Shown: positions 1-64,000 of the stretch, in pieces
Numbering within the stretch: position 1 is the first letter of the stretch
Layout: the number at the start of each line of letters is the position of its first letter
DNA from: Micromussa lordhowensis
Lineage: Eukaryota > Cnidaria > Anthozoa > Scleractinia > Lobophylliidae
Direction of reading: 5' to 3'
Assembly: GCA_964020085.1 (NCBI GenBank)
Contig: OZ026601.1
Location: 18,934,430-18,998,429 of the forward strand
Length of the DNA stretch: 64,000 nucleotides
Made by a program: the position numbers and the translations under genes
Notes under the pieces: model-generated
Seen by the model: only the letters and a program-made list of their open reading frames with translations
Database searches by the model: none
What the model was told of the DNA's origin: nothing

Positions 1-52
1 AATAGCCGCCTAAATTGAAAAAAGTCAGTACCTTTTGAGATATTTTACTAAC

Positions 53-73
53 CTCGTTTTGATACGGTAGGCG
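53..73 (-). pseudogene. Splice-defective micro-exon (type B)
   Basis: The 21-nt core is followed by a GTTAGT donor on the minus strand, but the expected acceptor TTTCAG reads TTTCAC, so normal splicing should fail. The same substitution is shared by other type B copies in the window. Confidence 0.45.
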
Positions 74-425
74 GTGAAAGAAAAAATCATTATATTTAGA
101 TGAAATTCAAACTAAAACAACGTTGGTATCTTTTATCTACTCAGACTTTGTTCTAGACCGATGTTATTTCACCCCCGAAAACAGCATTTAAGAATTAGTC
201 AAAAATAGCCAAATCTAACAAAAGAAGACACACTGAACGTCTAATAATGTCTAGTCGATTGCTAACTATTTTACGACTTAGGTAAAATCACTCTTTATAT
301 TATTCCTAATCTATTTTATAATGATTTGATGCGTAATGTGTGAGTGAGAATGGAGTAAACTAGAAGATGATCATGGTACGGCCGAAGCTGAACAAAGTCA
401 GTACCTTTGTAGATATTTTACTTAC

Positions 426-449
426 CTGCGGTTGATACCTGATCAGGAA
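426..449 (-). CDS. 24-nt micro-exon, peptide VPDQVSTA
   Basis: Acceptor ATTTCCAG and donor GCAG|GTAAGTAA flank the exon on the minus strand. Phase 1 at both ends. Identical to the exon of the 343-bp array at 20.1-23.5 kb. Confidence 0.6.
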
Positions 450-1153
450 CTGGAAATAATCATAACGTTTTGATTAAAATTCAAACTAAAACAAGCTTGG
501 TAACAAATCTTGGTATTATCTACTTAGATACTGTTCCATGTATGATGCCTAACCTTATTTATTATAAATTAATGGGTAATTTGTGAGAAAGGAAGGGAAA
601 AGTTTGAAGATGACCATGGTTTTAATGTTGACAAGCTTAATCTGTTATCGGTTATCAGAGTTTTGTCCGTGTGACTGTACCCTATGGTCAATTAAAGATC
701 TACACCCAACAGTGACTGTAATGTTCGATGCTTGAGGGTAGTGGTGACGGCTTTTTTTTCCTTGGAAGAGTTTCTGAGAGAATCTATTAAGCTTTCGCTG
801 GAAACAGTTAAAGATGATTTAAAAAGTGCAAAAAGTGGTTTTACATTAATTAACTAACTTGTATCTACTCAGACTTTGTTCTAGACCGATGTTATTTCAC
901 CCCCGAAAACAGCATTTAAGAATTAGTCAAAAATAGCCAAATCTAACAAAAGAAGACACACTGAACGTCTAATAATGTCTAGTCGATTGCTAACTATTTT
1001 ACGACTTAGGTAAAATCACTCTTTATATTATTCCTAATCTATTTTATAATGGTTTGATGCGTAATGTGTGAGTGAGAATGGAGTAAACTAGAAGATAATC
1101 ATGGTACGGCCGAAGCTGAACAAAGTCAGTACCTTTGTAGATATTTTACTTAC

Positions 1154-1177
1154 CTGCGGGTGATACCTGATCAGGAA
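1154..1177 (-). CDS. 24-nt micro-exon, peptide VPDQVSPA
   Basis: Same splice signals as the exon at 426. One base change turns Thr into Pro (ACC to CCC) and keeps the frame open. Confidence 0.6.
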
Positions 1178-1373
1178 CTGGAAATAATCATAATGTTTTG
1201 GATTAAAATTCAAACTAAAACTACTTAGATACTGTCCTATATATCAAGCCTAACCTGATTTATTATAAGTTAATGGGTAATTTGTGAATAAGGAAGGGAA
1301 AGGTTAAAGATGACCAGATCATGGTACGGCCGAAGCTGAACAAAGTCAGTACCTTTGTAGATATTTTACTTAC

Positions 1374-1397
1374 CTGCGGTTGATACCTGATCAGGAA
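1374..1397 (-). CDS. 24-nt micro-exon, peptide VPDQVSTA
   Basis: Acceptor and donor intact. The copy lies only 220 bp from the previous exon because the intervening intron unit is shortened. Confidence 0.6.
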
Positions 1398-1658
1398 CTG
1401 GAAATAATCATGTTTTGGATTAAAATTCAAAACAAGCTGGGTAACAAATCTTGGTATTATCTACTTAGATACTGTTCCATATATGATGCCTAACCTTATT
1501 TATTAAAAGATAATGGGTAATTTGTTAGTTAGTAAGGAAGGGCAAAGTTTGAAGATGACCATGGTATGAATGTTGACAAGCTTAAATCTGTTATCCGTTA
1601 TCAGCGTTTTGTCTATGTGACTGTACCCTTTGCTCAGTTAATGATCGTCAACCAACAG

Positions 1659-4376
1659 GAGTGTATCGAATTGTCGAGGGTCGAGAGTCGATGGTACAAA
1701 GTCGAGAGTCGAGGGTAACATGTCGAGAGTCGAGGGTAACATGTCGAGAGTCGAAAAAAAGATATAAAATAAAAAAAAATTGATAAAATATATATATAAA
1801 AATTAAGTGAAAAATTCAAAAAATATAAATAAATAATATTTAAAGTATAGTATATTTGAAATAAATGGAATGAAGTTATGAAATAAATGAAATACATGAA
1901 ATATTTTACTGAAAAAAAAATTCTTTTGCCAGCTTTGCTTTTTCTTCATTAAAACGTGACACGGCCAAATGACTTTCCGCTTCTTACATTCTTGGGATTT
2001 TAGGGGGTGTCTCTTCTGTCAGCGCTGTCTTTACTGTCACGCAAACGTTAAGTCTTATCAGAGGAAACATGCACCCTAACTTTCATTTCTGGATATTATC
2101 AATTTAGAACTGTACAACATTATTATAAACTATTAACTGTCTTTTTTTGGTTTTTATGCCTTGTTCTAATACTCGCCAAGCAAACAAAATTAACCTTAAC
2201 GCAGTGGATTGAAATGGGGTTTATGTAACGTACTAAGGAATAGCGGATCTTATCTTAGCCTTCAATGCCTTTCTGTTTGTTCATTGACTGACCAAGATAA
2301 CATTGGATACATTCAAACAGTTCTCTCTAGTTTATTTGCTATTTACTGCAAGCTCTAGAGCAGAGTGTCACCGTAGTCATTTTAGCGTACCAGTATAGTT
2401 TACAGTTAATACTTATCATAAACGAACGCTAGCTTGCCTTTGAATCTGTTGCTTTTTATCGAATTCTTAATGGCCTTCCTCAAAACAAAAACAAACAAAC
2501 GTCATTAAGCGTCGCGTGACTACTCTGTGACAGTCCTTGTTACTGATATCACGCAGATTTCAATTTTCAATGTTCCATTACAAAACGAAAAAATAGTAAC
2601 AATTTCTTACGCACTCGGATCTCTAAATAATGTCTAATACAGTCGTACCTCTAGGCCAGAGGAGGCTAAATAATTCCGCTGGTCTGTATCTAGCTAATAG
2701 TACAAAACAGACGAAATGTGAACTGTTCCGGTAAAAACGGGATTTTTGCGCTGGATGTGGCTAGCTACAGGATGGTAGTATGTATTCGAAAAGTCATTAC
2801 TATACAGCAACTGTCCTGTGAGGCTGCTTTTTCCCAAAACCCTTCGATCTAGGTGCTTCACAACCAGGTTACATGGCGGTCGTCTATGTTTCTCCGCGAA
2901 ATTGACGCCACAACCATAGCACTTTTTAACACATGACTCTAGTAGGACAAATTCATACTTGCTGGTAGACATACCAGAATGCCACATGACTTGCGGTGAT
3001 GCCGGTGGAGGAGCGAAAGGCCGCATTTGGGTACTTGGCATGTGCATTTGGCCACTTGAACCCGTTCGGGGCTGGTCATTGTACGAACAGCTGGGGGTCG
3101 GGTGAGACACAGGACCGGTTGGGTTGTAGGCCACACTTTGCTGTGGATAAGGTAACTGCTGAAACAGATGTTGCTGGTACTGCTGGTGCGCTGGGACCTG
3201 CTGGTGTGCTGGGACCTGCTGGTGTGCTGGGACCTCCTGGTGTGCTGGGACCTCCTGGTGTGCTGGGACCTGCTGGTGTGCTCGGACCTGCTGGTGTGCT
3301 CGGACCTGCTGGTGTGCTGGGTCTTCAGATGCTTCTCTAGGAAATGTCATGCCTATCTTGATAAACTTTCTTATCATTTATCAGATCTGCACGGTTTAAG
3401 CCACGGATATAAGAAAAAGTCTATAGAAGATCGAACAGCCCAACCCAAAGTCAGTCCACTGGCCTAAAGGTTACTTCCTTTGCTTGGGGAGCATAAAAAT
3501 GAGGCAATTTGAACAAAATCGGTGGTTGCGTACAATAATTTAAAACTGAAATTTGCGTGATTTCAGTAACAATGTCTGTTTTATCTACTTGTCACGCGAC
3601 GTTTTAGGCCATAGAATAAACTCCATAAAACCGGGATAAAACACACCCTGCTGTAGAGCTGGTGGTCTAGTATTGCACAGCTTGCAGTAAATAGCAAATA
3701 AACTAGAGAGAACTGTTTGAATGTATCCAATGTTATCTTGGTCAGTCAATGAACAAACAGAAAGGCATTGAAGGCTAAGATAAGATCCGCTATTCCTTAG
3801 TACGTTACATAAACCCCATTTCAATCCACTGCGTTAAGGTTAATTTTGTTTGCTTGGCGAGTATTAGAACAAGGCATAAAAACAAAAAAAAGACAGTTAA
3901 TAGTTTATAATAATGTTGTACAGTTCTAAATTGATAATATCCAGAAATGAAAGTTAGCGTGCATGTTTCCTCTGATAAGACTTAACGTTTGCGTGACAGT
4001 AAAGACAGCGCTGACAGAAGAGACACCCCCTAAAATCCCAAGAATGTAAGAAGCGGAAAGTCATTTGGCCGTGTCACGTTTTAATGAAGAAAAAGCAAAG
4101 CTGGCAAAAGAAATTTTTTTTTTCAGTAAAATATTTCATGTATTTCATTTATTTCATAACTTCATTCCATTTATTTCAAATATACTATACTTTAAATATT
4201 ATTTATTTATACTTTTTGAATTTTTCACTTAATTTTTATACATATATTTTATTAATTTTTTTTTATTTTATATCTTTTTTTCGACTCTCGACATGTTACC
4301 CTCGACTCTCGTCATGTTACCCTCGACTCTCGACTTTGTACCCTCGACTCTCGACCCTCGACAATTAGATACACTC
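1659..4376. mobile_element. Foldback-like DNA transposon with ~690-bp TIRs (element 1, copy A)
   Basis: The ends are GAGTGTATCGAATTGTCGAG at 1659 and its near-perfect inverse ending at 4376. Inverted identity runs about 690 bp inward (1659-2353 against about 3680-4376). Just inside each end are a few units of a TCGAGAGTCGAGGGTAACATG-type repeat, then a very AT-rich stretch. The unique centre holds the minus-strand ORF at 2694-3377. I cannot identify a target-site duplication. The element may be a derivative of a larger autonomous transposon; the superfamily is not clear to me. Confidence 0.75.
2694..3377 (-). pseudogene. Transposon-internal ORF, truncated by a nonsense change (copy A)
   Basis: The ORF encodes 227 aa. 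After a short basic N-terminus come about eight six-residue repeats of the type PAHQQV (residues ~21-66), a Pro/Gln/Ser-rich middle, and a conserved-looking C-terminal block with CYGCG, RRPPCNLVVKH and NTYYHP motifs. That block resembles a Cys-containing domain seen in many cnidarian transposon proteins, which is recollection rather than a search. The sister ORF at 9913-10656 runs 20 residues further; here a TCG to TAG change ends it early. An upstream exon may be missing because the N-terminus is unusually short. Confidence 0.55.
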
Positions 4377-4600
4377 ATTTTTACCCAATCGATTTGCTAC
4401 ATCTGATAGCGCCACTTTTGTGTGTAATTACTCGATATTTTTTCTCTTTGTGTGTATGTTTTTGTTTATGGACTGCTTGCTCATTGGAAGTCTGTTTCAG
4501 CAACTATCACAGAGTATTACCACAACGCCTCAGAAAATTGAGATTCAAAATTTGGCATTGCCGGAAGAAAGTTAGCAAGTTCATAAGGGTAGAAACTCAC

Positions 4601-4739
4601 GTTCGGTTCCATAAACTTCCACTCTAAGACAGTTCCAACCATGTCGCTTAGTTGGATTAAAACGGAGGTATCTTGCAGCCACTGTCACTGGTAACTTGTG
4701 TTGGTCAACAGTGTTGCCGTCGCCTTGCCTGTGAAATTC
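4601..4739 (-). CDS. F5/8 type C (discoidin) domain, second exon, copy A
   Basis: This 139-nt exon lies between acceptor TGACAG and donor GAAC|GTGAGT on the minus strand, entering in phase 0 and leaving in phase 1. It encodes the C-terminal third of a discoidin domain: EFHRQGDGNTV, then VAARYLRFNP, then GWNCLRVEVYG, matching the family pattern aRyiRi.P..w.....lRvEl.G. It follows the first-half exon at 5428-5759, whose phase-0 end fits exactly. Identical in sequence to copy B at 11881-12019. Confidence 0.85.
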
Positions 4740-5427
4740 CTGTCAGTTGAGACAGTTTTGAGATTTTATAAGCGGTCTTACTAAAGAAACAGAATAACAT
4801 GATACAAAACACCGAGAAGAAGTTCGACAATTTTGACGCGTACCATTGTATTTTTGACGAGTTGTCTGGAAATGTGTTCAAACACAGTCTCCAGTGTTGG
4901 ATGTATCTTCTGAATCGAATCTAAAACGAACGAGAAAACGGAGAAATAGGCCTAGACATCTATACTTATTGAGATATCCACGTCATAATTCTGTTTGTTT
5001 GAACTTGATGGATTATTAGTAAGTTTGAGAAATATCTTTCTCAAACTCATTAATAATTCGTTTGAACAAAACAAATCATACCCGTGACGGTGTTTGGATA
5101 TCCGATTTTAATAAAAATTAACAGAGATTTTTACGATTTTATTTCCATCCGTTTCCTCCTTAGTTTTAGTTTGGATTGAGAAGATATACCAAGCACTCAA
5201 GACAGTGTTTGATATAATTTTCAAACACCGCGGAATAATTTCCGCTACACTTCGTTTCTTGAACTCCTCCTCTCGTTGTTTAAAAATGTGGTCAAACACG
5301 GCCGGTCTTTCGTGTTTGACATCATAAATCATGCTTAGAATGAGAAGGGATGAAGTGTTTTTGATGGGATTCATTATCGGCACAATCTCGTTTTGACTTT
5401 TTATCAAAATACTGAAACAGATCTTAC
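4740..5427 (-). other. Intron between the two discoidin exons, copy A
   Basis: The intron is 688 bp with GT/AG ends. It contains a dispersed ~300-bp repeat (5032-5330). No coding signal seen inside. Confidence 0.75.
5032..5330. repeat. Dispersed ~300-bp MITE-like repeat
   Basis: Homologous copies lie at 12312-12610 and 19735-20030. The copy at 19735 interrupts a standard intron unit cleanly, which shows it is a discrete insertion. Internal short inverted matches (GTGTTTGATA-type) suggest a non-autonomous element. Confidence 0.6.
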
Positions 5428-5759
5428 CAGTTCTGCGCCATTTGCATCTTTATAAGGTGTCCAGTTGTTTCCATCATTTGAGTAAGAAAGCTTGAAGGCC
5501 GTTACCCAGTCACTACCAATAGTATCTCCCTGAGTAGCAATAGCACACACGTCGACCATTTTTCCAAGATCAACCTGCAGCCAATCGTCATTTCTGGCGC
5601 CTTCATTGGCACACCAGCCAAAGCCCCTGTTACCATTGAGTCGACCATAAGCAGCCTGCCAATTAGTCCAAAACTGAGAAGACGCTGTCATCTGATTGTC
5701 GGGAATTTTTCCTTGGTCGGAAATTCCTACAGGCTTGACATAGCAATCATCTGCTACTC
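5428..5759 (-). CDS. F5/8 type C (discoidin) domain, first exon, copy A
   Basis: The 332-nt exon starts after TTGCAG in phase 1 and ends at CTG|GTAAGA in phase 0. It encodes about 110 residues: a Cys near the start (VADDCYVKPVGI), IPDNQMTASS, the aromatic loop QFWTNW, GRLNGN, the core NDDWLQVDLG, TQGD and WVTAFKLSYSNDGNNW. These are the landmarks of F5/8C lectin-like domains, which bind carbohydrates, phospholipids or collagen-type ligands outside the cell. Domain completion is provided by the exon at 4601-4739. Compared with copy B, nearly all differences fall in the loops after TASS and after QGD. An upstream signal peptide was not found. Confidence 0.88.
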
Positions 5760-5872
5760 CTGCAATTGAATTTCCGTTCGGAGTCTTTGAAAGTAGTTGG
5801 GCTATCCTTAAAAATCGGAATTTTCCCAGCCTTCAATTAGCTACTTTTCTTTTCTTAACTTAATAAGTTCTT

Positions 5873-7902
5873 GAGTGTATCTAATTGCCGAGGGTCGACA
5901 GTCGAGGGTACAAAGTCGAGAGTCGAGGGTAACATGTCGATAGTCGAGGGTAACATGTCGAGAGTCGAGGGTAACATGTCGAGAGTCGAGGGTAACATGT
6001 CGAGGGTCGAGGGTAACATGTCGAGGGTCGAGGGTAACATGTCGAGGGTCGAGGGTAACATGTCGAGGGTCGAGGGTAACATGTCGAGAGTCGAGGGTAA
6101 CATGTCGAGGGTCGAGGGTAACATGTCGAGAGTCGAGGGTAACATGTCGAGAGTCGAGGGTAACATGTCGAGGGTCGAGGGTAACATGTCGAGAGTCGAG
6201 GGTAACATGTCGAGGGTCGAGGGTAACATGTCGAGAGTCGAGGGTAACATGTCGAGGGTCGAGGGTAACATGTCGAGAGTCGAGGGTAACATGTCGAGAG
6301 TCGAGGGTAACATGTCGAGAGTCGAGGGTAACATGTCGAGAGTCGAGGGTAACATGTCGAGGGTCGAGGGTAACATGTCGAGAGTCGAGGGTAACATGTC
6401 GAGAGTCGAGGGTAACATGTCGAGAGTCGAGGGTAACATGTCGAGGGTCGAGGGTAACATGTCGAGAGTCGAGGGTAACATGTCGAGGGTCGAGGGTAAC
6501 ATGTCGAGAGTCGAGGGTAACATGTCGAGGGTCGAGGGTAACATGTCGAGAGTCGAGGGTAACATGTCGAGGGTCGAGGGTAACATGTCGAGGGTCGAGG
6601 GTAACATGTCGAGAGTCGAGGGTAACATGTCGAGAGTCGAGGGTAACATGTCGAGAGTCGAGGGTAACATGTCGAGAGTCGAGGGTAACATGTCGAGGGT
6701 CGAGGGTAACATGTCGAGAGTCGAGGGTAACATGTCGAGAGTCGAGGGTAACATGTCGAGAGTCGAGGGTAACATGTCGAGAGTCGAGGGTAACATGTCG
6801 ATAGTCGAGGGTAACATGTCGAGGGTCGAGGGTAACATGTCGAGAGTCGAAAAAAAGATATAAAATAAAAAAAATTAATAAAATATATATATAAAAATTA
6901 AGTGAAAAATTCAAAAAATATAAATAAATAATATTTAAAGTATAGTATATTTGAAATAAATGGAATGAAGTTATGAAATAAATGAAATACATGAAATATT
7001 TTACTGAAAAAAAAATCAAGACAAAATTTTCTTTTGCCAGCTTTGCTTTTTCTTCATTAAAACGTGACACGGCCAAATGACTTTCCGCTTCTTACATTCT
7101 TGGGATTTTAGGGGGTGTCTCTTCTGTCAGCGCTGTCTTTACTGTCACGCAAACGTTAAGTCTTATCAGAGGAAACATGCACGCTAACTTTCATTTCTCG
7201 ATATTATCAATTTAGAACTGTACAACATTAAATAGCAAATAAACTAGAGAGAACTGTTTGAATGTATGCAATGTTATCTTGGTCAGTCAATGAACAAACA
7301 GAAAGGCATTGAAGGCTAAGATAAGATCCGCTATTCCTTAGTACGTTACATAAACCCCATTTCAATCCACTGCGTTAAGGTTAATTGTGTTTACTTGGTG
7401 AGTATTAGAACAAGGCATAAAAACAAAAAAAATACAGTTAATAGTTTATAATAATGTTGTACAGTTCTAAATTGATAATATCGAGAAATGAAAGTTAGGG
7501 TGCATGTTTCCTCTGATAAGACTTAACGTTTGCGTGACAGTAAAGACAGCGCTGACAGAAGAGACACCCCCTAAAATCCCAAGAATGTAAGAAGCGGAAA
7601 GTCATTTGGCCGTGTCACGTTTTAATGAAGAAAAAGCAAAGCTGGCAAAAGAAAATTTTGTCTTGATTTTTTTTGTCAGTAAAATATTTCATGTATTTCA
7701 TTTATTTCATAACTTCATTCCATTTATTTCAAATATACTATACTTTAAATATTATTTATTTATATTTTTTGAATTTTTCACTTAATTTTTATATATATAT
7801 TTCATTAATTTTTTTTTATTTTATATCTTTTTTTCGACGCTCGACATGTTACCCTCGACCCTCGACATGTTACCCTCGACTCTCGACATGTTACCCTCGA
7901 CT
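5873..7902. mobile_element. Foldback-like element 2, copy A (internally deleted, minisatellite expanded)
   Basis: The left end GAGTGTATCTAATTG matches element 1. The two arms (5873-~7228 and ~7229-7902) are inverted copies meeting directly in the middle, so no internal ORF is left. The right terminus is lost at about 7902, where sequence joins a normal intron unit. The left arm carries the expanded 21-bp array. This is a non-autonomous derivative of the same family as element 1. Confidence 0.7.
5889..6849. repeat. 21-bp minisatellite, about 45 units
   Basis: The unit is TCGAGAGTCGAGGGTAACAT plus G, with alternation between GAGAGTCG and GAGGGTCG. All frames of one phase are open because the unit is a multiple of three with no stop, which creates long artefactual ORFs (repeat peptides of seven residues). 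Elsewhere in the window the same array has only 2-5 units. Confidence 0.95.
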
Positions 7903-7953
7903 GCGAGCTCCGAAATTGAACAAAGTCAATAGCTTTCTGGATATTTTACTCAC

Positions 7954-7974
7954 CTGCGATTGATGTGGTGGGCG
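7954..7974 (-). CDS. 21-nt micro-exon, peptide APTTSIA
   Basis: Acceptor ATTTTCAG and donor GCAG|GTGAGTAA. It is three nucleotides shorter than the type at 426, so the phase is kept. The 3-nt length difference between copies is evidence for selection on reading frame. Confidence 0.6.
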
Positions 7975-8230
7975 CTGAAAATAATCATAAAGTTTGGATT
8001 AAACTCAAACTAAAACAAACTTTATCGTTACTGAGAAAATTAACAAAAACCTTCAGATCTTGCTATTATCTACTAGATATACTGTCCTATGTACTATGCC
8101 TGATCTATTTTGTAGTGATTTGATGGGTAATTTTTATATGAGAATAGACAAAACTGGAAGATGATTGTGGTACAGCCGAAAAGCCGCCTACATTTAAAAA
8201 AGTCAGTACCTTTTGAGGTATTTTACTAAC

Positions 8231-8250
8231 CTCGTTTTGATACGGTAGAA
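8231..8250 (-). pseudogene. Splice-defective micro-exon (type B)
   Basis: Carries the CAC instead of CAG acceptor and a further small deletion at the 5' end of the exon. Confidence 0.4.
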
Positions 8251-8609
8251 GTGAAAAAACAAAAAATCATTATATTTGGATGAAATTCAAACTAAAACAA
8301 CGTTGGTAACTTTTATCTACTCAGACTTTGTTCTAGACCGATGTTATTTCACCCCAGAAAACAGCATTTAAGAATTAGTCAAAAATAGCCAAATCTAGCA
8401 AAAGAAAACATAATGAACGTCTAATAATGTCTAGTCGATTGCTAACTATTTTACGAGTTAGGTAAAATCACTCTTTATATTAGGCCTAATCTATTTTGTA
8501 ATGATTTGATGGGTAATGTGTGAGTGAGAATGGACTAAACTAGAAGAAGATCATGGTACAGCCGAAGCTAAACACACAAAGTCAGTACCTTTGTAGATAT
8601 TTTACTTAC

Positions 8610-8633
8610 CCGCGGGTGATACCTGATCAGGCA
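8610..8633 (-). CDS. 24-nt micro-exon, peptide VPDQVSPA
   Basis: Acceptor TTTCCAG, donor GCGG|GTAAGT. The last exon base pair context differs (GCGG for GCAG) but remains a usable donor. Confidence 0.6.
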
Positions 8634-8902
8634 CTGGAAATAATCATAACGTTTTGGATTAAAATTCAAACTAAAACAAGCTTGGTAACAAATCTTGGTA
8701 TTATCTACTTAGATACTGTTCCATATATGATGCCTAACCTTATTTATTAAAAGATAATGGGTAATTTGTTAGTTAGTAAGGAAGGGCAAAGTTTGAAGAT
8801 GACCATGGTATGAATGTTGAGAAGCTTAAATCTGTTATCCGTTATCAGCGTTTTGTCTATGTGACTGTACCCTTTGCTCAGTTAATGATCGTCAACCAAC
8901 AG

Positions 8903-11656
8903 GAGTGTATCTAATTGTCGAGGGTCGAGAGTCGGGGGTACAAAGTCGAGAGTCGAGGGTAACATGTCGAGAGGCGAGGGTAACATGTCGAGAGTCGAGG
9001 GTAACATGTCGAGAGTCGAAAAAAAGATATAAAATAAAAAAAAATTAATAAAATATATATATAAAAATTAAGTGAAAAATTCAAAAAATATAAATAAATA
9101 ATATTTAAAGTATAGTATATTTGAAATAAATGGAATGAAGTTATGAAATAAATGAAATACATGAAATATTTTACTGAAAAAAAAAATCAAGACAAAATTT
9201 TCTTTTGCCAGCTTTGCTTTTTCTTCATTAAAACGTGACACGGCCAAATGACTTTCCGCTTCTTACATTCTTGGGATTTTAGTGGGTGTCTCTTCTGTCA
9301 GCGCTGTCTTTACTGTCACGCAAACGTTAAGTCTTATCAGAGGAAACATGCACCCTAACTTTCATTTCTCGATATTATCAATTTAGAACTGTACAACATT
9401 ATTATAAACTATTAACTGTCTTTTTTTTGTTTTTATGCCTTGTTCTAATACTCGCCAAGCAAACAAAATTAACCTTAACGCAGTGGATTGAAATGGGGTT
9501 TATGTAACGTACTAAGGAATAGCGGATCTTATCTTAGCCTTCAATGCCTTTCTGTTTGTTCATTGACTGACCAAGATAACATTGGATACATTCAAACAGT
9601 TCTCTCTAGTTTATTTGCTATTTACTGCAAGCTCTAGAGCAGAGTGTCACCGTAGTCATTTTAGCGTACCAGTATAGTTTACAGTTAATACTTATCATAA
9701 ACGAACGCTAGCTTGCCTTTGAATCTTTTGCTTTTTATCGAATTCTTAATGGCCTTCCTCAAAACAAAAACAAACAAACGTCATTAAGCGTCGCGTGACT
9801 ACTCTGTGACAGTCCTTGTTACTGATGTCACGCAGATTTCAATTTTCAATGTTCCATTACAAAACGAAAAAATAGTAACAATTTCTTACGCACTCGGATC
9901 TCTAAATAATGTCTAATACAGTCGTACCTCTAGGCCAGAGGAGGCTAAATAATTCCGCTGGTCTGTATCTAGCGAATAGTACAAAACAGACGAAATGTGA
10001 ACTGTTCCGGTAAAAACGGGATTTTTGCGCTGGATGTGGCTAGCTACAGGATGGTAGTATGTATTCGAAAAGTCATTACTATACAGCAACTGTCCTGTGA
10101 GGCTGCTTTTTCCCAAAACCCTTCGATCTAGGTGCTTCACAACCAGGTTACATGGCGGTCGTCTATGTTTCTCCGCGAAATTGACGCCACAACCATAGCA
10201 CTTTTTAACACATGACTCTAGTAGGACAAATTCATACTTGCTGGTAGACATACCAGAATGCCACATGACTTGCGGTGATGCCGGTGGAGGAGCGAAAGGC
10301 CGCATTTGGGTACTTGGCATGTGCATTTGGCCACTTGAACCCGTTCGGGGCTGGTCATTGTACGAACAGCTGGGGGTCGGGTGAGACACAGGACCGGTTG
10401 GGTTGTAGGCCACACTTTGCTGTGGATAAGGTAACTGCTGAAACAGATGTTGCTGGTACTGCTGGTGCGCTGGGACCTGCTGGTGTGCTGGGACCTGCTG
10501 GTGTGCTGGGACCTCCTGGTGTGCTGGGACCTCCTGGTGTGCTGGGACCTGCTGGTGTGCTCGGACCTGCTGGTGTGCTCGGACCTGCTGGTGTGCTGGG
10601 TCTTCAGATGCTTCTCTAGGAAATGTCATGCCTATCTTGATAAACTTTCTTATCATTTATCAGATCTGCACGGTTTAAGCCACGGATATAAGAAAAAGTC
10701 TATAGAAGATCGAACAGCCCAACCCAAAGTCAGTCCACTGGCCTAAAGGTTACTTCCTTTGCTTGGGGAGCATAAAAATGAGGCAATTTGAACAAAATCG
10801 GTGGTTGCGTACAATAATTTAAAACTGAAATTTGCGTGATTTCAGTAACAATGTCTGTTTTATCTACTTGTCACGCGACGTTTTAGGCCATAGAATAAAC
10901 TCCATAAAACCGGGATAAAACACACCCTGCTGTAGAGCTGGTGGTCTAGTATTGCACAGCTTGCAGTAAATAGCAAATAAACTAGAGAGAACTGTTTGAA
11001 TGTATCCAATGTTATCTTGGTCAGTCAATGAAAAAACAGAAAGGCATTGAAGGCTAAGATAAGATCCGCTATTCCTTAGTACGTTACATAAACCCCATTT
11101 CAATCCACTGCGTTAAGGTTAATTTTGTTTGCTTGGCGAGTATTAGAACAAGGCATAAAAACAAAAAAAAAGACAGTTAATAGTTTATAATAATGTTGTA
11201 CAGTTCTAAATTGATAATATCCAGAAATGAAAGTTAGCGTGCATGTTTCCTCTGATAAGACTTAACGTTTGCGTGACAGTAAAGACAGCGCTGACAGAAG
11301 AGACACCCCCTAAAATCCCAAGAATGTAAGAAGCGGAAAGTCATTTGGCCGTGTCACGTTTTAATGAAGAAAAAGCAAAGCTGGCAAAAGAAATTTTTTT
11401 TTTCAGTAAAATATTTCATGTATTTCATTTATTTCATAACTTCATTCCATTTATTTCAAATATACTATACTTTAAATATTATTTATTTATACTTTTTGAA
11501 TTTTTCACTTAATTTTTATACATATATTTTATTAATTTTTTTTTATTTTATATCTTTTTTTCGACTCTCGACATGTTACCCTCGACTCTCGTCATGTTAC
11601 CCTCGACTCTCGACTTTGTACCCTCGACTCTCGACCCTCGACAATTAGATACACTC
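8903..11656. mobile_element. Foldback-like DNA transposon element 1, copy B
   Basis: Same ends as copy A (GAGTGTATCTAATTGTCGAG at 8903, inverse ending at 11656), with one more 21-bp unit and a 14-bp insertion after the poly-A run. Left flank CAACCAACAG is also found uninterrupted at about 15613-15624, which marks the insertion point. Confidence 0.75.
9913..10656 (-). CDS. Transposon-internal ORF with Gln-rich repeats and Cys block (copy B)
   Basis: This is the longer, 247-aa version of the ORF at 2694-3377: PAHQQV repeats at residues ~21-66, a Pro/Gln-rich linker, then FVLLESCVKKCYGCGVNF, RRPPCNLVVKHLDRR, NTYYHPVASH and an extra C-terminal segment ending in EVRLY. Cys-x2-Cys spacing suggests metal binding. 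I infer an accessory or C-terminal portion of a transposase; no catalytic DDE core is visible in the element. The start Met is not certain. Confidence 0.5.
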   Translation of the reverse strand: MIRKFIKIGMTFPREASEDPAHQQVRAHQQVRAHQQVPAHQEVPAHQEVPAHQQVPAHQQVPAHQQYQQHLFQQLPYPQQSVAYNPTGPVSHPTPSCSYNDQPRTGSSGQMHMPSTQMRPFAPPPASPQVMWHSGMSTSKYEFVLLESCVKKCYGCGVNFAEKHRRPPCNLVVKHLDRRVLGKSSLTGQLLYSNDFSNTYYHPVASHIQRKNPVFTGTVHISSVLYYSLDTDQRNYLASSGLEVRLY

Positions 11657-11880
11657 ATTTTTACCCAATCGATTTGCTACATCTGATAGCGCCACTTTTG
11701 TGTGTAATTACTCGATATTTTTTCTCTTTGTGTGTATGTTTTTGTTTATGGACTGCTTGCTCATTGGAAGTCTGTTTCAGCAACTATCACAGAGTATTAC
11801 CACAACGCCTCAGAAAATTGAGATTCAAAATTTGGCATTGCCGGAAGAAAGTTAGCAAGTTCATAAGGGTAGAAACTCAC

Positions 11881-12019
11881 GTTCGGTTCCATAAACTTCC
11901 ACTCTAAGACAGTTCCAACCATGTCGCTTAGTTGGATTAAAACGGAGGTATCTTGCAGCCACTGTCACTGGTAACTTGTGTTGGTCAACAGTGTTGCCGT
12001 CGCCTTGCCTGTGAAATTC
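11881..12019 (-). CDS. F5/8 type C domain, second exon, copy B
   Basis: Base-for-base identical to 4601-4739, including acceptor and donor. It completes the domain begun by the exon at 12707-13038. The identity here contrasts with the divergent loops in its first exon. Confidence 0.85.
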
Positions 12020-12311
12020 CTGTCAGTTGAGACAGTTTTGAGATTTTATAAGCGGTCTTACTAAAGAAACAGAATAACATGATACAAAACACCGAGAAGA
12101 AGTTCGACAATTTTGACGCGTACCATTGTATTTTTGACGAGTTGTCTGGAAATGTGTTCAAACACAGTCTCCAGTGTTGGATGTATCTTCTGAATCGAAT
12201 CTAAAACGAACGAGAAAACGGAGAAATAGGCCTAGACATCTATAGTTATTGAGATATCCACGTCATAATTCTGTTTGTTTGAACTTGATGGATTATTAGT
12301 AAGTTTGAGAA

Positions 12312-12610
12312 ATATCTTTCTCAAACTCATTAATAATTCGTTTGAACAAAACAAATCATACCCGTGACAGTGTTTGGATATCCGATTTTAATAAAAATTA
12401 ACAGAGATTTTTACGATTTTATTTCCATCCGTTTCCTCCTTAGTTTTAGTTTGGATTGAGAAGATATACCAAGCACTCAAGACAGTGTTTGATATAATTT
12501 TCAAACACCGCGGAATAATTTCCGCTACACTTCGTTTCTTGAACTCTCTTCTCGTTGTTTAAAAATGTGGTCAAACACGGCCGGTCTTTCGTGTTTGACA
12601 TCATAAATCA
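12312..12610. repeat. Dispersed ~300-bp MITE-like repeat, copy in intron of discoidin copy B
   Basis: Counterpart of 5032-5330, inherited through the tandem duplication. Confidence 0.6.
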
Positions 12611-12706
12611 TGCTTAGAATGAGAAGGGATGAAGTGTTTTTGATGGGATTCATTATCGGCACAATCTCGTTTTGACTTTTTATCAAAATACTGAAACAGA
12701 TCTTAC

Positions 12707-13038
12707 CAGTTCTGCGCCATTTGCATCTTTATAAGGTGTCCAGTTGTTTCCATCATTTGAGTAAGAAAGCTTGAAGGCCGTTACCCATGTACTAGTAAAA
12801 GGATCTCCCTGAGAAGCAATAGCACACACGTCGACCATTTTTCCAAGATCAACCTGCAGCCAATCGTCATTTCTGGCGCCTTCATTGGCACACCAGCCAA
12901 AGCCCCTGTTACCATTGAGTCGACCATAAGCAGCCTGCCAATTAGTGCCAAACCAAGAAGACGCTGTCATCTGATTGTCGGGAATTTTTCCTTGGTCGGA
13001 AATTCCTACAGGCTTGGCATAGCAATCATCTGCTACTC
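12707..13038 (-). CDS. F5/8 type C domain, first exon, copy B
   Basis: The 332-nt exon has the same splice phases as copy A. The framework (IPDNQMTASS, GRLNGN, NDDWLQVDLG, WVTAFKLSYSNDGNNW) is unchanged. The first loop reads WFGTNW instead of QFWTNW, and the second reads ASQGDPFTST instead of ATQGDTIGSD. One further change (Val to Ala after DDCY) lies near the N-terminus. In solved F5/8C structures such loops form the ligand-contacting rim, so altered specificity is a reasonable inference. Confidence 0.88.
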
Positions 13039-13117
13039 CTGCAATTGAATTTCCGTTCGGAGTCTTTGAAAGTAGTTGGGCTATCCTTAAAAATCGGAAT
13101 TTTCCCAGCCTTCAATT

Positions 13118-14287
13118 GAGTGTATCTAATTGCCCAGGGTCAAGAGTCGAGGGTACAAAGTCGAGAGTCGAGGGTAACATGTCGATAGTCGAGGGTAACA
13201 TGTCGAGAGTCGAGGGTAACATGTCGAGAGTCGAAAAAAAGATATAAAATAAAAAAAATTAATAAAATATATATATAAAAATTAAGTGAAAAATTCAAAA
13301 AATATAAATAAATAATATTTAAAGTATAGTATATTTGAAATAAATGGAATGAAGTTAAAAAATAAATGAAATACATGAAATATTTTACTGAAAAAAAAAA
13401 TCAAGACAAAATTTTCTTTTGCCAGCTTTGCTTTTTCTTCATTAAAACGTGACACGGCCAAATGACTTTCCGCTTCTTACATTCTTGGGATTTTAGGGGG
13501 TGTCTCTTCTGTCAGCGCTGTCTTTACTGTCACGCAAACGTTAAGTCTTATCAGAGGAAACATGCACGCTATTTTTCAGTTCTCGATATTATCAATTTAG
13601 AACTGTACAACATTAAATAGCAAATAAACTAGAGAGAACTGTTTGAATGTATCCAATGTTATCTTGGTCAGTCAATGAACAAACAGAAAGGCATTGAAGG
13701 CTAAGATAAGATCCGCTATTCCTTAGTACGTTACATAAACCCCATTTCAATCCACTGCGTTAAGGTTAATTTTGTTTACTTGGCGAGTATTAGAACAAGG
13801 CATAAAAACAAAAAAAAAGACAGTTAATAGTTTATAATAATGTTGTACAGTTCTAAATTGATAATATCGAGAAATGAAAGTTAGGGTGCATGTTTCCTCT
13901 GATAAGACTTAACGTTTGCGTGACAGTAAAGACAGCGCTGACAGAAGAGACACCCCCTAAAATCCCAAGAATGTAAGAAGCGGAAAGTCATTTGGCCGTG
14001 TCACGTTTTAATGAAGAAAAAGCAAAGCTGGCAAAAGAAAATTTTGTCTTGATTTTTTTTTTCAGTAAAATATTTCATGTATTTCATTTATTTCATAACT
14101 TCATTCCATTTATTTCAAATATACTATACTTTAAATATTATTTATTTATATTTTTTGAATTTTTCACTTAATTTTTATATATATATTTTATTAATTTTTT
14201 TTATTTTATATCTTTTTTTCGACTCTCGACATGTTACCCTCGACCCTCGACATGTTACCCTCGACTCTCGACATGTTACCCTCGACT
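13118..14287. mobile_element. Foldback-like element 2, copy B
   Basis: Starts with GAGTGTATCTAATTG directly after CCTTCAATT; in copy A about 34 extra bases separate these two points. It carries only about four 21-bp units in the left arm. The right end is truncated at the same point as in copy A. Confidence 0.7.
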
Positions 14288-14338
14288 GCGAGCTCCGAAA
14301 TTGAACAAAGTCAATAGCTTTCTGGATATTTTACTCAC

Positions 14339-14359
14339 CTGCGATTGATGTGGTGGGCG
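14339..14359 (-). CDS. 21-nt micro-exon, peptide APTTSIA
   Basis: Duplicate of the exon at 7954 with identical splice sites. Confidence 0.6.
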
Positions 14360-14608
14360 CTGAAAATAATCATAAAGTTTGGATTAAACTCAAACTAAAA
14401 CAAACTTTATCGTTACTGAGAAAATTAACAAAAACCTTCAGATCTTGCTATTATCTACTAGATATACTTTCCTATGTACTATGCCTGATCTATTTTGTAG
14501 TGATTTGATGGGTAATTTTTATATGACAAAACTGGAAGATGATTGTGGTACAGCCGAAAAGCCGCCTACATTTAAAAAAGTCAGTACCTTTTGAGGTATT
14601 TTACTAAC

Positions 14609-14628
14609 GTCGTTTTGATACGGTAGAA
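14609..14628 (-). pseudogene. Splice-defective micro-exon (type B)
   Basis: Both sites are damaged: CAC acceptor, and the base before the GTTAGT donor is changed relative to the 8231 copy. Confidence 0.4.
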
Positions 14629-14983
14629 GTGAAAAAACAAAAAATCATTATATTTGGATGAAATTCAAACTAAAACAACGTTGGTAACTTTTATCTACTC
14701 AGACTTTGTTCTAGACCGATGTTATTTCACCCCAAAAAACAGCATTTAAGAATTAGTCAAAAATAGCCAAATCTAGCAAAAGAAAACATAATGAACGTCT
14801 AATAATGTCTAGTCGATTGCTAACTATTTTACGAGTTAGGTAAAATCACTCTTTATATTAGGCCTAATCTATTTTGTAATGATTTGATGCGTAATGTGTG
14901 AGTGAGAATGGACTAAACTAGAAGATGATCATGGTACGGCCGAAGCTGAACAAAGTCAGTACCTTTGTAGATATTTTACTTAC

Positions 14984-15007
14984 CTGCGGTTGATACCTGA
15001 TCAGGAA
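14984..15007 (-). CDS. 24-nt micro-exon, peptide VPDQVSTA
   Basis: In the extra unit present only in copy B; it ends in the same ACTGTGGAATAATTG junction as the units of the 343-bp array. Confidence 0.6.
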
Positions 15008-15330
15008 CTGGAAATAATCATAACGTTTTGATTAAAATTCAAACTAAAACAAGCTTGGTAACAAATCTTGGTATTATCTACTTAGATACTGTTCCATGTA
15101 TGATGCCTAACCTTACTGTGGAATAATTGTTATTCATGGAATAATTGTTATTTAGTCGATTGCTAACTATTTTACGAGTTAGGTAAAATCACTCTTTATA
15201 TTAGGCCTAATCTATTTTGTAATGATTTGATGGGTAATGTGTGAGTGAGAATGGACTAAACTAGAAGATGATCATGGTACGGCCGAAGCTGAACACACAA
15301 AGTCAGTACCTTTGTAGATATTTCACTTAC

Positions 15331-15354
15331 CCGCGGGTGATACCTGATCAGGCA
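15331..15354 (-). CDS. 24-nt micro-exon, peptide VPDQVSPA
   Basis: Partner of the exon at 8610; donor GCGG|GTAAGT. Acceptor intact. Confidence 0.6.
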
Positions 15355-16039
15355 CTGGAAATAATCATAACGTTCTGGATTAAAATTCAAACTAAAACAA
15401 GCTTGGTAACAAATCTTGGTATTATCTACTTAGATACTGTTCCATATATGATGCCTAACCTTATTTACTAAAAGATAATGGGTAATTTGTTAGTTAGTAA
15501 GGAAGGGCAAAGTTTGAAGATGACCATGGTATGAATGTTGACAAGCTTAAATCTGTTATCCGTTATCAGCGTTTTGTCTATGTGACTGTACCCTTTGCTC
15601 AGTTAATGATCGTCAACCAACAGTGATGGTAATCTTCGATGCTTGAGGGTATTGGTGACGGCCGCTTTTCCTCAACATCCTTTCTGAGACTCTATTCGCT
15701 ACTTGCACATACCCATAATCCTTTGCGTTGTTGGGGGGTAACCATTTAATAGCATAAATGGATGGTATCATGACAAAAATTAGTTCGGGGAACTCGCAAA
15801 ACCAGCTACTAATGCTTAAAAATGCACCAGAATTTACCAAAATCATGATAGGAGAAATTTGTACTAGTTTATAACTAAATGTAGAGAATTTTTTTTTGTC
15901 CATACATCGTCTTGTAATTTTACGGACGATGATGGGTAATTTTTAAATGAGAATAGACAAAACTAGAAGATGATTGTTGTGCAGCCGAATAGCTGCCTAA
16001 ATTGGAAAAAGTCAGTACCTTTTGAGGTATTTTACTAAC

Positions 16040-16060
16040 CTGGTTTTGATACGGTAGGCG
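16040..16060 (-). pseudogene. Splice-defective micro-exon (type B), peptide would be PTVSKP
   Basis: GTTAGT donor present; the acceptor position reads TTTTAT, without AG. Confidence 0.4.
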
Positions 16061-16179
16061 ATAAAAGAAAAAAAATCATCATATCTGGATGAAATTCAAA
16101 CTAAAACAACCTTGGTTAACTTTTATCTACTCCGGACCTTGGTCTAGATTGATGTTATTTCAACCCCGAAAAAGAGCAT

Positions 16180-16499
16180 TAGTAACTTCTCAGCTCCGAC
16201 TATTGCATTTCTAGCTTTTGGATTGGCTAAAAAACTCCGACTATGAGCCAATAGTCGGAGGTTTACGTCATATTGAAAATAGTGCGCCAAGTTTAAAAAT
16301 TTTCCGCACGAAGTTTTCAACTTCAGACCTCTATAATGGTCGAAATAAAAATCGGCGGCAAAACCCGGTTTGATAATTTACTAAAACAATTATTCCATTC
16401 GCCCTTGTTGGATATGAAGTGATTAAAACCAACTCGCGCTACGCGCTCGTTGGTTATGTTATCACTTCATATCCAACTAAGGCTCATGGAATAATTGTT
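16180..16499. mobile_element. Hairpin MITE(s) inserted in an intron unit
   Basis: Two palindromic parts are visible. One has CTCCGACTATTG and its inverse CAATAGTCGGAG. The other is a longer hairpin from about 16384 to 16498 with ends CAATTATTCCAT and ATGGAATAATTG and a GGATATGAAGTGAT stem. The same terminal sequence survives as a short scar in every 343-bp array unit. Confidence 0.65.
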
Positions 16500-16676
16500 A
16501 TTTAGTCGATTGCTAACTATTTTACGAGTTAGGTAAAATCACTCTTTATATTAGGCCTAATCTATTTTGTAATGATTTGATGCGTAATGTGTGAGTGAGA
16601 ATGGAGTAAACTAGAAGATGATCATGGTACGGCGGAAGCTGAACAAAGTCAGTACCTTTGTAGATATTTTACTTAC

Positions 16677-16700
16677 CTGCGTGAGGTACCCAATCAGGAA
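16677..16700 (-). CDS. 24-nt micro-exon, peptide VPDWVPHA
   Basis: The most diverged 24-nt copy in the peptide (four amino-acid changes), yet acceptor TTTCCAG, donor GCAG|GTAAGT and frame are intact. Confidence 0.55.
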
Positions 16701-17192
16701 CTGGAAATAATCATAATGTTTTGGATTAAAATTCAAACTAAAACAAGCTTGGTAACAAATCTTGGTATTATCTACTTAGATATTGTTCTATACATCATGC
16801 CTAACCTTATTTATTATAAGTTAATTGGTAATTTGTGAGTAAGGAAGGGCAAAGTTTGAAGATGACCATGGTTTGAATGTTGACAAGCTTAAATCTGTTA
16901 TACGTTATCAGAGTTTTGTCCGTGTGACTCTACCCTATGGTCAATTAAAGATCTACACCCAACAGTGATTGTAATCTTCGATGCTTGAGGGTAGTGGTGA
17001 CGGCTTTTTTTTTCCTTGGCATAGTTTCTGAGAGAATCTATTAAGCTTTCGCTGGAAACAGTTGTTAATGATGACTTAAAAAGTCGAAAAAGTGGTTTTA
17101 CGTTAATTAACTATAAGTATTTAATGACTCAACTCTGCAAGGTCAGCTGGTATTTTTTGTGTTAAGCAGGCGTTCTCATTTGTCATGCGTCT

Positions 17193-17293
17193 TCAATTTG
17201 TTAGGCAGTGGCCAGCAAGTTTGCTGCGTTTAACTATCTTTGGACAATTGACACCAGCACGGCCACAAAGAGAAGGGCAGACTTTTTTGAATT
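17193..17293 (-). CDS. Possible Cys-containing terminal exon
   Basis: After a TTCAG acceptor, a phase-1 frame reads EFKKVCPSLCGRAGVNCPKI and continues about 13 residues to LTN and a TGA. It contains four Cys and follows the WAP exon at 17492-17650 by about 200 bp in transcription order. It could be the 3' end of one gene copy. No AATAAA was seen close by and I recognise no domain, so this is a weak call. Confidence 0.3.
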
Positions 17294-17491
17294 CTGAACT
17301 CGTGTCCACCACAATCACTTAATACTTATTACAATTTTCTCTCCCTTTAATTATTCAGTTTAGAACTTTTTCTTGTTTTTTTTTGGAAGTAATTAACGTT
17401 TAAGTAAACAAAAATTCATATCTTAATATGCCTCTAGCACCGTTTTGACCAAAAACGCAACATTATGTTCATAGTGCTACTCTCAACTTAC

Positions 17492-17650
17492 CAACACAAT
17501 CATTTTCACAGCCAATGTCGCAACATATTAATCCTTCTATGCAGTCACTATCGTCAGTACAAAAGTTCTTTTTGTACCATGGACATTCAGCCGGTTTTTC
17601 AAAAACTGGACATACGCCTCGTCCTGGAGACAGATCACATTTAACTCAAA
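17492..17650 (-). pseudogene. WAP (four-disulfide-core) exon with an early stop
   Basis: The 159-nt exon (acceptor CACCAG, donor GTTG|GTAAGT) is symmetrical phase 1-1. It encodes CDLSPGRGVCP, EKPAECP, FCTDDSDC, GLICCDIGC and ENDC: eight cysteines with the WAP spacing C-x5-C-x5-CC-x3-C-x3-C. WAP domains are secreted protease inhibitors or antimicrobial and matrix modules. The first in-frame codon of the exon is TGA where the copy at 24.7 kb has TGT, so the exon as spliced here would terminate the protein. An alternative acceptor further in would avoid the stop. Called a pseudo-exon with that caveat. Confidence 0.7.
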
Positions 17651-18091
17651 CTGGTGATTATTAAGCAAAATCAAGTTTGTTTTAGTAGCTAGTGAAGAAA
17701 AGCATGGTGGAACCATATTGGAAATAATCTAGACAAGCTTTCCAAGAGTTTATTATTTCTTCAAAAGCTGAATAATACTCTTTCTAGACGTCCACGGCAG
17801 CTTTTCAAGTGTGCAATGTTTGGCAGTTGTCCTTTTTTTGTAAGATTTGCAATTTCAGATCTGCTGCTTCGTTGTCTGTTTTAGAGATGGAATCCATGTA
17901 AAAAAGCGAAAACTACTTATATATAAGTGACTGGAAAATAAGCATTCTTCCATTCCTTGGATAATGATGCATTTGAAATCACTGCCGTTAACACTTGCCT
18001 TGTTTGAATCTCCTACGACCAGGAGGTGGGGAAGCGGATTGCGAGCTCCAAAATTGAACAAAGTGAATAGCTTTCTAGGTATTTTACTCAC

Positions 18092-18112
18092 CTGTCATTG
18101 ATATGGTGGGCG
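18092..18112 (-). CDS. 21-nt micro-exon, peptide APTISMT
   Basis: Acceptor ATTTTTAG and donor ACAG|GTGAGTAA. Variant of the 7954 type with two amino-acid changes. Confidence 0.55.
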
Positions 18113-18367
18113 CTAAAAATAATCACAAAGTTTGGATTAAACTCAAACTAAAACAAACTTTATCGTTACTGAGAAAATTAACAAAAACCTTCAGATTTGC
18201 TATTATCTACTAGATATACTGTCCTATGTACTATGCCTAATCTATTTTGTAGTGATTTGATGGGTAATTTTTATATGAAAACAGACAAAGCTGGAAGATG
18301 ATTGTGGTACAGCCGAATAGCCACCTAAATTGAAAAAAGTCAGTACCTTTTGAGGTATTTTACTAAC

Positions 18368-18388
18368 CTGGTTTTGATACGGTAGGCG
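18368..18388 (-). pseudogene. Splice-defective micro-exon (type B)
   Basis: CAC acceptor with an otherwise open 21-nt exon (PTVSKP). Confidence 0.4.
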
Positions 18389-18745
18389 GTGAAAGAAAAA
18401 ATCATTATATTTGGATGAAATTCAAACAAAAACAACCTTGGTAGCTTTTATCTACTCAGACTTTGTTCTAGACCGATGTTATTTCACCCCCGAAAACAGC
18501 ATTTAAGAATTAGTCAAAAATAGCCAAATCTAACAAAAGGAGACACAATGAACGTCTAATAATGTCTGGTGGATTGCTAACTACTTTACAACTTAGGTAA
18601 AATCACCCTATATATTATTCCTAATCTATTTTATAATGATTTGATGCCTAATGTGTGAGTGAGAATGGAGTAAACTAGATCAGAAGATGATCATGGTACG
18701 GCCGAAGCTGAACAAAGTCAGTACCTTTGTAGATATTTTACTTAC

Positions 18746-18769
18746 CTGCCTGTGATACCTGATCAGGAA
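18746..18769 (-). CDS. 24-nt micro-exon, peptide VPDQVSQA
   Basis: Splice sites intact; Thr replaced by Gln relative to the array exon. Confidence 0.6.
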
Positions 18770-19310
18770 CTGGAAATAATCATAATGTTTTGGATTAAAA
18801 TTCAAACTAAAACAAGCTTGGTAACAAATCTTGGTATTATCTACTTAGATACTGTTCTATATATCAAGCCTAACCTTATTTATTATAAGTTAATGGGTAA
18901 TTTGTGAATAAGGAAGGGAAAAGTTTAAAGTTGACCATGGTAAGAATGTTGACAAGCTTAAATGCGGTGTAACTTAATTCTCTATTTTATATTTAACGGA
19001 CGCCATTATCCGTTGTTTAAAACAAAGAGGCGAAGTCCAAAGTATAAACTAATCTCGGATCAGCAAACATATTGAGTTAGTAAGCGAGTCTTGTAGGTAG
19101 AGAGCGAAAACTCCCTTTAAAAGGATAAGTAACTGGACAATGGACACTCTTTAGTTAATTGGATGATGATGCATTATAGAGTAGTGTTAACACTAGCTTA
19201 ACACTGTTCACACCAGACATGTTTGAATCTCCTACGACCAGGAGGTGGGGAAGCGGATTCCGAGCTCCGAAATTGAACAAAGTCAATAGCTTTCTGGATA
19301 TTTTACTCAC

Positions 19311-19331
19311 CTGCGATTGATGTGGTGGGCG
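19311..19331 (-). CDS. 21-nt micro-exon, peptide APTTSIA
   Basis: Third copy of the 7954-type exon. Its 3' context (CCGAGCTCCGAAATTG) is the unbroken version of the junction found at the right end of the foldback element 2 copies. Confidence 0.6.
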
Positions 19332-19590
19332 CTGAAAATAATCATAAAGTTTGGATTAAACTCAAACTAAAACAAACTTTATCGTTACTGAGAAAATTAA
19401 CAAAAACCTTCAGATTTGCTATTATCTACTAGATATACGTACTGTCCTATGTACTATGCCTGATCTATTTTGTAGTGATTTGATGGCTAATTTTTATATG
19501 AGAACAGACAAAGCTGGAAGATGATTGTGGTACAGCCGAATAGCCGCCTAAATTGAAAAAAGTCAGTACCTTTTGAGATATTTTACTAAC

Positions 19591-19611
19591 TTGGTTTTGA
19601 TACGGTAGGCG
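19591..19611 (-). pseudogene. Splice-defective micro-exon (type B)
   Basis: CAC acceptor; the exon's last base is also changed (AAG... to donor CCAA|GTTAGT). Confidence 0.4.
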
Positions 19612-19734
19612 GTGAAAGAAAAAATCATTATATTTGGATGAAATTCAAACTAAAACAACGTTGGTATCTTTTATCTACTCAGACTTTGTTCTAGACCGAT
19701 GTTATTTCACCCCCGAAAACAGCATTTAAGAATT

Positions 19735-20030
19735 ATTCTCAAACTCATTAATAATTCATCAAGTTACAACAAAGGAAATCATGACCGTGACGGTGGTTTG
19801 GATATCCGGTCTTAATTAGCATAGATTTTGACGATTTCACTTCTCCGTTTACTCCTTAGTTTTTGTTTCGATTGAGAAGATATATCAAATACTCGAGACA
19901 GTGTTTCATCAGCTATCCAAACACCTCGAATTTCGTCAAAAATACTCCGCTGCGCGTCGTATTTTCAACTCTCTTCTCGGTGTTTGGATATCCCGATGAA
20001 ACACTGTCACTCGTGTTTGATATATTACGT
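19735..20030. repeat. Dispersed ~300-bp MITE-like repeat inserted into an intron unit
   Basis: The flanks AAGAATTA and GTCAAAAATAGCC are contiguous in other units (for example at 190-210), so about 296 bp was inserted here. Confidence 0.65.
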
Positions 20031-20256
20031 CAAAAATAGCCAAATCTAACAAAAGAAGACACACTGAACGTCTAATAATGTCTAGTCGATTGCTAACTAT
20101 TTTACGACTTAGGTAAAATCACTCTTTATATTATTCCTAATCTATTTTATAATGATTTGATGCGTAATGTGTGAGTGAGAATGGACTAAACTAGAAGATA
20201 GTCATGGTACGGCCGAAGCTGAACAAAGTCAGTACCTTTGTAGATATTTTACTTAC

Positions 20257-20280
20257 CTGCGGTTGATACCTGATCAGGAA
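20257..20280 (-). CDS. Array micro-exon 1 (VPDQVSTA)
   Basis: First of ten identical exons; acceptor ATTTCCAG, donor GCAG|GTAAGTAA. Confidence 0.6.
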
Positions 20281-20599
20281 CTGGAAATAATCATAACGTT
20301 TTGATTAAAATTCAAACTAAAACAAGCTTGGTAACAAATCTTGGTATTATCTACTTAGATACTGTTCCATGTATGATGCCTAACCTTACTGTGGAATAAT
20401 TGTTATTCATGGAATAATTGTTATTTAGTCGATTGCTAACTATTTTACGAGTTAGGTAAGATCACTCTTTATATTAGGCCTAATCTATTTTGTAATGATT
20501 CGATTGGTAATGTGTGAGTAAGAATGGACTAAACTAGAAGATGGTTATGGTACGGCCGAAGCTGAACAAAGTCAGTACCTTTGTAGATATTTTACTTAC

Positions 20600-20623
20600 C
20601 TGCGGTTGATACCTGATCAGGAA
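20600..20623 (-). CDS. Array micro-exon 2
   Basis: Identical exon and splice sites; upstream intron carries GGTAAC. Confidence 0.6.
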
Positions 20624-20942
20624 CTGGAAATAATCATAACGTTTTGATTAAAATTCAAACTAAAACAAGCTTGGTAACAAATCTTGGTATTATCTACTTA
20701 GATACTGTTCCATGTATGATGCCTAACCTTACTGTGGAATAATTGTTATTCATGGAATAATTGTTATTTAGTCGATTGCTAACTATTTTATGAATTAGGT
20801 AAAATCACTCTTTATATTAGGCCTAATCTATTTTGTAATGATTTGATTGGTAATGTGTGAGTGAGAATGGACTAAACTAGAAGATGATCATGGTACGGCC
20901 GAAGCTGAACAAAGTCAGTACCTTTGTAGATATTTTACTTAC

Positions 20943-20966
20943 CTGCGGTTGATACCTGATCAGGAA
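20943..20966 (-). CDS. Array micro-exon 3
   Basis: Identical exon; neighbouring SNP GGCAAC with CATGTATG. Confidence 0.6.
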
Positions 20967-21285
20967 CTGGAAATAATCATAACGTTTTGATTAAAATTCA
21001 AACTAAAACAAGCTTGGCAACAAATCTTGGTATTATCTACTTAGATACTGTTCCATGTATGATGCCTAACCTTACTGTGGAATAATTGTTATTCATGGAA
21101 TAATTGTTATTTAGTCGATTGCTAACTATTTTACGAGTTAGGTAAAATCACTCTTTATATTAGGCCTAATCTATTTTGTAATGATTTGATTGGTAATGTG
21201 TGAGTGAGAATGGACTAAACTAGAAGATGATTATGGTACGGCCGAAGCTGAACAAAGTCAGTACCTTTGTAGATATTTTACTTAC

Positions 21286-21309
21286 CTGCGGTTGATACCT
21301 GATCAGGAA
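21286..21309 (-). CDS. Array micro-exon 4
   Basis: Identical exon; SNP pair GGCAAC with CATGCATG, shared with exon 6. Confidence 0.6.
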
Positions 21310-21628
21310 CTGGAAATAATCATAACGTTTTGATTAAAATTCAAACTAAAACAAGCTTGGCAACAAATCTTGGTATTATCTACTTAGATACTGTTCCATG
21401 CATGATGCCTAACCTTACTGTGGAATAATTGTTATTCATGGAATAATTGTTATTTAGTCGATTGCTAACTATTTTACGAGTTAGGTAAAATCACTCTTTA
21501 TATTAGGCCTAATCTATTTTGTAATGATTTGATTGGTAATGTGTGAGTGAGAATGGACTAAACTAGAAGATGATTATGGTACGGCCGAAGCTGAACAAAG
21601 TCAGTACCTTTGTAGATATTTTACTTAC

Positions 21629-21652
21629 CTGCGGTTGATACCTGATCAGGAA
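21629..21652 (-). CDS. Array micro-exon 5
   Basis: Identical exon; SNP pair GGTAAC with CATGTATG, as exon 7. Confidence 0.6.
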
Positions 21653-21971
21653 CTGGAAATAATCATAACGTTTTGATTAAAATTCAAACTAAAACAAGCT
21701 TGGTAACAAATCTTGGTATTATCTACTTAGATACTGTTCCATGTATGATGCCTAACCTTACTGTGGAATAATTGTTATTCATGGAATAATTGTTATTTAG
21801 TCGATTGCTAACTATTTTACGAGTTAGGTAAAATCACTCTTTATATTAGGCCTAATCTATTTTGTAATGATTTGATTGGTAATGTGTGAGTGAGAATGGA
21901 CTAAACTAGAAGATGATTATGGTACGGCCGAAGCTGAACAAAGTCGGTACCTTTGTAGATATTTTACTTAC

Positions 21972-21995
21972 CTGCGGTTGATACCTGATCAGGAA
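21972..21995 (-). CDS. Array micro-exon 6
   Basis: Identical exon; shares both intron SNPs with exon 4. Confidence 0.6.
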
Positions 21996-22314
21996 CTGGA
22001 AATAATCATAACGTTTTGATTAAAATTCAAACTAAAACAAGCTTGGCAACAAATCTTGGTATTATCTACTTAGATACTGTTCCATGCATGATGCCTAACC
22101 TTACTGTGGAATAATTGTTATTCATGGAATAATTGTTATTTAGTCGATTGCTAACTATTTTACGAGTTAGGTAAAATCACTCTTTATATTAGGCCTAATC
22201 TATTTTGTAATGATTTGATTGGTAATGTGTGAGTGAGAATGGACTAAACTAGAAGATGATTATGGTACGGCCGAAGCTGAACAAAGTCAGTACCTTTGTA
22301 GATATTTTACTTAC

Positions 22315-22338
22315 CTGCGGTTGATACCTGATCAGGAA
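22315..22338 (-). CDS. Array micro-exon 7
   Basis: Identical exon; intron as exon 5. Confidence 0.6.
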
Positions 22339-22657
22339 CTGGAAATAATCATAACGTTTTGATTAAAATTCAAACTAAAACAAGCTTGGTAACAAATCTT
22401 GGTATTATCTACTTAGATACTGTTCCATGTATGATGCCTAACCTTACTGTGGAATAATTGTTATTCATGGAATAATTGTTATTTAGTCGATTGCTAACTA
22501 TTTTACGAGTTAGGTAAAATCACTCTTTATATTAGGCCTAATCTATTTTGTAATGATTTGATTGGTAATGTGTGAGTGAGAATATACTAAACTAGAAGAT
22601 GATTATGGTACGGCCGAAGCTGAACAAAGTCAGTACCTTTGTAGATAATTTACTTAC

Positions 22658-22681
22658 CTGCGGTTGATACCTGATCAGGAA
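22658..22681 (-). CDS. Array micro-exon 8
   Basis: Identical exon; intron downstream has a private change (GATAATTTACTT for GATATTTTACTT). Confidence 0.6.
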
Positions 22682-23000
22682 CTGGAAATAATCATAACGT
22701 TTTGATTAAAATTCAAACTAAAACAAGCTTGGCAACAAATCTTGGTATTATCTACTTAGATACTGTTCCATGTATGATGCCTAACCTTACTGTGGAATAA
22801 TTGTTATTCATGGAATAATTGTTATTTAGTCGATTGCTAACTATTTTACGAGTTAGGTAAAATCACTCTTTATATTAGGCCTAATCTATTTTGTAATGAT
22901 TTGATTGGTAATGTGTGAGTGAGAATGGACTAAACTAGAAGATGATCATGGTACGGCCGAAGCTGAACAAAGTCAGTACCTTTGTAGATATTTTACTTAC

Positions 23001-23024
23001 CTGCGGTTGATACCTGATCAGGAA
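23001..23024 (-). CDS. Array micro-exon 9
   Basis: Identical exon and splice sites. Confidence 0.6.
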
Positions 23025-23343
23025 CTGGAAATAATCATAACGTTTTGATTAAAATTCAAACTAAAACAAGCTTGGTAACAAATCTTGGTATTATCTACTT
23101 AGATACTGTTCCATGTATGATGCCTAACCTTACTGTGGAATAATTGTTATTTATGGAATAATTATTATTTAGTCGATTGCTAACTATTTTACGAGTTAGG
23201 TAAAATCACTCTTTGTATTAGGCCTAATCTATTTTGTAATGATTTGATTGGTAATGTGTGAGTGAGAATGGACTAAACTAGAAGATGATCATGGTACGGC
23301 CGAAGCTGAACAAAGTCAGTACCTTTGTAGATATTTTACTTAC

Positions 23344-23367
23344 CTGCGGTTGATACCTGATCAGGAA
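23344..23367 (-). CDS. Array micro-exon 10
   Basis: Last array copy; right of it the unit changes to a longer non-array intron type. Confidence 0.6.
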
Positions 23368-24071
23368 CTGGAAATAATCATAACGTTTTGATTAAAATTC
23401 AAACTAAAACAAGCTTGGTAACAAATCTTGGTATTATCTACTTAGATACTGTTCCATGTATGATGCCTAACGTTATTTATTATAAATTAATGGGTAATTT
23501 GTGAGAAAGGAAGGGAAAAGTTTGAAGATGACCATGGTTTTAATGCTGACAAGCGTAATCTGTTATCGGTTATCAGAGTTTTGTCCGTGTGACTGTACCC
23601 TATGGTCAATTAAAGATCTACACCCAACAGTGACTGTAATGTTCGGTGCTTGAGGGTAGTGGTGACGGCTTTTTTTTCCTTGGCATAGTTTCTGAGAGAA
23701 TCTATTAAGCTTTCGCTGGAAACAGTTAAAGATGATTTAAAAAGTGGAAAAAGTGGTTTTACATTAATTAACTAACTTTTATCTACTCAGACTTTGTTCT
23801 ACACCGATGTTATTTCACCCCCGAAAACAGCATTTAAGAATTAGTCAAAAATAGCCAAATCTAACAAAAGAAGACACACTGAACGTCTAATAATGTCTAG
23901 TCGATTGCTAACTATTTTACGACTTAGGTAAAATCACTCTTTATATTATTCCTAATCTATTTTATAATGATTTGATGCGTAATGTGTGAGTGAGAATGGA
24001 GTAAACTAGAAGATGATCATGGTACGGCCGAAGCTGAACAAAGTCAGTACCTTTGTAGATATTTTACTTAC

Positions 24072-24095
24072 CTGCGGGTGATACCTGATCAGGAA
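24072..24095 (-). CDS. 24-nt micro-exon, peptide VPDQVSPA
   Basis: Splice sites intact; same protein variant as the exon at 1154. Confidence 0.6.
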
Positions 24096-24556
24096 CTGGA
24101 AATAATCATAACGTTTTGGATTAAAATTCAAACTAAAACAAGCTTGGTAACAAATCTTGGTATTATCTACTTAGATACTGTTCTACATATCAAGCCTAAC
24201 CTTATTTATTATAAATTTATGGGTAATTTGTGAGTAAGAAGGGAAAAGTTTGAAGATGACCATGGTATGAATGTTGACAAGCTTAAATGTGGTGTAACTT
24301 AATTCTCTATTTCATATTTAACGGACGCCATTGTCCGTTATTTAAAACAAAGAGGCGAGGTCCAAAGTATAAACTAATCTCGGATCAGCAAACATATTGA
24401 GTTAGTAAGCGAGTCTTGTAGGTAGAGAGCGAAAACTCCCTTTAAAAGGATAAGTAAATAGACAATGGACACTCTTTAGTTAATTGGATGATGATGCATT
24501 ATAGAGTAGTGTTAACACTAGCTTAACACTGTTCACACCAGGCATGTTTGAATCAA

Positions 24557-24704
24557 CCATTTGCATAGCCAGTGTCACAACACTTCAGTCCCGCTGGGCA
24601 GCTATTGCCATCACAACAGTTCTCTATGGCCTCTGGACATTCAGCCGGTGGTTCAAAAGTTGGACATATGCCTGGTTCTGGAGACAGATCACATTTATCA
24701 CAAA
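24557..24704 (-). pseudogene. WAP exon truncated at its 3' end
   Basis: Acceptor CACCAG is followed in phase 1 by CDKCDLSPEPGICP, EPPAECP, NCCDGNSC, GLKCCDTGY. This is a WAP domain in which cysteine 7 is replaced by Tyr. The last cysteine, the donor and the following intron are missing because the sequence joins unrelated repeat DNA at about 24556. The N-terminal end is better preserved than in the copy at 17492-17650. Confidence 0.7.
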
Positions 24705-25299
24705 CTGGTGATTACTAAGCAAAATTTAGTGTTGATGAGTAGCTAGTGAAGAAAAGCACGGTGGAACCATTCTGGTAATTATCTGGTGATTAGTAAGTAA
24801 AATTTGCTTTTTGTGAGTGACTTCAGCGGAAGCACAAGGTGGAACTACATAAGCTGCGGGAGCGAGTGGCGCTGCAGGCCCCCTCCCCACCCCCCAGCTA
24901 CGGAGATTATGTAATTTTTCGGGCAAAACGTTCATAATTCGGGAAACTACACTTGAGAGAAAAAGCTGTTGGCGGGATTTCCAAATCTTGTAAATAGAGT
25001 TTCTAGTTAGTGCTTGTTTTGTAAATCTCTGTGTAATTAGACGTCCGACTGGGAGTCTGTAGGCTGTCAAGTGTTTCTTCAGAAAAAATAAAATATCCCT
25101 TTGTTAAGGCATTTCCAAACGGCACTTCTTAGAGCCACCATAAAAACAAAAGTAGTGGTCTTTGTTCGGTTTGATTGGTGTTCTTGTTGATGGAAAAATT
25201 TGGAAAGGAAATAACATCCTCATTGTGGGTTTCTACGATACACATTTCACCCGAGATCACTCATATCATTTCAGTCAAAGTCCTTTTCGGGGTCCACCA

Positions 25300-26974
25300 A
25301 ATAACGTGGCGTCTTCGGTGCGCCAACGATACTTGAGATCAGCAGCAGATACAAATGATACACTTTACACTACATTACTTAATTTGCTAAATACACTGTA
25401 CCTTGCCAACATCTTGTCACCACTTCAGAACAATAAATACAAAGTAAAGAACAGTGCATCTTTCGTTGAAAAGATCCACTCCATGTCAGTGAATTCGGAC
25501 GAAATCTTAGGCCTAGGGCAAACGTCGAATCTAAGTCGCGTCGAATACATTTAAAATAAGTGCGACAAAGAGTCGACTTCATTCCAGCGTGGTAGCAAAC
25601 GTCGATCCTATTTCACTAGTTGCACTTCATTAAAACACAGGAATAAGCACGTGCCCCGTGCTGTTCACCTGATGCGCTGCTAATTACAGCTAGGACTTGC
25701 TAGCAAAATGCAGAAACACAGTGTTCGTATAATTCATTGCGAAAACTAGCACGAGACTAGAAAACTAGAAAGACTTTTATTTCATAGAGCTCTGAAAACA
25801 GTTTATTAGAAACGACAGCTTTTGGTCTAATTGGCATGCTTGACCGTGCTTTAATTTTGTTAGCGAATAACAATGGAGAAGCAGTCTTGAGCAGCGGTCT
25901 TCATGTCAGCAATGACTTTCTATAGTTCGCCATTCCCGGTTGCGAAATTATCGTTGTACAGCGCATGCTCGTCAGGGGGGGAAATAGCGTTTGACAGATG
26001 GGGGAGTATGTATTTTTATGACATTTGACCCGTCCATCACATTTAAATAAATCATTTTGTAATTTGCATGATTTATGAATTGAGTTCGGCGCGTGTTTGG
26101 AGCGACGTTTGCCGGCACGCCGAGCCGCTGTCGCATTATCCGAGTTGGCAACTCGAACCTATGCTAGAGTCGAATCGATTAATTTGAGTCGAATTTAATT
26201 GCAGCAAACGTCGCATCATTCATGCCCCTATTTCAAAATAAATAGGTTCGATGAATTATATTCGAGTTAGATTCGACGTTTGCCCTAGGCCTTAGTGTCC
26301 TTTGACGTCGTGTCACTGTTTACTTGCATTCATACCCATCTAGCCATAGAAGTTGTTAAAGAGAGACTGGGCTTTGATCAATCAATACCGGAGAGAACAA
26401 ACTTATCCCTCCAAAATGTTATCGCTCTTCTACAGTTTGTCCTTGACAACAACTTCTTCGAGTTCCAAGGTGACCATTTCAAACAAATTTTCGGTTGCCC
26501 GATGGGATCTCCAGTCAGCGCCATCTTAGCCAATCTCGTCATGGAATATGTCGAAGAAAAGGCCTTCTTATCGGCCCCAAACCCTTCCAAATGGTGGTTC
26601 AGATACGTAGATGACAGCCATGTGTGCGTAAAAAGGGAACGCGTGGATGAATTCCATTCACATCTCAATTCTATCAACACCAACATCAAATGTACCATCG
26701 AGAATCAGAAGGTTCCATTGCCTTTCTTGACACAAAAACAACCAGACAAGACGATGACTCGATCACCGTGTCTGTTTACAGGAAAGCTACACACACCGAC
26801 CGCTACCTTGATTTCAAATCACACCACCATCCCCAGCATAAACACTCGGTCGTACGCACCCTCATGGATCGCGCAAAGAATATTCCATCCACCGAGGAGG
26901 AAGCATTACGAGAAACTAAGCGAGTAGCGGAAGCCCTCGCCGCTAATAACTACCCTGCCAATTTCATTTACTAA
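25300..26974 (+). pseudogene. Penelope-like reverse transcriptase, split and frameshifted
   Basis: The RT ORF is interrupted between residues DEIL and VSFD by the 782-bp TIR element. 782 plus the 3-bp duplicated target is 785, which matches the change of frame, so excision would restore frame. The fingers/palm motifs SFDVVSLFT (containing the first catalytic Asp), GCPMGSPVSA and the RYVDD box (near 26605) are readable. The frame changes near 26700; beyond it GSIAFLDTK and the thumb region run to a stop at 26974. PLEs copy their RNA at exposed DNA ends. Confidence 0.85.
25510..26291. mobile_element. 782-bp non-autonomous TIR transposon in the PLE, TSD TTA
   Basis: The termini are GGCCTAGGGCAAACGTCGAA at 25510 and its inverse ending at 26291. 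They are flanked by TTA at 25507-25509 and 26292-26294. No transposase ORF. A 3-bp TTA/TWA target with such TIRs fits PIF/Harbinger-type MITEs, though other superfamilies with 3-bp targets are possible. Confidence 0.85.
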
Positions 26975-27038
26975 ATAGACAACTAAATAGACAACAAGAA
27001 GCGAATGGTACCGACCAGCACGGCATGGTTACAAAGTT

Positions 27039-27488
27039 TTGCCCTTCGCCAAAGGATTCTCTGAGAGAATCGCCAAAGTTAATCGAAGCTTCTACATCAA
27101 GTTTGCCCATAAGCCTTTTCGGACAATCTCAAACATACTTAAAAAACCAAAAGACAAGATCGAGAAAGGGGCTTCCAGAGGAATCGTGTACAAAATCAAA
27201 TTTAAAGATTATGATTGTGTCTACATTGGTCAGACATCGCGCGCGCTAAAAACACACGTCAAAGAGCACGCAAAGGCCATAGCAACATTAGATGAAAACT
27301 CTTTGTTGGCCAAACACCACATGCGCCACCGTCACCAAATAGATGTGGCGAGCGTCGAAATTGTTGACAGGTCATCAGCATGGCGACAAAGACTTATTCT
27401 TGAGGCTTGGCATTCCGTGCGAGGCACGAACGCTATAAACGAACACATAGCGCTTCCAAACGTCTACAATAGCATAACGAATTTGTAG
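27039..27488 (+). CDS. GIY-YIG endonuclease domain of PLE 1
   Basis: The 149-codon ORF has GIVYKIKF and VYIGQTSRALKTHVKEH (residues ~49-76), the GIY-YIG pair with its following Arg and the later His, then a conserved tail. In PLEs this C-terminal endonuclease nicks the target DNA. It is in the same frame as the RT core but separated from it by stops, so it is a domain remnant rather than a free gene. Confidence 0.8.
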   Translation: MPFAKGFSERIAKVNRSFYIKFAHKPFRTISNILKKPKDKIEKGASRGIVYKIKFKDYDCVYIGQTSRALKTHVKEHAKAIATLDENSLLAKHHMRHRHQIDVASVEIVDRSSAWRQRLILEAWHSVRGTNAINEHIALPNVYNSITNL

Positions 27489-27582
27489 AAGTAATTAAGA
27501 ATGGTCTTGTTCTTTCGAGTTGCGACTTAATATTAACATACATCATATACCATCAGGACGCCGTTAAACATTTGCATTTTAT

Positions 27583-27625
27583 CTTTTGCTGAAGAAGGCA
27601 ACAGCAGTTGCCGAAACGTCCAACA
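27583..27625 (+). ncRNA. Hammerhead-ribozyme-like motif in PLE 1 tail
   Basis: CTGAAGA at 27589-27595 (CUGANGA core), a perfect stem II GGCAAC/GTTGCC with loop AGCA (27597-27612), then GAAAC. Hammerhead motifs are known in Penelope-like elements. Stem III is extremely short (ACGT), so activity as a monomer is doubtful. Confidence 0.5.
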
Positions 27626-27687
27626 CAATATTTTAGCCAGTGTCAACCTTTTTAAATATCTTTTTATCTAGTTTTTAACAGAATAAA

Positions 27688-28739
27688 TTAGCTGAATGAA
27701 AAGCGTTCGTTGATACCGTGAGGATTAAGATTGCCGATTTGAAAAATAAATTTTTGTTCTAGAGTTTTACGGCTTTCCGTGCCTCCTTGATGAAGGGAAA
27801 GGGCGCAGACTGCCATATGTTGCATCGAATGATTGGGGAGATTAAAGTGTGTCGCGACCGGTTTAGATGCGTTTTTGTCCTCTTTCTCCACGTCACGAAC
27901 GTGTTCTCGAAATCGGTCGCCTAGTCGTCTCCCTATTTCGCCGATGTATAACTTTTTGCAAAAAGTGCAAGTTATGCAGTAGATGACATTGGCTGAGGTA
28001 CAGGTGAAATGATCAGTGATCTTGATGGATCGCTTGGAGCCCGATATCAACGTTACGAATGAAAGGACATGTTTTGCATCGTGCGCGGGCGCATTTAAAA
28101 GTTCCGGGTTGATCACTTGTTTGGAATACACTTCTGACTAAAAAGTTATCTATATTTTTGTCGCGTTTGAATGAAATTAATGGAGGTTGCGAAAAGATTC
28201 TACCAGTGTCGGGATTATTTTGAAGTAGGTTAAAGTATTTTAGGACGATATATTTTACTGCGTGGTTATGAGGGCGAATGGAATTCTCAAGTGTTGTTGA
28301 TCAATTTGATGGGCGCGATGATTGCCCGCTTGAACAACAGAAGCAGGATAGCCACGTTTGTCGAAGAAATTGCACATTTCCTCTGATTTTAAGGAAAAAT
28401 CAGAGTCGTCACTACAAAGACGGCGAAGTCTGAGAAACTGAGAATAAGGAATGGAATTCTTGACATGTGATGGATGTGAAGATGAATACAACCAATATCT
28501 GTGAGAATCTCTGGGTTTGTAGTGCACACTGGTGCATAAACCATTGCCTTCGATAGAAACTTTGATATCCAGAAATGCTAAAGAAGTATCGGAAATTTCC
28601 CAGGTATATTTAAGAGCAGGATGAAACGAATTGACAGCGGCTATAAATTGATTGAGATCCTCTCTGGTAGATGAGGTTTGGAAGGACGTCTTGCAATTTC
28701 CGTTCCCATGGCAACCCACTCCTTTCCAGTCCCCTCTAG
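27688..28739 (-). mobile_element. Penelope-like retroelement 2, 5'-truncated, tail to tail with PLE 1
   Basis: Minus-strand pieces: 28719-28255 holds the end of the RT (SLAFLDIKVSI, YKPRDSHRYWLYSSSHPSH, a typical PLE thumb). A short frameshifted bridge with NNPDTGRIFSQPPLISFKR follows, then 28131-27688 with GIY-YIG (VIYCITCTFCKKLYIGEIGR, then EHVRDV). The YWLYSSSHP and RIFSQPPLISFKR motifs differ from PLE 1, so the two belong to different families. Confidence 0.8.
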
Positions 28740-31500
28740 CCTGATATCAATATTTTAGTGATTTTAAGCTTGGAAAACATTAAACAAGGCTATGAACTCA
28801 ACCTAATGTATTTATATGCTAGATTATGCTAGATTATGGAGATGAGGCACCATTGGCAAATATCTAGCACCTCTAGTAGAATCCTACTGTAAAAATTCAA
28901 ATATACAAATTGACTGAGATATCTTTGTTTATCATATTCGATCAAAATGCGGTTGAGTGTATGACGTCACCACTTGGCTAATTTGCATATTTTAAAAACT
29001 TGAATATCACTGGAACGAAAAGAGATATTTGAAAACAGTATTTTCACTCTTGTACAAACTACTTGTTTATGTCTTAAAATGGCTCAGATTTGAAGGATGC
29101 GATTTTCGTCATAGTGGCACTTTAAACGCCTCAATTATATCGAGAAGCTCCTCCTAACGGTCCACCTCGAAGCACAAATGTTTCCGTATTGAGCTCGCCT
29201 ATGGCAATGAACTCATTGTGAACAGTGTGGACCAGATAACTTTCTTGGACAATGCCATGGAAGGAAGACTTTTTTCTTTTAATACGTTTTAGATTTTACT
29301 AGATTGAGACTGTTGATAGAGGTCATTGAGTATGCAAACTTTCAATATAGCTATTTTTGGAATTATAGCAGTTTCATTAAATGCGAAAATTGTGAATGTT
29401 TTTGTTTTTCGTGCAATTTCAAGTGAGTGCGTTTTCATCCCGATTTCAACACTCACGCATTCTGGCATTGCGTAAATGTTTCTTGCACGAAGGTCACCGC
29501 CCCCCAAGTCCGAAGCTGCTCGTACGCCTATGCGGCGGAAGTACTGCAGAGAAGCTCTTCAAGAATTCTTTCTTTTTTTAATAGTTGAATAATACTCTTA
29601 GGACTCACTCTAGACGTTCACGGTAGCTTCTCCAGTATGGAATGTTTCGCTGTTGTCTATTTTCATGGTGGTACAAACTCAGATCTACTGCATAGTTGTC
29701 CTTTGTTAAACAGTCGAACTTCTGTTATACGGATACGAGCGAGATGAAACAAAGAGTCAGTAGTATAGATGATATCCATGTTACAGATTGGCAGTGACAG
29801 ATGTGATGCAAAACTGTGCACGAGGTCTTACGTATGGCCGTCGACCGGAGGCTTCGGGCCATATTTAAGAAAGAGGATACAGTTTTTAGTGCGAAGTCCG
29901 TAGGAGGGAGGACTTATTGAGGTTGAATTTGGAAAATATACTCCAAGTAAGCGAAATGCTAGTTCTTGGCCGAAAACGTGGCCTTCAGATGTCAATATTT
30001 TCGTTAGCTGGACACAATATGACAACATGCTAAAATACCGTAACATAAATCTGTTTAACCTTTCATTGTTGACTTTTCATTGTTAACTCCGTTAACTTCG
30101 TGTAGGGGTAGCAGGGGGCGTATATGACTACCTTGCAGGGTATGCGAGGCAAGTGGAAGTTTGAAAATACTAGGAAATTGCCTTTTCCCACTCCCCTGAA
30201 AATAAAGATGGCAACGTGTGTCGTGGTTTTCTTCTAGACGGCAAAATGCTGCACTTGGAACCTGAAGCACATCTTTCAAGAGATCGAAATGGCAAGGAAA
30301 CTCGACTGATGGTTAAGAAGGTGATAATGATTGCAAAAAGGTCTGAATCAGAGGTCTTCCTGAAAACATATAAACTAAAACAGCGCTACGGAAAACTGTG
30401 GACAAGTTTAAAATTGACTTTCTCGTCTACGGTATGGAAATATCGTTAGGTCAACTAAATGTATCGCTCATTAAAGGGGGAGTGTCACGCCGTATTGTAC
30501 CATCACTTAAAATGCCAATGCATCAGTGGAAACCTTAAAATAATGGTCTAGTTTTGTTGCCAAAGACTGTAAAACTACATTGACAATATAAACTTACATA
30601 TTCCGTCTAAGATGGCGAGGATAGAAATGGATTGCACTTTGAAAAAACTTGCCAGTTTTTTTCAAAATTTCAAGCTATCCATCGAAAAATCACCCAAAAA
30701 ATTATTATGGTGAGCTTTTCCTGCTAAAATTTCATTGGAATTCATCTTGCTGGTTCTGTAGGAGCATTTTTTGAACAATAACAGGTAAAAAGCAGTAATT
30801 TTGGCAGAATTGAACCAAAAAAAGCTCAAAATCCCGGTGACAGTGCTCCTTTAAATTAGCATTCTCTTCTAGATTATTTGTTTAGTGTTATTTATATAAG
30901 CTGCTGATTTTTGCGTTCTCAACTGATGGACAACAAAATTCATTTGGAAGCACAATTATACTTTTGAAGAACTCTTATATCCAAGTCACTATTTTTCATG
31001 AACAAGATCTTTATGACATTATAATTATTATATAATAATATTTGTAATTAAGTGAAGCTTGCTGACTTCGCACTTTCCGTTCGGAACTGCTCGTTTTAAT
31101 ATATCGAAATTGGTCTATTCTGATCTTGACTAATGAAAGGTTTTTAGAAGCCATGCAGTCGTTTGTAAATATGAAAACTCGTATCCAAAACAAACGCTTA
31201 ATGAACCGAATCAGTAATAGCTGCAAATGATATAAAAAAAAGCATTGATGGTTTTTCCGGCGTTTTACGCCTGAATTTGAACAAAATATGAGAACTTTTC
31301 TGGTTACGGTATTTTAGTTGTTTTGGCCACGAGCAAAATTACCTTTAAGATAGAAAAACTAAGATAGAAAAACACCAAAGAGATAATAATAACCCACAAA
31401 GAAACAAGGATGGTTATGGCAGGAGAAGATTAACACGAATTAAAAACGACGAATTTAAAAAATGCAGGCTAAACTTTTCAAGATGGACAAACTGTGGCGA
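28740..31500. other. Intergenic or intronic DNA, no convincing gene
   Basis: Short ORFs only. The part at 29.57-29.70 kb is homologous to 17.75-17.90 kb of the micro-exon locus, which supports that this is still inside that locus. A plus-strand ORF at 30216-30449 has no recognisable domain. Confidence 0.5.
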
Positions 31501-31523
31501 GGCTACTTTAAAGATTTACTTAC

Positions 31524-31547
31524 CTGCTGTCATTGATACGGTAGGCG
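31524..31547 (-). CDS. 24-nt micro-exon, peptide APTVSMTA
   Basis: Acceptor CATTTTCAG, donor GCAG|GTAAGTAA. It combines the PTVS core of type B with functional splice sites and so looks like an older state of that type. Confidence 0.6.
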
Positions 31548-31704
31548 CTGAAAATGATAAAAAAGTCTGAATTAAATTCAAACTAAACAAAGTTGACCTA
31601 TTCCTAAGAAAGCCTTAAACTTTCAAATCTTGGTGTTATCTACTTAGATATTGTTCTATATACCATGCCTAATCTATTTTGTGTTATAACATAGATAGGA
31701 AACT

Positions 31705-31850
31705 GCGCGCGCCTAATCCGTGTATTAATTACCCTGTGATAAAACACTCCGGACATTTGAGAGCACTCGAGAAATGTAGAAAACACTCCCAAATGCCCGT
31801 CGTCTTTTATCACAGTGTAATACACGGCTTAGGCTTCTTTATTTGTTAAA
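31705..31850. mobile_element. Hairpin MITE in an intron unit
   Basis: Inverted pair CCGTGTATTA with CCTGTGATAAAACACTC on the left, and its complement (GTCTTTTATCACAG, TAATACACGG) on the right, interrupting unit sequence that is continuous elsewhere. Confidence 0.55.
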
Positions 31851-32077
31851 TAACTTGATAGGTATTTTAAATCTGACAAAGGAAAAAAGTTAAAGATGAT
31901 CATGGTTTGAATGTTAACAAGCTTAAATGGCATATCTCTTTTCAGTGTTTGTTCGTACGACTGTACTCTTAGAAGGATTTTAAATAGCCGAGAATCCTCA
32001 TCAAGGATAATCTTCGAAGTGTGAGGGTAAGATGTCAAGAGCCTTTTTTTCCCTAAAAGAACGAGAATAATATCACT

Positions 32078-32395
<318 letters not shown>

Positions 32396-32594
32396 TAGAT
32401 TATTGCCGTTAGCACTGAAAGAGTAAAAGAGTGTTGAAACGATGGCGACACTTTGACAGAGTACAGTATTTCCAAAAACGTATATCCAAACGAGGAAAAT
32501 TGGCGAATCGATTGAAACGAAAACGTTGAAGGTTTTTTTTGCGTTAACGGCTGAATTTGAACAAAGCCAGTACTTTTCTACATATTTTACTTAC

Positions 32595-32618
32595 CTGCGA
32601 TTGATACATGATCAGGCG
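32595..32618 (-). CDS. 24-nt micro-exon, peptide APDHVSIA
   Basis: The most 5' exon found for the locus. Acceptor TGTTTTCAG, donor GCAG|GTAAGTAA, frame open. Diverged from the array exon at five positions or so while keeping all signals. Confidence 0.6.
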
Positions 32619-32619
32619 C

Positions 32620-34145
32620 TGAAAACAATCATAAAGTTTGGATTAAATTCAAACTAAGACAACTGTGGTAACAAATTTTGGTATTATCTTCTCAAATATT
32701 GTTCTTTATATTATGCGAAATCTGTTTTTTAATAACTTGATGAGCAACAAAATTTGTCTTGCGCCTTGAGTTGGTTACAATGGCCGGCAGCGATTCCCGT
32801 CCTTAGATGCCGCACTCCTTCAGCGGCGCGACGAGAATGGCTATCATACCTAACTGGACATGACGGCACGGTCACAGGACACACGAGGTAACCACACAGT
32901 TATAAAAAGATTAATTGAGCCAATGGCTTACTTATCTGTGTTGCGCCAAAAAGAACAAGGGCTTGCAGGATTCTCAAGGACATCATCTTTTATGCCTGTT
33001 ACAGAAAAAAAAGAAACATTCTTAACAATACGTTTTCAAGTTGGAGAAAACCAGTTACCAGTTTTTTTAATTTTACAACGAATAAGTGGTTTGAGGTTAT
33101 AAATGCTACCTCAAGATGAAATTCCAGTTCACTGAGGTCAAACCTTGTTGACTTTGACTTTAATTATTATATAATTTTATTAGAATTTATTATTATAAAA
33201 TAGTAATAAAGTTAGCTGAAAGGTCTCTAAGGAGTCCCTTGGCAGGGACGAAACATACACATGTAAGGCTAGCCATTGTAAAATTCTCACACTTAATTAT
33301 TATTAAAATATTATTAACAGCAATGTAACAGCAAGTTTGATTACTTAGTCTACGAGATGTTGTACATAAAGGACATCAAGCCTTCTCTTAACACGCAAGC
33401 CGACTCCATTCGCGCCAAACTGGTTACGTGACACTTTCGTACGATTTGTTTTCTTTTTTATTGTACTTATACTTTTTCACTTTTCAGCTTGATAACGGCG
33501 TAACGTAGCGCCGAAACGTCGTTCACTTTTTTAAATGTATTTTAAAATCTTTTAGCGTTTAACTTTGTGATCAATTTATATTTTTATTTTAAAAGGTCAC
33601 ACAATCAGCTAAAGGCTAAAACTAAGTAATCCATAGAAACAAATCATGGGGCAAACATGCTTGAAAAGTGAAGCAAAAGAAAAGTTCTAATCCAAAAAAA
33701 GGAAGCAAACTAATCTGGAACAATAATAACAAGACAATTATTTTGCCAAATAGTAGAAAACTAGCTTAAACGGAATGCTATTTAATAATTGCAGACTGCT
33801 AAGTGGGCTCTTTAACCCTGCAATATGATGAAAGCTAAGAAGCTGACAAGAGAAACAGGAAAAGTATCTGAAGTCCAGTTTGTCAAAGAAGGAAGGCGAA
33901 CGCCATAAAACTAGACCTGTTTACAGGTGTGAAGAAAATTACCCCCACAAAGGATGATCTTGTCCAGCTCTGAATAAGAATGGCCACTGCCACCTGAAAG
34001 GCCATTAAACAAAGTATGTAGAAGTAGATTGACTTCCAAGAAAGCAAATATAGTGGAGGAAAAAGATGGCAACGAGTCTTCCGATGAAGAATGCACTTAC
34101 TGTATCCCACTCTATTCCATGCGTGACAGGGTACAGCCATAAAAG
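32620..34145. other. Non-coding, with a PLE-tail-like remnant
   Basis: Around 33487-33521 CTTGATAA is followed by a CGGCG/CGCCG hairpin and GAAACGTC, a decayed version of the hammerhead-like motif at 27.6 kb. No coding region recognised. Confidence 0.45.
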
Positions 34146-35259
34146 TCACCATTGAAGGTAAGAGAGTGAAATGTTTACTATCTCAACTCAGGAGTAGGAG
34201 TGAATGCCACTGAAACATCATTCAATCAGCTGGAAAACATCCAGATTTCACTTGCTTCAAAGAGAATCTGTGATTCAATAGTTACAGATCTACTAAGCCC
34301 TAGCCAGTCGTTGGGGACGACACTGAAACAATATTTTGCGAGGCTGAGCTAAAAAATCCAGAGCAACTTGAAACAATAGAAAGAGCTGAAAGTCCAACTC
34401 CCTGGGTCTCCCCGATAGTGTGCAAGCAAGCCCAAAAGAAGACAGGAATACGTATTTGTGTCGATATGAGAGCGGCCATTCAAACAATAGCACGTGAACT
34501 AATGACATCGGGTGCCCACAGTATCCGGGCTACGACAGAAGGATGTCACCAACTAGAGCGAAAGGAAAACTCTCGAAGCCTAACTACTTTCGGAAATGAA
34601 GACTACTTGCCAATTGTGAGTAATGACTTCAGCAGGTATCCAAGGTGAAATCTTGGGGTCAACATAAGCAAAATTGTGATTTCTTTTATATGTTTGCCAG
34701 ATAATTAAGGAATCCTTGACGTCATGGATAAGAACGGACAATGGTCCATTATTCAACAACCAAAAACCCGAAGAGGCATTATAGGCGTCAACCGCTTAAC
34801 TAAACAATTGATGTACGTCTGGATTTAAGAAATCAGTGTTAAAGAAATTGCACCTTGCTCAAGCGTTCTTTTTTCTCTCCAAACTAGACCATATAAAAAT
34901 TAAAGGGAATGCCAGTCCTTTTTCCCCTCCAGTGGTAAGCTACATGCAGTCATCGACTGCCTATTTTTGACCATTGCTGGGAGTGCTTTTAAGGCTTTTA
35001 GGAGTTTTGAAATCAAAGTGTATATGCGTAGTGCATGTGTCATTAGGCATTCGAAGATAATGTCGATTTATGACGTGAGTTTTGTTGTTGTGAGTTCTCA
35101 TTTCTATGGAATATTCATCAGGCTGAGCAAAAGGAAGACTGGAATTATAATGAACAATCCAAAACTCAGTGGTTTCCCGGATCGACGACGTAATCGGCAG
35201 ACGTGATCATTTAAACACCAGGGTCAACCGATTTGATCAACAACCAGGATAGCGAGATG
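34146..35259. repeat. 2.6-kb tandem unit, copy 1, left part
   Basis: Together with 39676-41162 this makes one unit, split by the Ngaro-like insertion. It matches copy 2 (41172-43790) closely. Confidence 0.85.
34373..34500 (+). pseudogene. Ty3/gypsy reverse transcriptase fragment
   Basis: Translation gives SPTPWVSPIV followed by GIRICVDMR, the conserved start of a gypsy RT (family pattern TPWVSP..VV.K.DG..RIC.DyR). Only about 40 residues are recognisable, with stops upstream. Copies of the same fragment lie at about 41400-41530, 44040-44135 and 44655-44770. Confidence 0.65.
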
Positions 35260-35382
35260 GAGTAATCATTGATTAATGATGGTTAATTAACTAGTGATAG
35301 AGATATCGAATTTCCTTTATAATCTAGTGCGTGGCCTAGCGTCTCATCTTTTGTCAGATCCGGAGACGAGGCGTAATCTCTT
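35260..35382 (+). repeat. Split direct repeat A1
   Basis: Begins GAGTAATCATTGATTAATGA and ends CGTAATCTCTT; repeated as A2 at 39397-39519. Confidence 0.9.
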
Positions 35383-35421
35383 ATTCCTTCACGTTCTTTT
35401 CTCCAAACTCTTTCGTTCCTA

Positions 35422-36387
35422 ATGGCACTCTCCGCAGGCGCACGTCCAAAACGCCGCTCCAAGAAGGTGTCTGATCCAGACTTCGTGTACGATTTTCCAA
35501 CGGACTCGCTGTTTCATGACGCTCTCATTCCGGAGCAGGGCAATCCCGTTGACCCCGTTCTCTTCGAACAGTCTACCAAGTCAGAAGCTAGATCGTCTAA
35601 ATCAAAAACCAGACCAGTTACAGTACCTGGAGCTTCTTCACCGCCATTCGTTCCTGACGCCGATACCAATCCTTCTCTTTCATTCGACCAACAGCTTCAG
35701 TTGATCAAACTACAAAAGGAAAAGTTGGAGCTGGAGGTGAAAGTACTTGCCATGAGCCGCCAGGAACGCCGCCTCGAAAATTCGTTCGCAGATCTTTCCA
35801 CGCAAGACGCCAGAGACGCTATTGCGCCAAGACGCACCAAGCGCAACATCGACTGGCCACAGGATTTCGTTCCGTCCATTCAAGGTGAATATGATAAGTT
35901 AGAACTGCCCGAGTTTGTCTCGGGTTTCTTGATTATGATCAAAACCTACGATTCTTCGCTAAAGGATGCCATGTTAGCTCATCTCGAGTTACTACTCACT
36001 AAAGCAATTAGTTATTCGTGGATTAGCGTTCGTGGTTTTCATAAATTTATCGCCAAACAGGTCGAACAGCGTCGTTTGGAATGGCAGGATTTTAAGTCTA
36101 TCCAAGATCAAGCCACAACCTTTTTTCGCCATTCAGATTTACGAAATACACGACAGCGAATTGACAACCCGCGTCAACCCACTAACAACGCATCCTCGGG
36201 TGATCGTCAACAGGCGGTTCCACCCACAGTTAAAAAAGCTTGTAAAACCTGGAATTACACTGGCTCTTGTGATTGCGATCCGCAAGATGAAGTTAATTAC
36301 AAAGAACATCACCGCTGTCGAGTGTGCAAGGCGGATCACCCGATGCTTCATTGCTCAAAACGTCGCACACCAATCCCACCCCAATGA
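35422..36387 (+). CDS. Gag-like protein of the Ngaro-like element
   Basis: The 321-codon ORF starts at the first ATG after A1. It has a basic N-terminus (RPKRRSKK), a heptad-like helical stretch near residues 95-120 (LIKLQKEKLELEVKVL), and a C-terminal Cys/His cluster: CKTWN...C-D-C, HHRCRVCKADHPMLHC. That cluster is typical of gag-type proteins of YR retroelements and probably binds nucleic acid. The stop is TGA in the context CAA-TGA-CAA-CTA, and the RT region continues in the same frame, so a gag-RT readthrough product is plausible. Confidence 0.75.
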   Translation: MALSAGARPKRRSKKVSDPDFVYDFPTDSLFHDALIPEQGNPVDPVLFEQSTKSEARSSKSKTRPVTVPGASSPPFVPDADTNPSLSFDQQLQLIKLQKEKLELEVKVLAMSRQERRLENSFADLSTQDARDAIAPRRTKRNIDWPQDFVPSIQGEYDKLELPEFVSGFLIMIKTYDSSLKDAMLAHLELLLTKAISYSWISVRGFHKFIAKQVEQRRLEWQDFKSIQDQATTFFRHSDLRNTRQRIDNPRQPTNNASSGDRQQAVPPTVKKACKTWNYTGSCDCDPQDEVNYKEHHRCRVCKADHPMLHCSKRRTPIPPQ

Positions 36388-36396
36388 CAACTAGGC
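36379..36396 (+). promoter_or_regulatory. Candidate stop-codon readthrough signal (gag/RT)
   Basis: CAA TGA CAA CTA matches the tobamovirus-type rule stop-CAR-YYA, with the same upstream CAA. RT has no good start of its own and is in frame. Confidence 0.55.
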
Positions 36397-38142
36397 CGAG
36401 TAATTCCAGACGAAATTTCCTCAGCGACCTCTTTGACCCGGAACGGAAACGGACATGAAAATTTTAAAAATTCAGCTGTGGTTCGACATTACATTGCTTC
36501 TCGTCTCCAGCAGCCAAATGCCTTCGGTGCCAAGGTTTTGGTCCCTACTTCGCTCTTGCTTTCGAACTGGAGAACACTGCTTTCCAATTATCATGATAAC
36601 ATTGTGACCGATTTTCTTTCGTACGGTTGGCCTGTTAATTATACAGCACACACTCCTCCTGTTTCATCATTGCATAATCATCCATCTGCTACGAACTTTG
36701 ATTCGCACGTGCAAACCTATCTTGACACTGAATTATCTTGGAATGCTATAGCCGGGCCCTTTGATCATCCTCCATTTGCAGACGATTTCGTATCCTCGCC
36801 TCTTCAAACAGTGCCCAAACGTGGTACCTCGACGCGGCGCGTAGTTATGGACTTGAGTTTCCCTCACGGCTCCTCAGTCAACGATGGCATTTCTCAAGAC
36901 ACCTATTTGGGCGAGCATTTTAAGCTACGTTTGCCTGGCATTGATCGCCTCGTCGAATTCATTCTCGAGAAAGGTCGTAACTGTCTCATTTTCAAGAAGG
37001 ACTTGCGTCGGGCTTATCGACAGTTCCCTGTAGACCCCAAGGACTATAATTTACTGGGCTTTTGTTATAAGGGTAAATTTTATTTTGACACTCGTTGTCC
37101 TTTCGGTTTGCGTTCGTCAGCTATGATTTGCCAACGCACGACCAAGGCGGTCGTTCATATCTTCACTGAGCAGGGGTTTTTAGCAGACGTTTATCTTGAC
37201 GACTTTTACGGCGCGGAATATCCATCTCTTGCAGCCCAGGCCTTTTCCTGTCTCGGTCAGCTATTCCAACATCTCGGCTTAGATTCTTCTACTGAGAAGG
37301 ACTCGCCTCCTTCAACGTCCATGATTTGTCTCGGTATTCTTGTTGACACTGCAGCGTTCACCCTCGAGGTTCCTCCTTCACGTCTTGACGATTTACAGGC
37401 CGAACTCAAACTTTGGCAATCCTATACCTGTTTTACAAAGAAACAACTTCAGTCCCTTCTAGGGAAGCTCTCTTTTGTTACCGCTTGCGTTAAGCCCGGT
37501 AGAATCTTCATGGCTCGACTCCTAAATAGTCTTCGTGAGTGCACACAGCCAGCCCGTCACCGATACCCCATTTCTGCTTCTATGCTCTCGGATATTCAGT
37601 GGTGGCTCGATTTTCTTCCCCGGTTCAATCGCGTATCGCTCATCAAGCCTTCCTCTTGGGACTTTGAGAGCCTTAACTTCTCGACTGACGCCTGCCTTTC
37701 TGGAGGTGGCGCTACTTGTCTAACGGCGTGCATTAGCTTTGTTTTTCCTGATTGTATTTCTCCTGACAATCTTCATATCAACGCGCTGGAACTTTTCACG
37801 ATCGTTGTTTCACTCAAGCACTGGGCCCATCAGTTACGCGGACGCAAATTCATCATTGCCTGTGATAACTCCGCTGCGGTGACCGTTATCAATTCTACAA
37901 GATCCAAGGACCCTTTCATGCAGCGCTGTCTGCGACAACTTTGGTTCACCGCTGCTCTTTTCGATTTTGAAGTTCGAGCACTACATGTTCCTGGAAAACA
38001 CAATCAATTCGCGGACTGTCTCAGCCGTTGGCATTCAGATGCTTCAGCTCGCGATACTTATTATCGTCTGTGCAGTGACTTTGATCAGATTTTTCATTAT
38101 CAAGATATTGACTCCTCTTGTTTTTCTTTCGACGTTGCGTGA
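36388..38142 (+). CDS. Reverse transcriptase / RNase H of the Ngaro-like element
   Basis: The frame is open from the codon after the gag TGA to a TGA at 38140; no in-frame ATG lies near its beginning, which fits readthrough. RT motifs: VPKRG..RRVVMDLSFP, FKKDLRRAYRQF (first catalytic Asp near 36998), CPFGLRSSAMICQ and VYLDDFYG (near 37190). RNase H follows with STDACLSGGG (near 37680), the Glu in HINALELF, CDNSAAVTV and the final Asp in FADCLSRW. All catalytic acids are present. The enzyme would copy element RNA into DNA. Confidence 0.85.
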   Translation, partial: QLGRVIPDEISSATSLTRNGNGHENFKNSAVVRHYIASRLQQPNAFGAKVLVPTSLLLSNWRTLLSNYHDNIVTDFLSYGWPVNYTAHTPPVSSLHNHPSATNFDSHVQTYLDTELSWNAIAGPFDHPPFADDFVSSPLQTVPKRGTSTRRVVMDLSFPHGSSVNDGISQDTYLGEHFKLRLPGIDRLVEFILEKGRNCLIFKKDLRRAYRQFPVDPKDYNLLGFCYKGKFYFDTRCPFGLRSSAMICQRTTKAVVHIFTEQGFLADVYLDDFYGAEYPSLAAQAFSCLGQLFQHLGLDSSTEKDSPPSTSMICLGILVDTAAFTLEVPPSRLDDLQAELKLWQSYTCFTKKQLQSLLGKLSFVTACVKPGRIFMARLLNSLRECTQPARHRYPISASMLSDIQWWLDFLPRFNRVSLIKPSSWDFESLNFSTDACLSGGGATCLTACISFVFPDCISPDNLHINALELFTIVVSLKHWAHQLRGRKFIIACDNSAAVTVINSTRSKDPFMQRCLRQLWFTAALFDFEVRALHVPGKHNQFADCLSRWHSDASARDTYYRLCSDFDQIFHYQDIDSSCFSFDVA

Positions 38143-39189
38143 CAATATTTTCTTTTTTCTTTTGTAGACTTCAACAGGGGATCAGGTTCACATTTTCCTC
38201 CAGCCGTTCCGCTCGTCACCTTGGAGTCTTTTGTGTCGCGCCTTATCACAATGGCCCACGCCACGTCAACACAGAAAAACATTCAAGTTCATATCCGTAG
38301 TTACCAGATTTTTTGTGAACAGAGGGCTCTCCAGTCCTTTCCAATTAGGGTTAAATCTATAAGTTTGTATATCGCCTATTTAGTCACGCAAAAACGCGCT
38401 TATGGTACTATTCTTAATCATCTTAGCAGCCTCAAACATGCTCATCAAATCGCCGGATACGAGCTCACCTGGAGTTCTAATTATCATTTTCAACTTTTGC
38501 TGAGGGGCACTAAACGTTTCTTAGGCCAGGCTGTCGCTCGAAAATATGCTATTACGCCTTCTATTTTGCACGCCGCATTTGCCCATTTCAATCTCTCACT
38601 TCCGCTGCACACAGCTATGTGGGCTTTGTTTCTAGTTGCATTTTTTACTTTTTTACGCAAATCAAATTTAGTACCAGACAACCCGCGGCGAATTTCTCCT
38701 AAGGTCATCACTAGGGCAAGTTTGGCTTTTACACCTGTGGGCGCTAACATCCATGTCTCCGCTACCAAGACCATTCAGTGTCAGCAACGTTCTCTGGATT
38801 TGCCCATCCCCAGGGTCCCTGGGTCTCGTCTTTGCCCCATTTTCGCTCTTCGTCGCCATTTATCCCTAAATCCCGGGCCAGTTTCTGCTCCCCTTTTTTC
38901 AGTTATATCGGGGTCTGGCCTACAGCCCATTACTTACAAGCAATTTTGCGCCTTTCTTTCTCGGGTTCTTTCTAGTCTACAATTAGATCCCTCTAAATTT
39001 TCTCCTCATAGTTTTCGACGGGGCGGGGCTACTTTTGCCTTTGACTGTCATATTCCCTCCGAAATCATCAAATTGCAGGGCGATTGGCAAAGCGACGCAT
39101 ATCTCGTGTATCTAGAATTATCTCAGCAGCAGAAACAGCGCGCAGGTCAAGCTATGGCGGACAAGCTTCAGACTATGTTTCCAGAATAA
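38143..39189 (+). CDS. Tyrosine recombinase (integrase) of the Ngaro-like element
   Basis: The frame is open directly after the RT stop and is the same frame as gag and RT. The recombinase itself starts around 38221 (SFVSRLITMAHATSTQ, an N-terminal core-binding region). The catalytic half contains FLRKSNL (Arg I), a Lys in SATKTIQ, HSFRRGGATFAF (H-x-x-R) and GDWQSDAYLVYLE with Trp in the second His position and the nucleophile Tyr. It would integrate circular DNA without target duplication. Between the RT stop and the recombinase lies TTTTCTTTTTTCTTTTGTAG (38149-38168), a textbook-looking acceptor, so expression by splicing is an alternative to readthrough. Confidence 0.85.
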   Translation, partial: QYFLFSFVDFNRGSGSHFPPAVPLVTLESFVSRLITMAHATSTQKNIQVHIRSYQIFCEQRALQSFPIRVKSISLYIAYLVTQKRAYGTILNHLSSLKHAHQIAGYELTWSSNYHFQLLLRGTKRFLGQAVARKYAITPSILHAAFAHFNLSLPLHTAMWALFLVAFFTFLRKSNLVPDNPRRISPKVITRASLAFTPVGANIHVSATKTIQCQQRSLDLPIPRVPGSRLCPIFALRRHLSLNPGPVSAPLFSVISGSGLQPITYKQFCAFLSRVLSSLQLDPSKFSPHSFRRGGATFAFDCHIPSEIIKLQGDWQSDAYLVYLELSQQQKQRAGQAMADKLQTMFPE

Positions 39190-39294
39190 GGATTTATTAT
39201 TAGATTTCTCTTTTACTTTTTCATTTATTACCTTTTCGTATTCTCCTCAATCACCTCACTCTCCCTTTTTCTCCACTCCAGTTTGGGCACTTTG

Positions 39295-39396
39295 GCGTTC
39301 TTGTTTATTGTCCAGTATTTTGTCAGGCAGTTCTCGCACTGTGCAATAAACTCATTTTGCCCAAACGGTTGTGTCGTCTTGGTAACGTGGGTGATT
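39295..39396 (+). repeat. Split direct repeat B1
   Basis: Begins GCGTTCTTGTTTATTG, ends ACGTGGGTGATT, contains CAATAAACTC. Confidence 0.9.
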
Positions 39397-39519
39397 GAGT
39401 AATCATTGATTAATGATGGTTAATTAACTAGTGATAGAGATATCGAATTTCCTTTATAATCTAGTGCGTGGCCTAGCGTCTCATCTTTTGTCAGATCCGG
39501 AGACGAGGCGTAATCTCTT
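39397..39519 (+). repeat. Split direct repeat A2
   Basis: Matches A1 over 123 bp. Confidence 0.9.
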
Positions 39520-39573
39520 CCCACCACTCCCACCCTTAAACAATGTATTTTTATTAGTTTTTTCTTCTTAGTT

Positions 39574-39675
39574 GCGTTCTTGTTTATTGTCCAGTATTTT
39601 GTCAGGCAGTTCTCGCACTGTGCAATAAACTCATTTTGCCCAAACGGTTGTGTCGTCTTGGTAACGTGGGTGATT
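39574..39675 (+). repeat. Split direct repeat B2
   Basis: Matches B1 over 102 bp and forms the right end of the element. Confidence 0.9.
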
Positions 39676-41162
39676 CAGACTCGATCCGCACCCAAAGTAG
39701 GGAAGATCGTAATCGTTTTAGCCTGTACATCGTTAATCAGTTAAGTAACATCATTGGACCTGCAAGCGGAGTCTATTCATTTTGTAATTTGTCCCTGCAG
39801 ATCTTAGCATCACACGCTGTATCAAGGTTGAAGCTATTTTAAACAGACTTGTCTCGTCACGTTCTTCAATGACCTTTCAATGTACTTGTAGTCAGACAAC
39901 CACATCGTAAATAAGGACGTTCAATATTTCGCGAATTAAAGAAAAAGCTAATTTGTGTGTCCTCTCAGTTAAAGCTAACAAAGGCGATACTCGATAAGAA
40001 CTTGTCACGGCACTTAACCTACATCGTGGGCAGTGTCGACTATAACTAGTTGTATACATACATGTAGCAAGTGAATATACTTGGATTTTGTATTTGTAAG
40101 CCCTCTCTTTTCTTTGTATTAGTTCAATATAAACTGTGTTTACTTTTTCTTTTTCTTTACTTTGAATAAGCAGCGGTCAACTCGAACGTTCAACTACTTT
40201 GGCTGCTGCAAACACAGTTAAAACTCATCTATTTCTCAGTTATATAATCTACATTTGTTTTCTATAGTTTCTGTAATCAACATAGTGCGGATAAAGATTT
40301 AATTTGATTTTAATGGAGGAGGCCGAGAGGAAGCGATTGGGGAGGCCGAGACACTGATGAAAACACCAAAGAAAGCAGTTGCGACAGCCGTCATGCAAGG
40401 CTAGAACTGGAGGCAAGAATTCTTCGCCTGTCGTCGACAGCACGGGGCAACAGGACAATTATTCCTAGAACGAAGGATAAGTCTCCTTCGGAGTTGGTGA
40501 ATAGACGAAAACTGATTTTCACCATCAGCTCGGGTACAGTTCCGGGAGATTAAGGCAAAACTAGAGAGCGTGCAGTCGCGCAAAAAGCACAGAACTAAAC
40601 GTAATTGGCGATAAAATCTTGATAAAACAGCGAAAGCAAAGCAAGATGTGTACACCGTTCAATCCTGACTACTCAAAGTCAAAGACAAGAAAGGAAGCCT
40701 TACCACAGCTCAAAATACAAAACACACTGCAACTACCAGAAATGTGTCATTTTTTAGGAAAAAGCTGTTTTCCAACGTACCTGTCAATCCGTCCCAAGTG
40801 ATGTGGAATAACTTAAATCCAAACAATGTTCTGAGCTAAGAAGTCGACGAGGGCTTGAATGCGACTGACTGAACTCAGTTAGCTCGAAACTAGTTTATAT
40901 CTATGTGCAAAGAGTTTGGTCCACACCCTATTACTGAAAGCATATCCCCTGCGAGACAAAGGAAGTTATATTTATTTACAAGTTCCTGTCTACTGGAATG
41001 GAGATAAGCCGTCTACGATTCATTTTTTTCTGCCTATAAAAGGTTAAATTAAATTACATAACAGTGGATTGTGTGTTGGATACAATCCCGCAACTGAGAT
41101 GATTCCCCTGTCTTTCAGCTCTGTTAGAGATGAGAGTTGACTTCTGCTCGCAACCGTTTGAC
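39676..41162. repeat. 2.6-kb tandem unit, copy 1, right part
   Basis: Aligns with 42287-43780 at a constant offset of about 2.61 kb. No coding region recognised; short ORFs are not conserved between the copies. Confidence 0.85.
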
Positions 41163-41171
41163 TTGCTATCA

Positions 41172-43790
41172 AGTTACCATTGAAGGTAAGAGAGTGAAAT
41201 GTTTACTATCTCAACTCAGGAGTAGGAGTGAATGTCACTGAAACATCTTTCAATCAGCTGGAAAACATCCAGATTTCACCTGCTTCAAAGATAGTCTGTG
41301 ATTCCATAGTTACAGATCTACTGAGCCCTAACCAGTCGTTGGGGACGACACTGAAACAACATTTTGCGAGGCTGAGCTAAAAAATCTAGAGGAACTTGAA
41401 ACAATAGAATGAGCTGAAAGTCCAACTCCCTGGGTCTCCCCGATAGTGTCCAAGCAAGCCCCAAAGAAGACAGGAATACGTATTTGTGTCGATATGAGAG
41501 CGGCCATTCAAACAATAGCACGTGAACTAATGACATCGGGTGCCCACAGTATCCGGGCTACGACAGAAGGATGTCACCAACTAGAGCGAAAGGAAAACTC
41601 TTGAACCCTAACTACTTTCGGAAATGAAGACTACTTGCCAATTGTGAGTAATGACTTCAGCAGGTATCCAAGGTGAAATCTTGGGGTCAACATAAGCAAA
41701 ATTGTGATTTCTTTTATATGTTTGCCAGACAATTAAGGAATCCTTGACGTCATGGATAAGAACGGACAACCTCCATTATTCAACAACCAAAAACCCGAAG
41801 AGGCATTAAAGGCGTCAACCACTTAACTAAACAATTGTTATACGTCTGGATTTAAGAAATCAGTGTTAAAGAAATTGCACCTTGCTCAAGCGTTCTTTTT
41901 TCTCTCCAAACTAGACCATATAAAAATTAAAGGGAATGCCAGTCCTTTTTCCCCTCCAGTAGTAAGCTACATGCAGTCATCGACTGCCTATTTTTGACCA
42001 TTGCTGGGAGTGCTTTTAAGGCTTTTAGGAGTTTTGAAATCAAAGTGTATATGCGTAGTGCATGTGTCATTAGGCATTCGAAGATAATGTCGATTTATGA
42101 CGTGAGTTTTGTTGTTGTGAGTTCTCATTTCTATGGAATATTCATCAGGCTGAGCAAAAGGAAGACTGGAATTATAATGAACAATCCAAAACTCAGTGGT
42201 TTCCCGGATCGACGACGTAATCGGCAGACGTGATCATTTAAACACCAGGGTCAACCGATTTGATCAACAACCAGGATAGCGAGATGCAGACTCGATCCGC
42301 ACCCAAAGTAGGGAAGATCGTAATCGTTTTAGCCTGTACATCGTTAATCAGTTAAGTAACATCATTGGACCTGCAAGCGGAGTCTATTCATTTTGTAATT
42401 TGTCCCTGCAGATCTTAGCATCACACGCTGTATCAAGGTTGAAGCTATTTTAAACAGACTTGTCTCGTCACGTTCTTCAATGACCTTTCAATGTACTTGT
42501 AGTCAGACAACCACATCGTAAATAAGGACGTTCAATATTTCGCGAATTAAAGAAAAAGCTAATTTGTGTGTCCTCTCAGTTAAAGCTAACAAAGGCGATA
42601 CTCGATAAGAACTTGTCACGGCACTTAACCTACATCGTGGGCAGTGTCGACTATAACTAGTTGTATACATACATGTAGCAAGTGAATATACTTGGATTTT
42701 GTATTTGTAAGCCCTCTCTTTTCTTTGTATTAGTTCAATATAAACTGTGTTTACTTTTTCTTTTTCTTTGCTTTGAATAAGCAGCGGTCAACTCGAACGT
42801 TCAACTACTTTGGCTGCTGCAAACACAGTTAAAACTCATCTATTTCTCAGTTATATAACTGATCTACATTTGTTTTCTATAGTTTCTGTAATCAAAATAG
42901 TGCGGATAAAGATTTAATTTGATTTTAATGGAAGAGGCCGAGAGGAAGCGATTGGGGAGGCCGAGACACTGATGAAAACACCAAAGAAAGCAGTTGCGAC
43001 AGCCGTCATGCAAGGCTAGAACTGGAGGCAAGAATTCTTCGCCTGTCGTCGACAGCACGGGGCAACAGGACAATTATTCCTAGAACGAAGGATATGTCTC
43101 CTTCGGAGTTGGTGAATAGACGAAAACTGATTTTCACCATCAGCTCGAGTACAGTTCCCGGAGATTAAGGCAAAACTAGAGAGTGCGCAGTCGCGCAGAA
43201 AAGCACAGAACTAAACGTAATTGGCGATAAAATCTTGATTAAACAGCGAAAGAAAAGCAAGATGTGTACACCGTTCAATCCTGACTACTCAAAGTCAAAG
43301 ACAAGAAAGGAAGCCTTACCGCAGCTCAAAATACAAAACACACTGTAACCACCAGAAATGCGTCATTTTTTAGGAAAAAGCTCAGTGTTTTCCAACGTAC
43401 CTGTCAATCCGTTCCAAGTGATGTGGAATAACTTAAATCCAAACAATGTTCTGAGCTAAGAAGTCGACGAGGGCTTGAATGCGACTGACTGAACTCAGTT
43501 AGCTCGAAACTAGTTTATATCTATGTGCAAGCAGTTTGGTCCACACCCTATTACTGAAAGCATATCCCCTGCAAGACAAAGGAAGTTATATTTATTTACA
43601 AGTTCCTGTCTACTGGAATGGAGATAAGCCGTCTACGATTCATTTTTTTCTGCCTATAAAAGGTTAAATTAAATTACATAACAGTGGATTGTGTGTTGGA
43701 TACAATCCCGCAACTGAGATGATTCCCCTGTCTTTCAGCTCTGTTAGATATGAGAGTTGACTTCTGCTCGCAACCGTTTGACTTCCTATC
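41172..43790. repeat. 2.6-kb tandem unit, copy 2 (without the retrotransposon)
   Basis: Contains the empty site of the Ngaro-like element at 42286/42287 and a copy of the gypsy RT fragment (about 41400-41530). Small indels separate it from copy 1. Confidence 0.85.
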
Positions 43791-43795
43791 AAGTT

Positions 43796-45010
43796 ACCAT
43801 TGAAGGCAAGAGAGTAAAATGTTTACTATCTCAACTCAGGAGTAAGAGTGAATGTCACTGAAACATCTTTCAATCAGCTGGAAAACATCCAGATTTCACC
43901 TGCTTCAAAGATAGTCTGTGATTCTATAGTTACAGATCTACTGAGCCCTAACCAGTCGTTGGGGACGACACTGAAACAACATTTTGCGAGGCTGAGCTAA
44001 AAAATCTAGACGAACTTGAAACAATAGAATGAGCTGAAAGTCCAACTCCCTGGGTCTCCCCGATAGTGTCCAAGCAGGCCCCAAAGAAGACAGGAATACG
44101 TATTTGTGTCGGTATGGGAGCGGCCATTCAAGCATGCAGCATATGTCCTGCTTCATAAGCAAGCTGTAGTTATTTTCGGTTCAATTGAATACCGAGTGTT
44201 TATTTGTTAGAGAAACTGCACAAATTTCGTTAAAAAGAAAAACACGAACAAAACCAAAATTGGCTTCATTCATGTCCACGCTGTCCCGGGCGTGCTTCAT
44301 AAACTGCAACGTTTACAGCTGCAGATAAGCATACTGTTTTGGAAAACTTTCAATTTAATTAGGCTTAAGAGGTGAGAGTTGACTTCTGATGAGAGTTGAC
44401 TTCTGCTTGCAACCGTTTGACTTCCTATCAAGTTACCATTGAAGGGAAGAGAGTGAAATGTTTACTATCTCAACTCAGGAGTAGGAGTGAATGTCACTGA
44501 AACATCATTGAATCAGCTGGAAAACATCCAGAGTTTACCTGCTTCAAAGAGAATCTGTGATTCTATAGTTACAGATCTACTGAGCCCTAGCCAGACGTTG
44601 GGGACGACACTGAAACAATATTTTGCGAGGCTGAGCTAAAAAATCCAGAGCAACTTGAAACAATAGAAAGAGCTGAAGCTCCAACTCCCTGGGTCTCCCC
44701 GATAGTGTCCAAGCAAGCCCCAAAGAAGACAGGAATACGTATTTGTGTCGATATGAGAGCGGCCATTCTAGCATGCCGCATGTGTCCTGCTTTACTAGCA
44801 AGCTGTAGTTATTTTCGGTTCAATTGAGTACCGATTGTTTATTTGTTAGACAAACTACGCAGATTCCAACGTTAAAAAGAAAAAGACGAACAAAACCAAA
44901 ATTGGCTTCAATCCAGTCCACGCTGTCCCGGGCGTGCTTCATAAACTGCAACGTCTACAGCTGCAGATAAGCATGCTGTTTTGGAAAAATTTCAATTTAA
45001 TTAGGCTTAA
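43796..45010. repeat. Two shorter partial copies of the same unit (~640 bp each)
   Basis: Copies begin near 43796 and 44436 with the sequence found at 41176. Both leave the unit just after the gypsy RT fragment and continue with a shared unrelated segment (AGCTGTAGTTATTTTCGGTT), so they duplicated together. Confidence 0.75.
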
Positions 45011-46500
45011 GTTTTTTTAAAAAAAATTTAGCCTAATAACCTGCCTATTAATCCCCCCCCCTCCCCCCGTCGGAGGAGTACTCCCTTATATGGGCTATAT
45101 GGGTATCTTCGGCCCCAAAGAGTTGCTGGGAATTGCCTCCCTACGAATTCGGCCAACACTCTTCTTTTGGTTAGAAGAAGAAATTTAGTCAGGTCTCGAT
45201 TAATAACATACGAGGGGTTTACATATCTCGTGCCAACTAAAACTTACTTGAGTTCAATGTATTTTGTTTCCTTATCAAACACGCGAACCGGAAATTCTTA
45301 TCTCGATTAAGTGACTGGTTTAACACATGTCAAACGCATTCGCTAAAACTACATTAAACTTGTCACGACAGTGGTACGACAGTTTCCGATAGAGTATGGT
45401 TTTTGAGGTCATAAATAGGGTATCGATTTTGGCCATTTTGCTCTCAAATAGGGAACGATTTTTGCACTCTCATCATCATCATCATTTCTCATGGCGCCAG
45501 TAGGCGCATAAGGCCGTATTTTTGCACTCTAGTCTTGAATTAAGTACTTTTTTTTAAAAGAAGCTACTTTTTTCATCGTTATTGATAAGACCATCAACAA
45601 AAGCCCTTCACGATGCCTTGAACATCGGTCTGGACTAGGGAACTAATAATAGGACAGGTCTCAAATGGTAATGATTTAAGGGTCAAGGAATTTAAGAGGG
45701 TCAGGTCCTAAAAAGGGTATCGAATTTGTTGTTAGGTCAAATATTTCGATAAAGTGAAACTACTTGTTCTTTGAAACATTTCCATTTGGTTGAATCCTCG
45801 ATCTTCTACATCCTTGGATTGTTACGCGATCGCGTTCAGGGCCAGGAGTCTGAGGCAGAGAGGATGACATGACCAAACACGACAGCGCCACAGTAGTATT
45901 TCCCCGAGAAGACGAAACACAAAACTTATTTTTGTGATATATTTTGGGACAAAATCTACAACTAAAAGCTAAAAGCTAAAATATACAACTATTTTTTTAC
46001 TGGACGTTGTCCTTGGCGTATATAAAAAAGTTAAACTTGGTCGTCTGTATACGTATTAGAATTGTGTATTAATATATTGTACAAATTATGATGGTGTGGA
46101 CTAATGATCACAAAGCCATCGTGACAAGCAACCAGGAAATTATTTCACAATCATGTGTACGATAGCAATACGTAAACTGCGAAGATTTCATTGTCTCAAT
46201 CAATCGAGGAAATAACTACAAATTTTGACCAGGTGATTCGAAACTGAAAAAGTCTTGTAATGCGGGAAAAACCCCTTCCGAGTTAAGGGTATACTCAGAT
46301 AAACTGATCTACATTTCCCTGTGGATTGTATTCTGAAAAAAATGGATCTTCCAGAGTCAAGGTTTCTGTAAGAAGAACAGCCATTTCGCTGTAAAAATGA
46401 AAGAGGGAAAAAGAGTTTTTCGTATCTTTGTAGAATTCAAAATCACTCCTTTCTGGCTGATATGCTACTTATCCATAAACTAACTAATCATGGTTGTCGA
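45011..46500. other. Intergenic; low-complexity runs only
   Basis: A C-rich run at about 45053-45068 and a CATCATCATCATCAT stretch at 45471 are the only notable features. No coding region recognised. Confidence 0.5.
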
Positions 46501-46518
46501 TGTTATTATGTAAACAGC

Positions 46519-47181
46519 TCACAGTTCATCTCGTCCAGTTTCCAGTTCAGGATATTCTTGTTTAAATCCCTCGAGTGCCTTGGCCCGGTAGAAGCCGAAG
46601 ATATGTTCCTTGTCTTTCTCCGACAAGTTACGTTCCTCAAAGCGAACAACGGTATGGGATCCATAAGTAATGAAAAGAAACTGCTTCCGGTGCCGCTCCT
46701 CAATTTTCCTTGGCGACAATTTAAAATCCAAGGAAAAGAAAACATAAGCTAAATCGATGGTGGAGTCCTCACGTTTAAAAGAGACAGTCCTGCCATAAAG
46801 AACCTTTCCCGGGCCACCTTTCTCGAATTTAAATTCACGGACTACAGCTTGATTGGCATCGCCACTGTATTTCCCGTCCATGATTGCCTCTTGAATTTCA
46901 TCTGGAATCTGGTAACGTGATGAGATTCTGCTGACGACAGTTTCAAAGTCTGTCTCTTTGATTTTCGTGAGGATCTGGCAATAAATTTTCTCGTTGTATC
47001 TGTCGAAAGTTAGCCCTCTCACGAGCTCTTCGGCAGTCGTGACACTGGTTTGTTCGACATACCTTGAGGTGAACGAATCTATCAACATTTTCCCGACAAT
47101 GACAGCAGCTTTCCACGAGCAAGCGGATTGTTTCACCGAGAAGCCAAAGGCAAGTAGAAGCATCAAAATCCTGGCAGACAT
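46519..47181 (-). CDS. Secreted or ER-resident protein of unknown family, C-terminal RDEL
   Basis: The 220-codon single-exon ORF starts with ATG in good context (A at -3). Residues 1-21 form a signal peptide (MSARILMLLLAFGFSVKQSA). The rest is soluble and mixed alpha/beta in composition, with one Cys after the signal sequence (IYCQI) and the phrases REFKFEKGG, DLAYVFFSLDF, FLFITYGSHTVVRFEERNL. The last four residues are RDEL, a KDEL-receptor-type retention signal, so the product may be kept in the ER lumen. I do not recognise the family. Upstream DNA has a kappaB-like site and CCAAT box. No Ty or PLE similarity, so I take it for a host gene. Confidence 0.7.
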   Translation of the reverse strand: MSARILMLLLAFGFSVKQSACSWKAAVIVGKMLIDSFTSRYVEQTSVTTAEELVRGLTFDRYNEKIYCQILTKIKETDFETVVSRISSRYQIPDEIQEAIMDGKYSGDANQAVVREFKFEKGGPGKVLYGRTVSFKREDSTIDLAYVFFSLDFKLSPRKIEERHRKQFLFITYGSHTVVRFEERNLSEKDKEHIFGFYRAKALEGFKQEYPELETGRDEL

Positions 47182-47260
47182 CTTGCGGTGGAAATCTTGC
47201 TTCTGAAGCCGAGTCGACGAATCAATTCAAGGGAACTTTAACATGCGTGTCTGGCTTGTA

Positions 47261-47287
47261 TTGGTTAATCTCTTGGGGGAGTCCCCA
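47261..47287 (-). promoter_or_regulatory. CCAAT box and kappaB-like site upstream of the RDEL gene
   Basis: On the minus strand GGGGACTCCCCC (47276-47287) fits GGGRNNYYCC and is nearly palindromic. AACCAAT follows at 47261-47267. They lie about 80-105 bp upstream of the start codon. Confidence 0.4.
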
Positions 47288-47349
47288 GTCAATATAGCAC
47301 AATACATGTATAGCTAATTCCGATCCGTGCAACAAGGATATTTAAATGC

Positions 47350-48310
47350 CTAAGCTTCAAGCAAAATAATTTGCTGGCAAACTATCGGCCTATCGGATGG
47401 TAAGGGTGAGGACTTTGTTGATCTTTCTGCAGTAATATTTCGCCGGAAAGTGACGGATATATCAACAACCTGCTGATTCGGGGAAAAAGAGGTTTTCGTG
47501 ACGTTACAAAAACCGGAAGTCCGTTTGTGTTTGTACACAGGAATTCTGCTTTTAAAAGACCGGGCCGCGGAACTGAAGACTGTACAAGCTAGACTGAAAT
47601 AAACATGAGCGATTATTTGGGTACAGTAAAAATTGCAGCAGCAAGCGCTCCCGTACGTGCCGAATGAAAAATGGGGCGGGAACAATTCGGCCGCGCGAGA
47701 AGTGAGGCCAGAGCAAAAAGACAGAAGAAGCGGGGAGGGGCTGGGAAAGTTCCTTCTTTATCCTCCCCCACCCGGCTCCTTCCTCCTTAAAGTTGAAATG
47801 ACCAAAAAACAAGAATATTTATGATGGAACTGTTTTAGTTGTCGACAACTACGTCTTTGACCGTTTTTTCAGTGTGTGGGAATCATTGGTTTAGCTGTCG
47901 ACAACTATCAAAACATGACACACATTTGAGCATATTATGTTTTGAGCATCTGTAATGAACTTTATTTCCCAAGGTCTCGCTCGCGCCTGACTTATGGGCA
48001 ACCAACCGTGACTTCAATGTGTGGAATGCTCGCATCGGACACAATTAGTCGTCGCAAGAGAAAATGTCCCCTCATCAGTTTTCTCTCTTTCTCATTTAGC
48101 ACAGCTGTCGATAACAAATAGTTGTCGATAACTGTCTGTCTGTTACACTCAAAACATTTGTCTTGGCAGACTACGAGAATTTATAGAAATTCGCTATTTT
48201 ATAAGTTTCGAAAAAATTATTCGAAGCTTGTCATTTCTTTACAACATTTGGAAATGTGTAATAGGTTAAGGAAGTAGACAGGCTCGAGTTTCCGGTTAGT
48301 CTTCTTATAA
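47350..48310. other. Intergenic, GC-richer repeat debris
   Basis: The stretch 47.5-47.8 kb is more GC-rich than its surroundings, and several hexamers GTCGAC/TGTCGAtaAC recur at 47.84-48.13 kb. No gene recognised. Confidence 0.4.
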
Positions 48311-48484
48311 TAAGTACCGTGAATCCCCTATTAAGGCCGAGAGTTTATTTATTTGAATGTTTTAAAAGAAAGCAACCGGAACGATGATCCTGCTCGTATA
48401 CGTTGGATCAATAGTGATCTAATCGGCTTCACAAATAAAATGAAGAATATAAAGGCAGAAACCGACACAACGTAGAATGTTTTT

Positions 48485-48562
48485 TGAAGGTGTACTATAT
48501 TTCAGGTACATTGTACCTGAAGAAGGCTGGCTTGACAAGCCGAAAATAAAGTACACCTTCAA
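48485..48562 (+). ncRNA. Hammerhead-like RNA motif with long stem I
   Basis: CTGAAGA at 48517, a hairpin ending in AAGCC, then GAAAA. The outer arms GAAGGTGTAC (48486-48495) and GTACACCTTC (48551-48560) are perfectly complementary and would form stem I, and a second inner hairpin CAGGTACA/TGTACCTG is present. Confidence 0.45.
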
Positions 48563-49699
48563 CAAGAACCTATTTCTCAGAAGAAAAAGGCTGAGATGAT
48601 ATCTTGCGCATGAGAAGTCCCGGGGTTAGGGGGGTTTGTGCTAATGCACCGCTTTGCGCTGCACTGATTCTCTCAGTTGCCAGAGCCTGGAGTTTTTCGT
48701 CCAGGCGAAGTTAAAAGAGAAAGGGCTAATTAATTTAAGTTGCCTATACATATATCAATTATTACAGTCAACGTACTTCGAAAAGTAGCTAGGGGGAAGT
48801 CCCTTATATGGGCTATATAGGTATGTCCAGTCTCAAAGGGAATGGTTTTTAATTAAAACATTCTGGTCAGAAATAGAGTATCGATATTTGTCATATGGTT
48901 TTTACATTCGTCTTGAGTTAGGTATGCTTTTTAGAAGCATGCTTTCTCATCAACTAAAGCCATTCACAATATCTTTAAAATCATTCTGAACTAGGAAACT
49001 AAGGCAGGTCTGAAACAGAGTATTAATTTGAAGGTCAGGTCATAAATAGGGTAGAAAATCGCAGATTGTGCTCTTAAATAGGGTCAGTGCTTCTGGAAGC
49101 GGGCCTCACAGCAAATTTAAAGTATTATTTGTGAGCTAAATAAAGCTAAGAGGCAAACGTAAACTTGAACTTGAACTTTATGTTTATTTAAACACGGTAA
49201 ATCTATCAGATATAGTAATAGTAAAAGCATTTGACGCATAATTTTTCAATTTCTGTGTCAGGCAGGACTTGATTCGAATGGATGCGACATTCTACGTTTT
49301 GCTGTAAGTGACGCAGCATACTTTTCGTTTCAAAAAGGACGCCTTATGTGTGTTGACAGCTGTGCAATTATTCCTCCGCTTTTGCTTGAATATTAGGAAG
49401 CTAAAATACAAGTGCTATCGGTGTTTTCATTAAAACCAGCTCTTGAAATGCCGCGGTATGTCAAAATACAAATTTTCTTATTTTTAAAAGCGCACTCGTA
49501 TGAGTACGGCTACTCGAATTGTGGCGGAAAATTTGACGAATTCAACTAAATCTGGAATATGTCGACACCTACGATATAAAGAAAACCTTATACGAAAGCC
49601 ATATTGTTCCTATTTTGCAACGTACCAACGTTAGTTAAAATACAATGATGATGACAATATGATGAATAATCATAAAAATTACAACGGACCAAACTTATA

Positions 49700-49850
49700 A
49701 CGTCATCGACTGACTAACACTATTCACTTGACTCTGAAGATGACTTCCACTCAGGTTGTACGTTGAAACGTCAGTCACCAACAACAGTTTTTCTCAGAAC
49801 TACACTCACCCGGACCATCACCGACTATACGAACTACTATAAAACTTACA
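49700..49850 (+). ncRNA. PLE 3'-tail remnant with hammerhead-like core
   Basis: CTGAAGA at 49734 and GAAACGTCAGTC at about 49764, with GACTGACT upstream able to pair with AGTCA downstream. The sequence after it (CACCCGGACCATCA) is of a type I know from repeated coral sequence. No ORF attached. Confidence 0.4.
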
Positions 49851-50145
49851 ATTTCCTCGATTGTGATTGGTTTAAAAAACTCCTATTTTCCACTAATTCA
49901 CTTGCCAAGTTGTTACCCGACAGTTTGTTATTGGACAGTTTGTTGGACGTTCAATAAGCCAATCACGTTCAAAGTTGTAGTTTAAATCAACCAGTCACTT
50001 TTAAAGTTGTAGCTTAAATCAACCAATCTCAACTTCAGACCGACATGAAACAATTTACTTCTCTTTGTCAGTATTTTAATGCAAATTCTTTCATAACTTG
50101 GCGATTTTTCTTTTCCCGGAAATGGTAATTTTTATGATTAATTAC

Positions 50146-50275
50146 TAATAGGACTTCGTGTTGTCCAATTCGGTCTGTACTCTTGACAACAAATCGGACT
50201 CCCGCTGCGCGGTCGTCCGATTTTGTTATAACTTGTGTGATTACAGACCGAATTGGACTCCACTCAGTCCTATTA
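50146..50275. mobile_element. Hairpin MITE
   Basis: AATAGGACT and TCCAATTCGGTCTGT on the left are repeated inverted on the right (ACAGACCGAATTGGA, AGTCCTATT), with a short loop of about 60 bp. Confidence 0.6.
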
Positions 50276-50695
50276 CCATTACTTATCTTCCACAATATAT
50301 CGTATCTGTAGTATCGTCCAAGCGCTCCAAGTGCGTGTTCTTTTCCCGTCAACAGCCACAGAAAAGGGGCGAGTTGTTATTCCTGACAAGTGTTTGAATC
50401 AAAAACTATGTCGCCATAGTTGTGATCTTAATCACATTTAATTCAAGCACGGAAACAGATATCTTTGTTTCTCTAGAATACGTCGTTTCAGCCTGACTTA
50501 GAACCATTTAAGTCGCCAATTATTTCTACCTGTATGACATTTTAAGTCTCTTTTGTCTCGAAAATTAAACTTGGTCTGAACAAGTTATTTTTTCTGAACA
50601 CGTTCACCTTGTGGATTACAAGCGTTACCCTGATAACATTCATACTTACTACGTCAATAAATCACTCTGAAAAGGAAGACAGTACCATTTCTTCG

Positions 50696-50780
50696 TAGCC
50701 TGCGAAAACAGCGGTCCTTCTTCGCTCCCGGCCGGCCCAATCGGCCAGGAGCAAAGAAGGAATGCTGTTGTCGCAGGCTA
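50696..50780. mobile_element. 85-bp hairpin element with 9-bp target duplication
   Basis: Starts TAGCCTGCGAAAACAGC and ends with its near-inverse GCTGTTGTCGCAGGCTA. The 9-mer ATTTCTTCG flanks it on both sides (50687-50695 and 50781-50789). A 9-bp duplication fits Mutator-like elements. Confidence 0.75.
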
Positions 50781-51237
50781 ATTTCTTCGTTGAAGTAAAC
50801 AAAGCTAACTGCTTCCATAGGGTAAAATATCGCACTGCTGGACAAATCGCGTGTTGTGGTGGGCTCTCTACCTCGAAAATATATTTCCTTTTCTTGGCAC
50901 TATCCGATTAGAGGTCCAGTTCGTAGTTTCTTGTCTAATATAATAACGAGAAATGAGAGTTTCAATCGCAATTCCCTATTTTCGTGCGAAGCAACAACTG
51001 AAATAGTGCAAATGCCACATTTCGTTGCAATGTATTTTGGCGGATATTTTGCCGCCATATTTAAATTAACAATTACGAACTTTACTGTGATTGGATAAAT
51101 TAACCTCCACTATGTAAATAGTTCACCCCTGAACTGAAAACAATACCGTTTCGTTTCTGAGGAAACGAAACAAAAAAACATTCTACGTTGTGCCGGTTTC
51201 TGCCTTTATTATTCTTCATTTATTTGAAGCACTTTTA

Positions 51238-51256
51238 AGGGGGGGGGGGGGGGGGG
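51238..51256. repeat. Poly-G tract
   Basis: A run of about 17-19 G, close to the inner TIR-like repeat at 51175-51230. Confidence 0.9.
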
Positions 51257-51491
51257 CGCTTATAAGAGAGATGGGGGCCTTATTTGAGAGGGGATGATTA
51301 TTTAATTCTAGCTAAACGCATTACCGGTATCAAAAAAGAGGAAGAAATTAGACTAGGGTTGTGCAGTTACCTACTTCCTAAATATTCTTGTTCTTCGTCC
51401 ATTTCAATTTCAAAGGGAAACGAAAGCAAACAGCGGTTACAAACATTACAAATAGACAACCCATGGTGTTAAAACTTAACTGTATTGACTT

Positions 51492-51523
51492 GACGTTTCG
51501 TATGTTACAACATACATCTTCAG
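51492..51523 (-). ncRNA. Hammerhead-like motif downstream of a PLE fragment
   Basis: On the minus strand CTGAAGA is followed by a perfect hairpin GTATGTT/AACATAC and GAAACGTC. It lies about 120 bp 3' of a GIY-YIG remnant on the same strand, the usual PLE order. Confidence 0.5.
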
Positions 51524-51643
51524 AAGTGACGGTTAGAGCTATAACTAAAAGTAATAATTTTAATAATAAAGCGAGGCACTGGCGATAAGCTAATAATGAA
51601 CAACAAAATTGATACTTGCGGTAGTAGATACTTCTGGTAGAAA

Positions 51644-52075
51644 TTAATAAAGAAACAGCTTCTCGCTACCAACGTTTTCATTAAGTGAGAGTTTTAAGTC
51701 ACTGATCAATAGCGTTTCTTTAATTTTACAAAGTAAGTCGGACTTTCCAGTAACGAGGATTTCAAAATGATCCCGTTTGATGTTGTGACAGTCAGAGATG
51801 ACATGGTCTGCAACAGCGGAGGCGTGACCATCTTGTGTAAGAGCTGTTGAAATGCTCGGTCTTCCGGTCATGTAATCGACGTTTAGTTTTACCGACATAG
51901 AAGGAATCACAGTCCCAACAACTAGCTTTCTTAACTAAATTTGAGAGCGACTGAACCGATCTTTGCATGGAAAGAAGGACTTAATCCGGCAAGTATTTTG
52001 AAAAATAATGTTAAGATCAGATAAGACAAATCCATAAAACTTACTGATACAAGATTTAACACGTCGCGTAGAGCT
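51644..52075 (-). pseudogene. Penelope-like GIY-YIG fragment
   Basis: The minus strand encodes IIFQNTCRIKSFFPCKDR and then, after frame changes, CDSFYVGKTKRRLHDRK and ALTQDGHASAVADHV up to a stop at 51644. The YVGKTKR box is the second half of GIY-YIG. Upstream RT is absent. Confidence 0.65.
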
Positions 52076-52199
52076 TCAGATTAAGTCTTTCTTCCATATA
52101 CAAAGATCAGAGTCTTAAAAGAGAGGGGGGCTTAATAACTTTTTTCCTCGGAAAAAGGCAGGTTTATTAGAATAGAGGATTTACGGTAGGTGACAAATG

Positions 52200-53720
52200 A
52201 TAGCTGTCAGTACGTAGCCAGCCTATGTTCAGTTAGAAATGTCTCAGATCAACGTCCTCGAAAATGTAGTCGCTTTCCCTTCATTGTGATTTTATGTGTG
52301 TTTCGAATTGTCTTGAACTGTGCATACAATAGTACATGACTTCTGCAGCTGGGAAGCCTCGAAGACTGCCGAAGCTGAGCTGTCCAGAAACTTACATTTT
52401 ACATTTTGTTTCTTTCTCTCAACCAACAGAGTTCAATCAGAAAGAGCAACAGGGGAGTTATTGCTGTAAAGCTCGTATGACTCGCTACGCTATAGCGTCT
52501 CTTGTTAGCTTTGCCGTTTTAGATTCCCACTTACTGTATATTTCACAGGCCAACGACTATGACGCAATTAACTGAACTAAATTTCCAGCTGAATAACGTT
52601 GTTTGATTTGCAGATTTACAGATGGAAAGCTGACATGTTAGATCAATGCTTTTAGAGCACTGCTTCCGGCTAAATAATTACGAGGGGGGCAGAAGTCTGC
52701 AACACTCGGTAGAAGGACTCTGTCTGGTCGCTAGAGACAGCGATCCTTTTGGCCAGCACCAAAACTCTAGTCTTCCTCCTAAGTACTTCATATATTCCTT
52801 CCAGATATTATATTGTATCTAATACACTATAATAAGGACAAATACACTATGCTACCTTCTAAATACACTATGTTAAGGGATACACCAGGTACTTACCGTC
52901 CTCGTCGTGATATCCTGGTGCTGACCAAAAAGATCGTGGTCTTTAGTGAGAAGGATGGATCCTCGCTTTAAACATGTTAAAGCAAGCACCACTTTAGGTG
53001 TTTTCGGAACTTTCAATTGGAAGTATTAAGTAAAAAACCCCTTCAGGCGGCTGGCATGTCCGCTTATAATGTCCACGGCTGAGAGATTGTCCGAAAAACG
53101 AATATTTGGCCGAGAAGCGAAGCTTCGCTTTGAGGACAATCTCTCAGCCAAGGGCATTGTCAGCCGACATACCAGCAATCCAGATAGGGGTTAGTTTGTT
53201 TTATAACCCTCACATTAATTTTCATATCGCATACAAACCGCTCGTAAACATGGTAAAAAAGCTAGTGGTGATCTAGTGGCGAATGTCACTATCGCAAGAT
53301 TCCACAAAACGAGTTTCATTTCTTTCGATGTAAAATGAGAAAAAAGAAGAGTTGAAACTCTTCTGCTGACCCATGTTTCTCTTCAATGGAAACAATCGGA
53401 GAACAATTACGTCATAACTGTCCTGTGAGCTTTGGCCTCGTGACGTAAAGTAACCAAGAACTGAAATCGCGCCAAAATTAATGGGTGGATCACAATTTGA
53501 AATAACGTGGAGTTGCCTTGGTAAAGTGTTTTCACTCGCTCACCGACATATCAGATCAGTTTCTCAACGAACTAATCCTTAATCCATTGTATATGAACCC
53601 TTTTACAGATAACTGCAAATCTACCCAAACGAATTGCTGGTTTTCACATGACGTCACTAACTTTCAAACTTCAGAACTATTGATACTCCTGAGATTTGAC
53701 TTTCATAATGTTTAAGAGCA
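52200..53720. other. Intergenic with palindromes
   Basis: A palindromic MITE-like segment at 53033-53186 has ACCCCTTCAGG-type ends, a CTGAGAGATTGTCC stem and its inverse. An inverted pair around 52.74 and 52.92 kb (CAGCACCA and its complement) encloses repeats of AATACACTAT. No gene recognised. Confidence 0.5.
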
Positions 53721-53728
53721 GCTAAAAA

Positions 53729-55580
53729 CAAGAGAAAATTAGGGGACAGAGAGGGAAGCTTCCAGTCCAGGCCTTGGGATATGTCAATTGCACTAAAGTT
53801 ATTTTGGGATGGCCGGAAACAGCGGGGCGCATTTCCTTTTACGTCCGCATGATGCCATTCTTTAGGTGATCACGCAAATTAGAAACGGCGGTCCACAGGG
53901 AAATACGTCGATAGAAGCGCCTTTTACGGGTACATCACAGAGAATTGGTATTTCTGGATGGATAAATCAAAGTGGGAGATATATTTTCACAACTCCTGGG
54001 GAATAAAATGGCAAATGCTGAGTTGAGACGGGCGGAAATGCAGTTCTGAGCGGTCAACAAAAACAACAAAACCTTTCGGCAGGACATGTAATACGTGTAA
54101 ACGCCGTGGTTTTTTGAAATGGAGTTTACAAGCCGATGGACTTCGACATTGATATTTGGCAATGACAATGAGATTTTCTCCTCACACTGAATGGAGAAAG
54201 TTTCCATTAGTGCAAGTTAACCATAGGTGAAGAAAACGTGGCATGAACACCTCCGATTTAATTTTGCCGGTTTCCTCTGTCGGAAAAGTAGTCCGCTCAA
54301 TTCAGTGTACTTTGGTCGAGGTTCTAAATTCACTTTCTTTTTGTCGCTTGTATAGGGGTTATTTTGTCGTTGAATTGAAGATTGTTTCTGTGGCTGATCA
54401 CTAACGCGCTCTGAGTTGTTCTGTTTATCTGTAGGCTCGATTTCCGCCGCTCTGGTAAAACTGGTAATCGAGCCTAGTTTTTCTGTGAATTCAAAATTAT
54501 CTGTCACTGATGGCTTCGCTTCAAGACCCTTCAAGCTACAGGAGTTGTTTTGTCGCTGCACCAGTATTCATAACTAGTTCTGTTGTTGCATTCAATCGCG
54601 TGATTGCCATGCTTCTAGCTAGTTGTTTAGTCGCTGTGCCAGCATTCAAAATTATTTCTCACGCTGAGCGCTAATAAGGTATTTGAAGGTATTTGTTATT
54701 GTATTCAAAATTATTTCTGTCACTGGTCGTCCCACTTCGAGCTGTTTTGTTGCTGGATTCCAAGTTATTTCTGTTGCTGGCGCTTCGCATTATTTCTGTT
54801 GCTGATCACCTCGCTCCGAGCTGATGTTTTGTTGAGTTATTTTCTAGCATAATCGCTACACTCCGAGTTGTTTTACCCGCGCTGTTGACGTTCAAATAAA
54901 CTTCTGTTGCACGATCGGGAATTGCTTTGTTGAGGTATAGTATTCAAATTGATTTCTGCCTCTAATCGCTAGGCTTCGTGTTTTAGTTCCTGGATTCAAA
55001 ATATTTTAGCTACCTCCAGAATTGTTTTGCAGCTCGGCCAGAATAATTCCTGTCCCTGGGTTGACAGCAATTTGTCGCTGGGTTCAAAAATAGTTTTGCC
55101 GTGTGAACCAAAATACTTTTCTTCGGTGGGATAAGATTTCTTTCGCCGATGTGTTTGGAGGTATCAGGATCGCTACAGATCGAAACAGTATTTCATGTTA
55201 TGTTACAATATCGAGCAATACGAAACTGACTTCTCTGCATGTTGTAATACAAATGAATGCAGTTAAATTCTCTTTTTGTTGTCATCTCTATATCCTTTGA
55301 TTCAAATTCTCAGGGGACAAACTTTGATATTTCTTCATTCATCCAGCGTTTTTATTCCAAAGAGGTTGTGGTTGTTTAGGCGCTTCTACTGGCAAAACCT
55401 ATTTCCACGGAGACCGTCCGCCCTTTTGAAAAATTTCCTGAACAACCCGTGAAAGATATCATGCGGACGTCTGGGGAAATAGACTTCCGTTTCCGGTTAA
55501 AACTAAAAATAACTTAAGTGGAATCGACATATCCCAGCCAACGCCCTCAGTGTCCCTCTCTGTCCCCTAATTTTCTCTTG
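53729..55580. mobile_element. 1.85-kb non-autonomous TIR element with internal degenerate repeats
   Basis: The ends CAAGAGAAAATTAGGGGACA and inverse match over about 28 bp perfectly and about 75 bp imperfectly. CTAAAAA flanks both sides (53722-53728, 55581-55587). Between 54.4 and 55.1 kb are degenerate repeats of a phrase like TTCAAAATTATTTCTGTTGCTGG-type units (first 20 bases shown in variants). A minus-strand ORF at 54217-54561 (repeating QRQNN) is a by-product of these repeats. Confidence 0.7.
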
Positions 55581-55641
55581 CTAAAAACTAATATTTGTAC
55601 AAATTTTCAATCCGAAGAGGTTCTTGGTTTAGTGATAGACC

Positions 55642-55676
<35 letters not shown>

Positions 55677-55811
55677 ATTTACATGACGGGCGAGAGAGCT
55701 GTGATGTTGGTTTATAAGGTGACTTATATCGGGGAATTCGGCTGTCTGAACAGTTCTTGTATTAGAATAAAGTATTATTATTACGTTTTTGAGTTCCTCG
55801 AGAGATAAATC

Positions 55812-55848
<37 letters not shown>

Positions 55849-55861
55849 GCTGGTTTCCGGC

Positions 55862-55884
55862 CGCCATGTTGGTGCCCATGTAGT

Positions 55885-55902
<18 letters not shown>
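55862..55902. repeat. Perfect short hairpin
   Basis: CGCCATGTTGGTGCCCA and its exact inverse are separated by about five bases. Confidence 0.7.
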
Positions 55903-55921
<19 letters not shown>

Positions 55922-55929
55922 GATTTGGG

Positions 55930-55982
<53 letters not shown>

Positions 55983-55998
55983 GGGCGAGAGTCTTTGT

Positions 55999-56044
<46 letters not shown>

Positions 56045-56189
56045 TCGGTTTTGATTTTTTATTTTGATCTCTTTTGAATGGCGTGACACTGAAAACCAGC
56101 AATATCTGGCTTTGTTGCTAGGAAGCGTTGAATCATGGGTCGGAATTCAAAATATTATGGGAAACGTTTCGATCGCAGATAGCAGAACT

Positions 56190-56364
56190 TTGGTTTCCAT
56201 ATGAACGCAGGAGCGCAGAAGACAGAACATGGTTCTATCTTCTGCGATCGCCTGCGATCACGATCGCAGAAGCGTGTTTCCATATGATCGCAAACGATCG
56301 ATCGCAGAACGTTTTGCGATCTGCGATCTGCGATCTGCGATCGTCTGCGATCATATGGAAACCA
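56190..56364. mobile_element. Palindromic MITE rich in GCGATC
   Basis: Ends GGTTTCCATATGAACGCAG and CTGCGATCATATGGAAACC, with repeated CTGCGATC between and an internal TTTCCATATGATCGCA. Confidence 0.65.
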
Positions 56365-56399
56365 GCCTTAATGATCGGAACCTCACCAGCCAGCCAGTG

Positions 56400-59300
56400 A
56401 ATGCAAGAAAGTCAAGCTGTGGAAACGCGCCTCAAGTTTGAATAACGAAAACCAAAAAGGCTGCCATCGGATTCTTTTCCCGTCACGTCAGTAAATAAAT
56501 AAACCAATAAGTGAGCGTGGTGTATAATCTTTGTATTCAGAAGTGTAGCTTCTAAAGACTGGTGTGTTTTGAAGGGCACTATTTACAAAAACTATTGTTA
56601 AGTAGCTAAAAAATGTAAATCTATCTGAATTATTTCATAAATGCTGTCTTAATTAAAATGTCGGCTGCTGAACGTTTTAGTCACGGCAGATATGATTATC
56701 TAGATTCTCTGTACAACATCGATACAATTTTTAGACACACATTTGTAAGAATACAGAGCTAGATCAGATAAGTGAAATAACCCGGTTGTAGCCGACGAAG
56801 TCTGTTCGAAGTGTAGTTTATTGGGACAAATAAAGAAATTGGTGGTTAATTAGGAGGAATCGGCTTTCATAGACCTCCTCACTAGTGATTATTTAATTGT
56901 CTGTCGCAATATCTTAAATCAATGGCCCAAGTAGGTATTTTCATAAAACTCGACAAATTCATCTTATTTACTCCAAGAACGGCTGTAGGGCATGTAGGTA
57001 AAATCGTTGGACGCCCTGTTGTTGACGAAGTTATTCAAAGGTGCTTTCGGCTTATTCGAGAGCGGGATCGCATAAAACATAACAACTCTTGTTTTATTCA
57101 AGAGTCAAGTGATTTTATACGGGCGTCAGCATCTTCGAGTAAGCGCCACGTTGTTTTTCAGCTGTGGTGTGGTGCTTATTCAAAGAAGACGTTTATTAAC
57201 GTTTTTGCTGTTATCTGCGGTGTTTACTCAACAGAGGGCGGCACCTTATCGAGTGCACCGCTTTATCGAGTAAAAGCGATAAGCGGCTTTGTCACTTCAA
57301 TATAAGAGCTCTGTCAAACGCACGCAACGTTTTAACGCAACATATTTTTAGGTTTGCCCACCCAGCTGTACTACCTAACATCTTAAGACAAAATTGTTAC
57401 AGAGTTGCCAGACCTTCGTGATATATGTGTATTAATGTTGCAATATATCGTGTTTAGATAAATGTGTTTCGTGCTTTGGACTGAGCCATCAAACAAAAGC
57501 AACAATGAATGCCTCGAGTTTGCAAAGGCTGATTTGATTTTATTACTCAGCCGACCATAACAAAAAATTTTTGTTGTTGTTGTTTTCGGCGGTTATTCAA
57601 ATGCACAATTGAGCATAAAGTTCAATACAAACACAATAAAGGGAAAAAAATTAAAATTCACCAACTATTGACAATAGAATTTCCGCTTTCTTTACTGAGT
57701 GCTTCGAGTGTAAAGTTGATGCGGTGAAGGACAATTGTTTTCTAGCAAAAATTCTTGTTTGAAGAATTGTGTTTGAGGGCTACAAATTTAGGTAAGTTTT
57801 ATCAGAAACTGTTTTCCAATTTCTTACACTTTTGTTAGAGCGGGGGGCCTTACGATTTAATAGTTCAATAATAGAAACCTTAACATAACCTTTGTCACGG
57901 ACTTGTCTGACTTGTGTTGATCATAATAATGGTCCTATTTGTTGCCCTATCAACCTTCTGGCGGTTTGCTGTATGCAAGTCATAGATTCTGAGTACGACC
58001 AAAGATTTAATTTATCCGTTGAGAAAGAAACGTTTTTTGAGCCAGTCAGTGTATGCTAAGCAACATTTAACTGATTATTTTGTTCAGATGTTCTGAATGA
58101 ACGATTAGATAATATAAAAACAAAAACTGGTTCTGTGGCAACAGCTCTTCTCATGCTCATAGTTGAAATCTCGAAAGGTCAATTTAGTTGCATAGGACAA
58201 CCGTGTGGTGTGGTCTTGTAAGGCGGTTTGTTCGGCTCGTGCAGTTTGGTTGTGAAGTTCGTGTAGTCTGGTTGCATCGAGCTGCAGTACTTCATGACTG
58301 TTCAAATATTTTAAGTAACTCAGCATTACGCCGTGACAAATTTCCTTTCTGTGGAAAATTTCCTTAATTTTAATTCATCTAACATCGTTTTAACTAGGTA
58401 CTAAAAGTTACCTCAGGACTGAATTACGAACATTTAATATTCCACTTATTCTACTGACGCAATTTGTTTGAAACAAGAGATTATCAAGGCTAAGAAACAT
58501 GTGCTTGGAAGTATGGGCTCGAACAAGGCTAACATACTTGAATTCGAGATCGATCGATGTGCATCAGATGATTTTTCATCGGAAAGCAAACGCTGTGTTT
58601 TGGTAAATGGTTTTTTTTTTATTAAGCGTCTAAAAGGCAAACGCTGTGTTTCGGTGAACTTTGTTTTTGTAAAGTAAAAAAATTGCCCCACAGTATTCGA
58701 AATCATAACCTCTCGCGTGACATGCGATTATGTACTCCACTACGCCACATCAGCATCCGTTTTAAGGTGGCTCGAAACAGTTTCCAGTACTTTCCAAGAC
58801 TTAGAGTTTGATGGGTCATTATAACCACTCTATATCAGTTGATACCAAAATCATGGTATCAAAGAACTGCCCAACCATTGGTGAACAAGTTGCTGTCAAT
58901 TTTATGGCACAATATTTTATGGTTACCATAGCAACAATATGACTTGCTAAAAACACCCTTAATTTTAGCTTTAAATTTCTAAAATTTAAGGTGGTTCTGA
59001 ACTCCCTCCGTAGAATTTTTTTAAGCTTTGCTAGTTCCAGCTTTTCCTTCAAATAAGTTGTTGCTGAGCTCGTTCAAGCGGAGTTGAATTATTACCTTTA
59101 TATACACGTGTTATACTCCCTCTTATATAGCACTGCGTCATTACCCATGACGCTCGGGCCTAATGCCCAGGCCTTGTCGCATCACGTGCCGACACTATAT
59201 TTTGTAGGCTCAATCGTTAGAAATACCATTTTTAGTTCATCTGTATCTGAATACGGAGAAGTGTATACGCCTGAAACTTCTTGTGTGAAGAGAACCTCCA

Positions 59301-60085
59301 TTTATATTAAGAACATGTGAATAAAGCAGCTCTGTAGTCATAAGCTACGAGATTTTGCTATGGCTTTCCGGGTGCGAAAACTTTTCGGGACGTTCGAGAA
59401 ACGGGCCCTAGCTTCGTTATGTCGCGCAACAGGCCGCGCAACAGCGTGACTTTGGAATCCGACGACAGTTCAAACGCAAATTCAAACTAAAAATAGATCG
59501 GTCTGTGAAAATGTCGTGACAGGAATGTGGAGTAGTTGCTCGCTCCTAGTGATGGCTACTGTTTATGTTTCGTATCTCTTCAGTCATCTACAGGAAGCTG
59601 AAGAAGGCGTAGCTATTCAGGGTTTCCACAAGATAAAAAGGAATAAAAGGGCATTTTTAGTTCCGTAGATAACTGCACTATTCCGTTATGGGCAACATAC
59701 AACAAACTTGTTATAACTTTTGCTTCCTTCCATTGGCCGCCCTTACCACGTGATCTTCGAATAACTGACAGCGATTTTCCCTGCTGACCCTTGGGTTTAG
59801 GCTGCTAATAATGTTCTACTCATGCGCAGTTCCGTCCAATTTTGTAAAACAAAAATTAAAAAAAAACCAGTTCGTTTCTAGATTAGTCGGAGAGCGATTT
59901 GAAATTCCTACTGAACGCAAAAGAACTTTGTGCTCAGTGGTAAAAAAATATCGTAATTTGCCAGTGTCCAGCAGATCAATAAATTTGTGAAGCTTGAGTG
60001 TTTTGCAGTTACTCGGCCTAGACATGCGAAGGGAAAACTCAAGTGTTCACATCAAATGTTTATTCTCATTGTTATTTCATATTAG
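56400..60085. other. Intergenic, no supported gene
   Basis: ORFs at 56922-57305 (plus, 127 codons) and 58105-58326 (minus, 73 codons, Leu/Gln/His-rich and coiled-coil-like) lack recognisable domains. Two short direct repeats of AAACGCTGTGTTT lie at 58.59 and 58.64 kb. Confidence 0.4.
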
Positions 60086-60092
60086 CATCCAT

Positions 60093-60098
60093 TTTATT
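60093..60098 (-). terminator. Polyadenylation signal AATAAA of the Arg-rich peptide gene
   Basis: On the minus strand, 77 nt after the TAA stop at 60175. Confidence 0.6.
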
Positions 60099-60174
60099 TT
60101 CAGCTTTTCATTTCAAGGGGTTTAACTTTCACTTGAAAACCTCTTGTATATTTTCAGTGAATCAAATATGCTCA

Positions 60175-60307
60175 TTAGCAATCGCGACATTTTTTCTTTT
60201 CAGCCATCCCTTCTTCATCTTGCAAGGTTTCTTTGTAAAACACACCAGTGCTTCCGTCAAACAACCGGCCGTAACGTCTTCGGCGACGACGTCTACTAAA
60301 TGCATTT
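60175..60307 (-). CDS. Arg-rich small secreted peptide, exon 2
   Basis: After acceptor TTGGCTTTACAG the exon continues in phase 2, exactly as exon 1 (61265-61335) requires. It encodes NAFS, then seven consecutive Arg, YGRLFDGSTGVFYKETLQ, an acidic DEEG stretch and the C-terminus KKKCRDC before TAA. The poly-Arg run could be a proprotein cleavage site releasing a C-terminal peptide of about 32 residues with two Cys, or it could be a cationic effector segment. The plus-strand reading frame over the same DNA (60043-60333) is a shadow. Confidence 0.65.
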
Positions 60308-60818
60308 CTGTAAAGCCAAGAATAAGATTTTAGTCACTCATCGTGTCCTATTGTAATTCCCTAAGTTTTGCTGGTGGTTTAGCCTGAATTTCCACCGTCT
60401 CCTCGAGTCACACTTAGGAGCGTGCCACTCGAAGAGGCGGCCAAAATCAGTTTGTATGGAGATCAGGAACAAAACTTAAAATCAATTAATGTATGATTAA
60501 TTCACTGAATTAAGTTCATTTACACATTTTTGTGTCATTTCTCCCCATCCTGAGCTATGAAAACGTTATTTGAGTGAGTTAGTTTATTTACCCTACGGTG
60601 TTGTAATAGGAGACAAGGCAGGAGTCTGGCAAGATTAACTTCGAGATTAACGGGAAATGATTTGAAATTTTCACTCCCCCCTGAGTAGCATTTTCTCACA
60701 ATGTTTTTCGCGCTAAACTCAGAGTGTAAAACCTGCAGAGTCGTTTCCTGCAATTCAATAGGGCATTTCCGAGTTGCCTTTTGAGTTTGTCAAAACGAGT
60801 CTTCGTGCGAAACCATTC

Positions 60819-61043
60819 AGGCCTAGGCTCGATTTCCGCCGCTCTCTCGTGTCTGGTCTAACCTCCCCTCTTCATATCGCACAATTTCTTTGCTACTGCG
60901 AAAAAGATAATTTATGCAGCCTGCTCGATTGGGCAGGCAAATTTGTTATTGGTCGAATTAACAATACTAAGGTCCACAAGTCCAGCCGTGAGTTCTGGAG
61001 AGGAGCGCGGGCTCCTTTCCCGAACCGAGCCTAGATTCAGGCC
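60819..61043. mobile_element. MITE-like repeat inside the intron of the peptide gene
   Basis: GGCCTAGGCTCG at the left and CGAGCCTAGATTCAGGCC at the right are inverted. The phrase GGCTCGATTTCCGCCGCTCT recurs at 54434. Confidence 0.5.
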
Positions 61044-61264
61044 CCGTCCGGCACACTACGCGGGAGAAATTTAAAAATGGCGCTTTCACTCCGAAAACGC
61101 ATCAAATCTTTTCCTTCCACACTATACCGGAGAAATTTGAAAACGCACCAATCACCGGTCATTTTGAATTTTGGTGCACGTAAATCAGCATGTTCTCTAA
61201 GGTTTTTAGGGTGAAACCGCTGGAGACAGAGCATTACTGATAAGTTTGAAGCCTATGTACTTAC

Positions 61265-61335
61265 CCACTGTCAATCACCATTGACGTCACCAGGCAAATT
61301 AAAATTACCACAGCAAATAACTTTACTTGGTTCAT
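61265..61335 (-). CDS. Arg-rich small secreted peptide, exon 1 (signal peptide)
   Basis: From the ATG at 61335 the exon encodes MNQVKLFAVVILICLVTSMV-IDS and two bases of a Gly codon, then donor GG|GTAAGTAC (phase 2). A Lys followed by a hydrophobic core of about 12 residues and a small-residue region is a classical secretion signal. A TATA box lies about 50 bp upstream. With exon 2 the protein is 67 aa; the intron is 957 bp. I know no named family. The gene was easy to miss because both exons are short. Confidence 0.65.
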
Positions 61336-61383
61336 TTTCACCAAACTGCTCCTTGATAGAAGTTATCTGGAGAATGAATAAGT

Positions 61384-61390
61384 TTATATA
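61384..61390 (-). promoter_or_regulatory. TATA box of the Arg-rich peptide gene
   Basis: GCTATATAAACT on the minus strand, 49 bp upstream of the ATG, would place transcription start about 20-25 bp before it. Confidence 0.55.
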
Positions 61391-61399
61391 GCGGCATGG

Positions 61400-62098
61400 T
61401 CGGTCTTTGAAGTAAGTTGTTGATAAAGGCGGGTCAAAACTGGCACAACATTTGAGCGGAGTATGTTACAACATTGTTCGGTCACTACATGTTGCACACG
61501 TTTGCCCACCCGTTCAGTGCCGATCAGTTACAAGGGTGTAACAGGGCAGCCAAAAATTTGAAACATGTGAGCAACAATGTTACCATATGAACACATGATT
61601 GATCTGTAAAAAGTTTGAAAATAAACTCACTAATAATTAATAATTATTCTATGTTTTCATCTCTCTCCACAGTTCAAATATATGATCTTTTATATATTCA
61701 CTTGTAATGTTACAATATGTTGCGTTGAAATACGGTTGCGTGTCTGAGATGCGGACAATACAGCATAACATGCAAACAAACCTTTTATCCTTTTGACTGA
61801 CCTTTACTCCAGAATTTGACCCTCGAACTTCGGTTCAGGTGTGTCCTTTGAAAAAATAAACAGTGTGTTACCGGTATCAGGAAAACAACACTCAGGATTA
61901 GATATCAAGTGATTATACTGATTATATATCATAATGATTGGTTAAAAGTGATGAAAGACGCATTATGCCGCGAATTTTCGGCTCTAAATTGGAATGCAAA
62001 TACAATGAAAAAGTACAATCTTTGTCTTCGACCTGTTTTGCTCACACGAAGTTGCATCTCTCAACCAAAATACATTAGCTTCGTACTAGACATAGAAG
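61400..62098. other. Intergenic, no gene seen
   Basis: AT-rich, with short ORFs only. Confidence 0.5.
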
Positions 62099-62204
62099 TG
62101 TAATGCGCGCGGGCAACAACAACTTCCAGACGAGGAGTCCAACTGTGAAGAGTTTAATCACTTGATTCCCGACGTTGAGCTTACTCGTACGCTCACACAC
62201 ACGC
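62099..62204 (+). repeat. 5' LTR fragment of a gypsy element
   Basis: TGTAATGCGCGCGGGCAACA to CACACACAC repeats at 62854-62958. It is joined directly to integrase coding sequence within a CA run. Confidence 0.7.
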
Positions 62205-62711
62205 AAAACCAACGCAACTGGGATCAGCTGTTACCTCTTCTGGCCATGGCTTATCGGTCTGCGATACATGAAAGTACTGGCTGTACACCAAACGAGTTAA
62301 TGTTTGGCCGCGATGTTAGACTACCTGTAGACCTGGTGTTCGGTTCTCCTCCAGTTCCAGTCACACCACCAGATTCCACCGACTTTGCCTGGAACCTGAG
62401 GGAACAGGTTAGCAAAATACACCAGCTTGCCCGTGACAATTTGGACATTGCAAGCCGACGGCAGAAGCATGTATGACCAAAGATCTCGAGCAAATTCTGA
62501 TCGGAAGGGGGAGAAGGTGTGGTTGTGCAATCCTCAGAGCAAGAAAGGCAGAAGTCCGAAGCTGCAAACTCCATGGGAGGGTCCCTGGGAAATTACCAAA
62601 CAAGTTACGGACGTAGTATATCGTATCCAGAGGAACTCCAAGGGAAAGCCCAAGTTTGTACACCATGACCGCCTGAAACCGTTTCACGAAAGGCAAATAT
62701 CCAGCCCATGA
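62201..62711 (+). pseudogene. Ty3/gypsy integrase C-terminal part, frameshifted
   Basis: WDQLLPLLAMAYRSAIHEST, GCTPNELMFGRDVRLPVDL are the end of an integrase core. After a frameshift near 62460 the chromatin-proximal C-terminal domain follows (GEKVWLCNP, KLQTPWEGPWEI, VYRIQRN, VHHDRLKPF). The DDE part, RT and gag are missing. Confidence 0.85.
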
Positions 62712-62853
62712 TTTTGGAAGCTTGACAGAGCTAAGAGTTACCTTTTCATGCAGTTGATTAGGACATTTGGAACAGTTGGAGAGACTAACCCTGACGGGAG
62801 GAATTCTGTACTGCAAGTGGGAAGTCCCACTTCTGACACCAAATGACACCAAA

Positions 62854-63200
62854 TGTAATGCGCGCGGGCAACAACAACTTCCAGACGAGGAGTCCAACTG
62901 TGAAGAGTTTAATCACTTGATTCCCGACGTTGAGCTTACTCGTACGCTCACACACACACAGGGCACTACATAACGTGAGTCCCTTATATATATCGTATCA
63001 CGAGTACATTGCGATACCGTACTCGCCATATAACCGTCTCTTAATCCTACAACTTGCGAGTATACATTTGAATACAGCCGTTATTCCTCTTAGCACGCGC
63101 ATACTAGCTCGTGCAATCACTATATCAATTTCATTACAGAAGCATACAGAAAATCTCATTCATTTTATACTTTGAAAGCACATTCAACTATAAAGCAATC
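62854..63200 (+). repeat. Start of the 3' LTR
   Basis: Repeats the 62099 sequence for about 105 bp and then continues with sequence absent from the left copy. The right end is not identifiable without the other LTR. Confidence 0.55.
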
Positions 63201-64000
63201 GCTTTCTAACTGATAAGTGATGAGAATCAAAGTATCTTTTAATACACGGACGTGTCTTTTAGCAGCTTTTAACAGTGTTTTATCACTGCTATTATTAATA
63301 AATTTTCTTGAGAGTGTTTAAAATTTCTAATTTCGCGATTGCGACAATTAACGCACAGAAGAAAGGGAGTATAACTGTATGTCTTCTGTGAAATTCTAAC
63401 CAGTTCGCTTTGGAAGTTTTCTTTCTAAAATCGAGGCAGCGATCAACAGACAAATAACATGGGCTGCGTTGCTAGGAAACGTTACGCAGAGATATAGCTG
63501 TTTAGTTTCGAAATACTCTACCAGGAAAATGTCATTTGATCCCGAAACGAGAAACATGTTAAAATGTGAATCTCGGAACAATAAGGTAAATGACTTGTTA
63601 TATTTTAATGCTGAGAAATAAAATCTTTCGGGAGACAACAACATTTTTAATGATTTTAAAAACTCAAAGTATTCGACCCAAGGGAGACTGTGAGTTTTGT
63701 TTCCCCGAGACCCTCAATGTTTGCCGGGCGAACGAGGGGAATACTGAGGTTGAGGGTAAACAAATAAAACTAACTGTTTCCCGCGGAGTCAGTCATTTAG
63801 TGTTTTGTTATACCACCCGACTCAAAAATAGGAAAAAAAAACTGTGAAAACTCGTTTCCTTGACGCCGGCTGGCACAAAAATTTGCCGCGGTTTCAAAGA
63901 GCACGACCTGATCACGTACGAGTTGTTCAAGTTGTTGTTTCCCTAGGGAATTTCTCCTCCAATCGGAAAACGTATTTGAGTTGGGAGGTGTAACAATAAT
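63200..64000. other. Window end, no supported gene
   Basis: Short ORFs at 63396-63644 (minus) and 63590-63847 (plus) show no domain. An ATG-led frame at 63529 ends at AAG|GTAAAT, which could be an exon end, but support is thin. Confidence 0.3.

Follow-up and report, generated by a model that had tools for sequence, protein, structure and literature searches.

Does a tandem array in which every unit carries what looks like a complete 24-nt exon belong to a coral gene, with the number of units setting the length of the protein, or has a former exon simply been amplified? The question is raised by a window from Micromussa lordhowensis, by which we mean the whole stretch of 64,000 nucleotides that was analysed. 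Judged from its letters, the array is on balance probably a run of ten 343-bp intron/micro-exon/intron modules in a predicted gene for a likely secreted protein with WAP and F5/8C domains, each exon adding the octapeptide VPDQVSTA to a linker.

Tandem Repeats Finder (TRF) returned a repeat of period 343 at 20083-23475, with 9.9 copies, 98% matches and 0% indels, and the start-to-start distance between units is 343 without deviation over nine steps. On the minus strand, each unit presents the acceptor end ttccag, the exon TTCCTGATCAGGTATCAACCGCAG and the donor gtaagt, and the exon, the ccag before it and the gtaagt after it are the same in 10/10 units (micro-exon starts, minus strand: 20257, 20600, 20943, 21286, 21629, 21972, 22315, 22658, 23001 and 23344). 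The exon is 24 nt long, has phase 1-1 and translates as VPDQVSTA. An earlier note on this DNA had described ten identical micro-exons of 24 nt with these splice sites, this phase and this octapeptide, and the sequence agrees with it on all of these points; the phase, moreover, suits the domain exons nearby. The note had also called the 343-bp array exact, which is true of the period and of the exon, but not of the whole unit, where 23/343 columns vary and pairs of units show 0-13 differences over their first 300 positions. Its suggestion of ongoing homogenisation is not borne out, the unit at 20083 being the most divergent of the array. The array thus has two attributes of an exon-containing VNTR of the LPA KIV-2 kind: near-identical tandem units, each with a complete exon and its splice sites, and a symmetrical exon (24 nt, phase 1-1) that leaves the frame unaffected by unit number. 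Other identities for the unit were considered and rejected: a tRNA scan found no tRNA, and Rfam over 14000-25500 gave no match in the array. A sigma-70 promoter scan is uninformative for animal DNA. Rfam did give a sub-threshold histone 3' stem-loop at 25116-25161 on the plus strand (25.6 bits vs a cut-off of 34).

No variable column falls at unit offsets 165-248, the exon occupying offsets 174-197. However, chance would place only about 1.6 variable sites in the exon (23 x 24/343), so that exon invariance within a young array is weak evidence alone. Such near-chance invariance would equally be seen if the array were a young satellite derived from a once-working micro-exon, the gene ending at a truncated WAP exon or being interrupted by retroelements, with ten non-coding passenger exons that are alike through recent amplification. 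We consider this possible but less likely, and the evidence on it is divided.

We turn to the gene to which the exons may belong. The domain exons (Table 1) share the minus strand with the micro-exons, and every border that faces micro-exons has phase 1. Membership of PF00754 is borne by the first F5/8C exons only (73.8 and 66.2 bits vs a cut-off of 28.2), and that of PF00095 by the WAP exon (29.6 bits vs 20.8). The F5/8C junction continues as in P0013, a lactadherin-like protein of Orbicella faveolata, and joining 30 chosen exons gives a single open frame of 554 codons, a model that leaves out the six C modules described below and the truncated WAP exon. That WAP and F5/8C exons downstream of the array are open and phase compatible argues against mere passengers.

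Table 1. Features of the locus, listed from high to low coordinates, which is transcript order for the minus strand.
Feature	Position	Strand	Basis
Candidate signal-peptide exon MMSLRILQALVLFGATQI, phase-1 donor gtaagc, tentative	32932..32986	-	loose scan
Older micro-exon X, 24 nt, APDHVSIA	32595..32618	-	micro-exon scan
B-like micro-exon, 24 nt, APTVSMTA	31524..31547	-	micro-exon scan
Truncated second WAP exon, in-frame TGA at end, no consensus donor	24553..24677	-	by eye; PF00095 E 1.6e-4
Micro-exon A upstream of array, VPDQVSPA	24072..24095	-	micro-exon scan
Array, ten head-to-tail units (intron-micro-exon-intron)	20083..23475	-	TRF; spacings; 23 variable columns
First array micro-exon in transcript order	23344..23367	-	ttccag/gtaagt, phase 1-1, VPDQVSTA
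Last of the ten array micro-exons	20257..20280	-	same exon as other nine
Micro-exon B, APTTSIA	19311..19331	-	micro-exon scan
Micro-exon A, VPDQVSQA	18746..18769	-	micro-exon scan
Micro-exon B, APTISMT	18092..18112	-	micro-exon scan
WAP four-disulfide-core exon, phase 1-1	17492..17623	-	Pfam PF00095 E 8.3e-7, above cut-off
Micro-exon A, VPDWVPHA	16677..16700	-	micro-exon scan
Micro-exon A, VPDQVSPA	15331..15354	-	micro-exon scan
Micro-exon A, VPDQVSTA, unit 99.1% identical to array unit	14984..15007	-	blastn + micro-exon scan
Micro-exon B, APTTSIA	14339..14359	-	micro-exon scan
F5/8C first exon, duplicate	12707..13038	-	Pfam PF00754 E 4.1e-18
F5/8C second exon, duplicate	11881..12019	-	exon model
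Micro-exon A, VPDQVSPA	8610..8633	-	micro-exon scan
Micro-exon B, 21 nt, APTTSIA	7954..7974	-	micro-exon scan
F5/8C first exon, phase 1-0	5428..5759	-	Pfam PF00754 E 1.8e-20
F5/8C second exon (EFHRQGDGN...VEVYGTE), phase 0-1	4601..4739	-	reads on across junction as P0013
Micro-exon A, VPDQVSTA	1374..1397	-	micro-exon scan
One-unit paralogue of ten-unit block 20024-24139; micro-exons 426-449 and 1154-1177	194..1221	-	alignment

With model residues 125-386 as query, 56 relatives were found among 5380 candidates; 32 are named from stony corals, 23 of these from Oculina patagonica, and on this ground a bacterial-type reading was rejected. A WAP domain (PF00095) is listed in 0/56 of them, so that its presence in one protein with F5/8C is without support from these relatives. 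By sequence, the solved relatives of the F5/8C domain include factors V and VIII, neuropilins and lactadherin. The O. patagonica protein P0122, one of 17 relatives that were read, has five F5/8C domains with four S/T/P-rich linkers of 16 residues between them, for example ESSISPTTTQPATTEP, and P0123 of Acropora millepora is an F5/8C protein with similar short linkers. These two resemble the coral model in their tandem related F5/8C domains and short S/T/P-rich linkers, but their linker sequence differs, and the likeness is one known from proteins, not from exon structure. A query with the linker itself, for which the 7996 candidates sharing most words were scored, gave a single match and no coral protein; the match is, by its accession, of the PT-repeat family. 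In viral contigs, the exact 20-base exon pattern had 0 matches and F5/8C relatives amounted to two weak short matches, while in genome contigs no F5/8C relatives were confirmed.

For the start of the protein there is one tentative candidate. A putative signal-peptide exon (32932-32986) precedes the first micro-exon by 313 bp, but was chosen post hoc as one of eight loose-scan matches (at seven places) and fails a stricter filter. A tblastn search with the signal peptides of two relatives (P0013 of Orbicella, and P0007) and one protein tail gave no convincing signal-peptide match. A 235-codon minus-strand frame at 46522-47226 matches no Pfam family, and close to its start has a stretch resembling a signal peptide. 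Two further kinds of repeat were noted: a 21-bp minisatellite at 5894-6850 (45.6 copies, 96% matches), which adjoins an F5/8C first exon and whose unit recurs in shorter arrays in both orientations, and a frame with 18-bp repeats encoding AHQQVP/AHQEVP at 2697-3377, without Pfam match, with a duplicate near 9913-10656.

The array is part of a larger family. Using blastn with one unit, related modules were found within 1-33 kb, all in a single orientation. A hand count from the blastn table gives 31, of which 21 are dispersed and the other ten make up the array. The AG, the GT and an in-frame exon are kept in 25 modules, which are splice-competent by this measure, with symmetrical exons of 21-24 nt on one strand. 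Type A accounts for 19 of the 25, the ten array copies included; type B has five members, four with an exon of 21 nt and one with an exon of 24 nt; and a single module is of an older type, X. The scan required a length in multiples of three and the absence of stops, and no AG-bearing related module was lost thereby. The remaining six, subtype C, keep the donor and lack the acceptor AG, and were taken as dead; the locus therefore tolerates dead modules, as would be expected of passengers. Against passengers stands the finding that no AG-keeping module has a stop or a frame shift in its exon. The earlier note had held that the same unit found elsewhere without splice-site conservation would speak against its proposal: the C modules are of this kind, but 15/21 dispersed modules keep their splice sites. 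A match at 16082 suggested that C modules might provide alternative starts for a signal peptide; we rejected this, as by eye the copies lack one common frame.

Candidate micro-exon structures exceed chance on the minus strand. The pattern YAG, 15-36 nt (a multiple of three, open in phase 1), GTRAGT has 30 occurrences on that strand and one on the plus strand; in 100 first-order Markov resamplings the count averaged 4.4 and never exceeded 10. When the length and stop filter is left out, the counts are 37 on the minus vs 19 on the plus strand.

Which part of the module has been kept? Ten A copies were aligned, nine dispersed and one from the array. Substitutions are seen in 0/21 splice-region columns, the one gap there lying in the tract, as against 45/240 intron columns (82 of which have gaps), giving a Fisher p of 0.03. 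In the exon, 9/24 columns vary, none by a gap, making it at least as variable as the intron as a whole (p 0.058) and more so than its 40-nt flanks, where 10/76 gap-free columns vary (p 0.015). All of these p values are rough, columns being treated as independent and the copies being related. Compared with the most frequent form, six of the ten A exons are changed, each of them at codon 7, where Thr has become Pro in four, His in one and Gln in one; the exon at 16677 has two further codons changed, those at 8610 and 15331 have two silent changes in common, and none of the changes introduces a frame shift or a stop. The pattern among A copies thus fits a history in which splicing would have been kept and the peptide left free to vary. 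With an exon no less variable than the intron, purifying selection on the octapeptide is without support. The two halves of this result pull in opposite directions, dispersed A exons that vary no less than introns being what passengers would show, and splice signals that stay without substitution while introns diverge being what they would not. In the four B copies, 1/3 acceptor columns, 1/12 tract columns, 3/21 exon columns and 40/205 intron columns vary. This variation in splice columns, together with the 56 relatives in which no WAP domain is listed, weakens the reading of the array as working exons and strengthens that of a satellite.

The region upstream of the array also favours a broken gene. 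The truncated WAP exon at 24553-24677, still WAP by profile (22.3 bits vs 20.8), lies downstream of the early micro-exons (31.5-32.6 kb) and upstream of the array; it ends in an in-frame TGA and is without a consensus donor, and if it is used, translation ends before the array, which would then be untranslated. About 7.4 kb separate the first micro-exons from the array, and contain a reverse-transcriptase frame (26289-26924, Pfam) and two weak GIY-YIG frames. Over 26289-28746 this reverse-transcriptase frame and the GIY-YIG-like frames, at 14.8 and 15.6 bits and below the cut-off, hint at Penelope-like elements. The plus strand has three frames in succession at 35377-39189, of which the second matches RVT_1 and RT_RNaseH; their layout is in our view reminiscent of a DIRS-type retroelement.

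Can the number of units change without disturbing what surrounds them? When nine units are left out of the block at 20024-24139, its alignment with the block at 194-1221 spans 1029 columns and contains 20 mismatches and a single gap. The two blocks lie about 20 kb apart, within 24 kb, and differ in length by 3088 bases, nine units being 3087. The strongest result of this study is that nine units appear to have been gained by one paralogue or lost by the other, at 2% substitution. The proposal in the earlier note, that copy number could tune the length of a linker, gains support from this one-unit paralogue of the ten-unit block within the same window, although the splicing on which it depends is predicted only. 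Regarding the origin of the array, the spacer that joins its units has its end in common with one arm of a palindromic element at 16385-16499 (39-nt arms, 90% complementary, around a 37-nt loop), and the element may therefore have seeded the first unit duplication. The window also contains a 4.7-kb duplication (1316-5968 and 8548-13234, 97.5% identity) that carries the F5/8C exon pair, and 6755-8742 and 13139-15115 match at 97.8%.

Two other accounts fare less well. The micro-exons could be real but regulatory, competing identical splice sites slowing splicing or yielding circular or skipped products, with peptide number incidental. The spliceosome presumably cannot distinguish identical sites, and the intronic flanks around the exon are conserved across the A, B and C consensus sequences, as such a role might predict; frame, however, is kept in every AG-keeping module, which a purely regulatory role would not need, and we regard this account as improbable. 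That the unit number is an assembly artefact, the repeat having collapsed or expanded, is more improbable still: the units are near-identical, the fifth and seventh without a difference over 300 bases, and their number of ten may be off, but they have distinguishing substitutions (the 23 variable columns) and exact spacing, and the flanks match the one-unit paralogue.

If the array is a series of working exons, each 24-nt exon spliced in would add one more VPDQVSTA octapeptide to the linker. Unequal crossing-over between identical units could then have raised the unit number from one to ten, or lowered it from ten to one, altering the linker by 72 residues with the frame intact. With identical splice sites side by side, the cell may also skip units and so produce linkers of graded length. 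Lipids or glycans are the ligands of F5/8C domains, and the linkers would set the distance between these domains and the WAP head. More speculatively, the linker might serve as a ruler, a coral secreted adhesion protein spacing its binding domains by its count of identical 24-nt micro-exons, with unequal crossing-over acting over generations and skipping within the cell, while exon codons diversify faster than introns.

Among the literature matches listed, no paper names this locus or a coral tandem micro-exon array. A close parallel in form is the kringle IV-2 repeat of human LPA, which, in the accessible text, has a 5.5 kb unit, present in 1 to >40 copies, whose exons (160 and 182 bp) code for a kringle domain; as there, a tandem unit contains whole exons and introns, copies vary little and their number sets protein length (PMC4378929). 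The coral unit, unlike that of LPA, is 343 bp with one 24-nt exon for a linker octapeptide, and the copy contrast is between paralogues within one window. Schistosoma MEGs, as far as the excerpts available describe them, have most of their coding region in very small symmetrical exons (PMC4350168), and share with the coral model tiny symmetrical skippable exons and a secreted product, predicted in our case (PMC4350168, PMC10526429). In contrast to them, the coral model has WAP and F5/8C domains and ten micro-exons that are identical copies, and it falls outside the MEG definition because its coding region is not mostly micro-exonic (588/1662 modelled coding bases). An N-terminal signal peptide is a further trait of MEGs, for which the coral model has the tentative exon at 32932-32986. 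Argiope MaSp2 spidroin genes likewise have exon-intron units homogenised within the gene, and their authors suggest, in the portion of the paper at hand, that repeated introns aid homogenisation of the coding units and that alternative splicing likely alters only length (PMC9779670). Silk repeats, however, make up the protein, whereas the coral exons are tiny linkers beside folded domains. In S. mansoni, Davis et al. reportedly described, in 1988, repeats of 81 bases encoded by exons arranged in tandem, which would likewise be tandem exons for peptide repeats; those of the coral are of 24 nt.

Annotation easily overlooks micro-exons of this size; PMC8831610, in its available part, treats those of 15 nt or less. 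If the exons are spliced, the array would be a VNTR acting on protein length, its exons far below the size of those of LPA (24 vs 160 and 182 bp), the nine-unit difference between the blocks would amount to 72 residues of linker, and the one-unit and ten-unit blocks would offer a built-in contrast for measuring the splicing of interchangeable micro-exons and the evolution of domain spacing.
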